A stretch of DNA of 64,000 bases from Gautieria morchelliformis (Eukaryota; Basidiomycota; Agaricomycetes; Gomphales; Gomphaceae): NCBI GenBank assembly GCA_015179125.1, contig WHVA01000273.1, forward strand, positions 1 through 64,000, given 5' to 3'. This document shows positions 1 to 64,000 of the stretch, piece by piece. The notes beneath the pieces were generated by a model. The model was not told where the DNA came from. It saw only the letters and a list, made by a program, of their open reading frames with translations, and did not search any database. The first letter of the stretch is position 1; every line of letters begins with the position of its first letter. The position numbers were made by a program, and so were the translations under genes.

Positions 1-20
1 ACTCACACATTTGCCAGTAG

Positions 21-738
21 TGTTACGTATCGGAAATCCCGGAGATCAGAACTAGAAAGGACAACGTGTTCCCCTGATGAACTATCGTCCTAAGTATTTC
101 GGATTTGACTTCTGGATGTCGGAGAAGGCAGAAATCGGGAAGGGAGTCCTGGGGTTGGAGGTGACAGGATGGAGGTCGGAAGAGGCAGAGGACAGGGGAT
201 CGAAGGCAGAGAGAGACAGAGCTTGCAAGACTCGCTGTACTAAGAACAGGAGATAGTGCGAAGGGATTCATGTATTGAAGTCGATTATCTGATTGCAGAA
301 ATGGAGACATACATGGGGGGGTTTTATACAAAGAGCTGAGACAACAAGTAATGGTGTAGTACTAAGCAAATTCCGGAGGGAGTGGGAATCGGATAGACAT
401 ATGGGGTAAGTAACTAATGCGGAACAAGGGGATGACAAGGGTGTGCAGGGTAGAGTAAGTACAATGGCAAAAGAACAAAGGTGTGTAAGCATGATCAACT
501 TCTTTGGACTGACTTGGCAGTCATCGCTGAGCCTATCACCATCAGAACAAACAGAAATACGGAAATGGTATCTTGCTGTGTTCAGGGTCGAGTACGGGGG
601 CCGGTGAGTAGAGTTGACCAGGGGCACTGAAGAACAAGGGGTCGAGGTTGTGGGTTGTGGAGGTTGTGGAATAGAGTTGGAGGTGCTGCGGAGGTGTTCC
701 GGAGGTGGTGGAGGTGGTTGAGCAGAATGGTCATAACA
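21..738 (-). mobile_element. Solo LTR, family A (718 bp, reverse orientation)
   Basis: The segment starts TGTTACGTATCGG and ends GGTCATAACA, the inverse of the plus-oriented copy at 3570-4233 and parallel to 10963-11653. It is flanked by AGTAG (16-20) and AGAAG (739-743), a 5-bp target duplication with one mismatch. No gag or pol sequence is attached, so this is a solo LTR left by LTR-LTR recombination. The predicted reading frames over it are artefacts of its low-complexity TTCCG/CGGAA content. Confidence 0.85.
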
Positions 739-986
739 AGAAGTCATGCTATCAAACACAATCGACATCCCCTATGCGGTGTGATGGTTCATCACTGACC
801 CCATCACCTTCCTGATTCAACCCCCTTTGGGTGTTCCTATGGCTGGCATGCATTCGCAGGATGTCAGGATTGACCCATTAGACCAAGAGTCTGTGCAGGG
901 TAACATGTATGCAGGTCTCAAGGCATGCTTTCTTACATGGTTCTATTGTATATGTGTTTCATCTATTTGTATCCTGACTGCACACC
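739..986. other. Spacer between solo LTR and nested retroelement
   Basis: About 250 bp of unique-looking sequence. I see no open frame, motif or repeat in it. The last five bases (982-986, ACACC) are the left target duplication of the element at 987-25018. Confidence 0.5.
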
Positions 987-997
987 TGTAAGAGAGC

Positions 998-1367
998 TGT
1001 CAGGGCTCACGCATTTCCTTCCACAAGTTTCTATTTCCTTCCATGAGTTTCCGTTACCTTCCGTCAGTTTCCATAACCTTCCGTCACATTCCGTCACATG
1101 TCACATTCTGTCACCTTCTGTCACATGTCACATTCTGTCACCTTCTGTCACATGTCACATTCCGTCACCTTCCGTAACCTTCTACAAGTTTCCGTCTCCC
1201 CTATTATGTAAGCCTTGCCAGCGCTATAAGATTGTAGCCCGTGTGGTGGCGTTTCCTCAGCTTGATCCCTGAGGATACCCACTACACAGTTGGTCATTGT
1301 CCTAGTATCGGCTCTTATCTCCTTGAGTATCTTTGGTTGTGGCTTCGTCATTAGTGTTGCCCTCACA
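998..1367 (+). repeat. 5' LTR of chromovirus (370 bp)
   Basis: It begins TGTCAGGG and ends CCTCACA, near-identical to 7829-8171. It is 27 bp longer than the 3' LTR because of one extra unit in a short array built from TCACATTCTGTCACCTTCTG-like words (about 1085-1170). The gag start lies 60 bp downstream. Confidence 0.93.
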
Positions 1368-1427
1368 GAAGATCAAGCTCATAGGACGACCCCACACACT
1401 TTTCTTAACCAGCCTTCATCTCAGCCT

Positions 1428-2534
1428 ATGGCAGACCAACTCCCAGACGCATACTGGGACTCCCTAGGTGACCATGGGCCATTTCTTCGAGGCCTCCTTT
1501 CCAGCCAAGCACAGCAGCTGCAGCAACTTCAACTGCAGAATCAGGAACTGCACAGTCAGATTGTTAACGTTCACGACCACTTAGCCAATGCTGCCACCAA
1601 CGCTGCTGTTGCTGCTGCTCAAGCCCTTGCGCCCTCAGTACCTCACAGTGTCCCTCCATCTACTCGCTCTATCAAAGCAGCGGAACCGGAGAAGTTCAAT
1701 GGAGACCGTGCAGAGACTGAAGGGTTTATCAGGTCTATCAGATTGTCCATCGCTGTCCAGCCGGCATCCTTCCCAGATGAGCGCACAAAGATCCTATATG
1801 CTCTTTCCTTCATGACAGGAGGCTCTGCGGAGATATGGGCACACAACGAGACACAGGCTGTCATTGATGGCACCTCCTCTATATCCACTCTGGAGGGGTT
1901 CATTAAACGTGTGGAGGAGGCCTTTGGTGACCCAGATCGTGCCAGAACGGCTCGCACTAAACTGCATGACCTTAGGATGGCATCAGGAATGTCGGCAGAT
2001 GAATACACGGCTCAATTTGAGATCCTGGCAGGCAGGACAGGCTTTAATGATGAGGCACTCGAGGATGCCTATGCTCGTGGCCTTCCAGCAGGTATCCTTG
2101 ATAAGATCCACGCCCAGCCCTTTCTTCCATCCAACCTCAAAGCCTGGAAGGAAGCAGCCTGTCAGATTGACCGCAATCATCGCCGTCTGTTAGAGGTCAG
2201 GAAGGCACAGACACCTCATGTCCCTAATCGCCCTCCTCCTGCACGTCCACTCCACACTCCTGCTACGGCTCCTGTTGTCACAGCGCCACCCAGTAATGCG
2301 ACACCTATGGACATTGACTCATCCCGCCGCCGCACCGAAACACGGACCTGCTACAACTGTAAGAGACCTGGTCACATTTCACCAGACTGTCCTGAACCTC
2401 GCAAGCCACGAATCCGCGCAAACCTCACGGAGGCGGACATTGCAGCAATTGTCTCTAAATCTGTGGCAGCGGCGATGGAGGAACGCAAACAGAAGGTGGA
2501 AGCCCCTGTCCAAGATGAAGGAAAGGGTTTTTAG
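1428..2534 (+). CDS. gag: Gag polyprotein of the plus-strand chromovirus
   Basis: A 368-residue capsid/nucleocapsid protein. The frame is open upstream into the LTR, but the first ATG after the LTR is at 1428 and is followed by an acidic, Gln-rich N-terminus, so I chose it. The central region has the usual retrotransposon capsid look (NGDRAETEGFI, ALSFMTGGSAEIW). Near the C-terminus is one CCHC zinc knuckle, CYNCKRPGHISPDC (about 2347-2388), for RNA binding. The frame ends at TAG 2532-2534, directly after a GGGTTTT heptamer, and pol continues in the -1 frame. No internal stop is seen. Confidence 0.93.
   Translation: MADQLPDAYWDSLGDHGPFLRGLLSSQAQQLQQLQLQNQELHSQIVNVHDHLANAATNAAVAAAQALAPSVPHSVPPSTRSIKAAEPEKFNGDRAETEGFIRSIRLSIAVQPASFPDERTKILYALSFMTGGSAEIWAHNETQAVIDGTSSISTLEGFIKRVEEAFGDPDRARTARTKLHDLRMASGMSADEYTAQFEILAGRTGFNDEALEDAYARGLPAGILDKIHAQPFLPSNLKAWKEAACQIDRNHRRLLEVRKAQTPHVPNRPPPARPLHTPATAPVVTAPPSNATPMDIDSSRRRTETRTCYNCKRPGHISPDCPEPRKPRIRANLTEADIAAIVSKSVAAAMEERKQKVEAPVQDEGKGF
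2525..2534 (+). promoter_or_regulatory. -1 ribosomal frameshift signal at gag end
   Basis: GGGTTTT (2525-2531) is in the correct phase (G GGT TTT relative to the gag frame) and is followed at once by the gag stop TAG. Slipping back one base reads TTA GGC CAG..., and that -1 frame is open from here through protease and RT. This is the X XXY YYZ rule with X=G and Y=T. I did not model a downstream stem-loop or pseudoknot. Confidence 0.8.
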
Positions 2535-5500
2535 GCCAGTCAGCGGTGAAAGACATGCCCCGCTCGACGAATCGGTTTTCAATTCTCGAAACATGTACAA
2601 TAGGGATCACAGGCGATATGATGCATCCTTCTCCTATCCCTGATCGAACTGAAACCAAACCAGCCATGCCAAAAACCCAACCCATTGCTCCAGTTGCTAA
2701 TGCAAACCTTCCAGTCCCTCTATATGTCCGTACTGCTGACCTCCGCCGATGCACCAAAGTACCTCTCAAGGTCCACTCTGTTGACACAGGGCATCCACTT
2801 GCAATTGACTCCCTCCTTGACAGTGGTGCTACAGGGATGTTCATCGATGTGGAGTTTGTAAGGGAACACAGACTTCGGACCCGTCCCCTACCCCGTGCCA
2901 TCCCCGTCTACAATATTGATGGTACCCCAAATGAGGCTGGCTCAATCAAGGAAGAAGTTGACCTCATTTGCACCTTTGGGGATCATACGGAACGTGCCAC
3001 ATTCTCTGTCACGAGCCTTGGACGACTTGCCATCATTCTTGGTCACACATGGCTTGTTGAACACAACCCAGAAGTTGACTGGCGTACAGGAGATGTGAAG
3101 ATGACACGCTGTCCCAAGTCATGTGGGGGCAGACCTGTTGTCAGAGGGCCCACAGTCGAAACTGTTCCAGAAGAGAGTGTAGATCAAGAGGAGGTTCCCA
3201 TACAGCACACCCGCTCCCTACTTGAGGAAGGAGACAGGACCTTTGTCATCTTTGTGAATGAGAGTCCTGAAATGATTGGCGCAGGCTGGACTGTCTCCCA
3301 ACAGCTTGCTGAACGGGCCAGCAAGTCTGCACCAGTCAGATCCTTCGAGGACCTTGTCCCCAAACCATACCAGGAGTTCAAGGATGTGTTTTCTAAGGAG
3401 TCATTTGACCAACTGCCTCCTCGAAAGCCCTGGGACCATGCAATTGAGCTCACTCCAGGTGCACAACCCTTCAGCACAAAGGTTTACCCAATGTCACCGG
3501 TTGAGCAAAGGGAACTGGATAACTTCCTTGAGGAGAACCTGAAGAGCCATCGTATCCGTCCTTCCAAGTTGTTATGACCGTTCATTTCCGACTTCCGACC
3601 CTCAGTTCCGCCATACATTCCGCCTCTCCGACATTTCCGCCATTCCGCCCCTTGTACATTTCCCTTGTTCTTTCGACTCTATTACTCGGACCCACCGGAT
3701 CTACCTCGCCATTCATCAAAACCATATATCCGGTCACCCTTGTAGTTTGTTGTCAGATATGTTTTCCCGACCCCTTGTTCTTTGCCATTGTTCTACCTTA
3801 CCCTGAACCCCCCTTGTAGTCCCATTGTTCCCAATTAGTTAGTTCCCACACATTGTACTCGACTTCCGTTTCCTCCGGAAATTGCTTAGTACAACACCAT
3901 TACTTGTTGCTCTGCGCTTTGTATAAAACCCCCCTCATGTATGTCTGTTATTCTGCAATCAGATAATCACCTTCGATACTTGATTTCCTTCGCTCCATCT
4001 CCTGTTCTTAGCACAGCGAGTCTAGCAAGATCTCAGTCTCTCTCTCAGCCTTCCGTCTTCCGCCTTCCGCCTCAGTTCCGACTCAAGTTCCGACCAAACC
4101 TCTGGTCCAGTACCTTCCGACTTCCGGCTCATTTCCGAAATACCTAGGACGATAGTTCATTGGGGGCGCAACCTATAAGTTGAAGCCGCTGTCCTTTCCA
4201 GTTCCGACTTAGTGGAAATCACGATACGTAACACAAGTCACCTATGGCATCTCCAGTCTTCTTTGTGAAGAAAAAAGACGGCAGTCTTAGATTTGTGCAA
4301 GACTACCGGAAGCTCAATGATATAACAATCAAGAATGCCTATCCTTTGCCCCTTGTTCCAGACATCATGAATAAGATTGCTGCTGGAAGGGCTAAATACT
4401 TCACAAAGCTTGACATTCGCTGGGGATATAATAATGTACGCATAAAAGAGGGAGATGAGTGGAAGGCAGCCTTTCGGACAAATAGGGGCCTGTATGAACC
4501 TCTAGTCATGTTCTTTGGACTCACGAACAGCCCAGCAACCTTCCAGACGATGATGAATGACATCTTCAAGAGTCTCATCGATGAAGGGGTTGTGGTGGTG
4601 TTCATGGACGACATTCTCATCTTCACAGAGTCGCTTGAAGAACATCGTAGGATTGTACGACGTGTCCTTGAAATCCTCCGGGCCAACAACCTGTACCTCA
4701 AACCTGAAAAATGCCTATTTGAGCAACTAGAGGTGGAGTATCTCGGCCTCATCCTCTCTCAAGGACAGGTTGCCATGGACCCAGTCAAGGTTGCAGGGGT
4801 GCGGGACTGGCCAATACCACGTAACGTCACTGAAGTCAAATCATTCCTTGGTTTCATCAACTTCTACCGTAGATTTGTGGAAGACTTCTCACACATTGCA
4901 AAGCCCCTCAACCAGTTGACAAAACAGGATGCCCAATGGTCTTGGGATCCAAATGGCCCAGAGCAAATGTCCTTCGACAAGCTCAAACTCCTCATCACCT
5001 CAACACCGATCCTTGTCCTCCCTGATCAAGACAAACATTTCCGTCTTGAAACAGATGCCTCAGCCTATGCCACAGGAGCAGTACTGTCCCAGCTATGTGA
5101 TGATGGCAAATGGCGGCCTGTGGGGTTTGTCTCCAAAAGCCTCAATGATGCTGAACGCAACTATGCCATCCATGACAAGGAGCTTCTTTCTGTGATTCGG
5201 GGATTAGAGGAATGGCGCCACATCTTAGAGGGAACAAAGCACAAGATTGAGATTCTCAATGACCATCAGAATCTCACCTACTTCCGCACTGCACAAAACC
5301 TGAACCGTCGTCAAGCACGCTGGTCACTCTACCTCTCTCGCTTTGATTTTGAGCTGATCCATCGTCCTGGTCGTCATTCAGCCAAGCCTGATGCACTCTC
5401 ACGACGCGTGGATCATAAGCGGGGGGAGGAAGACAACCAAAATCAAGTCTTACTTACCCCTGACTTGTTCCACATCAAGGCGAATCCTCCAGAGGCTGGC

Positions 5501-7114
5501 GCGCAGTTAGTCCCAGGTGAAGGTGATGCTTTCCTCAATCGAGTAAGGAACTGTGTAGACCGGGATGAAAAGGTTGTCAAGGCTCTCAAAGAACTGGGCT
5601 CCTCTGGAAATTTGCGAGGAGAAGAGTGGTCTGAACAGGATGGGCTTGTCCTCTATCACAACAAAGTGTATGTGCCGCTTGATGCAAAACTACGACATGA
5701 CATAGTGAAAGCGCACCATGACATACCTCTCACCGGTCACCCTGGTCGTTGGAGAACCACTGAACTAGTTGCTCGGAGTTACTGGTGGCCTGGGATGGGA
5801 CGTTACATTGCAAAATACGTGAAGGCCTGTGACCTGTGCAACCGGACAAAAACCTTCCCTGCTTCTCCCATTGGCAAGCTTCTACCAAACCGTATCCCAG
5901 ACCGTAGATGGCAGGTTATGTCTGTTGACTTGATCGTAGAACTGCCTACCAGTCATGGCTATGATGCTCTCCTTGTTGTCGTCGATCGCCTCTCAAAGTG
6001 TGCACATGTCATTCCCACCACTTCAGATGTAACTTCGGTGGGAGTTGCCCGACTCTTCCGTGATCATGTTTGGAAACTTCATGGGCTCCCTGAAGAAATC
6101 ATCAGTGATCGAGGCACACAGTTCATCTCCCAGTTCATGCGTGAACTGAACAAACTTCTTGGTGTCAAAGTCGCTGCCTCTACTGCTTATCACCCCCAAA
6201 CTGATGGACAGACTGAAAGGGTTAATCAGGAGATTGAGCAATACCTTCGACTATTCGTCAACCAGCGTCAGGATGATTGGTTTGAATGGATATCCTTGGC
6301 TGAGTTTGCCTATAACAACCGAATCCATGCCTCAACCCAGACTACACCCTTCATGTTGGACAGTGGCCAACATCCAAGGCTGGGACTGGAACCAGTTCGG
6401 GAAACTCGACTCGAGGCCCTGGATGAGTTCACAACACGGATGGAAGCGGCCACAAGAGAAGCTCGTTCGGCCCTGTCCAAGGCAGCAGAGGACATGGCAC
6501 GCTTCTATGACGTGCACCATAAAGCAGCCCCAGTTTATAAGCTTGGTGACAAGGTCTGGCTCAATGCACAAAACATCACAACCACTCGCCCAATGAAGAA
6601 GCTAGACCACAAGTGGCTAGGCCCCTACACTGTTAATAAGGTGGTCTCACGAAATGCCTATGGTCTAAATCTTCCTACATCCTTTGGTCGCACACATCCA
6701 GTGTTCTCTGTCGTCCTGCTTTGGCCATATGAAGATGACCCAATCCTTGAACGTCATGCCCCTCCACCACCCCCCCCTGTCATATGGGATGGAGCCGAAG
6801 AATATGAAGTTGAAAGGATTCTAGACAGCAGGATGTTCCGTGGAAGGTTGGAGTATCTCGTGCGCTGGAAGGGCTATGGAGCTGCTGACGATCTCTGGCT
6901 ACCAGCGAAAGATGTCTCTGGGGCAAAGCGACTCGTTAAAGAATTTCACCGACAGAACCCAGAGGCACCTCAACGTATCTCAGCAGCCACATATATGTCC
7001 CTCCCCTTCCAGAGATTTCAGAACTTCACAGAACCTTCCAGGCAAACTCTCTTCGACTGGACAGCAGGCAGGGCTTCTACTTATGATGTCAAGGGTCCAG
7101 AACCCCAAAGATAA
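2531..7114 (+). pseudogene. pol: Pol of plus-strand chromovirus, split by a solo LTR
   Basis: Two open pieces, 2531-3569 and 4239-7114, are separated by the LTR at 3570-4233 plus its CAAGT duplication. Together they give about 1304 codons in one frame. Domains in order: retropepsin-like protease with LLDSGATGMFID (about 2811); RT with FMDD (about 4600); RNase H (LETDASAYATGA); integrase with an H-H-C-C zinc region (about 5717-5850) and D,D,E at SVDLIVELP, ISDRGTQF and DGQTERVNQ; C-terminal chromodomain (YEVERILDSR...LVRWKGYG, about 6797-6960). All catalytic residues are present. Expression would be as a Gag-Pol fusion through the -1 signal. The only break I see is the LTR insertion. Confidence 0.93.
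3570..4233 (+). mobile_element. Solo LTR, family A (664 bp) inserted in pol
   Basis: It runs TGTTATGACC...ATACGTAACA with a perfect 5-bp duplication CAAGT at 3565-3569 and 4234-4238. A TATAAAA box lies at 3922-3928. Deleting the LTR and one CAAGT restores the pol codons ...PSK-SPMASP. It is the plus-oriented relative of the solo LTRs at 21-738 and 10963-11653. Confidence 0.95.
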
Positions 7115-7220
7115 GCGATATCGGCCTCCGCCTAACCAATTCATTCCGATAAGCTATATATCCCCTCTCCACCTGTGACCGCTCACTTCCACTGCATCGA
7201 CCCCACCACATTCATCAACC

Positions 7221-7775
7221 ATGTCCTCGCCTGCCATTGAGCTTGTTGCCCTCCCCAGCTTCACCCAAAACCTCTCTGACCTGCCAAACATGTCACGTGT
7301 CGATCCCACCCTCCTGCACTTCTCCGGCTTCTCGTCATCCAGAGCAGCCAGTGAAGCCAAGCTACAAAGGATGCTTGACTGCCGTGATCTCGACGTCGCA
7401 TGGTCTTCAAAGTGGTCCGTCAGCTCTGAGGACCTCACACCAGTGGAGAGTCAGGCGCCCACTCGCCCTGCACTTGCATTCCTCAGACCCTGACACAGAC
7501 GAGAGAACACGTACTACGTCGGCGACCCTGTCTTCCTCAACGATGGAACCCCCCCTTGTGGAACTCCCTACACTTTCGAAGGCTGGGTGGGGCGGCGTTT
7601 TCGTAACATGGCAGGAGAGCGAATACGTCGAGCAAGGTTCCGAGGGCCGCACTTGCCCATGGACCCCAATCCCCCTGAGCTCATCATTGACCTGCGTTAC
7701 CAGGAAGGGAAGGGCCAGGAGAGATGGTGGTCCCGCCTATGGCATACTTGGAAACGATGTCTCGGTGGATGTTGA
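7221..7775 (+). pseudogene. Third ORF of chromovirus, downstream of pol, one stop
   Basis: The ATG at 7221 opens 90 codons to a TGA at 7491-7493. The same frame then stays open from 7494 to the stop at 7773-7775, about 184 codons in total. The second half reads like real protein (TYYVGDPVFLNDGT, NPPELIIDLRYQ, a basic/aromatic tail RWWSRLWHTWKR), so I take the TGA as a nonsense mutation. It lies 106 bp after the pol stop and just before the polypurine tract. I recognise no family: it has no membrane segment, so it is not an envelope gene, and no zinc or catalytic motif. It could be an accessory protein or a captured gene piece. Confidence 0.55.
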
Positions 7776-7813
7776 GGGCTAGGTGGCAGCTGTGCTTGTC
7801 GGGACGACAAGCA

Positions 7814-7828
7814 TTGAGAGGGGGGTGA
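7814..7828 (+). promoter_or_regulatory. Polypurine tract
   Basis: TTGAGAGGGGGGTGA directly precedes the 3' LTR start TGTCAGGG at 7829. This is the expected primer site for plus-strand DNA synthesis in an LTR retrotransposon. Confidence 0.75.
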
Positions 7829-8171
7829 TGTCAGGGCTCACGCATTTCCTTCCACAAGTTTCTATTTCCTTCCATGAGTTTCCGTTACCTTCCGTCAGTT
7901 TCCATAACCTTCTGTCACATTCCGTCACATGTCACCTTCTGTCACCTTCTGTCACATGTCACATTCCGTCACCTTCCATAACCTTCTATAAGTTTCCGTC
8001 TCCCCTATTATGTAAGCCTTGCCAGCGCTATAAGACTGTAGCCCGTGTGGTGGCGTTTCCTCAGCTTGATCCCTGAGGATACCCACTACACAGTTGGTCA
8101 TTGTCCTAGTATCGGCTCTTATCTCCTTGAGTATCTTTGGTTGTGGCTTCGTCATTAGTGTTGCCCTCACA
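7829..8171 (+). repeat. 3' LTR of chromovirus (343 bp)
   Basis: It matches 998-1367 except for point differences and one missing 27-bp tandem unit. It ends CCTCACA, followed by the AGAGC target duplication. Confidence 0.93.
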
Positions 8172-8176
8172 AGAGC

Positions 8177-8397
8177 ATATCTTGGGACCTTGTGTCACAA
8201 GGGCAAGTGGAACTCAACTAAGATGTGGTTGTTCCGTGTGCTACGTATTGACAGTGTAAGGTAAGATCTAAGGAACCGTCGCGCGGTTCCCACGCAAGAA
8301 CTATACAGTGGATCCATAAGGATCCATTAACAGGAGCTAAGCTAATCCAGTAGCGCGCATTGCCTGAAGGGCAATGCAGGTAAATAGGGTATTTACA
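8177..8397 (-). repeat. 3' LTR of the old Gypsy element (main part; first 11 bp at 987-997)
   Basis: It aligns with 24412-25018 once the MITE there is removed, ending GGGTATTTACA against GGGTAATTACC. The minus-strand polypurine tract (GAGGGGGAGGGTG, about 8398-8412) lies immediately inside it. The first 11 bases are at 987-997, because the chromovirus 998-8171 inserted here with duplication of AGAGC. Total length without the insert is about 232 bp. Confidence 0.85.
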
Positions 8398-8418
8398 CCC
8401 TCCCCCTCTATAGACAAC

Positions 8419-9418
8419 TCAGATCTTCTCATAGATGGACCTGGTGAGGTCCTCAGAGTCCACATCCGACATGGGAATGTCGGTGTACAGAGCCGGTGGT
8501 GGGCGCGGGTCCATTGGGAGCTCCGGGCTGTCGGCGGGGACATGGGGTGGGGAGTCGATGTCCATGTCCTTCCGAAAGGTCACTTCGGTGACTGGGTTGT
8601 GTGCTGGTGAGGGGCCGTGAGTGACAGCTAGCTCATGGTCTAGCTGTGCTCGGGTGGCTGTTGATGCCTCCGCAGCCATGATCGCCGCCTTGCGGTCCCG
8701 CAGGGCCACCTGACACAGCTTATCCTGCCCTATTTGGGCAGGCACACTGAAAGTCGTCCCGGATAGGTCGCGCTGGACGAATAGTTTGATCCGGGCTGTG
8801 TTGTCCCAGGTCACACCACAGTATCTGGTGAGCCAGCAGGCGACCTCATCCAGAGGGATGTCCCGGCTGGAGCGGCCTTGGACGGGGAACATCCCGGTGA
8901 TCAACACCCTTAGGGTGTCGCCGACGGCGTATCGAACCTTGTTGGCTGGAATGAGCTCCTGCCATTGGCTGGTGACGTGGAATAGATCGTACATCCGTGC
9001 CCTGAGGGGAGATGGGGGCTTGGGATTCTTTGGAGCAAGCCTCCTCATCCACATCCATACATCCACATTGTGGATGTTCAGGTTGCCATCCAGCTCATTG
9101 CGGATGGCCGATGGGATGCCCTCAGGGTCGCGTAACCAGCCATGGAGTACAACCTGAATGTCATTGGCAGTTCCTTTGCCGATGAGGAAGTAGCCTGCCT
9201 GACTGATGGCTACTGGCCTGGGCCTTCTCCCGGGCCCACTTCATTGCGGTTATCATCCTGCACGTGTGGGAGCCTGAGGGAGTTTCTTGGGCCTGCTTCA
9301 GGAGGTCCTGAAACCTCTGCTCTTTGGTTTCGCAGAGCTCGAACCATTCGGCTCGCAGCGGCATTCTTTTTCCGACGGGCCGTGGCAGGCGACCTGTTAT
9401 GGCGAACGGTGTTAGCAA
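8419..9418 (-). pseudogene. Extra sense ORF of old Gypsy element, next to 3' LTR
   Basis: The frame 9066 to 8419 is open and extends upstream without a stop to about 9240 (GKGTANDIQVVLHGWLRD). A second frame (9418 to about 9210, MPLRAEWFELCETKEQRF) continues it, so one frameshift near 9210 separates two parts of a protein of about 330 residues. Seen: an N-terminal charged helix, a folded-looking middle (DTLRVLITGMFPV, DEVACWLTRYCGVTW) and a Pro/Asp-rich tail ending DLTRSIYEKI. It is on the same strand as pol and lies between integrase and 3' LTR. I do not recognise the family. Confidence 0.5.
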
Positions 9419-9454
9419 CTAGGGGGCTATGGCAGGGAAGGTTCGGTAGAGTTC

Positions 9455-9990
9455 TTAGAAAGCTAGAATCAAATATACTCTCTCAGTGAATTTATTGTCA
9501 CTGATATATTAATACAATACCTAGAATCAAATATACTACGTGATTTTCAGTCAACATGCTATGTAAATATGAAAGATACTACTCGCCTCTCTCAGTGAAT
9601 TTATTGTCACTGAGAGAGGAGTGTAATCCTGTCTCAGAAGGCATATACTTGCACCCGGCCCTTTAGCGCCCAAGGGCTCGCGCGTCGAAGTCATTTCAAA
9701 CTCCGCTGTGTGCACCCGCCTGTGAAAATAGAAATAACAGAATGGAATGGAGAGATAGGGAGTGGCTAGAAAATTTCGAAAATAAGCAGAGAAGTGGATG
9801 CATGGTACAAGAACAGTATGAGAAAATATTGAAACACCACACAATAAATTGAATATATTATGCTTGATTTTGGTGCAGGAGCATAAATGCACCCAACAAA
9901 CGGAGGGTCCCCGAGAGGCATGCGCTCCCCTTCCCCCGGGAGAGGGTTGGGAACTGTCATTGCCAGTGGGGGCAATGACACCGATGGTGC
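9455..9990. repeat. AT-rich segment with hairpins and direct repeats
   Basis: This separates two extra ORFs of the old Gypsy element. It contains the direct repeat CTAGAATCAAATATACT (about 9462 and 9522). It also contains a 12-bp perfect hairpin CTCTCTCAGTGA/TCACTGAGAGAG at 9587-9618, a related shorter one at 9483-9504, and a 10-bp hairpin TGTCATTGCC/GGCAATGACA at 9955-9980. Base composition differs from both neighbours. It may be a small inserted element, but I could not fix its ends. Confidence 0.4.
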
Positions 9991-9993
9991 AGG

Positions 9994-10947
9994 TCAGAGG
10001 ACCATTTGTCTGGCCCTCTCCTGCTCGGCCGCAACGTACTGATTCTGAGCCGTGGTCAGCGCCAGCCCCAGTCCCGGGTAGTTGGCCATGTGACTTGGCG
10101 ATTGTGCCAGGTACTCTTGGGTGATGCGCTCGTGCATGTCACCGATTGGGTCATAGGTTACGAGCTTATCATAACCCCGGGCATATCTCTTTTTCAAGAT
10201 GTGCTGTGGGCGGTCTGGATCATAGTGTGTGAGATCCAGGTCATCCAAGTAGAAACCATTGGGAATGTCATCTGTCGACGCTGGTGGCTCGCTGGGGCCC
10301 GTGAAGGACAGGCTGGGTGGGCTGGTTATCCATGCCATGAGACCTGGTGCGGGTTGGCCCAGGGTGGGGTTAGGGGTGGCGATTTGATCTGCTAGTCCTG
10401 TTTTGGTGTGTGACGGCAAGGGGGCTGTTGCACGGGACAATGGGCCCACCACAGGTCATGGGGCAGGCTCTGCTCACTTCATTGTCGCAAGCTTGTGCTG
10501 TAGGGTCTAGACCAACTTCCCCAGGTCCTGTGTCCTGCCGTGCTCGGTCTCGAGCATGCTGTCGAGGGTCCTGATGTCTTCTTTCAGGGCTGCTATCTCC
10601 TGTCTGAAGTCGCACGTAGTCAGCTGCACGTTCCTCACGGCGTGGCGTCCGACCTTGTCGACCCACGTTGGCCACGCCGTGTACATGGCAGTGCCAACAT
10701 CTTTCTCCGCCAATTGGACGCGGTTGGCGTCGGTGGCGGTTTTCAGGTGCGCAGTGAAGGCTGCAGTTGTTGCACCCGTCGGGATGGACGATGGCTGGCC
10801 ATTTTTCCATCCCATGATTTTCCAGTGCTCCTCAGTTGCTGTAGGAGCGCTGAGGATTGCTGCGGCCCCTTGCTTGGGGGCCGCTGGCAGCGTCGCAGAC
10901 GTCGAGTGATCGACGTCGATACCGTCTTTGGCCGGCATCATCTTCAA
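9994..10947 (-). pseudogene. Second extra sense ORF of old Gypsy element
   Basis: A single minus frame runs from about 10947 to 9994, interrupted only by TAG (10507-10509) and two nearby TGA codons. It would code for roughly 310 residues. The N-terminal half is Ala/Thr-rich, then a helical segment with coiled-coil character follows (FRQEIAALKEDIRTLDSMLE), then a Pro-rich linker and an acidic/aromatic region (YLDDLDLTHYDPDRPQ). It is on the same strand as pol, downstream of integrase (separated by the solo LTR at 10963-11653). No known domain is recognised. It may form one gene with the ORF at 8419-9418, split by the AT-rich segment. Confidence 0.45.
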
Positions 10948-10962
10948 TAGAAGGTGATGGGG

Positions 10963-11653
10963 TGTTACATATCGGAAATCCAGGAAATCGGAACTAGAAA
11001 GGACAACAGCGTCAACTTATGTGTTGCGCCCCTGATGAACTATCGTCCTAAGTATTTCAGATTTGACTTCCAGATGTTGGAGAAGGCGGAAGTTGGAAAG
11101 AGTACTGAGGATCAGAGGTCGGAGGACGAAGGTCAGAAGAAGCGGAAGACAGAGGATTGAAGGCAGAGAGGGACAGAGCTTGCAAGACTCGCTGTACTAA
11201 GAACAGAAGATAGTGCGAAGGGATTCATGTATCGAAGTTGATTATCTGATTGCAGAAACGGAACATACGTGGGGGGTTCTTATACAAGAACAGAGACAAC
11301 AGGTAATGGTGTAGTACTAAGCAAATTCCGGAGGGGACGGGAATTGGATAGACATACGGGGTAAGTAACTAATGCAGAACAAGGGGATGACAAGGGGGGT
11401 GCAGGGTAGAGTAAGAACAATGGCAAAAGAACAACGGTGTGTAAGTACAATGGGCATCGGAACAAATGGAAATATGGAAATGGTATCTTGCTGTGTTCAG
11501 GGTCAAGTATGGGGGCCAGTGACTGGAGGTGGTCAGGGGTACTGAAAAACAAGGGGTCGAGGTCGTGGGTTGCGGAGGATGTGGATTAGAGTTGGAGGTG
11601 CTGCGGAGGTGTTCCAGAGGTGGCAGAGATTGTTGAGCAGAATGGTCGTAACA
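10963..11653 (-). mobile_element. Solo LTR, family A (691 bp)
   Basis: It reads TGTTACATATCGG...GGTCGTAACA with a perfect duplication TGGGG at 10958-10962 and 11654-11658. It is the same family and orientation as 21-738. It inserted into the old Gypsy element between the integrase region and the extra 3' ORFs. Confidence 0.95.
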
Positions 11654-11714
11654 TGGGGTGATGGTGGTTGCTTCTCAAGAAGCGATGTGCCTCGGAAAGA
11701 TAGGAGGTGAAAAT

Positions 11715-13406
11715 TTAAGTGACGCTGTTGGCATCGTCCAGTGTCTCATGTGATCTACATGTGACCTGGTGTCTTTTAGGCAGGTTGCACAGCTTAGTCA
11801 CACCCCAGAGCTCTAGGTAGTGGTCTAGAGCTTCCAGGTCTTTACACGCTGGCATGGGCTCCCATGTCACGTCATCAAGGGTCCATTGGACCTGAAGCTC
11901 CAGGTCCTTGGAGTTTATCCATCTATGGGATAAAATCTCATCGACGAGCCATTCCTCCTCATTGTTCATGCCGAAGTCATAGAACGACTTCACTTCTTGA
12001 TGAGGGAATAGGTCATCGTTGTTGGCCTCATATTGTCGTACAAGGCTGGTGTGGAAGACAGGAGTGACGCGCCTGTTCTTCAGCTCATCTGGTAGCTCGA
12101 GGGTTACTGTCGAGGCCTTGTTGTGGGCCTTGAGCACGCGATACAGGCCAATGTATCGCGGCACCAGCTTCCTGGCCCTTCCTTTGGGCAGGGTCAGGTT
12201 CTGAGTGGATAGGTATACGCAGTCGGCAACCGCATACATGTCACTATCCTGGTATTTCTTATTTGCATGAAACGCCTGTGTTACACGGTGCTCAAGTATG
12301 GCATTGTGTGCCATCATCAGATTCCAGCGAGCCTGTTGTGCGAACCGGGACACTCCCTTGAAAGGAGTGTCCGCTGTCATGAGCATGTCAATCCGCGGCA
12401 TGTACCCATGGTTCAGCTTGAAGGGAGCGAACCCTGTGGTGGTGCTGACATTGCTGTTGATGGCCACTTTGACCATCGGGCACTTGTGTGCCCAGTCCTT
12501 CTGGTCATCTCTGACGACTGTCTGTAGGATCTGTCCAATCGAGCAGTTGGCCCGCTTGGTGGCTCCATCCATTTGTGGATGGAATGTGGTAGCCATGAGG
12601 AGCTTAGTCCCCATGAGCCGCTGAAGTTCATGCCAGAAGATTGACATGAACTTTGAGTCTCGATTGGAGACGATGGAGTCGGGGACTCCGTGGAGCCTGA
12701 CCACTTCCTTGAGGAATAGCCAGGCTACTTCCTTCGCTGTGACCCTCGTCATCATTGGGACGAGGTGGATGTGTGAAGTCAGCCTGTCTATGATTACCAT
12801 AAGGTAATCAAAGCCGTCTGATTTGGGCATCTGCCCCATGAAGTCAATTCCAATCGACTGCCACGGCCTGTCTGGGATGGGCAGGCTGTGCAGCAGGCCT
12901 TTGGGCTTCTGGGTGCCAGTTTTGTTCATCTGGCACCTCGCGCATGAGATGCAGAACGTCTTGATGTTGGGGCCCATACCTTGCCACCAGTATGCCCTTC
13001 GAATATAATTTGAAGTCTTCATGTGGCTGTAGTGACACACTGTCCTGTGTGCGTGATTGATTATGATTTCGATCAGCCTCCTTCCCCTGTGAAAAACAGT
13101 CCAGGGGATGGCAATGATGTCTCGTTTGAGCTGGTTTTTTGTCCATATCAGCCCATCCTTGATGCCGAACCTTGGGTGGGCATCCGGGTGCGCCATGATC
13201 TTCGAGAACATGGCGTCTTCGTGGTATGCATTGTGCAGGACCTTTGGCAGGTCCATGTCACCCTCGACGCTCACGCGCAGAAGCATACCGTCATTGCCTG
13301 CGGCGATGGTGTGGACGTCGCCATCGGTTTCAGGGGCGACGTCCATCTCCGGGTCCCATGTGGGACCTCCGTGCAGGGCGGTGGCCTTGGCTGTCCATGC
13401 CTCCAT
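11715..13406 (-). pseudogene. pol: Integrase and C-terminal region of old Gypsy Pol
   Basis: An open frame of 563 codons on the minus strand. In order it shows the zinc-binding H/C region (NHAHRTVCHYSH...FCISCARCQ), the integrase core starting GIDFMGQMP, and the C-terminal DNA-binding part with a chromo-like segment (EEWLVDEILSHRW...VTWEPM). Two catalytic positions are lost: the second Asp is Asn (VSNRDSKF) and the Glu is Lys (GATKRAN). Both fit a CpG to CpA change on the coding strand. The frame itself is open, so inactivation here is by substitution. Confidence 0.85.
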
Positions 13407-13562
13407 TTTCTCTGCGAGGCAGGTCGACCGCCGCGTGGCTGCTTCCCGTAGTTCGATTTATTGATCGGTGGGCAGTAGTTCTCCATCCAGATCGAGGTGT
13501 TCATCTGCATTGACGAACACGTGTTCCGGATGTCAATCGTTGCTCGTGTCGCTCTCGTAGTA

Positions 13563-14913
13563 TCAAGAGAGACAGTCCGCGACTTTGTTCTCAACACCGT
13601 CAACATGCACAGTGTTGAAGTTGAAACGGGAGAGGAACTCCCACCATCTGACCTGTCGGTCGGATAGGTTCTTCTGGGTCTTGAAGTATTCGAGACCCTT
13701 GTGGTCAGTCACTTGGGTGAACTTTCTCCCCAGGAGCTTGTCCTCCCATTTAATCAGGGCCTCGAGCACGGTGACCATCTCATGCTTGTGGGTCCTGTAG
13801 TGCTGTTGAGCCACGCTGAACTTCTTTGACAAGAAGCCCGCTGGCTGGCACGTTTTCCAGTCGGGGCCCTGGCCGTATGCGGCACCGACGCCTGACTTCA
13901 ATCCATCCATGATGACCCAGATAGGGTCATTGCTCTGGGGGTTGACCGGCCGTAGGATGGGGGCCTTGCGGGCCAGTGCCTTTATGCTTTGTAGGCACTT
14001 GTCCAGCAGCAGCGTCCATTTTAACGGCCGGTTGTTGCGGATACACCCTGATAATGGGGTGGTGTATGTGCTCACGTCTGGCATGTAATGTGCCAGGTAT
14101 TGTACAAGCCTGAGGAAGCGCTGGATGTCATTAAACGTCCTGGGTCTCCTCTATTCATGGATGCATTGCATTTTGTCCGCATCCGCATGCACACCTTGGC
14201 TGTCTACGATGTGGCCAAGGCACTCCATACATTCCAAGTAAAGATCGACTTTCTTCTTGCTCAAGAAGAGGTGGTTTTGCATAGTCTGTAGAAGACTATG
14301 CCGAGGTGTTCTTCGTGTTCCTTAATCGAGTGTGAGAAGATGAATATGTTGTCCATATACACATGGATGAAGCGACCTATGCAGTTGTGGAAGATTGCTG
14401 TCGTCAGACGTTGGAACGTCGATGGCGCATTGCAATCTCCCATCTGGATTACTTGACTTCAGAACGTGCCAAGTATCGTTGCAAACACTGTCTTTGTGAC
14501 GTCTTCAGGACGGATCCGGATCTGCTCGTAAGCTTCAACATATCGAGCTTTGTCTGGTATCGGCAGCACGCTATGTCGCTGTGGATAACATCCTGATCCA
14601 GGAAGGGTGTAACATCCTTCACTGTATTCTTGTTCTGCTGTCACAGATTGAAGACCGTGCATAGTGTGCCAGTTTTCTTTGGCATGCAGAGCATTGGCAC
14701 CGCTTGGTGTGCCACTGCTGGTAATGTCATCATCCGTGGGGACGATCCCAGCAGAACAAGATGCCATTAAGCGCCTTGTGCATCTATTCGGTCCTGCTGA
14801 GCATGGGAGTGCCTTCTTCTTCCCCAGTTCCCTCATCATCTCATGGGCATGTCTCTCCCTGCACGTATAGGGAGAGCTTGAGGATGAGTTGTTTTGCAAT
14901 GAGCCCTCCTGCT
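13563..14913 (-). pseudogene. pol: RT and RNase H region of old Gypsy Pol, degenerate
   Basis: An RNase H-like frame runs 14084-13563 (IWVIMDGLKSGVGAAYG, TDHKGLEYFKTQKNL, SRFNFNTVH). The RT lies upstream in several frames with stops and shifts: the piece 14443-14261 holds the fingers/palm motif CNAPSTFQRL and VYMDNIFIF, where the usual Y-x-D-D is YMDN. A further RT piece reads CLGHIVDSQGVHADADK (about 14160-14230). The overall order agrees with Pol of Ty3/Gypsy elements. Confidence 0.8.
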
Positions 14914-15663
14914 TCAATGGGCTTGAGTGGACTGTGGCCCTGAGGTGAGCCTGCTCACCTTTGGTGCCTGGTCCTCTTTCGACGAGTCTTCATCGAAGGA
15001 TACCTTGCCCGTGGGGATTTTTTCATCCCCTATGCGAATCGTCCCTGGGCTAGAAAAGTCCAGGGTGACGCCTAGCTTCCTCAGGAATGGCATCCTGAGG
15101 ATCGCATCATAGTATTCGATGTTCACTACGTCAAAATACTCGTCGTGGAGCTTGCGACCGAATTTAATGGTCATGTTCGTTCCATAATTGATTGTGGAAC
15201 AACTACCGATGCATGCCAATTGCAGCACAATTAGCTGTTCTAGGGCAAATGTCTTCATGCCTGTGGCCTGCATGAATTCAGGGGAGATCAGTACCCCTTC
15301 ACTCCCACTGTCAAGGAGACAGTGGGCCTTCACGCCATTGATTGCCCAGTACCCTGACAGGGTACGGTTCTCGTTTTGCGGCCGTGCGGGCCGCGATCGC
15401 TGCTTGCTCCGATGGCAATCCATCGGTTCAACCGCCTTGTCTGGGGCGGCCGCCGTGCAGGCTGCCATTACTTTGGCGGCCCTGTCATTGTCCGGCGTGA
15501 CTCTAATCATGCTGGACCTGTATGCAGTCTGGTTGTCTGCTGTTTCTTCATCACAGTCGTAATACTGGGATGGCTCAGGCTCCCATTCGTCTACGGGAGC
15601 CTCTGTATCCCCCCGATCCTCATCATTTTGAGGCTCACCCTCCCCCTCTTCATTGATTTGCGG
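14914..15663 (-). pseudogene. pol: Protease region of old Gypsy Pol
   Basis: The minus frame contains a retropepsin-like site AHCLLDSGSEGVLIS (about 15290-15335), preceded by an acidic stretch with EGEGEPQNDEDRG. It ends at a stop at 14914-14916. The open frame runs on into 15777, but those last codons belong to the LTR of the inserted element at 15669-21917, so they are not part of this gene. Confidence 0.75.
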
Positions 15664-15668
15664 GAGAG

Positions 15669-16158
15669 TGTAAGGGCAACCCTGGCTAGTTGTGGAGATC
15701 ACACTACCACACAACTGACAAGGGGAAATCCAAAGTATGTATGAATGAACAGAGCATACAAGAGAGGGGATTCTCACCTGACAAGGGGAAATCCAAAGAG
15801 AAAAGTCTAAGGACCCCCAATGTCAGCGAGCCCGTATTATACTACGCTGCGCAGCCAGGGACAACACTTGGCACCCGCCATCAACCCTGCACCTCCCTGA
15901 CCTCCCCGACCCTTGATCGACCCTTGATGCCACCTATTACGCAAGTCGCTTGATTTCCGACACTGTTCCGAGAGTGGAAGTCGGAAATTGGAGTGGAACT
16001 GGCAAGGCGAACAGAACTGGTGGAAGTTCTCCCAGAAGCGGAATCATTTCCGAAAGCGGAGGCGGAGATGGAATCGGAACCAGAAGCGGAGTCGGAAATG
16101 GAGTCGGAACTGGGTGTGGTGTCGGAACTGGAAATGGAAAACAGGGTGTCCCCTGACA
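15669..16158 (-). repeat. 3' LTR of nested chromovirus (490 bp)
   Basis: It reads TGTAAGGGCAACCC...CCCCTGACA on the plus strand. The pol reading frame enters this LTR and stops inside it at 15881. It contains runs of CGGAA-type hexamers that translate as a Ser-rich tail. Confidence 0.93.
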
Positions 16159-19100
16159 TCACCCCCCCTCTAGCATGCTGCATCCTCGAAGCACGGGACA
16201 TGAGGGATTGAAATGCCAGCGAGCGGATCCGGCGAGAGGCACCGGGATGTGTCCTATAGAACTCCCGGAGTTTGTCTGGAGCAGACACATCTTGCTCCGG
16301 GACCCACGAATTCTCCTCGTACCCATACCCTTCCCATTTCATGAGGAATTGGAGTCGTCCTCGCACAAACCGGCTGTCCAGGATCCGTTCCACCACATAG
16401 TGCTCTTCCCCATCTACAATTTCCGGCAGAGGTGGCGGATGAGCCTTCCGACCTGGAATTGGGTCCTCAAGCATAGGGAGTAACTTCACCACGTTGAAGA
16501 CGGGGTGGAGGCGGGACATGGACATCGGAAGTCGGAGGCGGTATGCATTCCATCCAACCCTCCGCGTCACTGTGAAGGGCCCAAGGTAGCGGTGGGCAAG
16601 CTTCTGCGAAGGCCGTGTGGTGTGGATGTCACTTGCATCTAGATACACCTTGTCTCCAACTTGGTACTCTGGGGCAGGAACCCGGCGTTGGTTGTAGTAC
16701 CTTGCAATGTCATCCTTGGCCTTTGCGAGGGCCGACTTAAGGGTGGAGTCCATGCGGTCTCGGAACTCATTGACCGTCTCGAGTTGGGACTCAGCCTGGC
16801 GTTGTTCGAAGCCCATCCGCGGGTGTCGTCCGGAGTCAAGCATGAAGGGAGTCTGTTGTGTGGCGGAATGGACATGGTTGTTGTATTGGAATTCCGCCAG
16901 TGGAAGTAACTCATCCCAGTCATCCTGCCTCTCATTGACAAAGAGGCGGAGATATTGCTCCAACTCCTGATTGACCCGTTCCGTCTGTCCGTCACCCTGC
17001 GGATGGTACGCTGTGGTGGTAGCCAGCTTTATGCCGAGCAGGGGGTAGAGCTCCCAAGTCAGTTCCGTGACAAACTGCGGACCTTGGTCGGAAACAACTT
17101 GCTTTGGGAGCCCATGCAACTTCCAGACATGTGCAAGGAACAGGTGGGCCGCTCCGAGGGCTGTGATCGTCGTGTGCGTCGGAATGAAGTGGGACACCTT
17201 GCTTACCGAATCCACGATGTTCATGATCGTGTCGTAGCCATGAGACTCTGGGAGTTCAACGATGAAGTCGACACTGATGGTGTCCCAGCGGGATTCGGGA
17301 ATCGGGAGCAGAACAAGTTCTCCGACGGGCGGATGTCGTTGCGCTTTGGTTCGGAGACAAAGGTCACATGTCTTCACGTACTGTCCAATGTAGCGGGACA
17401 TCTGAGGCCACCAGTAATTCCGAGCCACTAACTCCAGCGTCTTCCACCTGCCAGCATGCCCAGCGACCCGTGTGTCATGGTGCTGGGACACGATGCGGCG
17501 GCGGAGGTCCGCCCCACCTGGAACGTAGACCTTGCCTCTGAAGTGGAGCAGCCCATCACGTTCCGACCATTCTGCTGCCCGTACCGACCGTGAGTGCCCT
17601 TTCCGAAGTTCCTCCACTGCCTTCACCACCGGCTCCTCCTTCTCTCCATTCCGGTACTGCCTCCGGATATCCCGGAGCATTTCCGCTTCCGCTCCAACTG
17701 CAGTCACTCCTTCTAGGGTGCGGATTGCAAAGAGACTTGGGCGGAGCAGCGTCATATCCGCGTTGTCTCCACTTCCGCTTGCATGATCCACGCGGCGGGA
17801 TAGGGCATCGGGCTTGCCCATGGTGCGGCCGGGGTGGTGGTGGAGCATGAAGTCAAACCGGGACAGGTGTAGGGACCACCGTGCTTGTCGTCGGTTCAAC
17901 TTCTTAGACGTGCAGAAATACTCGAGGTTCTTGTGGTCTGTCCAGATATCAAATGGGCATAGAGCACCCTCAAGGAAGTGTCGCCACTCCTCCAGTGCTC
18001 GGATGATTGCCAGCATCTCCTTGTCATGGATCTCATAGTTCCGCTCAACCGGACTGAGGCTCTTAGAGAAGAAGGCAATCGGATGCCACCCCCCACCATC
18101 TTCCGATGACTGTTGTGACAAGACCGCTCCGGTAGCTGTGTCAGAAGAATCCGCCTCGACTCGATAAGGGCGAGAGTCGTCGGGAAAGATCAGGACCAGG
18201 GCAGAAGTGATCAGCTCTTTGAGTTTGTTGAAGGAGGCCTGTTCCGGCTCTCCCCACCGCCATCCAACCTCCTTCTTGGTGAGGTCGAAGAGGGCATGGG
18301 CGTGGCAGGAGAAGTCCTTGATGAACCGCCGGTAGAAATTGACAAACCCAATGAAGGACTGGACCTCCTTCTTGTTCCGCGGCACGGGCCAATCCGATAC
18401 ACCGGAAACTTTGATGGGGTCCATTTCCACCTTTCCTTCCGACACAATCACCCCAAGATACTCTATCCGCGTCCGCTCAAATTCGCACTTTTCCGGCTTG
18501 AGACACAGGTTGTACTCCCGGAGCCATTCCAGCACTCTCTGCACGACTTCCCGATGTTCGGACATTGTTTTTGTGAAGATGAGGATGTCATCGAGGTAGA
18601 TGCAGACAACCCCTTCTGCTATCATGTCATGGAAAATGTCATTCATCATCATCTGGAACGTGGCAGGACTGTTGGTGAGGCCAAAGAACATGACCTGTGG
18701 CTCAAAGAGTCCTCGGTTGGTGCGGAATGCGGCCTTCCACTCGTCCCCCTCCCAGATCCGGACATTATTGAAGCCCCAGCAGACATCCAGCTTAGTGAAG
18801 TACCTCGCCCCACGGAGTTGTGTGATCAGTTCGGAAATGAGTGGAATGGGGTACCAGTTCTTGATCGTGATCACATTCAAGGCCCGGTAATCCTGCACAA
18901 GTCTGAGCGAGCCGTCCTTCTTCTTGATGAAGAACACCGGAGATGCCATGGGTGACTTGGAGGGGCGGATCCTCCCTGTACGGAGGTTTTCCGCAAGGAA
19001 TGCATCGAGGTCTACCTGCTCCTTGGGTGACAGCGGGTAGACTTTGCAGTTGGTGGGCTTTGACCCAGGCTCCAACTCGATGGCATGGTCCCACAGCTTC

Positions 19101-20085
19101 CGCGGAGGCAGGGCATCAAACGACTCCTTGGAAAAGATGTCCTCGAACTCCCGCAGGTACTCTGGAATTTCCGCCTCCACTCTATCATGCCTCTTAGAGG
19201 GTTCAGCAAGGTGTTGCGAAATATTTCCGGTGGCGCGGATGTGTTCCGCTTCCGGCGGAAGGTTTACGTACAGCAAGCGCTCCCCTTCCGCCAGAGTGTC
19301 TTCCGGGCCAAGTCGGATGACATAGGAATCGGAATCGGAATCGGAATTGGAAGTGGGATCCGGGTCAAATTCCGCTTCCGAGTCTTCTTCTGCAAGCAGT
19401 GGATGGGTGCCAGAACGACATGTCTGTATGAGCCGTTTGGTCTTCCGCTGCTCCTGGCACTCCTTCCGCACTTCCGACCAGCACATGTGACACTTGGCTG
19501 GACATCGACTCATCAGTACCTTCCAAGTCTGCCAATTGATCTCCGGGTTGTGCTCCTGAAGCCAGGTAAACCCGAGGATGATGTCTTGCTTCCCCAGGCT
19601 GGTGACTGCAAAGGAAGTGCGTTCCGAGTGTCCATCGTAGCGGAGAATTGTGTCTACTATCTCCGTGATGGACCCTGCCTCATTGGGGCTTCCATCCACA
19701 TTGAACACCAGGATTGCACGTTGCAACTTCCGCGTGGTCAGTCGGTTCCGTTCCACATAGTCCGGTCTATAAACTGACCAGTGGCCCCGCAATCGACAAG
19801 GGCGGGTCCGGATTTGACTTCCGCCGTATCTGTCGTCTGGATCTCCACCTTAATGACTAGTGACTTGGGGCCAGGGGTGGCAGCAACAACATAGCGCTTC
19901 GGAAGGCGTCTCTCCCAAGGGCGGATGTGGGATAGATGGGGTGTCAGATTTGGCTTTTGTGTGACTTTATCCGGTGGGTCTGTACGAAGTGAGGGGAGTG
20001 GGGGCTTTTCATTCTCTAGTTCAAGACAGGCAAACCGGTTATGTACAGGCAGCAGGGGCACACATCTCACCCGCTGCGCGTCACA
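15881..20085 (-). pseudogene. pol: Pol of nested chromovirus, one frame break in protease
   Basis: From 19792 to 15881 a frame of about 1303 codons is open. It has RT with CIYLDDILIF, RNase H (VEADSSDTATGA), integrase with HHCC zinc region and D,D,E (SVDFIVELP, VSDQGPQF, DGQTERVNQ), and a chromodomain (YVVERILDSRFVRG...MKWEGYG). The last 90 or so residues are Ser-rich and encoded by the 3' LTR. The protease start lies in another frame (20070 to 19738) with the active site ALVDCGATGQFID. The frames meet just after FID, so a 1-base indel there breaks an otherwise intact Pol. The protease frame is -1 relative to gag. Confidence 0.88.
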
Positions 20086-21240
20086 AAATCCGACGCATCT
20101 TCCGCTTCCGATGCACCATGTTCCGCATTTTCGGAAATTCCTTCCACAGTGGGCACTCCGCTTATGTCTGCAAGTGAGAGGAACTCTGGAAGGAGCTCGA
20201 GTTTCTCCTCTGTGGTAATAAGCCGGATGTCAAATGCTTGGGGCACTCGCGGGCATAGTGGCCTGGTTGTTGACATTGGAAGCAGGTGATAGTTCCGCGG
20301 CCTTTTCCGCGCATGTGGTCAACATCCATCGGGGCAGGGCCACTCTTCGAGGGAGGAGGGCTATGGTTCCTAATAGGAGCAGGCAGAGCAAGCGTCGGAA
20401 ATACTTTCCGCGTGGGAATGAATGCGCTTCCGGGTTTTGGCACAGGTGGAGTAGGCCGAGTGGAACTGCATGTCATGTTCCGGCTCGTCTCCACGAAGGC
20501 CTCATTTGCTTCCCTGTTCCGGGACACCCTCTGTGCAGCTTGGTACCACCCTTCCGGGTCATCAAAATCCGGAGCCCCATCCCCAAGCAGCGCGACTTGG
20601 TTCTGGAGTGTCGGATCAAGTCCTCGTCGGAATTTGATGACGATCGTCTTGTCGTCGTCATACTCCGCAAGGTCGATGAGCTCCTGGAAGCGATCGATGT
20701 AGTCATCGACCGGATCCTTGGCCTGGTACCAGCTGGTCCCCTCGAGCTTCGTAAGGGCTGTGAGCTGCTCGTTTTTCGGGCAGAACTGGTCGGAAAATGT
20801 TTTCTCGAAGGCGTCCCAGTCCCAGAGTAGTTCCCCTTGCCCTTTGCTTCATGTCGGCTCACCTTGTTTGCAAAACGGGCTGCACGGTCCGACTTGAAAA
20901 AGGACAATGCCCAGTGAATCTGAGCCTGGTCGTTCGGGAAGAGGTCTTCAACAATTGCGAAGTAGATGCTGCATGTGTTGAAGAATGCACGTCCCTTCTC
21001 CCGATCTCCGTCAAAGTCCGCCGGAGTTGCGGGTTTGACCTTTGCTAACTTCGCGGACATCCTCTTTTCCACCAGTTCCGCTTTTCCGAAATACGGATCA
21101 TCCAGCATTTCATTTCCACCACTTTGTGGAATATCTAACTTAGCCAAAATCGCTTGTAAGGCTGTTTCAATCGCATCGTTCTTCATCCGGTTCCGCGTCA
21201 ATTCCTCTTCCATATTCCGAAGACGATCGTCCGGCTCCAT
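20067..21240 (-). pseudogene. gag: Gag of nested chromovirus, two frameshifts
   Basis: The minus frame begins within or near the LTR; the first ATG is at 21240 (MEPDDRLRNMEEELTRNR). The capsid-like part (DFDGDREKGRAFFNTC, IHWALSFFKSDRAARF) is followed by a frameshift near 20840. A second open piece (20527-20162) holds an intact CCHC knuckle CFQCQQPGHYAREC. Another 1-base shift near 20240 leads to the last piece ending ASDFVTRSG at 20067. Pol follows in the -1 frame, with a GGATTTT heptamer 19 bases before the gag stop. Confidence 0.8.
20085..20091 (-). promoter_or_regulatory. Candidate -1 frameshift heptamer GGATTTT
   Basis: On the minus strand G GAT TTT is in phase with gag (20091 to 20085), and the -1 frame from here is open through the protease. 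GGAUUUA, one base different, is the pro-pol slip site of mouse mammary tumour virus. The first triplet is not homopolymeric, so this is weaker than the GGGTTTT site at 2525. Confidence 0.45.
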
Positions 21241-21427
21241 GTCGGAAGAAGAAATGTGGGACGGGATTTCCGGGGTTGGGAGCTCGACGTAAGAAGAAGG
21301 GCTGTTGTACACTGTGTGTGCGGAAGAGGTTGCGATCTCCGAGTCGCTGTCTCCGATTCCGAACGCACCTATGGCGGCTGCAACGCGCAGTACGACCGCC
21401 GGTCCTCTAGGGGAGAGACTTTTATGC

Positions 21428-21917
21428 TGTAAGGGCAACCCTGGCTAGTTGTGGAGATCACACTACCACACAACTGACAAGGGGAAATCCAAAGTATGTA
21501 TAAATGAACAGAGCATACAAGAGAGGGGATTCTCACCTGACAAGGGGAAATCCAAAGAGAAAAGTCTAAGGACCCCCAATGTCAGCGAGCCCGTATTATA
21601 CTACGCTGCGCAGCCAGGGACAACACTTGGCACCCGCCATCAACCCTGCACCTCCCTGACCTCCCCGACCCTTGATCGACCCTTGATGCCACCTATTACG
21701 CAAGTCGCTTGATTTCCGACACTGTTCCGAGAGTGGAAGTCGGAAATTGGAGTGGAACTGGCAAGGCGAACAGAACTGGTGGAAGTTCTCCCAGAAGCGG
21801 AATCATTTCCAAAAGCGGAGGCGGAGATGGAATCGGAACCGGAAGCGGAGTCGGAAATGGAGTCGGAACTGGGTTTGGTGTCGGAACTGGAAATGGAAAA
21901 CAGGGTGTCCCCTGACA
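21428..21917 (-). repeat. 5' LTR of nested chromovirus (490 bp)
   Basis: The partner of 15669-16158, differing at about four or five positions (for example TATAAATG against TATGAATG). It is followed by the GAGAG duplication at 21918-21922. Confidence 0.93.
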
Positions 21918-24265
21918 GAGAGGGGCATGGTTGGGATCCAGGTCCAGATCCTCATCATTGCCATGTCTTGCCGCTGCTGTCCATATACCGGACTTGAGCC
22001 GCGGACACTCCGCTTTCTGTGCCCTGGCTGGCCACATTCAAAGCATGTGATGCTGCTCGGTGCATTGCCGGGTCCATCTGGCGGTTGATCCGATGGTTTT
22101 GGAGGGAAGCTCAGCTTTGACGAGCTTCCCGAGGCCTGAGGCTGCTTAGTCTCAGGTGGCCATCCTGCCGGGGCAGGGTGGGGTGGCTGTGGACGCTGGG
22201 ATGTCCTGTTCCTCTGGAAAGGGGCAGGCCTGCTTGGGCCTGTCTGTGGCATCAGTTTGCTCAGTGCAAACCGTGATGTGCTGGCTGTTGCAGCCGCGCT
22301 CTCTGCCTGATGCATCCCCATGTTGTAGCGGGTCCTCAATCATGTGGGCTGCTTCGAAGAGCTGCTTTCTGCGTTGTAGCCCTTCTTGAGGACCTCATTG
22401 TGCAGTGTTTTGCGCAATGCTGACATGAACCATCTCCAGAACGTGTAGTCGTCTGGCGGCTGTATCATGCAAGCCACGTATTTCGTGAGGTCGTTCAGCA
22501 TTTCCTGAAAGGTCTTTGTGCCCTGCATGACCGTGTTGAACTTGTTCAATGCGTGGTGGTATGTCAGGGTGTGCAGGAACCGCTTCTGCAGGCCCTGCAT
22601 CACCGTCTCCAAGGTCCAATCGTGGACCTGGCGGTTGAAACGCTCCACGTTTCGAAGAAACCATTCTTGGGCCTCACCGGTGAGGCGAGTGCCCACATAC
22701 CCGACCTGCATATCGATGCTGGTTGGTCCCAACAGGCAATTCATCTTGAGCCATCTCAAGATGGCCATAACGAAGACCTTGAACTCTTTGAGGTCGGACC
22801 CTCCCACGTATGGCTTGGGATGGGCCAGCTTTATGCCAGCCTTCGCCAGTGCCAACTTCTCAGGGTCCATGTCAATGGCGTTGGCCATCGCGATGCGTAT
22901 CATTCGTGTGATACCGTCATATGGCTCTTGTGTGCTTTCTGGCTGGTCCGGTATGCCCTGGCCCTCAGTTGGGGCCATGGACCGGTCGCATGGCTGTGAT
23001 GTTGCACGGACCATGTCAGTGTATGCTCTGACTGGTGCCGGGGCCAGGCACCTCCGGTGCGTGGGCTTCTGGTGGGGGCGCATGATGCGTGCTGCCCATC
23101 AGTCCTGCATTGCGCAGGCGCAGCCTACTATTGTAGGCTGTGCACGCTTGCCGTGCATCTTGTATGGCACGCACGAGCAGCTCCTCGGGCTGCCGGTCGG
23201 TGTGGCCCTGGGCCACAGCAGCTGCAGCATTCTGCCCTAGCAGCTCAAGAGCCTGTGTGTGGCGACATGCCACGCTGGCCTCTTTTTTTTGCCAGTGGGC
23301 GGCCTCAAGCTCTAGGCTCTCAGAGTCAGGCTCTGAGACAACCTGTTCTCTGACGATCTGTTGGATCGTCTTGCAGCTGCTCATAGGTGCAGCTGGTTCC
23401 GCATGCAATTCATTCCTGAATTGTACGTCTTGTTTGACTGGGGCGGCCGGCCGTGGCATGCGTCATCAGTCTTGCTCCTGTCATCGTTGGTCTCGGGGGA
23501 GCATTCTTGTTTCCTTGCCGCCACGCAGGGTGCGCTCCTGATGGACGCAACGGGCTCTTTGTGTGAGCAAAGTGCCTTTTGCATGTCCTCTAGCGATGCT
23601 GCGTCCCATTGTCGGATCTCCTCTGCTTGGTGGAGTTCCTTACTGAACTGCATGAGGGCCATCACGATATTGTCGAGCCGCAACACTATATGCTCATGCT
23701 TATGGCCTGTGAGCATGTTCCGGTGCAATGCGTCTTGCACTTGCTTGGCCATTGCGTCCGCCGTCTCATTGTCGATGCCGTGCTTCCTCGAGCTTTTGCG
23801 ACTTGAGCTCGAATATTCTGAGGCTTGCCCGTCGTCGTTGGGCGCTCGTCTTTTGGTTTGTCATTCCCCATCAGGGACAACGGTCATCGTTCGACTGTGT
23901 GAGCGGCGGGCTGAGTTTCTACTTCGAGGTTGTATCGAAGCATGCCCTGCTCTTGAGGTTCTGCTGTCGGATGACAGTGAGACGTCTCTACCCTTGCCCT
24001 TGTTCCGGGGCCAGGGGGAGTGGGGCGGGGACGCTGGATTGTTGTCCATCAGTGTCCCCTCTTTGGCCACGCTGGGTGAGATGTGGTTGGGTCCTTGCTC
24101 GTCCTCGATTGGGGGACGAGCGCGGTGAGATCTACAATCTCTCCGTCTTCTGGTGTCCTGGACTGTTGGTCCAGGGTAGCGTCAGCCGTTGTGTCGCTAG
24201 GCTGCACCTGGGGGGTTGTCCACAAGCTAGAAGCTCGCATCCTTCTTCGACTGCGTGGAATCATC
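21918..24265 (-). pseudogene. gag: Gag of old Gypsy element, degenerate
   Basis: Several minus-strand frames together describe a long Gag. A Ser/Asp-rich N-terminal part begins near 24265 (MIPRSRRRMRASSLW). A coiled-coil-like middle has ALHRNMLTGHKHEHIVLRLD. The capsid part (23083-22343) has GGSDLKEFKVFVMAILRWL and GEAQEWFLRNVERF. A nucleocapsid CFECGQPGH (about 22030-22060) has its final Cys moved out of frame. At least four frameshifts and one in-frame stop are visible. The gene is cut at its 3' end by the nested chromovirus. Confidence 0.7.
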
Positions 24266-24365
24266 AGGCTCGCGGTCAACAGTAGAGGGTCTACTGGATG
24301 GTGTTCAACGGTAAACAGCCATCAACACAGTGATATTTTTCAAGATCGTGTGGATTTCCACAATT

Positions 24366-24390
24366 CAGTTGTTCGCCAAGCGAACAACTG
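24366..24390. promoter_or_regulatory. Leader hairpin of old Gypsy element
   Basis: CAGTTGTTCG-CCAAG-CGAACAACTG is a perfect 10-bp stem with a 5-base loop. It begins 18 bp inside the 5' LTR edge (24408), in the untranslated leader upstream of gag. The position suits a structural element of the genomic RNA; the function is inferred only from place and shape. Confidence 0.4.
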
Positions 24391-24407
24391 CAGGAAGTTC
24401 AAAAAGG

Positions 24408-25018
24408 TGTAAGAGAGTATATCTTAGGCCCTGGTGTCACAAGGGCAAGTGGAACTCGACCAAGATGTGGTTATTCCATGTGCTACGTAGTGACAGTGTA
24501 AGGTAAGATCTAAGGAACCGCCGCGCAGTTCCCACGCAAGAACTATACAGTGGATCCATAAGGATCCACTAACATTAGCTAATCTAATCCAGTAGCGCGC
24601 ATTGCCTTACAGCGCTTTGCAGTACCTAAGGCAGGTGCTGATTTTGCATGTGTTTTACCTGCAAGACTTAAAACAGTGATAACTTGGGGAATACTGCTCT
24701 GATTGGTTCGAAATTTTGTATATAGCTTTATGTAGATCGTAGGCAGGGCACAGAGTAATAACCTCACTAAAAATCAAGCAATTTGAAAATCCCAATTTTT
24801 GTGTGAATTTCAAAGTGGATGACTTTGCTGGATATTATTGTTCTGTGCCCTGCATATGATCTACATAAAGCTATATACAAAATTTTGAAGCAATCAGTGC
24901 AGTATTGCTTGAATTATCACTGTTTTAAGTCTTGCAGCTAAAGCACGTGGAAAATCAGCGCCTGCCTTACATACTGCAAAGCACTGTAAGGGCAATGTGG
25001 TTAAATAGGGTAATTACC
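24408..25018 (-). repeat. 5' LTR of old Gypsy element, carrying a MITE
   Basis: It aligns with 987-997 plus 8177-8397 over its whole length after removing 24610-24986 and one TA. The many substitutions against the left LTR show that this is the oldest member of the nest. Confidence 0.85.
24610..24986. mobile_element. 377-bp TA-flanked MITE with long inverted repeats
   Basis: It starts CAGCGCTTTGCAGTA and ends TACTGCAAAGCACTG. The two halves are inverted repeats over roughly 150-180 bp each with little between. TA is duplicated (24608-24609 and 24987-24988), and the empty site is seen in the other LTR (GCCTGAAGGGC near 8363). TA duplication and CAG ends point to the Tc1/mariner superfamily. 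Its terminal sequence is clearly related to the ends of the 16.2-kb element at 36084-52272 (shared TTTGCAGTACCTAAGGC). Confidence 0.9.
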
Positions 25019-25554
25019 GCACCCCTATCCAACCCTGACTCACAACAGCCTCTTTCCTATTCACTGATATCATATGAGCATTCAGTATAAGTAGTTTACG
25101 TTCGCATGTATATTCTGCAGTTCAATTATCATACATCTATCTTGTGCAAAACTCAACTACACTGTGGCCATCATCTTAAGCCCTCTTGTCTAGACTACTA
25201 TCTTTAACCAGAGCAGGGCTTGAACACCACTGGTGAGTTACAATACTTCACCTTCACCACTTTAGTCTTCGAACCTTTGTTGGTGCTGTCAGTGAAGGGC
25301 TCCAAAGGAGTGCCTTTGCTGGTAAAAGGATTGTTACTACTAGACAATATTTCCATGAAACCTTGCACATTACATCATCAAATGTCACGGGCTATTTTGC
25401 TTCGACTGTAGACAGGGTGAGCTCTGTTCGAGTAGCCCCTTACTTCATAAACATTTATTGGCTTTACATTATTCGCCGAACTACATACCTCATCGCACAA
25501 ACTGTTCAGGCATCTCCTGTGTTCATTAATATGGGATATTAACACCTAAATCCA
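25019..25554. other. AT-rich stretch without recognisable gene
   Basis: About 540 bp outside the nested element. A short open frame at 25220-25411 has no recognisable motif and is likely chance. CpG is scarce, as in the rest of 25-29.7 kb, which suggests old decayed repeat. Confidence 0.4.
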
Positions 25555-25798
25555 ATCTTGACACATTGTTGGAAGTGAAGCAACTCATGTAGTATGTCAT
25601 ATCCAAGGTTAGTCAAGGTTCAGGGAGGCCAGGGGAGGGAACGGTTGATGGTGAGTGCTGGGTGAGGGCCCTGGCTGCCGTCTGGCATAGTATAATATGG
25701 GCTTGCTGAGTAGGGTTCCTTAGACTTTTCTTTTTGATTTCCCCTCTGTCAGTTGCATGACTGTGTAATCTCTGTGACTAGTGAGAATTGCCCTTACA
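25555..25798 (+). repeat. Decayed LTR fragment of the nested-chromovirus family
   Basis: In reverse complement it reads TGTAAGGGCAATTCTCAC..., matching the family LTR (starts 15669, 21428, 58762) with many substitutions, mostly CpG to TpG or CpA. Its orientation is opposite to the other copies nearby. Confidence 0.7.
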
Positions 25799-26269
25799 CC
25801 CACACCTACCCACTAACTGATGGAAACACTTGCTCGACAGATGCAACTAGCGACCAACTAGAGTGCAATACCCCACCCAACAACAAATATTATCCATCCA
25901 CTCAGCAAATGAGATGCAAAGACTCAGCACAGTGGGGATATGAGGAACAAGGTGGGATCAATGGACAAGGTGGCATAGCAACACCCTCCAGACTCTGATC
26001 TGTTCTTTCACTAGCTGCAACACTCTCTCATGTCATGTAGGTCTGCCTCAGTGGCTGAACACTTACAACATTAGACATAACACCCAAGCCAAAACAAGCA
26101 GAGAGAGAAACACACCTAGTCTCACACAATAGAGGGGGATGGTAAACGGCTCCAAGGGAGCCAGGCTGACAGGGGAATGGATCCATATTGATGCAATTGG
26201 GCACTCGAGACCACAGCATGGTTAGGAACCCACCATAGGCACAAAGTGTGTAGTGACGACCATAGGTCA

Positions 26270-26510
26270 AATAAAATGAGGGGGAAAAAAAAAAGAAGGC
26301 ATCGAAGGACTCTTTGGAAAAGACATTCTTGAACTCTCACAGGTACTCCAAGATTTTGGCATGTTTCTGTGAGGCTTTAGCAAGGCACTGGGAAATTGTG
26401 GCCACCACTCAGATAGCTTCAGGTTTGCATTCAGGGGAGAGGCCCACATAGAGTAAGTGGTCCCCTTCCTCAAGCAAACAGGCAAGGTACCCTTGCTCAT
26501 TCTGATTTGT
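26270..26510 (-). pseudogene. Decayed pol fragment of the nested-chromovirus family
   Basis: The plus strand aligns base by base with about 19080-19310, the protease-RT spacer and start of the RT region in the nested chromovirus. For example GCATCGAAGGACTCTTTGG here stands against GCATCAAACGACTCCTTGG there. CpG sites of the intact copy appear here as TpG or CpA. Nothing is coding now. Confidence 0.65.
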
Positions 26511-26633
26511 CTGTCTCGTCACAACAAACTACAAACTGAGCCTTCCAACCCCTTGGATTCATCAATGAGTGCCTGGTGTGGGCCTGAGTGGCATTTCTGA
26601 ACCTTTTGTATATTGCAGCATTGTGTAGTCCTC

Positions 26634-27830
26634 TCAGCCCAACAAAGCAGCAGCTGAAAGGTTCCCACGTGACCTCCCTCGCCTGCTGTGTGGAGTGCAG
26701 TGCCATATAGTCCTCCCCCTACATTGACATCTCTCCCTCTGAAGGAGCAGCTGAACCACCTCTATGTGGCTTCTCATCACTGTCACCTGGAATGCAGTGC
26801 CGCATCTACCTCCCACTGCATTGATGTCTGCACCCTCCTCAAGCAGTAGTTGCAAAGGAAGTTCCATCCCAGTGATGGAGGTGTAGTAAAGATGGTCACC
26901 CATGTCATCTTCAGGGGAGTTGCTCTTCCAGGCGTGGCAAGGAACATATACCGGAAGCTAATTAGTGTACATGATATCCTCAGTGTTGAGAAGAGCCATG
27001 GTTAGCGGTTTCAGGGTTTCCAAACTACAACCCACTGACCAAGCATACTGGGCCCAGTACTTCACAGCATACCGAGATAGCGGATAGTTTGGGAGCTCAT
27101 ACATGCATCCAACATGAAGGTTAAGAACTTGTGTGTCAAAATGCAAAAGATATGCCAGGCACATCTCAGTGATGAATGTATTGGCCATGTGTTGGTTGAA
27201 ATAAAAGAATGAAACACAGCTGCCACAAATACTTTTGGAGATCAGATACTCCTTCACAGAGAAATGTGTGAGTCTGACTTCTTCCTGACCAGTGATACAC
27301 CCGAAGTATCTGCCAGTATTCCTGTCTTATGCAATAGTGACAAGACTCAAACAAATAGTGAGCTCTTTTTGGGAATTCAATAGTCTTTCATGGGGGTTGG
27401 ATGGACATGCATCTACTGCATGGGGATTCATGGCCAGTATTTCAACAGTTTCTGCCAATGGTATTGTCTGGACAGAGAATGCAATCCATTGCAAGACCTT
27501 GAGCGCAGATTGCCTATCTTCACCTCAATGTTCAAGAGAATCTTATTGGAGGTTTCATAAAGTGTCCTGGGAAGAGACCACAAGCAGTCTCAATGGCAGC
27601 CAAAGTAAGGCATTTCTCTGGTGCATCCAGTTGACACACAACCCATCAGAACCTTACTGTCTGATCAGTAACCCACCAAACATTACTTTACATCCCATGT
27701 CCAGCATTAATCAGAGTGATCTCAGCCTTCTTGAGCAGGACACCTGTCTCCAGCCTCATCCATCTCCCAGCCATTCATGCTTCCCTCAGCCTTGCCAACG
27801 ATGACAATGCCACAAGTATTGAATGTGACA
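26634..27830 (-). pseudogene. Decayed NACHT-ankyrin (NLR-like) gene
   Basis: On the minus strand a post-NACHT segment can be read in pieces. It includes FSVQTIPLAETVEILA (near 27480), VRLTHFSVKEYLIS (near 27250), FITEMCLAYLLHFD and YAVKYWAQYAW (near 27050). Then come ankyrin units (LQLLLEEGADINAVGG, RSHIEVVQLLL; 26903-26634). Stops and frameshifts are numerous. This order (winged helix, helical region, ankyrins) is usual for fungal NLR-like proteins. It is a second gene of the same type as 35389-57155 and is not part of it. CpG depletion suggests long silencing. Confidence 0.7.
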
Positions 27831-27834
27831 TGAT

Positions 27835-28040
27835 GACATAAAATGCAATACATACAGAAGGATTCCATTCAAAGGCCCAAAGCCAAGAAATGCATGTTTG
27901 GGATGCTGAGGCTAGATTTTGTGTGACTTTAATTGAGTTTTCCAATGAAGATGAGGGGAGTGGGGGTGTTTCATTCTCAACAACAAAGCAAGAAAATTGA
28001 TTATGTACAGGCAACATGGGCGCACAGTCTGAGAAACCCT
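27835..28040 (-). pseudogene. Decayed gag-pol junction fragment of the nested-chromovirus family
   Basis: The minus frame has MLPVHNQFSCFVVENE and PPLPSS...IKVTQN, matching the start of pol in the nested chromovirus (LPVHNRFACLELENE, PPLPS, KVTQKPN at about 20050-19950). It is too short and shifted to code. Confidence 0.65.
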
Positions 28041-28356
28041 CCAGGCCTGCAGAAACTCATGCAGGAATCCAGAGTGAATATATAATGCCAAATACAGGAC
28101 TAGGGAGCTCACCTGGCAGGGGGGGGGATCCAAAGAGAAAAAAAGGGTAAATATTCCCTCTGCCTGTCAACTATATACTATGAACTTACTGGCCTGCAGT
28201 CAGGGCCCTCCACTTGCTGACTGACATCAGCCCTGAGCCCCATGGTCACCCCAGAGCATGTACTCACCCTGACCACATTCTGGAAGGGTTTCTGAGGCCA
28301 GAAGCTCAGAAACAAGGCTTGGGCCTGAGACAACCTCAGAAGAAGAGGCTCGCAAC
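28041..28356. other. Degenerate repeat remnants
   Basis: It contains a scrap of the same LTR family (GGATCCAAAGAGAAA near 28127) and otherwise no recognisable gene. Confidence 0.35.
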
Positions 28357-28710
28357 TGTAAGGGTAACCTTCATGCATTGCAAAGATCACACAGTCATGC
28401 AAGGTGTCAGAGGGGAAATCCAAAGAGAAAAGTCTAAGGATCCCCACTGCCAGTGAGCCCATATTATACTACACTTGACTGGTTCTGGGGTCATTGCTCA
28501 GTACTCACCAGTGACCCAGCCCTCCCCTAGCCTCCCCCACCCTTCACCAACCCTGAATACCATGTACTAGGTGAGCCACTTCACTTCCAACATTGTTCCA
28601 AAAGCAGAAGTGTGGAGGTGGAGAAGTGAGTGGAGCAGAAGTGGAAAGAAGCAGAGCAAGTGGAACTCAGAGTGGTGTCAGAACTGGAAAAGGGGGGTTG
28701 TCCCCTGACA
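28357..28710 (-). repeat. Decayed LTR of the nested-chromovirus family
   Basis: It begins TGTAAGGGTAACC and ends GTCCCCTGACA, matching 15669-16158 with many changes and some deletions. The flanks GCAAC and GTGCG do not match, so it is not a clean solo LTR. It could be the 5' LTR of the decayed copy represented by 26270-26510 and 27835-28040. Confidence 0.7.
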
Positions 28711-29241
28711 GTGCGTAGAAACTGACTGGAATCAGAATTGGAAAAAGGTTCCCCTGACAAAATCTCCTAGAAATTGAGTCCATAGTTTGGTCAAATAACT
28801 GAATTGTCCCTCTTAGAGCATGTGTTTATAGTTTAACCAAATCCAAACTGAACACCCTCCTAGGGTGTGTTCACAGCTGGCCATAGTGTCTTCCTGCTCA
28901 GGCTTGGCTCAATCATGAAGCACAGACTGGCCTCTTTGAGAACCCATGCATCACACACATCCTCTGGTCTCAGTGGTTTGCAGACACTCATGATGAAGGG
29001 GTCTCATTTCATGTGTATTTCAACCCCATTCCCCTTCCAATGCTGGCCCTCATCTTTACCGCAGTAAGTGTGGCTTTTGGCCACCTGCCTGTCACCATGC
29101 TCACCAATCAAGGCCAAATTTCAGTTTTTTACTGATGTAGAGAGCATAATATCAGAGTCTGTATCCAACTGCTGCTCATCTCCTGTGTCTAGCAAATTCT
29201 CGTCACTAGTTGACAGGTCCTGGATTTGGGCTTTGCATCAA
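28711..29241. other. Unassigned CpG-poor sequence
   Basis: Two short plus-strand frames (28867-29067, 29068-29262) lack any motif. I see no gene. The text looks like decayed repeat, in keeping with the flanking LTR remnants. Confidence 0.35.
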
Positions 29242-29665
29242 TGTAAGGGCAACCCTAGCTAGCTGTGAAGGTCACACTACCACACAGCTGACAAGGGGAA
29301 ATCCAAAGTATATATAAATGAAGAGAATATACAAGAGAGGGGATTCTCACCTGACAAGGGGAAATCCAAAGAGAAAAGTTTAAGGACCCCCCAATTCAGC
29401 AAGCCCATATAATACTAGGCTAGTCAGCCAGGCCTAGCGCTTGCCATTTTCTATCAACCTTGCATTCTCCTGACCTCCCTGACCATTGATCAACCCTTGA
29501 TGTCATGTACTACACAAGTCACTTGACTTCTGATACTGTTCCAAAAGCAGAAGGTGGAGGATGGAGTGGAATTGGCGAAGCGAACAGGAGTGGTGGAAGT
29601 TCTCCCAGAAGTGGAACCATTTCCTAAAGTGGAGTCAAAACTGGAAAACAAGGTGTCCCCTGAAA
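29242..29665 (-). mobile_element. Diverged solo LTR of the nested-chromovirus family (424 bp)
   Basis: It runs TGTAAGGGCAACCC...GTCCCCTGAAA. The flanks are ATCAA (29237-29241) and GTCAA (29666-29670), 4 of 5 matching. It is shorter than the 490-bp intact LTR and has lost CpG sites. Confidence 0.8.
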
Positions 29666-29855
29666 GTCAACCCTCTTGAAGCAGGCAGCCATAGGTAAAG
29701 GCAACAGACAGGAGCTGCTGATGCAAGGGAAGAGCAGGCATGGCTTGGGACTCTGTTAAGACTGCGTGTTGTACTGTAGTTTGGCTTTACCAAGGCTGAA
29801 CTTGGAACTTGGAGCAGAGGGCTTGGCTTCAACCTTGTGGGTTGCGCTGACTCAG

Positions 29856-30638
29856 TGTCTGCCCTAATTTCAGGAACAGTCTCGGCTATAAGCCAAGGAT
29901 CGGAATCGATATCAAGCAGAAGGGTCTAGTGTACGAGAAGCTAAGTTGATATCTGAACTGAGGAACTACGATACATGACTGGGGGGTTTATATAGTAAAG
30001 TAGTATGCAGGGGCAGGTTAGTGCAAGTGGAACTAACCCAAACCAAGCACCCTTTTGGGATAACGTAAAAGGGAAAGCCTCCGGTTCGAACCGCCCCCCT
30101 CCCCATTTGTAGCAGTAATTACTACACTGGTTCGCCCCACAGATAGGTGTCGATAAGTGTTAGGATTACAAGGCTCCTGGACTTCCATCTGGCATATAAG
30201 ACCTACTGAAACTGACCGGTACTGATATGTATCTAAGGTGATTAGGCATTGTAAACAAACAGGAAGGATCCTATGTTGGTGCCAGCATATCTCTGGCTTA
30301 CTTTGGTAACTACGATACCCTAGCATGTAAAACACTTTGATTACTCTATTCCGCATTCCAGGTAGAGACTGCCTATATATGGCCTTGCCCCAAGGTGGCA
30401 GTATAATAAACGGAATTAAAAAAAAAAAAAAGTAGCATGCAGGGTCAGAGGGATCAATGATCAGAACAACAAACAGGGGAACAAAGGGTCGGGCATACAG
30501 GGAACTAACTAGGAAGGGAAGTCAGGGGTGATGGAAAGGTATGAAGAGAAACCCAAGGGAAGCCGAGTGAACCCCAGGGTTCCCAAGCGTGTACCGAAGC
30601 CAAGGTTTCAGGTCCGGACTTGGGAACAGATCATAACA
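29856..30638 (-). repeat. LTR of a further Gypsy family, probably a 3' LTR, split by a SINE
   Basis: The right end is CATAACA at 30638. Just outside it on the minus strand lies AAGGGGGAGGTAC, a polypurine tract very like the one before the LTR at 48301 (AAGGGGGGAATAC). So this LTR would be the 3' LTR of a minus-strand element whose body lay to the right. The left end (TGTCTGCC near 29856) is approximate. A TATATAG-like box occurs near 29990. No matching second LTR is in the window. Confidence 0.6.
30017..30430 (+). mobile_element. tRNA-derived SINE with poly(A) tail and long TSD
   Basis: The head carries an A-box-like TAGTGCAAGTGG (about 30019-30030) and an exact B-box core GGTTCGAACC (30083-30092), the internal RNA polymerase III promoter of tRNA genes. 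The tail is an A-run of about 13 bases ending near 30430. The flanks are AAGTAGTATGCAGGGGCAG (29998-30016) and AAGTAGCATGCAGGGTCAG (30431-30449), a 19-bp duplication with two differences, as made by LINE machinery. It is not a functional tRNA: no acceptor stem or anticodon arm fits. Confidence 0.82.
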
Positions 30639-30771
30639 GTACCTCCCCCTTATAGCTGAACCCATGAGGCCATAAGTGAGATCCCAGAGATCACCAGGTC
30701 AGGAAGGTTATGTAAGCTTTGTTTCGCATTCTGCTTCTTGTCTTCTCCCATCATCATCAACTTCGCAAATC

Positions 30772-31675
30772 ATGTCAGATGCGCCAGAACTGAACATTGA
30801 TGAGATTGAGGAGCTCAATGTGGAACTCATGTGTGCTGAGCATGAAGCAGAGGAGTGGCAGAATGCGCTCAAGGAAAAATGCCGACTTGTGCAAGAATGT
30901 AAGGAAGCAATGGAGAAGAAACGGCAGGAGGACAAGCAGAAAGCTGAGGAGGCACAGAAGGCTGAAGGCATGTGAAAAGTGCAGGAAGCAAAAGTTGAGG
31001 AAGACCGCAAGGAGCGGGAAAGAATAGCTGAGTGCCAGCGCCAGAGGCTTATGGATATTTTGGAAGCTGAACGGGCTCGGCAAGCGACAGTGGATCAGAA
31101 TATCCACATCCCTTCACCCAAGCCTGTTGTCATGGATTTGGTGACAGCACAGGCTCGGATGCTCACAGCCAAGCACACCTTGGAGAGGAGTATGGCTAAG
31201 TAAGCCAAGGTCTTCTGGACTGAAAAAAGGAAAAGCGACTGAAGAGTCGGAGGAGGAGGAGGATGAAGAAGTAAGTGCTTGGGTCGGTTCAGCTCGGATT
31301 CTGACTTATGCTCTTCTGTTATAGCGCGAGCCATGTAATGCTTGCAGGCATCACAATACAAAATGTTTGCACGGGAAGAAAACCGTGTGCCGGGACTGCA
31401 TGGACCAAAAGGTTCACTGCAGCTTCCTGGACGGGACACGGAAAAGAAAAGCCGAGGAAGGGGCTGAAGGGCTGGAGCCAAAGAAGGCAAAGGCAGGACC
31501 AATTAAGCCCTCAGGAGCAATACCAACGGTCGACATAGTTGCTGGGCCCTCAGGAGCGGGAGGGCTTTCCGGGGAAGAAGTGTCGGGAATGTTGAGGGAC
31601 TTATTGTCCCAGCAAAACCAGCAGCTGGAACAGAGCAACCACCTGCTCCGAGTTGGGGTGGATTTGGGTTGGTAG
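30772..31675 (+). pseudogene. Coiled-coil protein with Zn2Cys6-like cluster, antisense to adjoining LTR element
   Basis: Exon 1 starts at ATG 30772 (MSDAPELNIDEIEEL). It encodes a long charged coiled coil and is broken by TGA at 30973-30975, TAA at 31201-31203 and a frameshift near 31225. An intron of 54 bp (31271-31324, GTAAGT...TATAG) precedes exon 2. Exon 2 begins REPCNACRHHNTKC and continues with CRDCMDQKVHC, i.e. C-x2-C-x6-C-x7-C-x2-C-x6-C, which fits the fungal Zn(II)2Cys6 spacing. A basic stretch (RKRK) and a Gln-rich C-terminal helix follow. It starts about 130 bp from an LTR with the opposite polarity, as the antisense gene at 46991-48128 does. A DNA-binding role is inferred from the motif only. 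Confidence 0.6.
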
Positions 31676-34279
31676 GAATGGGTTCTAGTGAGTCCAGACT
31701 TGACTGCAAACGGCTGTAAAGTGCGGTGGGAAACCGTCACAATATGACTCCCACACACAACGGGGATCGCATATTTGTCTTACCCCCTGGTATCGAATTG
31801 TGGTGTCGGATATGATTAGCATTCGTGAGTAACCCATATTCTTACTATGGCACGACGCTGACGAGACTAGAGACTATAGTGACCCTCGTCGTTTCAAGGA
31901 CCCTGAAATATTCAGGCCGTCTCGCTGGTATATATGGGTCTCAGGATTCCGATCTGAGCTAAAAGTTTCCGGTCTCGCCCGGGGTTTCTAGGGCCGGTCT
32001 TAGAACAAAATGAGACAAACAAGCAATGGAGAGATCGCTTCATTGAAGACGGGTTGTGGGCCTTGTGTCCGGCAGTACCGCTGAAGCTTTCCAGGCGTCT
32101 CTAAGGATATTATTTACAGGGAACTACGGAGAGTATAGATCTATACTCTCTCCATACTAAGCACCTGGATGACCAACGTCCGCCTTCTGGATAAATTTCG
32201 TATCGATCATTTATCGACCTGAAGGCGAATAAAACCTTTGAGAAGAATCTGAGACGCAACCGATAGTTCTAGGATCGGTGTATGTTCATCACCGCACTCG
32301 TCACTCGGGAAGAAGATCAACTGAGGCGAAAAATACCGTTCCTTATTAGTAGACGCGCTAAATTACAATCGAGCTGTGGTATTCCGGAAACAAATATCAC
32401 TGGAATCGCAACGCTCTCTCCGGAGACGTCACGACCTCGAGTCGATTGAAATCATACCAGCCAGTAAGTTGTCAGTTTGCATAATTTTCCCGCGTGCGGC
32501 GAAAATGTAACCCCGTGATCGATTGGGAGTGTGTATGAGAAAGATATAAGCGGAGAAATCTTTGTGTCGGTTGGCATCACCGGTCACCGGTGCACCGCGG
32601 TGCAGACAATGGTCTGGAGTGTGTCCTTATGAACCCTTATGGACGCCCAACGTGTCAATATATAAGGCTGCGGCCCATTGTTTTACTTTTTCTCCGGCAA
32701 CGGAGCCCCGTCGATGCGGAGCGTGCAGTTCTCTCGTTGTCGTATCGTCGTTAACCTGGATGGGGGTGACACCCCCCTCAGTTGTAAGTGCCGTGACTGT
32801 CGTCGCCGTTGTCTTCGTACTAGTAGTTTTCGGTGGCCTTGTGACTGACCGTCCCCACAGACTCATCTCCTCACTTGTCCGTAACCGACCTGAGGTGGCC
32901 AGGCTCTTCTTTTATTGTCAGTCATGTGATCGCATGCATTTACTGGCCTGAGTATCTGCTAGTGAGTGAGACTGTGGTGTCGCTGATGTTTGATGCTGAC
33001 GATCCCCAAGTGTCTGCTCCGAGGGAAAAGAAGCCCCACGGAGGCTCCGATCTGGCGATCGGGATATCAAATACCCTTCAAGCTCCGGGTGCTAATAGGA
33101 GATTGTCAATCCAGTGTGATTGGCGGTAGTGCGAGTGCGTATCGCGTCTCTCACCTTGCTCCCTACTCACAAATCCGTAGGCTTATTGTAAACCGATGTT
33201 CCTGGTGTATTGATCCCGGTGACCGATCGTCGACCCGCATCCTGTCTGCCCACACGCCGCGTCATCCGCGCCCAGTCCCGTCTACAGGACACCCGCCAGT
33301 ACATAGCGTCTGGCCACCCGTCCCCGGACATCCCGACTGCGCGTGCCGATACTTGTCGTCTCTGGGTACGCTCGAGTTGCGTCGCATATCTGTTCGCCGG
33401 CTGTGATATCTCCACAACGTCCTTTCCGATAGGCTTCGGCTGTTCAAATCAATTACCCAGTTCCCCTCCTGCGACGCCCAACCCATCTCTTTCTCTCCGC
33501 CCTCCCCTTGACTCCGCCGCACCATCACTTCCGTCGACGCTGTTGCACTCGCACTGTTGTCGAACTGCTACACTCCGTTCCCGTGTTCCCTCGCCATCTC
33601 CCTGGTTCGGGTATCGTCCTCGTTCTTCCCTGGTAGGCGCGGAATCGTAACGCTTTATCCCCAGGCCCTGAGTGGCTCTCGGGTTTCGTTCTCCGGCTGA
33701 GTCCAGTATATGCATACGACACGTCAGTCCCGTGGGTACCATAGATGCGCATTTTATAGGGTCGGGCTCTGTCGGACCGCTGGCTCGTATGCCACGTCCC
33801 ATTCCACATGTTGTGGATGTCCTTGTTCGTGATGCGTTTGACGTCATGTGTGACGTCCGTTTGCTAGTCGGCTCTTGTTGGAGCGTGGGGTTTGAGCTGA
33901 TGCCCAATGTTGTTCTCTGTCGTAGCTTCGAGTCTGCCCCCCTTGTATCGTACTATGTTCTAGGTACTTGATACTATGACTCGAGGCAAGACTCTGTGTG
34001 AAATCGTGTATGTTGGACTGAGCACATGTTCAACTATTGGGGGAAAGCACCAATAAAGTATCTACGCGAATAGGGCGAACATGGCAGTGGAGCGGAAATT
34101 TAAAAACAATAAGAAAAACATTGATTACTGGGCTCTGGCACTGTGGAGTCTACACATACAGATTGGAAGGGGAAAGAATGAATAGATTGTTTTGCTGTGT
34201 CTGGTTCAGGCTTATGGAATCCCTGGATGTCATCAGGCACCTCACCAGCTCCGCCCTGTTCCCAAGGGATCCCATACCA
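31676..34279. other. 2.6 kb without recognisable gene
   Basis: CpG-rich in contrast to 25-29.7 kb. Open frames on both strands overlap each other and show no domain. There is a perfect 22-bp palindrome GAGAGTATAGA/TCTATACTCTC at 32129-32150. I see no tRNA, rRNA or repeat with a second copy here. Confidence 0.4.
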
Positions 34280-34955
34280 AATGCCTTACTCTCCGGACAT
34301 TGGGTAGGTCGCGGTCCCTTCCATGGTGATTGCGGGAATGACCAACTCCTTCCTTGCTCGGCATGCCACGGCGGGAGTCGTTATTCTGATAGAAAGTGGC
34401 CATGGCCTGGGCGATGAGCTGGGGTTCAGGGTGATACTATCACCGTTCAGAACACAGCTCCGTGGTGCTTTGCGGTGCTGCCAGCATAGCAAAAGTCTTA
34501 ACGCAACCAGAAAAGATGATGACGGGTTTGGTATCAGGGTTAGGGGGGAGGCGATCGTAGTCAAGAACCTCCGAAAGTTCCAGCATGAAGTTATTGACAG
34601 CAGAAGATTCCTGACCAGCCTCCGGATCCAGTGCAAAGATAAGGTAAAGCAAGAGATTTGCGGTATGTCGCTCCTTGATGACAATAGTATTGTCCTTGAT
34701 TGTGAGGAAGCCGTGGAAAACTGTCGTGGTTCGAGTGCCGTTCTGGTAGATAATCGGTGCCGAAGAACTGATTTTTCGTGACCGGCTTTACCTGATGTTC
34801 TAGGACTGTACATCGTTGGATGTCCAATGGCTTGAGGACTTTGCTGATCTGAATTGATTGGCCGTAAAGTTGAAGTATCACTGTTAATGAGTTAACCAAG
34901 TCCAGCCAAAACGAGCCCCTATTACGTAGGGCGGAATGAAAGACTCACTGGTGAA
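34280..34955 (-). pseudogene. Broken gene of unknown function (conserved-looking protein)
   Basis: Three consecutive minus-strand stretches read as one protein: about 34955-34770 (VNSLTVILQLYGQSI, CTVLEHQVKPVTKN), 34765-34440 (SSAPIIYQNGTRTTTVFHGF, TANLLLYLIFALDPEAG, KPVIIFSGCVKTFAM) and, after two adjacent stops, 34439-34285 (YHPEPQLIAQAMATFYQN). One frameshift lies near 34765 and two stops near 34437. The codon patterns are convincing but I cannot name the family. There is no membrane segment or catalytic motif. It lies just upstream of the NLR gene on the other strand and looks like a host gene pseudogenised in place. Confidence 0.55.
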
Positions 34956-35388
34956 TCGTCGTAAGGCATATTATTGTCGTGTCACTTCAGTAAGGTGGCG
35001 GTCGCAAGTAGGAAAGACCTCCCTGTATTCTTCCCTCGGTGCGAGGCACGACTTCGAGGTCAGCTCGTGTTTCTTCATCTGTTTCTCTCCTAATCGGGGG
35101 TTTTTTTCCTATTCATCTTGCTGTAAGTTTACCATGAGCCGCCCTCGGGTTCGGTGGTGTGGAGTCAGAAGTCCGCTTTATGTAAACAGCGATGACAACC
35201 AGTGAAACACTGCCTGTGGTGAACTCTGGCATGCGGTGATATGATATCGATGTGATTTCAAGTTGTTTGGATGTGCATTATGGTTCTTGCCATTTGGCTC
35301 CGAATGGGTGCCAAAATACCTGGCACGAGGTGATTCCACCGTGAGTATATAAGAGCTGGCGGTTCGAGTACCCCCACTTCCCGACACC
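34956..35388. promoter_or_regulatory. Upstream region of the NLR-like gene
   Basis: No gene. A TATATAA (35346-35352) lies about 40 bp before the ATG at 35389, compatible with a core promoter. The region also separates the NLR gene from the divergent pseudogene at 34280-34955. Confidence 0.4.
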
Positions 35389-36083
35389 ATGGCTGAAGGT
35401 CTTGCAGGTGTGGGATTAGCAGGCAAGTCCTAGATACATATTTTCCTCTCTTGCCGGGCTCATCAGCCCACCCAGCGGGTGTCATCGGCATTCTTAATCT
35501 CAGTGAAAGGGTGATCCGCGCTTGCTACACGTACGGGACTGCATACAAGAATGCCCCCAAAGATATGAACAAGCTTGGCAGCCAGGTCTCAGGGCTCCGG
35601 TACTTCGTGCGCTTCACGAGCTCGTAATGGATGAGGAGACCAAGGCATCCTCTCGATTACCAACTTTGATTGAGGCGCTCAATACACCCTATGACCCTCA
35701 AATTGCTGATAGTTCTGCAGAACAGAACAGCACCGAGAAAGCGTCCGAACAGTACGAAGATGGGCGCACAGATTCCTTGTCAAGTGGCCCTACCGGTCGC
35801 GGAGCCATGATAAAACGTCTCTGGAGAACTTGGTTGAAACCCGAAGATACTCGCAGGGCTGCGTTGGAAACCAAGGGTAGACGCACAGATGACATGCTCC
35901 GTATCCTTGCAACAACTGAGAATACGTTAGAGACCGAAGTTGGAGGCGCCGATCGCATGCCCCGTGCCCTTGCGAATTACCATGCCGAACTCCAGAGTCT
36001 TTTGGACAAGCTAAAAGACAAGGACGGACGTTCATCTCGCAAGAAAGCGCTGGCCTGGACATTCAAGCAATATTGCGAGGTTA
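35389..36083 (+). pseudogene. NLR-like gene, N-terminal exons (part 1 of 3)
   Basis: The ATG at 35389 gives MAEGLAGVGLA. A 44-bp intron with a GC donor (35423-35466) follows, then PAGVIGILNLSERVIRACYTYG and YKNAPKDMNKLGSQV. This is the usual start of fungal NLR-like (STAND) proteins, a small helical domain. A 1-base shift near 35590 moves to the frame 35600-36103, with a helical, charged stretch ending KALAWTFKQYCEV. The frame is then cut by the TA-flanked element at 36084. Joining 36083 to 52275 continues the codons GTT AAG AAG ACT without a gap. Such proteins are intracellular receptors linked to non-self recognition in fungi; that role is inferred here. Confidence 0.8.
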
Positions 36084-36700
36084 CACCCGTTTGCAGTACC
36101 TAAGGCGCGCGTCGGATTTGCTTCCGTTTTAGCGCGCAAACTTCGAACAACGATATCTTGCTTGATATCGCTCCGATTCGCTTGAAATTTCATATCTGAA
36201 GCTATGTGGACCATAGCTAGGGCATAGAACTAAAAAATCCAAATAAAACAAGCATTTTTTATTTTGCATTTTGGGTGCTGAGGGCAAGCTTAGCTTACTG
36301 TATGTAGTTCAATGCAGGTTTTAATTTTGTTTGCTACTTGTACTAATGGTGAGAACCCACTACAGGAGAATCTCCAGAAGAGGGTGTCATAGGATTGGAG
36401 AGGAAGGGCTTAGCTTCTTCTGACATTGGATCAGTGAGATCTGACGGTAGGTGTTCATTCTTGATGTCGGATTTCCTCCTGTGTAGCATAAGCCCCGAAA
36501 TCTTTGATCCCTTCCGCACCGAGTGCCAATGCACCATAAGGCAACTTCGCCGATCCTGACACGTTCTTAAGCTCAGAAACCGCAGGGGCGCACACGTATG
36601 CGGTGGGGTGAGGGGCGCGGAGGTGCTGGGGTGGGCGAGCTGGTGTAGGAGGACGGGGTGGTGGGGGAGCGGGCGGCGGCAGGTGTGGGTGCTGGTGCGG
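36084..36700 (+). repeat. Left terminal inverted repeat of giant element
   Basis: Near-identical to the reverse complement of 51640-52272. The outer 200 bp are related to the MITE at 24610-24986. Differences include a 3-bp TTT absent from the right end and a short deletion near 36287 (GCTGAGGGCAAGC against GCTGAGGGGGGAAC...). The inner part merges into the GC-rich minisatellite. Confidence 0.88.
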
Positions 36701-36848
36701 GTGCAGGGACGGGTTGGGCGGCAACGCGAAGGACGCGGGGGCGGAGGTGGGCGAGCTGGTGTAGGAGGATGGGGTGGTGGGGAAGCGGGCGGCAGCGGGT
36801 GCGGGTGTGGGTGCAGGCACGGGTGCGGGTGCAGGTACGGGTGCAGAT

Positions 36849-36882
<34 letters not shown>

Positions 36883-37490
36883 GTGCGGGTGCAGGGACGG
36901 GTTGGGCGGCAACGCGAAGGACGTGGGGGCGGAGGTGGGCGAGCTGGTGTAGGAGGACGGGGTGGTGGGGAAGCGGGCGGCGGCGGGTGCGGGTGCAGGT
37001 ACGGGTGCAGGTGCAGGTACGGGTGCAGATGCAGGTGCAGGTGTGGGTGCGGGTGCAGGTGCAGGTGCAGGTGCAGGGACGGGTTGGGCGGCAACGCGAA
37101 GGACGCGGGGGTGGAGGTGGGCGAGCTGGTGTAGGAGGACGGGGTGGTGGGGAAGCGGGCGGCGGCGGGTGCGGGTGCAGGTACGGGTGCGGGTGCAGGT
37201 ACGGGTGCAGATGCAGGTGCAGGTGCGGGTGCGGGTGCAGGGACGGGTTGGGCGGCAACGCGAAGGACGTGGGGGCGGAGGAGGGGGTGGTGGGGAAGCG
37301 GGCGGGTGTGGGTGCAGGTATGGGCGCAGGTGCAGGGACGGGTTGGGTGACGACGCGAAGGACGCGGGGGGCGCACGCGTACACGGCGGGGTGAGGGGCG
37401 CGGAGGTGCTGGGGTGGGCGAGCTGGTGCAGGAGGACGGGGTGGTGGGGGAACGGGCAGCGGCGGGTGCGGGTGCAGGTACGCGTGCCCT
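36600..37490 (-). repeat. GC-rich minisatellite, compound (GGTGCR)n plus ~180-bp units
   Basis: Higher-order units of about 150-190 bp recur near 36710, 36897, 37080, 37245 and 37338, each with GGTTGGGCGGCAACGCGAAG. Between them are hexamer runs such as GGTGCGGGTGCA. On the minus strand one frame reads Pro-Ala dipeptides followed by a Ser/Thr/Pro block (AAARFPTTPSSYTSSPT), so this probably was an expanded exon like the one in the right arm (51585-51774). All three minus frames are open because the repeat unit is often a multiple of three, so the long frames there are not evidence of separate genes. Confidence 0.8.
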
Positions 37491-37843
37491 GGGACACGAA
37501 TGTGCCTGGGCCATGGCGCTCTGTGGGAGTCGAGTGGTCAGACACCCTGGTATGAGGAATACGGGCCAGGATACTCACGGAAGTTGGCCACTGGGGTTAT
37601 GGGGGAGTTGACAGGGAGCTGCTGGTACTTGATGGCGAGCCTGTGGAGCTAAGCGAAAAGGCGCGATTGAAGAACAGGGTCAGCGGATGCTTCGAAGCCC
37701 GGGGCAAGTTCATATGGAAGACGAGTGCCGAACCAAGAGAGGCTGAAGTGTCTGTGGTGCGTGGTGTTGTCGATGGTGCAGCGCGGCAAGCCGCCTATTA
37801 TGAATCGGCATAACCCGACCAAGTTCGACTTGCCTTACCAACA
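37491..37843. other. Spacer inside giant element
   Basis: No recognisable gene. It lies between the minisatellite and the start of the gene at 37844, and presumably includes that gene's promoter. Confidence 0.35.
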
Positions 37844-39530
37844 ATGGGAAATAACAAAAATAAAAGACAGCCCACCAAGTCAACACGAGCAACGAAAAAG
37901 GTCAAAGAACCTCCAGAGGAACTGTTACCTGACATAGCGGGAATTCAGGGCAAAGGTCGGTTTATATATAATGATGCTATTTCAAGCTCACCAGTTATTT
38001 AGAATCTGTTCAAACTACTAGCACTTTTCGACCGAAATGTCAGGCGGCAAAAAAAGTAACTTTTGAAGACTTAGAATCTGAGTCAGGGTCTTCATATGAG
38101 GAAGAGACCCAGCCAGCTCAAAGTGCATCCGAGTCCGAAGCCGAGCCCAACGACCCTAATTGAGACTCAGAGTCTGAAGAGTTAGTAGAGGTGGCAGTTC
38201 CCAAACAGGTAAAGGATATTGATGAACCTGGTATGCCATCATATTTTTCATTTATAATTTGATGCTCATTTCACGGCCTAGTAATTATCTTGCGTGTTCC
38301 GGACGGCACTGAAGCCGAAGGGTTTGTTGAGCGTGTGAAGCTTCCTGCCAACGTCAGTTACAAGAAGGTCGAGGAACATATCTTCAAAGCGATAGGGTGC
38401 TATCAAACAGTGAAAAAGATGCCGCACCTAGCTTACCGGCTCAAAGGTGTGCGAGATAAACACCTTTCGAAACTGGCAAAAGAAGAGGACTGGGACAACC
38501 TCAAGGATGATGTGAAGGGCGCTCAGGCAAGGAAGAAAAAGGGCGATGCCAGTGGCGTGGAAGTAGACATCATTCTGGATGAAAGTGTACGTGTGCGTGT
38601 GACTTCGCATGGCAGCCGCATCTGATATTATAAGAATTATAGTACATCGCATTGCTTCGGCATACACTTTCCAGGAAAAGGGACAAAACTGTGACAAATG
38701 CAGCTGGCAGGGGCAAAAAGAAGAAAGCTCGTATTCAGGACTTGAACACCGATTCTGACACTGAAGGATCTGAGATCGAAGAGCATGGCCTACCGACAAA
38801 ACGGGAAAGGGATTTCATGGAGGCGTTGAAGGCAGAGTATTCAAACTGTGGCAAACTGGCATGTGCTTCAAAAGTCTGCAAACTGAATAAGAATGGAGAG
38901 CACACGCATTTATCATGGTGCCAACTCCAGTCCTGGGTAACAGCCTTGGTGAGTACAACCTTTGCATTTATATGTATTACTCGCTGCTAATAATGCGAAT
39001 TTAGGTTTCTAACATTCATGGGGTCACTCTGAAAGTTCATTCCTCCAAACAACGCTCACTTCGAAGATTTCCATTATCGCAAAGACTCCATTCAAAAAGA
39101 GAAGACCGATGAAGGGTCAACGGCAAACCTGCCCGGCGCTGCATTGGGTCTTCAAGGATCATTTCCTATGATGATGTTCCCACCAATTGACTATTGAATG
39201 TTTGCTCAGAACATGGTCCTGAACCGCCCTGTTACTCCAGTCAATCCTGACAAGAGACCGGAACAGTTGACCCCTGCGACTCCCGGTGACATCGCTTACC
39301 CAAGCATCGAAGAGTTTCTTGACGATGTCCGTAATTGGCCTGAGGCTAGGGGGCAGAACATTGACGAATTCAAAGGTAAATTTGAAGCAAACAACGTTTA
39401 CTTCCTAAATGAACTGAAGGAGGTGACGGCTGATGTGCTCATGGCCAACATCGGGATGTCATGGGGTGACGCAAATTTCATCAAAGGAGCGGCTAGAAAG
39501 GCTATAAGGAAGCTTGCTAAGAAGGTGTGA
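37844..39530 (+). pseudogene. Multi-exon gene of unknown function with a C-terminal SAM-like helix bundle
   Basis: The ATG at 37844 gives a basic start (MGNNKNKRQPTKSTR). Introns fit at 37956-38002, about 38231-38282, about 38583-38682 and about 38948-39004. The second exon is acidic and Ser/Glu-rich, with one TGA near 38163. The next has VKLPANVSYKKVEEHIFKAI and a Lys-rich stretch. A Cys/His segment follows (CGKLACASKVCKLNKNGEH). The final piece (39198-39530) ends in a helical region VTADVLMANIGMSWGDANFI resembling SAM-type bundles. A frameshift near 39025 and a TGA at 39195 break it. Proteins of this build are common in mushroom genomes, but I know no function. Confidence 0.5.
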
Positions 39531-41377
39531 GAGGGAGGGAAGCAAGCAGAATTATGCCAGTAGGACACAATAATTAGATTTACTATATACATCAAAAAGA
39601 ACAATTTAGAGAATTATGGATATTTGAGATCGGCGGCCTTAGTACCGTCTGAGGCAGTGCATGGCACATTATTGGTATTTAACCTTGAGGCCGCTACCAC
39701 CAACACACCGCAAGAATGTAGATGGTTCACTTGTCACGTGACTTGTCCGCATGTTGACAACAGCTCTGCCTCTCAGACTCGCACAACATAGTTCTTTACT
39801 TGTTGTCTGCCTCTAATTCTCGATATTTGTTATTCCAGATGCCATCAACACCGCCCCAATCTCTCAAGCTTCCGTTGATGACGAGCACACCATATAGCGC
39901 CAGTTCCAGTAAATCTCATGAATCACACATTCGGACCCAGGATGATTTGAAAAAGCTGATGAAGGGCGAGTTCTCCAGTGCAATATTCGAGAGTAATTCT
40001 CTGCTTGAAGAGCGCTGTCGGGCGGATCAAAAAATTGTCGACACTGTCCTATCCAAACTGAAACCTGGCGTGTTCTGGGACAGCCCAACCGACACTTTCA
40101 AGGAATGGCCCAGCCGCACTGGTCCAGAAAGCGCTCATTATGCGCCGTTGGAGTGGTTACTCAACCAGATTCTGTCCATCTCCTCCCAAAAGCTGCCGAA
40201 TGGCAATATCCACCGAGGTCTTCAGTTTTACGTGTACAGTCGGGAAATGGCTGAAGGACTTGACACAGACTCCCCCCTAAAACCAGACCTTGTTGGTTGT
40301 CAGTCTGTTGGTAAGAGCCGAGGCTTGAAGCCAAAGCTCTCATGGAACGAGGCTGAAATTTGCGTAGAGGTGAAGAATAACTGGCCTGGTTTGATCCTGC
40401 AGTCAAGCACGTACGCGCACTGTATGTTCACACACCGATTGGATAGACTCTTCGTCACTGTTATCAATTTCAACAACGCAACGATGGGGGTGCGCTTCGG
40501 ATTTTATTCTCGCATGGGTCTGGTTGTTACGCCGGAACTTGACCTCTCGAAGGAGGGAGGCTTTAAAGGATTTGTCCGCGGAGTGGTTGGGATTAATTCA
40601 TGGACCAACACAAACCACGCTGGAATCGATACTACTCATACCATCACAGACATTGCAATTCCCGAGAGGGGTATATTCAATATTTCGAAAACACTTTGTG
40701 ACCGACGTTGCGTTCGCGGACAAGCAACGCGTGTGTATCTTTTGGTCAAGAAGGGTGCGTTTTGACGTTTAGAGATCTGGGCCAGTAGTTAACAATTGGG
40801 TTTGAAGGTGCAACCGCCACCGATGGTTCTCCCGCTCAACCTTCGTCCACTCACCGGTATAACTTACGAAGTCACCAACCCCCGCGTTCTCAGCCTGGAA
40901 AAGAGACTGACGGTCGAGAACCCTTGAGGTTGAAGGGAGGCATATCTTTTCTCTTGCCGGACACTGTCATTCTGAAAGATTCATGGCCATTGAAAACCCA
41001 TAACGAAGAAGGCACAATGTTTGGAGCGTTATCGGGCGGATTTGGACTGCCAGACATCCTTGTCTCATACCCTGTCGAGGACGGAATGGATAAGCTCATA
41101 CCTGATGACGCAACGTATTGGCCCGTGTGTGCGCCAGAGCCATACGCTGGGGTTAGGCCTGATGAACGAATACATATGCGATCTGTTTTTGAGACCCGAG
41201 GGACGTCACTGCGAGCTGCACAAAGTCCTCGATTGCTCGTGCGTTGCATAGTGCATGCCATGTTGGGTATGTGAACGAAGAGGGCATCGGACATGATTTA
41301 CCTATAATGGTGATTGACAGGGCATTTTGGGCTGTTTAAGAACGGCTGGTTGCACCGTGACGTAAGCATCGGGAACG

Positions 41378-41937
41378 TGTAAGGACCCGGCCTTTGGCCG
41401 GTTACTTACCGGTAGAACCTTCTTCCGAGCCCGAGCCTTGTGATATTCATGCCCGAGTACATATGATACTTATCCGCGCCCGAGCCCGAGCCCGAGCTTG
41501 AACTCATATCCGACCTTGATCCCATGCCCGTATCCCCTTAGTTACTGATTCCGCTCCATCACGCATCATTCGTATATTACCTCGCCCTGACCTCGGTCTC
41601 CTGACCTCGCCCTGACCTCCACTAATCTGTTCACCCCTGACTTGCACCTCGTCCGTATATAACCCCCTTGTATGCATTCCTACTCCTCAGTCTGAAAATC
41701 AACTATCGTATCCCTTCGATCCCTAGCTAGTTTCTAAGCCTCGCCTCTTAAGCCAAACTTCGCCTCTTATTCGTTTGCCTCCGAAGTTGGGACTCGTGCG
41801 TAGGGTCGGCGCAGCACATAAGCTGAAGCCAAGTCCCTCTCCGACTTCCCCATCCAAACCTCGCCCCGTAACCTCGGACCTTGCCTCAGGTTTCGTTCCC
41901 GACCTCGGCCAACCTTACGACGGATCGTATCGTAACA
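41378..41937 (+). repeat. 5' LTR (560 bp)
   Basis: It matches 48301-48846. A TATATAA box lies at 41656-41662. It contains a doubled GACCTCGCCCTGACCTC stretch that is single in the 3' LTR, explaining the 14-bp length difference. Confidence 0.93.
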
Positions 41938-41981
41938 GTATTTTCAGACTGCTTACACCCTACGTATCCCTTTTTTTCACG

Positions 41982-43212
41982 ATGTCCATGATAACTCGTT
42001 CTCGCACCCTTCGGGGTATCTCAGAACAATGACGTTTCTCGGAAGCCCCCGATGACTCACCCTCATCCCCGGGGATACCCCTCGCAGACCCCGCCGAGCC
42101 TAGTAACAAAGGCAAGGGTAGGGCTAACCCCGGTGACCCTTCAGGTGATCCAGGTGATGGCTCTGGAAGTTCTGACAATGATCGGGACCTCCCCAACCTG
42201 CCGCCCGAGGACCTCGGTGACCTTGAGGACAACGGGCTTATGCGTCGAATGTTCATCAAACTCGCGAAACCTTGCGAGCCCGAAGCATGAGCCAAGGTCA
42301 AGGAACCGGATAGTTATGACGGTACTGACCAGGACAAACTTCGCACCTTCTTCCTTCAATGCGTACTCAACTTCCGAGATCGCCCCACCGCTTTCAAGAC
42401 TGGGGCCTCAAAGGTGCAGTATGCTATTTCTTACCTGTCCGGCTCGGCTCTACAATATTTCAAGCTGGCGATCCTCGGCGAAGTCCAACCCGAGCCAGAT
42501 TGGCTCGAGGACTGGGACAGCTTCAAGGCCGAGCTCGAGCTCAACTTCAGCCCATACGACAACGCGGCCCAAGCCGAGATTGACCTCGAGAAGATCGTTA
42601 TGAAAGAGCACCACAAGGCCGCGTGATTCTTTATGACTTCGCCCGAGCTTCGACTCGGACTCAGTGGAACGATGCGGCCCTCCGACACTTTGCCTACAAG
42701 GGCTTGGCCAAACGAATCAAGGACGACTTACTTCACTTCCCTCGATTCCGCAGCCTCGCCGAGCTTAGGAACTTCGCGCTGGAATGCGACAGCCGTTACT
42801 GGGAGTGTAAGGAATACGACGCTATGATCAATGGTCGTAGCTCCCAGCCTGCACGCACCACTAATCAGTCCAGTAGCAATGCCACTAACAACAACCAGTC
42901 CTCCAGCGGTTCCAATAACAATAAGAACCGCAACAAGACTAACAACAGCGGCAAGGGTTCCAACAACAACAACTCTTCGAACAACAAGAGTCAGCCCGAC
43001 ATTTCGAGCAAACTCGGGAAGGATGGCAAACTACTTCCCGAGGAGCGCCAACGTCGGGTCGACCAAGGCCTTTGTTGCTTTGCGGCACCAAAGGTCACAT
43101 CGTCAAGGACTGCCCGAAGAACAAGTCTACCAACAGTAGCGGTTCTAAAGGTCAGGCAGCGAAGACCCCTAACGAGGGGACTTCGGCCTCCATTACGGAG
43201 GTGAAAAAATAG
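41982..43212 (+). pseudogene. gag: Gag of the chromovirus in the kinase gene
   Basis: ATG 41982 (MSMITRSRTLRG). The frame breaks at TGA 42030-42032 and again at 42288 and about 42624, but the pieces line up. An acidic Ser/Pro N-terminus is followed by a capsid-type region (LRTFFLQCVLNFRDRPTAF, ALQYFKLAILGEVQPEPDW, WNDAALRHFAYKGLAKRI), an Asn/Ser-rich linker, and a nucleocapsid CGTKGHIVKDC reached through a frameshift near 43080. It ends VKK-stop at 43210-43212 after a run of six A. Confidence 0.75.
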
Positions 43213-43309
43213 GTAGCAACCTCGGAACCACACAATCCGAGGATTGCGGTAACCTCACCCGTGTGCCAGACTCAGCGCCGCTTCTCATTCATTGTCCAAA
43301 GATTCCCTT

Positions 43310-46300
43310 AATGTAGATCTAACCTCGCCTTCGCTTCCCAACGTCGCTTTTGTTGCATTAGTTGACTGTGGGTCCTCAGATTGTTTTATTGAATCCAGAT
43401 TTGTCCAGAAGTACTCTATGCCTGCTTATCCTGTTTCCCTATACCCTTGAAACTATTTGACGGTAGTACTAACACTACCATTACCCAAGCTCTAGACCTC
43501 TGCATTTGCTTTCCGACCGGCGAACAACAATGGGTTACCTTCTACGTAACCTCGCTCGACTCGAGTTGCTCGGTGGTACTTGGCCACAACTGGCTCACCC
43601 GCTACAATCCGTCGATTGACTGGGTATTGGGCAGTATTACTTTCAAGACCATTGACCTAACAACGACTCCAGCGACCACAGCGACGTCAGCCCGCTCAGC
43701 TTCGGCTACGACTTCAACCTCGCCTACGGCATCTTCACCCCCACCTCCGACCTCGCCTCCGAAGTTGCAAGCACCCCTCGTTTCCCTAATCAATGCACCC
43801 GCTTTCATGCGTGCATCTAGATTGGAAGGGTCCGAAGTGTTTCAGCTCAATCTGGCTTCGCCAGAGGGGCAACATCGGGAGAAAGCTCTTCCGAGCTTTC
43901 TGAGAACGTTAAGAAACATGTTCCCGAAGTATATCATGAATTTGCGGATGTGTTCAGCAAAGCACGCGCTGACACTCTAGCTCCCCACTGACCACACGAT
44001 ATCAAAATCAACCTCGAAGAAGGGACCTCGCCACCTATCGGTCCCATCTACTCTCTCAGCTTCCGAACTCAAAGCACTTCGCGAGTTCATCGACGAGCAT
44101 TTGAACATATGTTTCATCTGACCTTCACGCTCGCCTCATGGTGCACCGGTATTGTTTGTTCGCAAAAAAGATGGCTCACTTCGGTTGTGTGTCGACTTCC
44201 GAGGTTTAAACAAAATCTCGGAAAAAGATCGGTATCCATTGCCATTGATTGCTGACTTACTTGATGCTCCAAAGAATGCTCGCATCTATACGAAGATTGA
44301 CCTTCATCACGCTTACCACCTCGTACGGGTGGCCAAGGGTGACAAATGGAAAACCGCCTTCAGGACTCGCTATGGGTCTTTCGAATGGTTGGTTATGCCA
44401 TTTGGTCTCACTAACGGCCCTGCTGCCTTCCAGAGATTCATGAATGAGGTTTTCGCCAACCTTTTGGATGTTTGTGTGGTGGTATACTTGGATGACATTC
44501 TAATCTACTCCAGTGACCCCTCCAAACATGTTGAATATGTCAAGGAAGTCTTGCAACGACTGCGACTCAACAACCTCTTCGCCAAAGAAGACAAATGCGA
44601 GTTTCATTGCGACTCGGTTGAATTCCTCGGCTACATACTCTCTCCCGAGGGCCTCACTATGGCGGATGACAAGGTAAAGGTCATTCAAGACTGGCCTGAA
44701 CCTCGCAAAGTTCGCGACATCCAATCCTTCCTCGGCTTCGCCAACTTCTACCGACGTTTCATTCACAACTACTCCGACATCACCATTCCTCTCACCCGAC
44801 TTACCCGCAAGGGTACCCCTTGGAATTTTCTGAGGATTGTCGACAGGCCTTCAACCTGTTGAAGAGGGTGTTCACTACCGCCCCTATCCTTACTCACTGG
44901 ATTCCTGACCTTCCACTAATCGTAGAGACTGATGCTTCAGATTATGCCTAGCGGCAATCTTATCACTGCGAACCTCGGAAGGCGAACTTCATCCCGTCGC
45001 TTTCCACTCCCGCACATTCACCTCTACCGAGCTCAACTACGATGTTCACGACAAGGAGCTCCTCGCCATTTTTGAAGCCTTTCAACGCTGGCGACACTAC
45101 CTAGAGGGCTCTGGCGACCCGGTCGACGTTATCACCGATCACAAGAACCTCGAATACTTTTCAACAATGAAGCTCTTGACCCGTCGACAAGCTCGGTGGT
45201 CAGAATACCTTTCCCAGTTCAACCTCGCCATTCACTTCCAACCTGGTCGCCTCGGAACGAAGCCTGACTCTCTCACTAGACGATGGGACGTCTACCTTAA
45301 AGAGGGGAATAGCGACTATGCCACCATAAACCCACAGAACCTACGGCCAGTGTTCACCCAACACCAGCTGGCATCGTCCCTTAGAGCTACTAACCTCGCT
45401 CCCGTCGTACTCCGAGCCGCTTCACTGCTTTATACCGAGCAGATCCGAGCTGACATACTAGCAAACCTCCCCTCGGACCCCATAGCCAAGTCGCACCTCG
45501 GCTTGGTTAATGACCCGAGGTGGACCACAGACCCCGAGGGCTTTCTCAAGCTTGACAACCGAACCTATGTTCCAGCGGCCCAAGACCTTCGACTTCGCAT
45601 CCTGCAATACAAGCACGATCACATTCTCACGGGACACTTCGGGGTCAACAAGACCTTGAAGCTGATCCGACGAGACTATACTTGGCCAGGGATTAGATCC
45701 TTTGTCAAGGAGTATTGCAAGACGTGTACCACTTGTATGCGAAGCAAGCCGCAACGTCACAAACCCTATGGTCTCCTCAAACAACTTCCTGTTCCCGAGA
45801 AGCCTTGGAATTCCATCTCTATGGATTTCATTGAGCAACTTCCCCCTTCATCCGAGTTCACCTCCATCCTAGTGATTGTTGACCGCTTCACTAAGCAGGT
45901 TATCTTCATTCCAACCACAGACAAGATAACCTCGCAAGAGATCTCTTCGTCCTTCATGTCTTTTCAAAGCATGGAGTCCCCTCGCACGTCACCTCGGACA
46001 GGGGTTCCGAGTTCGTCTCGCATTTCTGGTGTTCCCTAGGGAAAGCCTTGGACATGCGGTTGCATTTCACCTCGGGATATCATCCCGAGGGTGACGGTCA
46101 GACCGAGCGTGCTAACCAAACCTTGGAACAGTACCTCAGGATCTATTGCAACTATCAGCAGTCCAATTGGGCTTCGCTCCTTCCCCTAGCCGAGTTCGCC
46201 TACAACAACGCGCCTAGCGCAACCACCGGCATCTCCCCATTCTTTGCAAATAAAGGTTACCATCCGAACCTCGCAGTTCACCCCGAGCGTGACCTCACCT

Positions 46301-46895
46301 CGGCATGACCCCGAGACTTCGTGGTTGACCTGGACGAGCTTCACCAGGAACTTCGCCGCGCCATCCTCGAGGCTCAGAAAACCTACCAAGCCTCAGCCGA
46401 TGTTCGTCGCAAGCCCGCTCCTGATTTCCAAGTAGGATCCCTCGCCTTTGTAAAGGCACAGTACTTCCGAACAACTCGGCCTACCAAGAAGCTCGCCGAG
46501 AGGTTCTTGGGTCCTTTGAGATCATTTCCCGAGCAGGTACTCACTCCTTCACCCTTCGACTTCCAGAACACATGCATTCAGTCCATCCAGTATTCCACAT
46601 ATCTATGCTCGAACCAGCCTCGCCCAACACCATACCAAACCGAGTTCAGCCGCCTCCGCCCCCAGTCATTATCGACGGTGAACCCGAGTTCGAGGTTTCC
46701 GAAATCCTCGACTCGAAGATCGATAATAGACGCAAGAGCTGCAAATTACTCTATCTTGTTAGGTGGACTGGTTACGAAGGTACCGACGAAGAAACCTCGT
46801 GGATCCTCGCTTCCGAGCTTGATCATGCCTCGGAGCTGGTCACGGACTTCCACGACTCTTACCCGGGCAAGCCGGGTCCTTTGACTGCTCTATGA
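43310..46895 (+). pseudogene. pol: Pol of the chromovirus in the kinase gene
   Basis: Protease with FVALVDCGSSDCFI (about 43350); RT 44152-44862 with [13 protein letters not shown]; RNase H in pieces to about 45290; integrase zinc region with HDHILTGHFGVNKTLKL and CKTCTTCMRSK; core with SMDFIEQLPP and, after a frameshift near 45960, DGQTERANQTLEQY. After a further shift comes a C-terminal chromodomain (FEVSEILDSKIDNRR...LVRWTGYEG, 46680-46800). Stops or shifts occur near 43449, 43980, 44862, 44950, 45960, 46039, 46306 and 46560. RT and RNase H catalytic residues that I can see are kept. Confidence 0.85.
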
Positions 46896-46990
46896 TCATT
46901 TTCTTGTTAACCCCCATCACCCAGTAGTTAGATAACAAAATCCCTTCAAAAAAAAATCAATCAATAAAATCCAAGAAATATTCCATTATT
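46896..46990. other. Convergent 3' ends of pol and the antisense gene
   Basis: About 95 bp between the pol stop and the end of the minus-strand gene, A/T-rich (A-run near 46948). It may hold transcript ends of both genes. No separate feature is seen. Confidence 0.35.
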
Positions 46991-47002
46991 CCATTTACTA
47001 GT

Positions 47003-48128
47003 TTACTCCAACATCCTCATATCCTCTCCCTCGCTCTCCTCACTACCTTCGCCTGACTCCTCCTCATTACTACTACTACTTCGCTCCACCAGACCCCCAT
47101 GTCCCCCATGATCTGCCAAGTCCCTCGCTCCCTGCATCCGCTTCAAATAATTCCTCCTCCTCCTTATCCTCATGAACTCCATATCCGCCCTGTTCATCCT
47201 GTCATTCGCAGCCCTAAACTCCCCCAGCAACTCGCACACCCTCTCCCCAACCTCGCCGACTTTCTGTCCCACATCCCTCACAGCCGCTATCAACTCCCTC
47301 ATCTCCGCACTCCGCTCCGATCTTTTTGTCTTCTTGTCCTTCTTCGCCCTCCAACCTTCCACCTCGGATTCCTCCACCTCGGATTCCTTCCCCTCATTCT
47401 GCCTCGCCCCTTCTGTTCCCTTTCCCTTCCCCTCACTCAGCCTCGCTTCCATCCTCTCCACCCTCGTCTCGAGGTTACGCTTGACCCAATCACTCGAGTC
47501 GTTGTCACCATCATCCACCTCGTCTCGAACCTTGGCCCCTTTCCTCGGCCTCGGTTCACCCTCAGCCTCCTCGCTCCTCGCTCCCTTCTTGCTCGCTGTA
47601 CCCGCCTGACCTTTCCCTTGGGTCGCCTTGCTGTGGCGACCTTGGGCAATGCTATAGCCCAAGGAACAGGTCCTGCACCACACGCAGGCACCCTGGTCGG
47701 CGAGGCCGAAGTTGAGACTAACGGCCCGAAGGCATGTATAGTCGCGCTCTTCGCAGCGCGCGCACCTCGCCTCGGCCTTGGTCGCGAGCTGCCACTCGCG
47801 AGGTCCCCCGTCGGCGAGCTTGTACCCGTATAGGGACAAGTCGGTCGGGTGATAAGAAAACAGCATGCGTTTATACTAGACAAATCAGCAGTGCCTATGA
47901 TTAGACAACTACGGTACTCACCTTCTTTCTACTCGGTCCCTCCTGCCATGGCTGCCGCATGTCGATGGCACCCATGTCATCGATTGGCAGGACGCCAACC
48001 TCGGGTCCATCCTCGGGCATAACCTCGCCCGAGGCTCCGTTCTCCTCAGACAACAAAGTCTGGTCGAACGCGTTGTTCACGCTGTTCTCGTCGACGGCTG
48101 AATTGAAGAGGGGTTGCGGGCGCACCAT
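47003..48128 (-). CDS. Antisense two-exon gene in retrotransposon: cysteine cluster plus coiled coil
   Basis: ATG at 48128 (MVRPQPLFNSAVDENS). Exon 1 runs to 47922, an intron with GTGAGT...TGTCTAG spans 47921-47876, and exon 2 runs from 47875 to the stop at 47003. The splice is in frame and the whole frame of about 355 codons is open, unlike gag and pol of the same element. The protein has CARCEERDYTC and, 15 residues on, CVWCRTC: two C-x2-C modules with the first in C-x2-C-x6-C form, reminiscent of Zn2Cys6. A Lys/Glu-rich part and a coiled coil follow (AEMRELIAAVRDVGQKVGEV), then a Ser/Glu tail. It lies between pol and 3' LTR on the opposite strand. Function unknown; nucleic acid binding is a guess from the motif. 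Confidence 0.65.
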
Positions 48129-48300
48129 ATTCGTTGGCACTTGGGTTCGCTGCCTCCTACCCACCCTTTTATCTAACCTCGGCTACGATTTAAGCTTCGC
48201 CTTTCCGGCTACTTAACATCGGGCCGGGATCTAGATTCGAGGATAGGCGAACCTTGTTCACATTACGGCCTCGAGGGTCTCGGCCATAAGGGGGGAATAC

Positions 48301-48846
48301 TGTAAGGACCCGGCCTTTGGCCGGTTACTTACCGGTAGAACCTTCTTCCGAGCCCAAGCCTTGTGATATTCATGCCCGAGTACATATGATACTTATCCGC
48401 GCCCGAGCCCGAGCCCGAGCTTGAACTCATATCCGACCTTGATCCCATGCCCGTATCCCCTTAGTTACTGATTCCGCTCCATCATGCATCATTCATATAT
48501 TACCTCGCCCTGACCTCGCCCTGACCTCCACTAATCTGTTCACCCCTGACTTGCACCTCGTCCGTATATAACCCCCTTGTATGCATTCCTACTCCTCAGT
48601 CTGAAAATCAACTATCGTATCCCTTCGATCCCTAGCTAGTTTCTAAGCCTCGCCTCTTAAGCCAAACTTCGCCTCTTATTCGTTTGCCTCCGAAGTTGGG
48701 ACTCGTGCGTAGGGTCGGCGCAGCACATAAGCTGAAGCCAAGTCCCTCTCCAACTTCCCCATCCAAACCTCGCCCCGTAACCTCGGACCTTGCCTCCGGT
48801 TTCGTTCCTGACCTCGGCCAACCTTACGACGGATCGTATCGTAACA
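48301..48846 (+). repeat. 3' LTR (546 bp)
   Basis: The partner of 41378-41937, preceded by the polypurine tract AAGGGGGGAATAC. Immediately after it, past GAACA, the kinase codons resume. Confidence 0.93.
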
Positions 48847-49784
48847 GAACATCATGCTGATGGATGAAGCTGAGCGGCCACCTGTGGCAGAGTACATACC
48901 GTCTTTCACATCAGTCCTTTCGTTTTTTTATGTTTGCTTCAGTTTTGCCGTGACTCGAGAAGTTACTAGATGTGTGGGATTCATATGCGATGGGGACCAG
49001 GCGATTCGTTGGATGGATCAGAAGCGGGAATTAGCAAAGCATCGCTCAGTGGGTCTTTAGTTGTTGTGTGCGGCTTGTGATTTACATGGTTCTAGGGTAC
49101 GCTGCCTTTCATGTCTCAGGCACTGATTGTTGCTTGGGACTCTGGAACGCAAGTTGTGCACCAAGTAATTGATGACCTGGAGTCGTTTATATGGGTTTTA
49201 TTTCGGTCGATTCTGGAGATTCTGGAGACCAAGGGGGCACTCGTGCGACTAGAACAGAATTACCGTCAAACGATGCTCTCTGACGAGTTACCTGTGTTAC
49301 AAGCTAGGGGAAGTTTCCTTGATAGGTTAAAGCAACAGGATGCCGCGAAAAACTTCTCCACGGGCTTGAAGCCATTCTCCAAACTCTTGATTCAATGGTT
49401 AACGCTTTCTCGGGAGACTGCTCTGGAATGGCTGACACCAGACTTCATTAAGGTGAACGCCGATGAGTACACTTTACAGGCCACCAAGCCATACAGGCAG
49501 TATGTAACGATTGGGCTTGAATCTCTTTCAGACCTGCCAGAGAGTTGGGATTATGTTAATGAGGGGGAAATGACAGGTGAAGAGAGAGGATGAGCTGGGA
49601 AAGACCGCATGTAATGCATGACATATAATATTATGAGATCCTGTAGCCACTGTAGGAAGAGCGGGCACTTACAATGAGTACTTTTTGCACTACTAAGTGT
49701 TGTTTACCAATATCATCCATCACATTGCAGATAATTTTCAACATTCTGACAACAAAAAAATTACATTACAGTAGTACAACTGCA

Positions 49785-50990
49785 CTACATATAGCCACAG
49801 TCCTTCATCCACCCTCGCGCATGTCTGCGTGTAATCCGATCCAGTGCCTCGTAGAGAAACATGAATAGCTCAGCCCTCTCCTTACTTGCAACACATGCAC
49901 AGAACTCGGCACCATGACGTCTGAGGTGAGCTTTGATGAAGGAAAATGATTCTTCGATCGGGTTGAGATCGGGCGAGTACGGCGGAAGATACATCAGTTT
50001 GATTCCTCTGCAAATGCAAGATTAGACACTAGTGAAAACAGTTTATAATGGTAAAAACCTTTGGGCACATAAGAGTGAGACCTCAGGTATGTGGTGAATG
50101 GCGCAGTTATCCATAACAAGAACGCTCTGTGGTGCCGAGTAAGGGTTCATTACCTCTAAAAGGCCCTTCAGAAACCCAAGGAACTCTGGACCGTCGTATG
50201 CCCCTAATTTGATATGGCTATAGATGATTCCATCTTGTGAGAGCGCCAGAAGGATTGAAAATCTGAGTGGATATTAGCGATACAATAATGGAGGCCCATG
50301 CACAAATCGTTACCTTTCACCCCTTTGGAAACATGCTCGCACTCGAGGCCTACATCCCTTGTAAGCCCATCCCATTAGTCTATACGTTGTGCGAAGGTCA
50401 ATTGCGCTTTCATCTGTGAAAACCAAACGGTCCGGTGGTTCACTACCAATACGAAACTGGAAAGCAGTCCGCGAGGCTTCACAGCGCTCTGCGGCTGCCC
50501 GTGAAAGCTGGATTGGAGACAAATATAAAGGTTGTCATTCTTCGAGGATTTAATGACTCACTTTCTTTCTTTGCAAGCCAAGATGTCGAAGCGTCCTCCA
50601 GACAGTTGATATACTTACTAAAATACCATGCTGCACCTCTAGCTCTTCGACAAGCTCATCGAGGTAAAGATCGGGCGAGCGTTCAAGAAGCGCAAGAAGA
50701 AACTGTTATAAAATAAAATAAGCTACAGCTAAACACAGACATGAATTACTTACTTCACTCTGAGCTGAGGTCATTTTTGACCCATGAGATAGCCGCTTTG
50801 GCTCTGCCACAACGTCTCCAACATCCCGCCAGAGTTTGATTTTGCGTTGAACTACACGTAGTGACATATCGAGGTCAATTGCAATATCGGTTGATTTCTT
50901 GTTGAGCTTGAATTTTTGGTGTATAACGCGATCCCGCAGATCCTTGCTGTACATGTGACGAACAGGTTTAGGGTTGCCAGGGCGAGGCAT
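49785..50990 (-). CDS. DD34E Tc1/mariner-type transposase, five exons, open
   Basis: Exons 50990-50754, 50702-50562, 50507-50314, 50262-50059 and 50007-49785 have GT-AG introns of about 50 bp and join in frame to 332 codons with no stop. ATG 50990 starts [20 protein letters not shown]. Helix-turn-helix regions: [19 protein letters not shown] and [18 protein letters not shown]. Catalytic residues: first Asp in VFTDESAID, second in [11 protein letters not shown], Glu in [10 protein letters not shown], with 34 residues between the last two. Length and spacing are typical of Tc1-like transposases, which cut at TA and fit the TA duplication around the giant element. No nearer TIR pair is seen around the gene, so I assign it to that element. 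Confidence 0.88.
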
Positions 50991-51239
50991 ATGAGCGATA
51001 GTGTGGGTAGTACATACAAGGAGAACGGAAGTTCCCGAAACACACACCCTGACCAAGAATTCTATGACATGAATCGTGCGACAGCATTTGGACCCTTACT
51101 CCCAATGCTGAACCCCAACTCAAGTGTAATTTTCAGGTGTCGAATGGCCACTATCCCGTTTTTATTGGTGAGTTTGCTACTTATGCTTACTTTACATCCT
51201 CGCTGAAAGGGCTGTCACGTGTCCCAGCTACAAGTCCAC

Positions 51240-51774
51240 CATTGTGACTTGAAGCGCCCCTTCTACTCGTACAAGCACGAGCAGTTCCTTCCTGTCGTCC
51301 ACCCGCACCCCAACCGACCGCGGCTCCATCACTCCTACCGTCAACACCCTCACGATGACCACCACCACGTCCCGCGCCTCCACGCGCTACCGCAACACCA
51401 ACCGCGGCGACGCCCTCGCACGCCTCGAGGGCCGCCAGCCCAGTCGTGTCACGTCCGCGCTCCCGTCCCTCTACCGGCTGCCGTTTGGGCCGGTATCCCC
51501 CATGTCCCCTGTGTGGAGTCCCCTGGGTGTCAAGGTGTGTCGACGCCCCCGCACCCTGCTAACCATATGCCCAGTCTCCTCACGATGAGCTCCGTGTCGT
51601 CTGTGCTGCAATCGCACCCGCACCTGCACCCGTACCTGCACCCGTACCTGCACCCGCACCCGCACCCGCCGCCGCCCGCTCCCCCACCACCCCGTCCTCC
51701 TACACCAGCTCGCCCACCCCAGCACCTCCGCACCCCTCACCCCACCGCATACATGTGCGCCCCCGCGGTTTCCG
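51240..51774 (+). CDS. Pro/Ala-rich protein gene in the right arm of the giant element
   Basis: The frame is open from about 51250 (SAPSTRTSTSSSF); the first ATG is 51355 (MTTTTSRASTRYRNTNRGD, RLEGRQPSRVTSAL). An intron with donor GTGTGTCGA, a CTAAC branch site and acceptor CCCAG (51534-51574) joins exon 2 in frame: SPHDELRVVCAAIAPAPAP, Pro-Ala dipeptides, SPTTPSSYTSSPTPAPP, ending at TAA 51772-51774. Exon 2 is inside the inverted repeat; the left arm has the same exon with a greatly expanded repeat. No domain recognised. The start could lie upstream of 51355. Confidence 0.5.
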
Positions 51775-52272
51775 AGCTTAAGAACATGTCAGGATCGGCG
51801 AAGTTGCCTTATGGTGCATTGGCACTCGGTGCGGAAGGGATCAAAGATTTCGGGGCTTATGCTACACAGGAGGAAATCCAACATCGAGAATGAACACCTA
51901 CCATCAGATCTCACTGATCCAATGTCAGAAGAAGCTAAGCCCTTCCTCTCCAATCCTATGACACCCTCTTCTGGAGATTCTCCTGTAGTGGGTTCTCACC
52001 ATTAGTACAAAGTAGCAAACAAAATTAAAACCTGCATTGAACTACATACAGTAAGCTAAGCTTGACATTGTTCCCCCCTCAGCACCCAAAATGCAAAATA
52101 AAAAATGCTTGTTTTATTTGGATTTTTTAGTTCTATGCCCTAGCTATGGTCCACATAGCTTCAGATATGAAATTTCAAGCGAATCGGAGCGATATCAAGC
52201 AAGATATCGTTGTTCGAAGTTTGCGCGCTAAAACGGAAGCAAATCCGACGTGCACCTTAGGTACTGCGGGTG
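51590..52272 (-). repeat. Right terminal inverted repeat of giant element
   Basis: The inverse of 36084-36700. The innermost part is the short hexamer repeat (CACCCGCACCTG). The outermost sequence GTACTGCGGGTG is followed by TA and the NLR codons. A frame common to both arms reads KLPYGALALGAEGIKDFGAY (about 51803-51862), too short to interpret. Confidence 0.88.
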
Positions 52273-52274
52273 TA

Positions 52275-52672
52275 AGAAGACTCTTGACAACTTGCAAAGG
52301 TTCCATCAGCTCCTTACTTCTGCTTTACTTGTTGATCAAGTGTATGTTCCACCTGCCTGACGTCCGGTTACCAGTGATCTTACTATACTTGTGTTCGCAG
52401 AAATTTGGAGTTAGCAACACATGCCAACAATGAGAGGGACAGAATGGGTGTGTGAGATGTTACTGATAATGCAATACTTCCTAATTCTCCCTGACATTCG
52501 GTAGACAAACGTCGTCGGCAAATCTATAATTGGCTGTCAGGTCCTGATTACCAGTCGAAGCATTGGAATGCCTACAAGGAGCCAGAGGAAAGGACAGGAT
52601 CATGGTTTCTGCAAGGTGATCGCTTCCAGGAATGAAAAAGAAGGCCCGGGTTGTTCCTGTGGCTTCACGGCA
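52275..52672 (+). pseudogene. NLR-like gene, middle part (2 of 3)
   Basis: It continues from 36083: KKTLDNLQRFHQLLTSALL, intron about 52341-52400, ELATHANNERDRM, intron to about 52503, then RRQIYNWLSGPDYQSKHWN and RTGSWFLQGDRFQEWKK-like codons. A 1-base deletion near 52638 precedes PGLFLWLHGM, the segment that normally leads into the NACHT P-loop. The exon ends near 52672 at GTACGT. The Walker A motif itself is not found before or after the following insertion. Confidence 0.78.
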
Positions 52673-52834
52673 TGCGTACGTTCTCTATTACACTGTTTGT
52701 GTTACCAATAAATATGAGCTCGGAATATTCCGGCATTGCTAATAACGATTAAGTAACCGTGGGAATTTACTAACTCAAATCGTGTCCTGTTGCGTCCACA
52801 CCACTGTCGCGCTCTCAAAGCTCTAGCAATTTCC

Positions 52835-53905
52835 ATGGACCCCATCCCTCCTGCTACTTTCTATGGTAACCTAATGTCAACCCCGGGCTCAGATGCCATG
52901 ATTGACCCCGTGCTCCTTGGCAACACAACCAACGTGTCGCGTCCACCCAATACTGCCGTGTCTGCTCCACCAGTCGCTCCCCCTTTGAGATCTACCGTGG
53001 AATCCATGGACTCCACGGCACGGAAGGGTCGCGAGGAATTCTCTCTGAAAGACCTTGAGCAGCTCCTGCGTGCGGTCATCGACATCAACCCCTACATGGC
53101 GCCGCGCAACAAGATCGGTGAGCGGTGGAAGCATGTGGCCAGGTTGGTCCAGGATCAGGGGTATTGTTTGAACAGAGATGTGGATACTCTGAAGAACAAG
53201 GTAGGATCAATGCTGGCATGGGTGGAAGTAAGTCCAAACAATTACTTTCTCTGAATGTGCAAGAACTGACCTATATGCGCCCTGGGAAGGGGGGGGAAAA
53301 GACTTCAGTTCGCTCTCCACTGGGAAGGGAGCTGGGACGTGACCCGTTGGCGTTTGCCTCGCTCTCCGGCAAACTGGACGTGATCCAACACCTGAAACAG
53401 ATGGCGAAGGACACCCGTGAGGAGGAGAGGGAGCAAGCTAAAGAGGTAAGTCCGGTGGTATGTATATATTATAGTACTCACATGCATGCAGGGCGAGAAG
53501 GCATCCCGGGCAGCGGGGGAGTCCCTGCGGCTCGGGATGATGACCGGTCGCCGAGGCCGCACTAAACGAGCACACAGGCCTGCATCTTCTGATTCGGACA
53601 GCGGGAAGGAGAATCATCCTAGGCTTTCCCCCGGCACACCAGAATCTGGGTCTGTTGGATCTAAACGGACGCGTCTGACAAGCTTGAGCCGTGCTAATAC
53701 GTCCGAGGAGATTGCGAAGATGGTGCGAATGATGGAGAGGAACGAGGAGCGAGAGGTGAAGAAGGAAGAGTATATGATGGAGTTCCGGACGAGCCTCTTG
53801 GCTCGTCAGGACCGGGTGCTTGAAATGCACGACCGCGTCATCCAAATGCAGGAGCGCACGTCCAACGCGCTCCTGGACATATTGCGGCAGGGATTGCTTA
53901 ATTAG
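52835..53905 (+). CDS. Myb/SANT-like protein of PIF/Harbinger transposon
   Basis: ATG 52835 (MDPIPPATFYGNL). Exon 1 includes a helical domain with EEFSLKDLEQLLRAVI, NKIGERWKHVARLVQDQGYC and DTLKNKVGSMLAWVE, the spacing of a Myb/SANT-like domain. Two introns (about 53227-53260 and 53446-53490) lead to a C-terminal exon with an NLS-like KRTRLTS and a long charged helix (MERNEEREVKKEEYM...MQERTSNALLDIL) ending at 53905. In this superfamily the Myb-like protein helps the transposase reach DNA. The first splice phase is uncertain, so the middle of the model is approximate. Confidence 0.65.
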
Positions 53906-54024
53906 TGTCTTAATAGGCATAGTTTTCATTTTCATAGTTCAAATGGCACCTATCTTGATTTTACAAGTGAAAATTATGGAAAGCACATGGTAATCAGCCA
54001 AAAAAAAAAAATTGCATATATTTT

Positions 54025-55266
54025 TTACACATGAAAATAGTTTTCCAACGTCGGAGGCGGGCACGAGTAACGCTGCGCTGTCTGGTTGGGAGACACACAT
54101 GCATGCGCATTAGTGAGTAGCACGGCCACCCTGTATAGCAGGCCGCACGGGTTCCCAAGGATCTTCTGCTTCCAGAAACACTGGAGATAGGGCCAGTCCT
54201 GCACAACCAATCCGAACCCGTGTTCCACTAAGATGCGAACCCTTCCCATGGCTGTGTTCCAGGCCCGTTCTTCGCCGGTGAGTTCTCCCACTCGAGAAAA
54301 AGGACTTACAACGAAGGGGCTAACTGCATAAGCCGAATCCCATAGACCTGATAAAACCGGCTCTCTGGGGGATCCCCTTCCTGTGAGTCCTCCTGAATCG
54401 CATACCTCTCCATCGAATCCAGTAGCCCACTCTCACGCAGGATGCCACTGTCATTCTGCGGTGCACGATACGGGCCAGCCAGGTGAGCGATTAGACCATT
54501 CGGGGTGACCACGGCCTGAAATTTCATCCCATGCATTTTTTTGTAGCCCATGTAAACCAACTCCTGGTGCTCCACAGGCCTGCACGTTCGCCATATGGTG
54601 CAGTCAATAAAACCGCAGACCGTACGTGTTGGAGCCCCAAAACGGCGTAGCGCGGCTGCATACACTTTCAGATTGTCTGGGCTGACAATCCCCTTGTGAT
54701 CCCATTGAAGCAGGTGACCCCATCTTGAGTTGATGAAGGATGCAGTCTCATTCACTATCTGTGAGATCGCAGCCGGGGGGGCGTGCATACTTGGTGGCCA
54801 GCGACCACAGATCCTCTGGGCTGCGAAGCCGCGCACACAGGAGGGACAGCGATTCGAGGGGGGTGGAATTGAATCTGCTCTTGGTTATGAGGGGATCCAC
54901 CAGTTCAAGGAGCTGGCTAAGGATCCTCAACTCATCCAGGGTAAACCTTCAGTGCAAGGCAAATTCAGCGATAATTCCAAGACAAACGTGTGAGGGTGCT
55001 TACCGGAACCTCCAAATACATTCTGCCTCACTGATGCTCTGGAGGTATACCTCTGTGATGCGATGGCCTCCGATCTCGGGACGTGGCCTCTGCATTGGCT
55101 TGCAAAGAGCCCCTGTGACCGTTTGGACAAAGGTGGATGTGTGGCTTTCGAGATCTTCAAGATCGCTGAGATCATTGGTGAGATTGGGAAGCAATGGTTG
55201 AGATGCCAGAAGGAATGGGATTAGAGTTGTTGAGACCAGACGTTTCTTCGAGCGGCTGACTGGCAT
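54025..55266 (-). pseudogene. PIF/Harbinger DDE transposase, two frameshifts
   Basis: ATG 55266 (MPVSRSKKRLVSTTLIPF). Exon 1 ends near 55007 (EAECIWRFR) at GTAAGC. Exon 2 (from about 54947, FTLDELRILSQLLELVD) has a 1-base loss in a G7/C7 run near 54775. The core then reads TVCGFIDCTIWRTCRP (first Asp), YMGYKKMHGMKFQAVVTPNG and ILRESGLL. Another shift near 54340 leads to a frame with the second Asp in GDSAYAVSPFV, then GELTGEERAWNTAMGRVRI and LVEHGFGL (Glu), ending at 54025. It fits the DDE_Tnp_4 type. Catalytic residues remain, but the frame is broken. Confidence 0.8.
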
Positions 55267-55545
55267 GGTGGTAGGGAAGACGAGACACCACGCGTCAGTC
55301 ACGTGTTCACGTGTTCACCCTAATTACACTAATTACACTAGTATATATCAACTTTTCTGGCGCTCACATTACAGGCCCTAATAATTTCTTATCATATTTG
55401 ATAATTATTAGCAAGCATAAACAGTGTATTGCGCGCCTCGGTTGATGCTCGCCACTGAAAGAACCGCACAGCTGGCGCGGGGAAAACTATCTTATTGTAA
55501 ACACATCCAAACATCACTCTAGATTTCCAATCATGCTAACATAAG

Positions 55546-57155
55546 TATGCGTCAAGTTCCGCCATCATTGAAGACATATCCCGCTACTGCAAGTCAAGCC
55601 CTTCGCTGGCCATCTCGTACTTCTATTCGACTTTCATAGCAAAGATATACGAACATATTCCGTCCTCCGTGCGCTGATCAAACGGCTGTCCTTGCAATGC
55701 GCTAGTACCCCCGACACCCTGGCGAAACTCTTCTCTGATAACAAGGATGGTGAACGATCTCCGTCTCCGGAGGAACTGAAGTCGACTGTTAAGTCCATAA
55801 TTGGCAGCTTCGATGGAGTGTATATCATTTTCGATGCCCTTGACGAATGCCCAGACCGACATGACTTTTTGGAACTGCTTGAAGAGTTTCACTGTTGGGA
55901 TTCTGATAAAATATACCTCCTGGCCACGAGTCGAACAGAGCAAGATATCCAAGAAACGATGGGGCGCTTGGCGCATACGACGTCCCCATGGACGAAAATT
56001 TGGTCGCTGACGACATTTGTGTTTATGTGTCCAAAAGAATTAATGGCGGCAGCAGGTTCAAGATGTACTCGACGCATGAGAAGCGATTGTTTGGCTACTG
56101 GTGGAGAAGGAAGCGCTATTAACGCACAAGGAGGTGAGTATGGCACTGCGCTGCAGGCGGCATTGTTGCACGGTGCCCATGCGGTCGTTTAGCTGTTGGT
56201 AGAGAAGGGCGCGGACGTCCATGGGCAAAGAGGACAGATAAGTGTGCTGCGGGCAGCGTCATATCGTGACGATGCTCTGCTTCGCCTGGTACTGGATAAA
56301 GGAGCAGACGTCAATGCACAAGGAGGAGAAGCCAATTGGAGTGGAGGCGAGGGCGAGTATGGTGATGCACTGCAGGCAGCGTCTGCCCAAGGTCACGTTG
56401 CTGTCGTTCGATTCCTAGTGGAAAGGGGAGCGGATGTCAACGCACAAGGATGAAAATACGACAATGCGCTGCTGGCGGCGTCAGCGAAAAGCCACAATAC
56501 AGTTGTTCGGCTGCTTTTGCAGCATGGAGCAGACATCAACTATGCACAAGGACAGCACGGCATTGCGCTGCAGGCAGCGTCGTTTAATGGCAGGACAACG
56601 GTTGTTGAGCTGCTCCTGGAGAAGGGAGCGGACGTCCATACCCCAGGAAGAGGATATGGCACTGCACTGTTAGCGGCTTCGTCTGGTGGTAACGTTGACG
56701 TCGTTCGGTTAATATTGGAACATGGCGCGAATATCAACCCAAAGGGTGGAGAAGATGGTAGTGCTCTGCCGGTGGCGGCGTCATTTGATTTCCCCGAGAT
56801 TGTTCGGCTGCTGGTGGAGAAGGGAGTGGACGTCAATGCAGAAGGGAGGTTCTCTGTCCGTGCACTGCAAGGGGCGTCGGGTCGTGGTAACATGGAAATC
56901 GTCCAGCTGCTACTAGACAAGGGAGCGGATATCAGTGCAAAAGGATATTATGGCGGTGCGCTTCATGAGGCGTCATCAAAAGGGTACGCTGCTGTTGTTC
57001 GCCTACTGTACGGCTACTGTTGGAACACGGGGCGGATATTATTGCACAGGGAGGTAAGTACGGCAGTGCGGTACAGGCCAGCATCGTCGAACGACCGATA
57101 TACAATTGCTCTGGTCCTATTGGAGAAGGGGGAGGACGCTATCGAGTCGTCGTAG
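55546..57155 (+). pseudogene. NLR-like gene, NACHT and ankyrin part (3 of 3)
   Basis: It resumes with SSAIIEDISRYCKSSPSLAI and, after a 1-base shift near 55630, SKDIRTYSVLRALIKRLSL. Walker B is in YIIFDALDECPDRHDF (about 55825-55870), then KIYLLATSRTEQDIQETM. From about 56090 ankyrin repeats of about 33 residues follow (ALQAASAQGHVAVVRFLVE, GADVNAQG; at least eight units) to the stop at 57153-57155. In-frame stops lie at 56190-56192 and 56451-56453. The winged-helix and helical region normally between NACHT and ankyrins is missing: the text jumps from VADDICVYVSKRINGG to the repeats. Confidence 0.82.
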
Positions 57156-58215
57156 TGGGGTAGCAGCGTGAGTGGTGTCACATCCTTTATTGTCATCGTC
57201 ATCTCATTGTCCTCGTCATTGTAGCATAATCGATCGGCGCATTACTTATCGAATCGACCGCTAGCCACTGGCTCGATGGCGGCACTGCCGACTGATATAC
57301 ATGTCCGTTGATAAGCTTGGAAGAAATCTGGATGGTATGGCGAAATATCGCCGCCACTGCGTACCCGGTTCTCCAACTATGTACTGCCAAGGTGCCCACT
57401 CGTAGTACCCTTATGTTCAAGTTAACGTTGTGGGTTGATCATTGCAAGAGGAATCCCACATGATTTGCATGCTCAGTCAAAGCTAAATCAAATATGGCAT
57501 ATAGTATCAAGCGACTGTAACCAAGTAACGATACAGGGGAAACCTGTAGATGCATAACGCAACACCCGTGCAGCCTCTCTCTACTGAAAATCTACTGTTA
57601 GCACCCACGCTGCAACGGTGAAATGAGGACGCTGATGTGTGCACGAGCTTCTCAAGTCCGACCTAACCCGCCCTGTATTAAGACGCACATGCATGTCTGG
57701 CAGCGGGACCGACCTGTTGTGTATAGCTGTACTTTTGCGCTGAGCATGGAGAACGGAGAATTGACACGAGAGGTAGTCAGATTCAGGTTGCCCGGAGTGA
57801 CCAGGCGCCGAGTAGAGTGCGTTGTCGTGGGTGTGCCAAAGCTAACGAGATGTCCCAAACAAGGCGGCCAGAGACGGACACGGGGTCGGAGGGTGGTCGG
57901 AACCAAGGAAAGTGGGAGGGTGATGGTCTCGCAGGAAGGGAACTGGCTAGGGACGGGCGTTTCACAAAGCTAATCAACGAGGTACCTGCTTACCTCTCTC
58001 TGTGCGAGTACCCAGATCAGGTGCTGACAGGGTGCAACACTCGGGGATCAGTGGTGATGCTCGCCATTCGACCCTAATCTGTCAATTTCTAGATCGACGC
58101 TCCTGCGAGCTAGTGTGTGATTAATTTCTCTCCATTGCGGTCAGTGCTCACTCTGCTGCCAGGCGTCCGGGAAAACCCGGAGGCGCATATGGCATTGTAA
58201 AATGTGTATCTCGAG
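57156..58215. other. About 1 kb without recognisable gene
   Basis: Downstream of the NLR pseudogene. Overlapping frames on both strands at 57620-58080 show no motif. It is GC-rich near 57800-57960. I see no repeat with a partner in the window. Confidence 0.4.
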
Positions 58216-58761
58216 TAACACTGTGGATAGCGGAACCATTGAAAACATATAGGCCGACCCACTGGATTTCAATTTTCACGGCTTCTGCCACTGAAACAGC
58301 ACCCAATGAAAAACCCACTGAAAAATTTTCAGTAAATATGCTCACTGAAATTATCACTGAAGTATTTTGGGTGGTTTAGGCATTGAAAATTTCAGTGATA
58401 TTTTAATGACATTTCAGTGTAACATGCACTGGTAATTTACATGCCCAACCTCATGAAATTTCAGTGAATAAGGCATGGGAACTCCAGGATATAGTCACAG
58501 AAAAAAAAGGAAGTAACACCAATGAAAAGTCCGCAAAAAGTTGACTGAAAATCCATGCGGTCAGCCAGGAAAATAATGGAGAGGAACACTGGGTGTCGTT
58601 GAGTCGGTAGGTGAAATTCTGTGACTGGGCATTGAATATAGGGGAGAGAGGATGTGATAATGGCACTGAAAACACCATGGTAAGGAAATGAAAATCAACT
58701 GATAACTCACAGTACTAACTGGCTCTGTCCTACACCTAGCCTCGAGCCCGTTCGACACCGC

Positions 58762-59249
58762 TGTAAGGGCAACCCTGGCTAGTTGTGGAGATCACACTAC
58801 CACACAACTGACAAGGGGAAATCCAAAGTATGTATAAATGAACGGAGTATACAAGAGAGGGGATTCTCACCTGACAAGGGGAAATCCAAAGAGAAAAGTC
58901 TAAGGACCCCCCAATGTCAGCGAGCCCGTATTATACTACGCTGCGCAGCCAGGGACAACACTTGGCACCCGCCATCAACCCTGCATCCCCCTGACCCTTG
59001 ATCGACCCTTGATGCCACCTATTATGCGAGTCGCTTGATTTCCGACACTGTTCCGGGAGTGGAAGTCGGAAATTGGAGTGGAACTGGCAAGGCGAACAGA
59101 ACTGGTGGAAGTTCTCCCAGAAGCGGAATCATTTCCGAAAGCGGAGGCGGAGATGGAATCGGAACCGGAACCGGAACCGGAGTCGGAATTGGAGTCGGAA
59201 CTGGGTGTGGTGTCGGAACTGGAAATGGAAAACAGGGTGTCCCCTGACA
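58762..59249 (-). mobile_element. Solo LTR of the nested-chromovirus family (488 bp)
   Basis: TGTAAGGGCAACCC...CCCCTGACA, close to 15669-16158, with a perfect duplication ACCGC at 58757-58761 and 59250-59254. It differs mainly in the CGGAAC hexamer run near 59160 and a small deletion near 58985. Confidence 0.95.
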
Positions 59250-59254
59250 ACCGC

Positions 59255-59789
59255 ATCCCTAGCGACATCTCCGTCAAGTGGCTCACTCTTGATGTTTGCA
59301 CAAGTTCAATTGAGGATGTACATAGCAGGGCGCTCCAGTCCAATCACACGCGACGCAGGCAGAGTGGGAACCACAATAAAGTCAAGCTGCCTATAGGACA
59401 CATTCTGGGAAGCGCCTTCTATGGCGGACATTTTTCTCTATGAGATGGATGGGAGAGTCTGACGCAGCAATTCATTATCGTAGGTTCGCTGTGGTAACAA
59501 GAACGTGATTATGTAATCATGTGACATTTCATTTACCTTCTTACTGCCACACCCATGGATGGTACACGCTGGCAACCCGTCTCTGGTTTCCAGATCCACA
59601 CCAACCCCGCCCATTGTGGTGGGTATAAGTTGCTTGCTACATTCTCATGCTGTTTCTCCGCCGTGCCAATGTTGCTTTTATTTTATTTTATTTTTTGTCC
59701 TTGTGTGTATGTGGATAATGGCTGGCCTGATGCACACCTCGCTAGTGTCTGCAAGTTTGAAATAGCAGTCTATTTCTGGATGATATTCT
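59255..59789. other. Interior of the TIR element, no clear gene
   Basis: Short plus-strand frames at 59555-59791 have no motif. It probably belongs to the cargo or 3' region of the minus-strand gene that follows. Confidence 0.35.
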
Positions 59790-60820
59790 AGTAATAACAG
59801 GCATATAAGATGTAAAATACCTGCCAAGTCATTGAATTTCTACAGAGATACCACTGTATTCCAGCGTCCGGCGGGTCGGGGAAGGCAGCCACGAGCGTGG
59901 CATGCGGATAGCGCTCCGCGAGAGACGTGTCCGGGGCGCACGGCATCGTGGCGCGGGGTGGCGGACGCAGACCTGGTGTGGGTGCGGTGGTGGAGTGTTG
60001 TTGGGGAATGGCCACTGAGAAATACTGCAGCTACCAGTGCAGGAACTTTGCATACAGCTTCGGGGTGTGCGTCTTGTTGACCAATGCCGCAGGCAACAAG
60101 AGCACCTAGACGAAGCACATGACGAGCGCCATAATGTGCATGTGCTGCTCCATGTCCAACAAGGCCACGAACTCAGGGTGCAGCATTCACAACAACATCA
60201 TTCAGAACACTCGCAGAAAAAAAAAAAGCAGCCAATGCACCTTGAGCAGGAACACGCGCAGAACTCACCCATCACGAAGAAGCAGTCGAGCGCATATCGC
60301 AGGATTTCCAGTGGTGCATGCATGTCGATCAAATGCTTCACGACTGTGGTTGCGGCTTGCAGACACTAACGAGAGAGAAAGGTGCGCATTAGTCCAACCA
60401 GCCCATTCCGTCCACCCCACGCACTGTTGCGAAGATGTCCCCCGCCTCGACGCCGCAGTGCTTCCACGCTGCCTTGAAGCCGAACGAGTACATCACAAGA
60501 CGTATATAGTAAGTTTACAGTGTCGGGAAAAAAAAAAAAAAACACGACGACTCACCAACAGTGGACAAAAACGGACACCGCTCATACACGCTCGACACCT
60601 TATGGAGCACCGACACGAACGGCTGCGTCGTGTCATCATCACTTCTTCAGTCCGTAGTCCCAACACCCCGCACCGCACGTGCTGGAAATCAAGCGTAAGT
60701 GTGAGACAAAGCAGAAACATGCCACAGAAACCGCCCATCACGAAGAAGCAGTGGGGTGCATACCGGAGGATCCCCAGGGCCGCATGCACGTCAATCAGAT
60801 GCACGACCGCCATCGCTATA
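59790..60820 (-). pseudogene. Degraded gene with duplicated hydrophobic exon, function unknown
   Basis: The minus strand gives readable pieces: HLIDVHAALGILRYAPHCFF (about 60815-60750), a close second copy HLIDMHAPLEILRYALDCFF (about 60345-60275), and ERYPHATLVAAFPDPPDAGI with a Pro-rich lead (about 59950-59860). The matching plus-strand DNA (CATCACGAAGAAGCAGT at 60274 and 60729) confirms a direct duplication about 455 bp apart. The hydrophobic ...FFVMG... ends suggest membrane segments. A-runs (60213-60227, 60528-60541) break any long frame. I cannot name it. Confidence 0.4.
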
Positions 60821-61343
60821 TTTCATTGGATCTTCCGCTGGCTTTGGGTGCCAAAGTCACAGAAAATCTGCCTTCTAGCTCAGGCTCTAACAAATGAAAA
60901 ACGGTGAAGAAATCATGGGAATGCGGGGAGCCACCCATGGGTATTTCCACTCTTGTTACGCTGAGTTATTGGTGTATTTGAGCCGACATTCCGTGATTAC
61001 CCCATGAAACCTTGGTGATAACTCATTATAGTGTCCATGATATAAACACTGAATTTGTATGATATTGCTACTTAAATCCAATGATTTAAACATGGAAATA
61101 CCATAATAACTCACTGAAATTACATGATATGCACACTGAAATAAACTCACGGGTATGAACACTTTTCCACTGAAAACAATTCAGTGGCTTTATCTCGGAA
61201 ACTCAGTAGATTATTCACAGAACGCAGTGATTTAGCCACTGAAATTTCAATGGTTGAAACTAAAGGTTTTCAGTGGTTCCACTATCCACAGTGGTAATCA
61301 GAGATTTACATAAACCGCAACTTAAAAAAAACTGATATCATTA

Positions 61344-62054
61344 CAGCGTTTTCAAAAAACCTTGACGCGGCGCGCTTTTTTTTTTTTTTCTCAGAGGCGC
61401 CCATGCTGCTGCGACTGGCAATGGGGTATCGACGTATCAGCCCTGACCTCAAGCAGCGAGCACTATGGCTGCTTCATAACAGTTATATGGAAGAGGTGGG
61501 TATTATCCTCAATGTCTCAAAGAGCAGCATGACTCGGTGGGCACAAAACCTCAAAGTTTACGGCAACGTCGTTCCACCACGCAATCCTCTCCAAGGCCGA
61601 CCTCGTGCTTTGAATACCACACAGATGCATGCCCTAATCAATCTAGTTCAGAATGCCCCAGAAATGTTTCTGAATGAACTGCAGGACTGGCTTGCGCTAG
61701 AGCACGACATCCTCGTGGCTATAACAACACTTCACTATGCAACCCAGAATGCTGGCCTCTCCTACAAGTTACTGAGACGACAGGCCGCGGAACGAGATGA
61801 GATTGGATGAGCACAATGGATGGAAGAGGTGCAAACTCATTTTGTGGCCAGTCAGTTTGTATGGACGGACGAATCAAGCAAGGATGATCGTACTATTTGA
61901 TCTGAATACGGTGGCGGTGGCCCCGAGGGCTCCAGATTACCGCTAGACATCGTGTGGGGGATTTGTGCTGCTGCTGCTCCAGCGCCTAATGGGCGTGAGC
62001 GCCTCTGAGAAAAAAAAAAAAAGCGCGCCGCGTCAAGGTTTTTTGAAAACGCTG
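61344..62054 (+). mobile_element. 711-bp Tc1-like element with ~56-bp TIRs
   Basis: The left end is CAGCGTTTTCAAAAAACC followed by TTGACGCGGCGCGC, a T-run and CTCAGAGGCGC. The right end is the exact inverse apart from run length. TA is duplicated at 61342-61343 and 62055-62056. It carries a truncated transposase. The ends start CAGCG, like the MITE at 24610. Confidence 0.93.
61403..61900 (+). pseudogene. Truncated Tc1-like transposase
   Basis: ATG 61403 (MLLRLAMGYRRISPDLKQRA). An N-terminal helix-turn-helix (MEEVGIILNVSKSSMTRWA) and second half-site (RPRALNTTQMHALINLV...LNELQDWLALEHDI) are open to TGA 61808-61810. The same frame then has WMEEVQTHFVASQFVWTDES with the first catalytic Asp, another stop near 61898, and then the right TIR. 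The second Asp and the Glu are absent, so it cannot catalyse transposition but might still bind ends. Confidence 0.8.
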
Positions 62055-62056
62055 TA

Positions 62057-62449
62057 AATACCACTAAAACCGTGGCACGCGCCTTCGAATAGAACAAAGG
62101 TGACTGTGTTAACATCAAGCAGCTATCACTGGCGTGCGTAAAACTAAACCTTAGCGGACTTAACAAGACCTGAATGAACTTTGCAGTCGATCGCGCAGCT
62201 GTCGCACCTAGGCATCCAGTACCAGTACGTGTTGACAGGAATGGTGTCGTTCAACAGCGCCACTCCCCGATATATTTAGACCAATGGCACGCACGCCATG
62301 TCAAAGCAATCTAAATGCATCTTCTTTTTGCGATGCTGGAACTTTCCGCCATGAAACTCAGATGCGAGAAGTAAAGTTCAGGATGCTGTCGAGCCGCTAC
62401 CTCTAAATACCTCGTGAACCCCATCTTCAACCAGTTTCTTCAGTATCGT
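62057..62449. other. Upstream region of the last gene
   Basis: No gene seen. It contains AT-rich spans, and presumably the promoter of the gene at 62450 (a TATATTTA occurs at 62270-62277). Confidence 0.35.
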
Positions 62450-64000
62450 ATGTTTCAGTTTCTGACTCCATTTGCGTTTGTTCTAGCTCTTGGTCTACTT
62501 CTTTTTCTTATTCTTTTTCAACTTTACTCCTTTCGCCCATCACGTCTTTGTGGAAGGAGTGCCCACGAAGTTTATGCCCAGAATTTGCTGCCGGACAATG
62601 GGTTTGCACCCTGGTTTCCTGGTCCAGTCAATATAGCCGAAGTAGGATATGTGTTTTTCGGCCAGTGGATACCATTCTTCGATACGTCTAAAGAATGGCA
62701 GGAGGATGAGAACAAAGGCCGCAGCAAACCGGAAGGGTATTATCCCCTTGTCATCGGCGAGATTAGTGACAAGATGTATAGTGGAGTGCCTATCATGAAA
62801 GAGCGTGGATCATCTCTGGCCATTGGGACAAATCCACCCACGTGTGTAACCAGCCATATCATTCTAGTACCTTTGCCGCTGATGCTGCGACACAGGCCAT
62901 CCATGGGTGCTGGTGCCCCGTGGAACTTCACGTCTTCCAAACAGGAAGGAGCCATCCTCGTCGCGGGAGACGTCATCGAGATCCGGGATGCCACAGAAAC
63001 ATCCAAATTTATCAGATATATGCAAGAGCACTGTGTCTCCTGGGTGAAATTCATCGGCCGGCCTGAGATACGCCTGTTCGACCTTGTTCTAGTTAGCGGA
63101 TGGCATAAGACCTCTTCCTGGGCATGCGCCACATTTTCTGATTGCTCCAGTGCGGTACATATCGAACTAGCACATGCACGGGGCAAATGGTCGATCGTCA
63201 CGTCTTCCGGGATAATAGCACATGCAGGTCCAGTACAACTCAGAACACATGAGCAGGCAGGCGAAAGCCACATGCCACAGAGCGAAGAAAATGTCAACAC
63301 TGTCGACCATTCATCAAGTGATCATTCAAGGAAGGGTAATTTGACTGTCCCAAAGGGTTTAGAGACAGAACTTAATATGTATGTAGTATTTTCTTTGATA
63401 TGTTGCTAGCAGCCTGAGACTGACAGGCAATGTCAGCACATCTGGCTCTGATAAAATGGTCAGACTCAGCCAGGCCGCAAGACGCACTCACCAAGGTAGG
63501 CACGAGACGCAGCGGTTGATTTTCTGTTTGATGAAAACTGTTTTGGACCTACAGAAACCGTTGATGGAATTAATACTGGAACTATAAACCAAAAGGGTCC
63601 ACGGGATCAAGGCATTTTCATACGTGGTTACCGCATTTGCGATAGGCACACGGGGCTGGCCCTACTTTACCATTGGCAATGTTCTGACCGTGAATCACGT
63701 GATAAATACGGGTTCAATCTCATAGAACCTAGAAGTCACAAAGGAGGTGACAACCATGCTCCGGGGGGCACCAATCCTGGTCCTGGAGGCAACAGCCCCG
63801 GTCCTGGAGGTGGCAGCCCTGGTCCTGGAGGTGGCAGCCCCGGTCCCGGAGGTGGCAGCCCCGGTCCTGGAGGCAGCAACCCAGGTCCTGGAGGCGGCAG
63901 CCCTGGTCGTGGAGGAGGTAGGCCTGGTCCCGGAGGAGGCCGCTCTGGTCGTGGAGGGGGTAGGCCTGGTCCCGGAAGTAACAAAGGCAAGAACAGAGAG
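62450..64000 (+). CDS. Membrane-anchored basidiomycete protein with Gly/Pro repeats (runs off the window)
   Basis: ATG 62450 (MFQFLTPFAFVLALGLLLFL) encodes an N-terminal membrane segment of about 25 residues; the frame is open further upstream but without ATG. Exon 1 continues to 63378. Introns of 31 bp (63379-63409) and 59 bp (63496-63554) splice in frame to IFIRGYRICDRHTGLALLYH. The middle contains YMQEHCVSWVKF and LVLVSGWHKTSSWACATFSD, a pattern I associate with a mushroom-specific domain of unknown function (helix, then 'LVTGC...TSSWA'). The last 90 residues are Pro-Gly-Pro-Gly-Gly-Ser repeats becoming Arg-rich, still open at 64000. No break seen, so this is a likely live host gene. Confidence 0.75.
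63752..63982 (+). repeat. Coding minisatellite: PGPGGGS units
   Basis: An 18-21-bp unit (GGTCCTGGAGGTGGCAGCCC and variants) is repeated about eleven times. It is in frame with exon 3 of the preceding gene and gives PGPGGGS, then PGRGGGR. The minus-strand proline-rich frame over it is the mirror image and not a gene. Confidence 0.85.

Follow-up and report, generated by a model that had tools for sequence, protein, structure and literature searches.

A transposon copy interrupts an NLR gene

The analysed window is a 64,000-nucleotide stretch of a Gautieria morchelliformis contig (WHVA01000273.1), in which an exon of a STAND-type NLR gene is split into a 5' part (35507..36083, + strand) and a 3' part (52273..52340, + strand) by a transposon copy at 36084..52272; NACHT-type (PF24883) and ankyrin frames follow downstream at 55572-57152. 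The copy is flanked by TA duplications (36082-36083 and 52273-52274) at a TTAA target, and its junctions read TTA/CACCCG...CGGGTG/TAA at 36084/52272, with slashes at the element boundaries. The initial annotation had proposed an exact restoration of the NLR codons upon removal of the insert. Indeed, the joined flanks read GAG GTT AAG AAG ACT, and the restoration holds because the paralogue at locus L065, reading GAG GTC AGA AAG ACT, aligns ungapped at the restored junction, with a 3-base in-frame gap located 7 bases upstream. In addition, six further loci align over this junction at 70-73%. As the NLR paralogue retains the 4 junction bases and the reading frame, TTAA with TA duplication fits better than TTA as part of the terminal inverted repeats (TIRs) without duplication, and the latter was rejected.

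The inverted ends recognised at the outset are real but far longer than noted, with 95.8% identity over 622 aligned bases between the left TIR (36084..37487, + strand) and the right TIR (51606..52272, - strand). In the left arm, a stretch of unique sequence (about 0.5 kb) precedes a GC-rich minisatellite of GGTGCAGGTGCG-type units, and the minisatellite-bearing inverted-repeat matches on this side extend to about 37487. This arm also contains Pro/Ala frames, and what had been annotated as a Pro/Ala gene and a separate minisatellite turned out to be one repeat DNA inside the TIRs. The right tip of the window copy lacks 4 bases (TTTG) that are present in other copies. Between the transposase gene and the right TIR lies an open stretch of 94 codons (51253..51534, + strand), with 136 genome-wide matches at E<=0.01, some of them weak. 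Neither Rfam over positions 30000-56000 nor ARAGORN over the whole window returned a match.

The transposase and superfamily membership

The transposase gene (49785..50990, - strand) comprises five exons (50990-50754, 50702-50562, 50507-50314, 50262-50059 and 50007-49785). The open 332-codon DD34E frame described earlier was correct in length and type, but the 332 codons are obtained only after removal of four introns. The spliced protein matches DDE_3 (PF13358, E 9.1e-28), with the 34 residues between D242 and E277 that constitute DD34E spacing, and its dN/dS against the transposase of a P450-containing sister family (see below) is 0.096. A DDE_3/Tc1-type DD34E transposase, TA target duplication and TIRs are the features of the IS630-Tc1-mariner superfamily. 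Tc1/mariner elements are usually 1-3 kb in length, contain a transposase only and are generally regarded as minimal. This small size, which is typical but not defining, is not shared by the present family, whose four other copies with both ends measure 8141, 8282, 8822 and 9402 bp. Assignment to piggyBac was rejected, as the junctions do not carry a 4-bp TTAA duplication on both sides and the transposase is of the DDE_3 type. A Starship was rejected as well: no DUF3435 tyrosine-recombinase captain was found among the scanned element ORFs and spliced proteins, and the ends are TIRs rather than direct repeats.

The element has TIRs of about 0.6-1.4 kb with the tip CACCCGTTTGCAGTACCTAAGG, and a spliced transposase gene at one end that faces two genes on the opposite strand, one for a full-length FunK1 kinase and a partner gene. 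Very probably, it is a cut-and-paste transposon of the IS630-Tc1-mariner superfamily that carries cargo and was at first autonomous. The location of the transposase at one end would also suit a non-autonomous composite, in which a short mariner is nested within a large unit that depends on another source for its movement. This has been proposed for ToxTA, which has a Tc1 element nested in it (PMC12506042). Such a composite is very improbable here, since no inner TIR pair, nearer to the transposase than the outer ends, was found among the 25 longest of 49 inverted repeats, the transposase position is constant in the copies retaining the region, and in the sister family a related transposase lies between two matching termini.

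The kinase gene, its nested retrotransposon and the partner gene

FunK1 is a fungal kinase family. The FunK1-type kinase gene (39839..49592, + strand) has five exons (39839-40754, 40808-41266, 41321-48891, 48970-49048 and 49096-49592), and its spliced protein matches PF17667 with E 3.3e-37 and 128.6 bits (cut-off 24.1). The catalytic motifs, which are common to other FunK1 proteins, are retained in most copies, VILKD and HRD in 10 of 11 and DGD in 9 of 11. The FunK1-like assignment was therefore sound, for a gene that is broken in the window copy by a Ty3/gypsy LTR retrotransposon with a chromodomain (41378..48847, + strand) within exon 3. Its LTRs (41378-41938 and 48301-48847) are 96.6% identical over 561 aligned bases. 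In other copies, position 41378 (or 41376) is directly joined to 48847, i.e., the LTR element is absent, and it arrived later than the transposon. It is because of this insertion that the window copy measures 16.2 kb; without it about 8.7 kb remain, which agrees with the lengths of the complete copies and bears out the previous estimate of a later LTR element of about 7.5 kb in an original of about 8.7 kb.

The partner gene (37844..39530, + strand) has five exons and 490 codons in the column-majority frame, while the window copy carries two stops and a 4-base insertion. It had been annotated as SAM-like, but no Pfam match to a SAM domain was obtained even at E<=10, nor did any SAM chain in the PDB match the protein in sequence, and a SAM fold is not supported at the sequence level. 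Database homologues were found only in Gautieria morchelliformis (six, 54-64% identity), a scan of viral contigs gave 0 relatives, and the gene occurs with three related transposases in the genome.

Kinase exon 1 has 130 listed matches in the genome (129 of 181 candidates scored), with identities of 57% or more throughout, so that none of them is set apart as a host parent gene. The idea that the kinase was recently acquired from the host was rejected, as there is no closer parent among the matches listed. Within the 10 kb read, a multi-copy FunK1 locus (L061) revealed no inverted-repeat pair, and neither the transposase nor the partner gene had a match there.

Copies across the genome

A 25-base terminus, allowing up to 3 mismatches, occurs 265 times (133+132) in the 122-Mb assembly compared with 0 for the reversed control, which together with the TIRs and the TA duplication confirms 36084-52272 as a Tc1/mariner-like transposon. 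About 45 of these 265 termini are sister-type (45 of the 70 termini listed). Copy counts are lower bounds, because the genome searches scored the best candidates only. TTA precedes 129 of 134 exact tips genome-wide and 42 of 44 distinct ends in the fetched loci, with random bases farther out, although 30 of the loci behind the latter count came from a fetch pattern already containing TTA. The family inserts at TTAA with TA duplication. The assembly may contain duplicate contigs, and some places score identically (e.g., C833 and C968), so a few of them may be such duplicates. It is, however, extremely improbable that the repeats as a whole arose by segmental duplication of a cluster of host genes whose inverted repeats are incidental, given the random bases beyond TTA among the 44 distinct ends, the distinct flanks and the cleanly interrupted NLR gene.

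The gene block is found in the same order in 9 of 12 fetched other copies, some with indels; it is partial in L014, and in the stretches fetched L013 and L020 contain only a TIR and fragments. Old copies are under-represented, since the best TIR matches were fetched. The kinase and partner genes belong to the transposon family and not to the window locus: rather than being fixed at this locus without TIRs, they occur together with the ends and the transposase at TTAA sites elsewhere, and there are NLR paralogues without an interruption. The proposal that a mushroom mariner carries cargo is thereby upheld.

The 11 cores compared differ pairwise by 1.5-3.2%, and CpG transitions make up 178 of 288 noncoding changes. 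No examined copy has transposase, kinase and partner genes all intact. The transposase frame is open in 6 of 11 copies, one of which (L014) lacks the catalytic E, and none of the 11 copies has a lesion-free kinase. Yet the column-majority frames are open for all three genes, and because that of the kinase is open over 682 codons, we conclude that the kinase frame was intact at the time of amplification. From singleton changes, dN/dS was 1.05 for the transposase, 1.42 for the kinase and 0.97 for the partner gene, and from shared changes 0.88, 0.69 and 0.77 in the same order, none of them significant over the 11 copies; selection on the kinase was thus not detectable by dN/dS over these copies. 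The suggestion that the element spreads signalling genes is accordingly met halfway: the frame was intact at amplification, but all 11 copies examined carry lesions in it. By hand count, the transposase carries 6 lesions in 11.0 kb, versus 51 in 38.7 kb for kinase and partner gene (p 0.02), so that the cargo may be dispensable.

Sibling and sister elements

Two siblings (L062 and L064) contain related transposases and the partner gene, and no match to the kinase. A sibling unit of 10.2 kb lies at C1:146500-156710, C425:103528-113742 and C271:398431-408644. In a sister family, the termini are about 4.72 kb apart at each of four places (C347, C365, C770 and C1083), and the unit includes sequence of cytochrome P450, a detoxification-type enzyme (one copy read, with the N-terminal half and the left flank outside the stretch read). 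One locus (L063) considered as a short, truncated or transposase-only sibling was rejected as such, since the terminus search identified a 4.72-kb unit including the P450 sequence.

A possible carrier of interchangeable genes

We propose that the transposase would bind the TIRs, excise the unit and reinsert it, and that the partner and kinase genes would be carried along because they are located between the TIRs. Of the two, the partner gene probably accompanied the element first, as it occurs in siblings that show no detectable kinase, and the kinase would have joined the lineage that amplified. After the burst, the copies are decaying, and the dominance of CpG-to-TpG changes suggests that they are silenced by methylation. 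Since the unit of the sister includes P450 sequence, the inter-TIR space may act as an exchangeable cargo slot. Tentatively, and with somewhat less than an even chance of being right, the mariner platform could serve as an interchangeable gene carrier in a small Starship-like role, combining one transposase lineage, a long-standing partner gene and a slot for varied host-type genes (FunK1 kinase; P450 in the sister; possibly further content in a 10.2-kb sibling), and multiplying these genes to about a hundred copies.

The open majority frames of 682 and 490 codons, the retained catalytic motifs and the association of the partner gene, with its six Gautieria homologues at 54-64%, with three transposases would also be consistent with a kinase (and partner) that assists the element, e.g., through modification of the transposase or of host factors for repair or silencing. 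The kinase of the Oxytricha TBE element, encoded in a zinc-finger/kinase ORF beside its transposase (PMC4724952), might act likewise. We deem such assistance unlikely, though less so than the composite, as sibling units lack a kinase match and the sister has P450 sequence instead, shared kinase changes show no significant purifying signal and singletons reach 1.42, and lesions in kinase and partner exceed those in the transposase.

A family of high copy number that was at first autonomous, carries two additional genes and has a sister with P450 sequence suggests that fungal signalling and metabolic genes can be mobilised and multiplied by mariners. For FunK1 kinases, whose functions are open (PMC3203195), such transposition is one route by which lineage-specific expansions could arise. 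The family also forms a natural series in which to ask under what conditions cargo genes help a transposon, burden it or are neutral to it.

Comparison with known systems

The initial annotation implied originality from the usual transposase-only make-up of Tc1/mariner elements. This is weakened because cargo-bearing members are already published in fungi (PMC3538342, PMC12506042). In Pyrenophora tritici-repentis, a Tc1/Mariner element carries an extra ORF with an osmosensory-transporter coiled-coil domain; compared with that element (PMC3538342), the Gautieria cargo consists of a full FunK1 kinase and a second gene, it lies between TIRs of 0.6-1.4 kb that include a minisatellite, in a basidiomycete host, and sibling families differ in content. 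ToxTA (formerly ToxhAT; PMC12506042) is likewise a fungal unit (about 14 kb) with TA duplication, TIRs and a host-type gene inside, but it is described as non-autonomous with 74-bp TIRs, whereas the Gautieria family encodes its own transposase. The Oxytricha TBE, a Tc1/mariner element of a ciliate, has three ORFs, one of which includes a kinase domain (PMC4724952), whereas FunK1 is fungal. Mushroom DDE_3 Tc1-like transposases (Panaeolus 55%, Sphaerobolus 58%), compared as proteins, are of the same type and of up to 332 residues.

Element termini, copy number and target site

The element at 36084-52272 is bordered by TTA before CACCCG on the left and by TAA after CGGGTG on the right; its terminal inverted repeats (TIRs) share 95.8% identity over 622 aligned bases, and minisatellite matches extend the left TIR to about 37487. 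Searching the 122-Mb assembly that holds the window (1113 contigs) with the 25-base terminus at up to three mismatches returned 265 places (133 + 132; reversed control, 0), about 45 of them of the type found in a sister family with cytochrome P450 sequence in the one copy read. The latter figure comes from matching the sister terminus with at most one mismatch: of 70 places, 25 carry the window family's CCTAAGG and 45 lack it. At 12 further loci fetched from the same assembly (L009-L020), the gene block keeps the window order at nine, some with indels, and is partly present at L014, while L013 and L020 hold only TIRs and fragments within the part fetched. The interior of the LTR element matched none of the 12 in that comparison. 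Pairwise divergence among 11 core sequences, window copy included, is 1.5-3.2%.

TTA stands directly before 129 of the 134 occurrences of the exact 22-base tip, which is a fairer count than the 42 of 44 distinct ends in the fetched loci, as 30 of these loci were fetched with a pattern including TTA; bases further out are random. The two ends lacking TTA (L014 and L015) have an altered tip. TAA follows the right tip in the copies read on that side which, with TTA before the left one, gives TTAA as the target and TA as the duplication.

The NLR insertion puts this target site to the test. Once joined, its two flanks align through the junction with paralogues free of the element at six loci (two on C337, and one each on C656, C774, C392 and C893); the match is also seen at the protein level, where C392 contains a stop. 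The paralogue at L065 reads GAG GTC AGA AAG ACT against GAG GTT AAG AAG ACT in the joined flanks, with no gap at the junction and a 3-base gap 7 bases upstream, in agreement with the proposal that removal of the element restores the NLR codons. Further along the gene, frames for a PF24883 domain and for ankyrin repeats lie at 55572-57152; about 3 kb of unrelated frames (52600-55500) separate them from the 5' exons, and here the NLR may have been broken a second time. Elsewhere in the window, an HTH_32 frame at 61298-61807 (E 4e-4, below the cut-off) is possibly another Tc1-like or IS630-like transposase, and two long open frames, 4232-7111 (960 codons) and 15884-19849 (1322 codons), encode chromodomain-containing Ty3/gypsy polyproteins.

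Transposase and cargo genes

The predicted 332-codon DD34E transposase was recovered as a minus-strand gene of five exons (DDE_3, E 9.1e-28), and the FunK1-like kinase gene likewise has five exons (PF17667, E 3.3e-37). The transposase frame is open in six of 11 copies, one of which (L014) has K in place of the catalytic E. No copy of the kinase is lesion-free (0/11), and its motifs are largely kept (VILKD and HRD in 10/11, DGD in 9/11). Genome-wide, 130 matches to kinase exon 1 were listed, each at least 57% identical (129 of 181 candidates scored); as read by hand from these listed matches, 285 or more of the 305 residues are matched at 42 places, 21 of them without a stop in the match. The partner gene (490 codons, five exons) is also lesion-free in 0/11 copies; the 2-base deletion and 2-base insertion at L009 may compensate each other. 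Its earlier label, 'SAM-like', found no support in Pfam or in PDB sequences. Database searches, which reach only relatives having short words in common, listed six Gautieria morchelliformis proteins for the partner gene (54-64% identity) and 12 proteins for the kinase, none named as from this species. A 94-codon stretch at 51253-51534 is common to the whole family (136 matches at E<=0.01).

A further FunK1 kinase, also multi-copy, lies at L061:3985-5594, with near-equal scores at many places (C305, C332, C981, C482, C207 and C257); no link to the window-family transposase was seen within the 10 kb read, and this kinase perhaps rides another carrier.

Decay and selection

Of the 288 changes seen in noncoding columns, 178 are CpG transitions. 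An excess of this kind typically reflects cytosine methylation, and that in the window family would fit methylation of its copies. For singleton changes dN/dS is 1.05 in the transposase, 1.42 in the kinase and 0.97 in the partner gene; for shared changes it is 0.88, 0.69 and 0.77, respectively, none significant. By hand count, the transposase has 6 lesions in 11.0 kb, fewer per kilobase than the kinase and partner genes together (51 in 38.7 kb; p 0.02). The cargo frames were intact at the start of the burst, but the element may not have needed them.

Related families and origin of the cargo

Sister termini (TTACACCTGTTTGCAGTACGTAAGG) are paired 4.72 kb apart at C347:45154-49878, C365:98152-102867, C770:19103-23818 and C1083:11216-15932. 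The 332-codon sister transposase is open in L063 (C347:46600-51100, covering only part of that unit), and differs from the window-family transposase with dN/dS 0.096 at dS 0.92. Three stretches of the C347 unit match cytochrome P450 (E 3.1e-7, 3.1e-6 and 0.003, the last below the cut-off), the P450 sequence having been read in the 3' half, in this one copy; equal length and matching transposase scores suggest P450 content in the other three units. The C365 and C770 flanks are unlike on both sides and the C347 right flank is unlike either, so these three are separate insertions.

Two sibling loci in the same genome, L062 (C132) and L064 (C551), encode transposases 42-51% identical to the window's by tblastn, or 57-58% over aligned parts in a separate comparison; L062 as read has lost the first catalytic D. 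At both, the transposase adjoins an oppositely oriented, divergent partner gene, which weak tblastn matches place at 25-29% identity to that of the window and a separate search links to it; tblastn gave no kinase match. The L062 genes lie between inverted repeats of about 0.87 kb (84% identity); no such pair was found within the L064 stretch read. Many short frames across the genome show 25-31% identity to the N-terminal portion of the L062 partner gene, among them 143-residue frames on C870, C403, C308 (114260), C195 and C658. Phylogenetic analysis of 25 transposases joins the window family and the P450 sister as a pair (support 80/99), and L062 and L064 cluster with Sphaerobolus proteins (99/99). 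A further sibling terminus family forms units of about 10.2 kb at C1:146500-156710, C271:398431-408644 and C425:103528-113742, and of other sizes at C164:10486-18028 (7.5 kb) and C1004:215624-229922 (14.3 kb).

The partner gene is probably an old companion of the transposase, whereas the kinase and the P450 seem to have been acquired within their respective lineages; the kinase may or may not be of help to the element. Cut-and-paste transposition is established for the mariner superfamily, and by this standard reaction whatever sits between the TIRs of the window family would most likely be carried along.

Comparison with known elements

Among the papers listed from the open-licence literature, none was seen to describe a mariner that carries a FunK1 kinase or a P450. 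Related published cases are a fungal Tc1/Mariner element with an extra ORF in 46 copies (PMC3538342), ToxTA as another fungal case (PMC12506042), and, in Oxytricha, a Tc1/mariner transposase with a kinase ORF next to it (PMC4724952).
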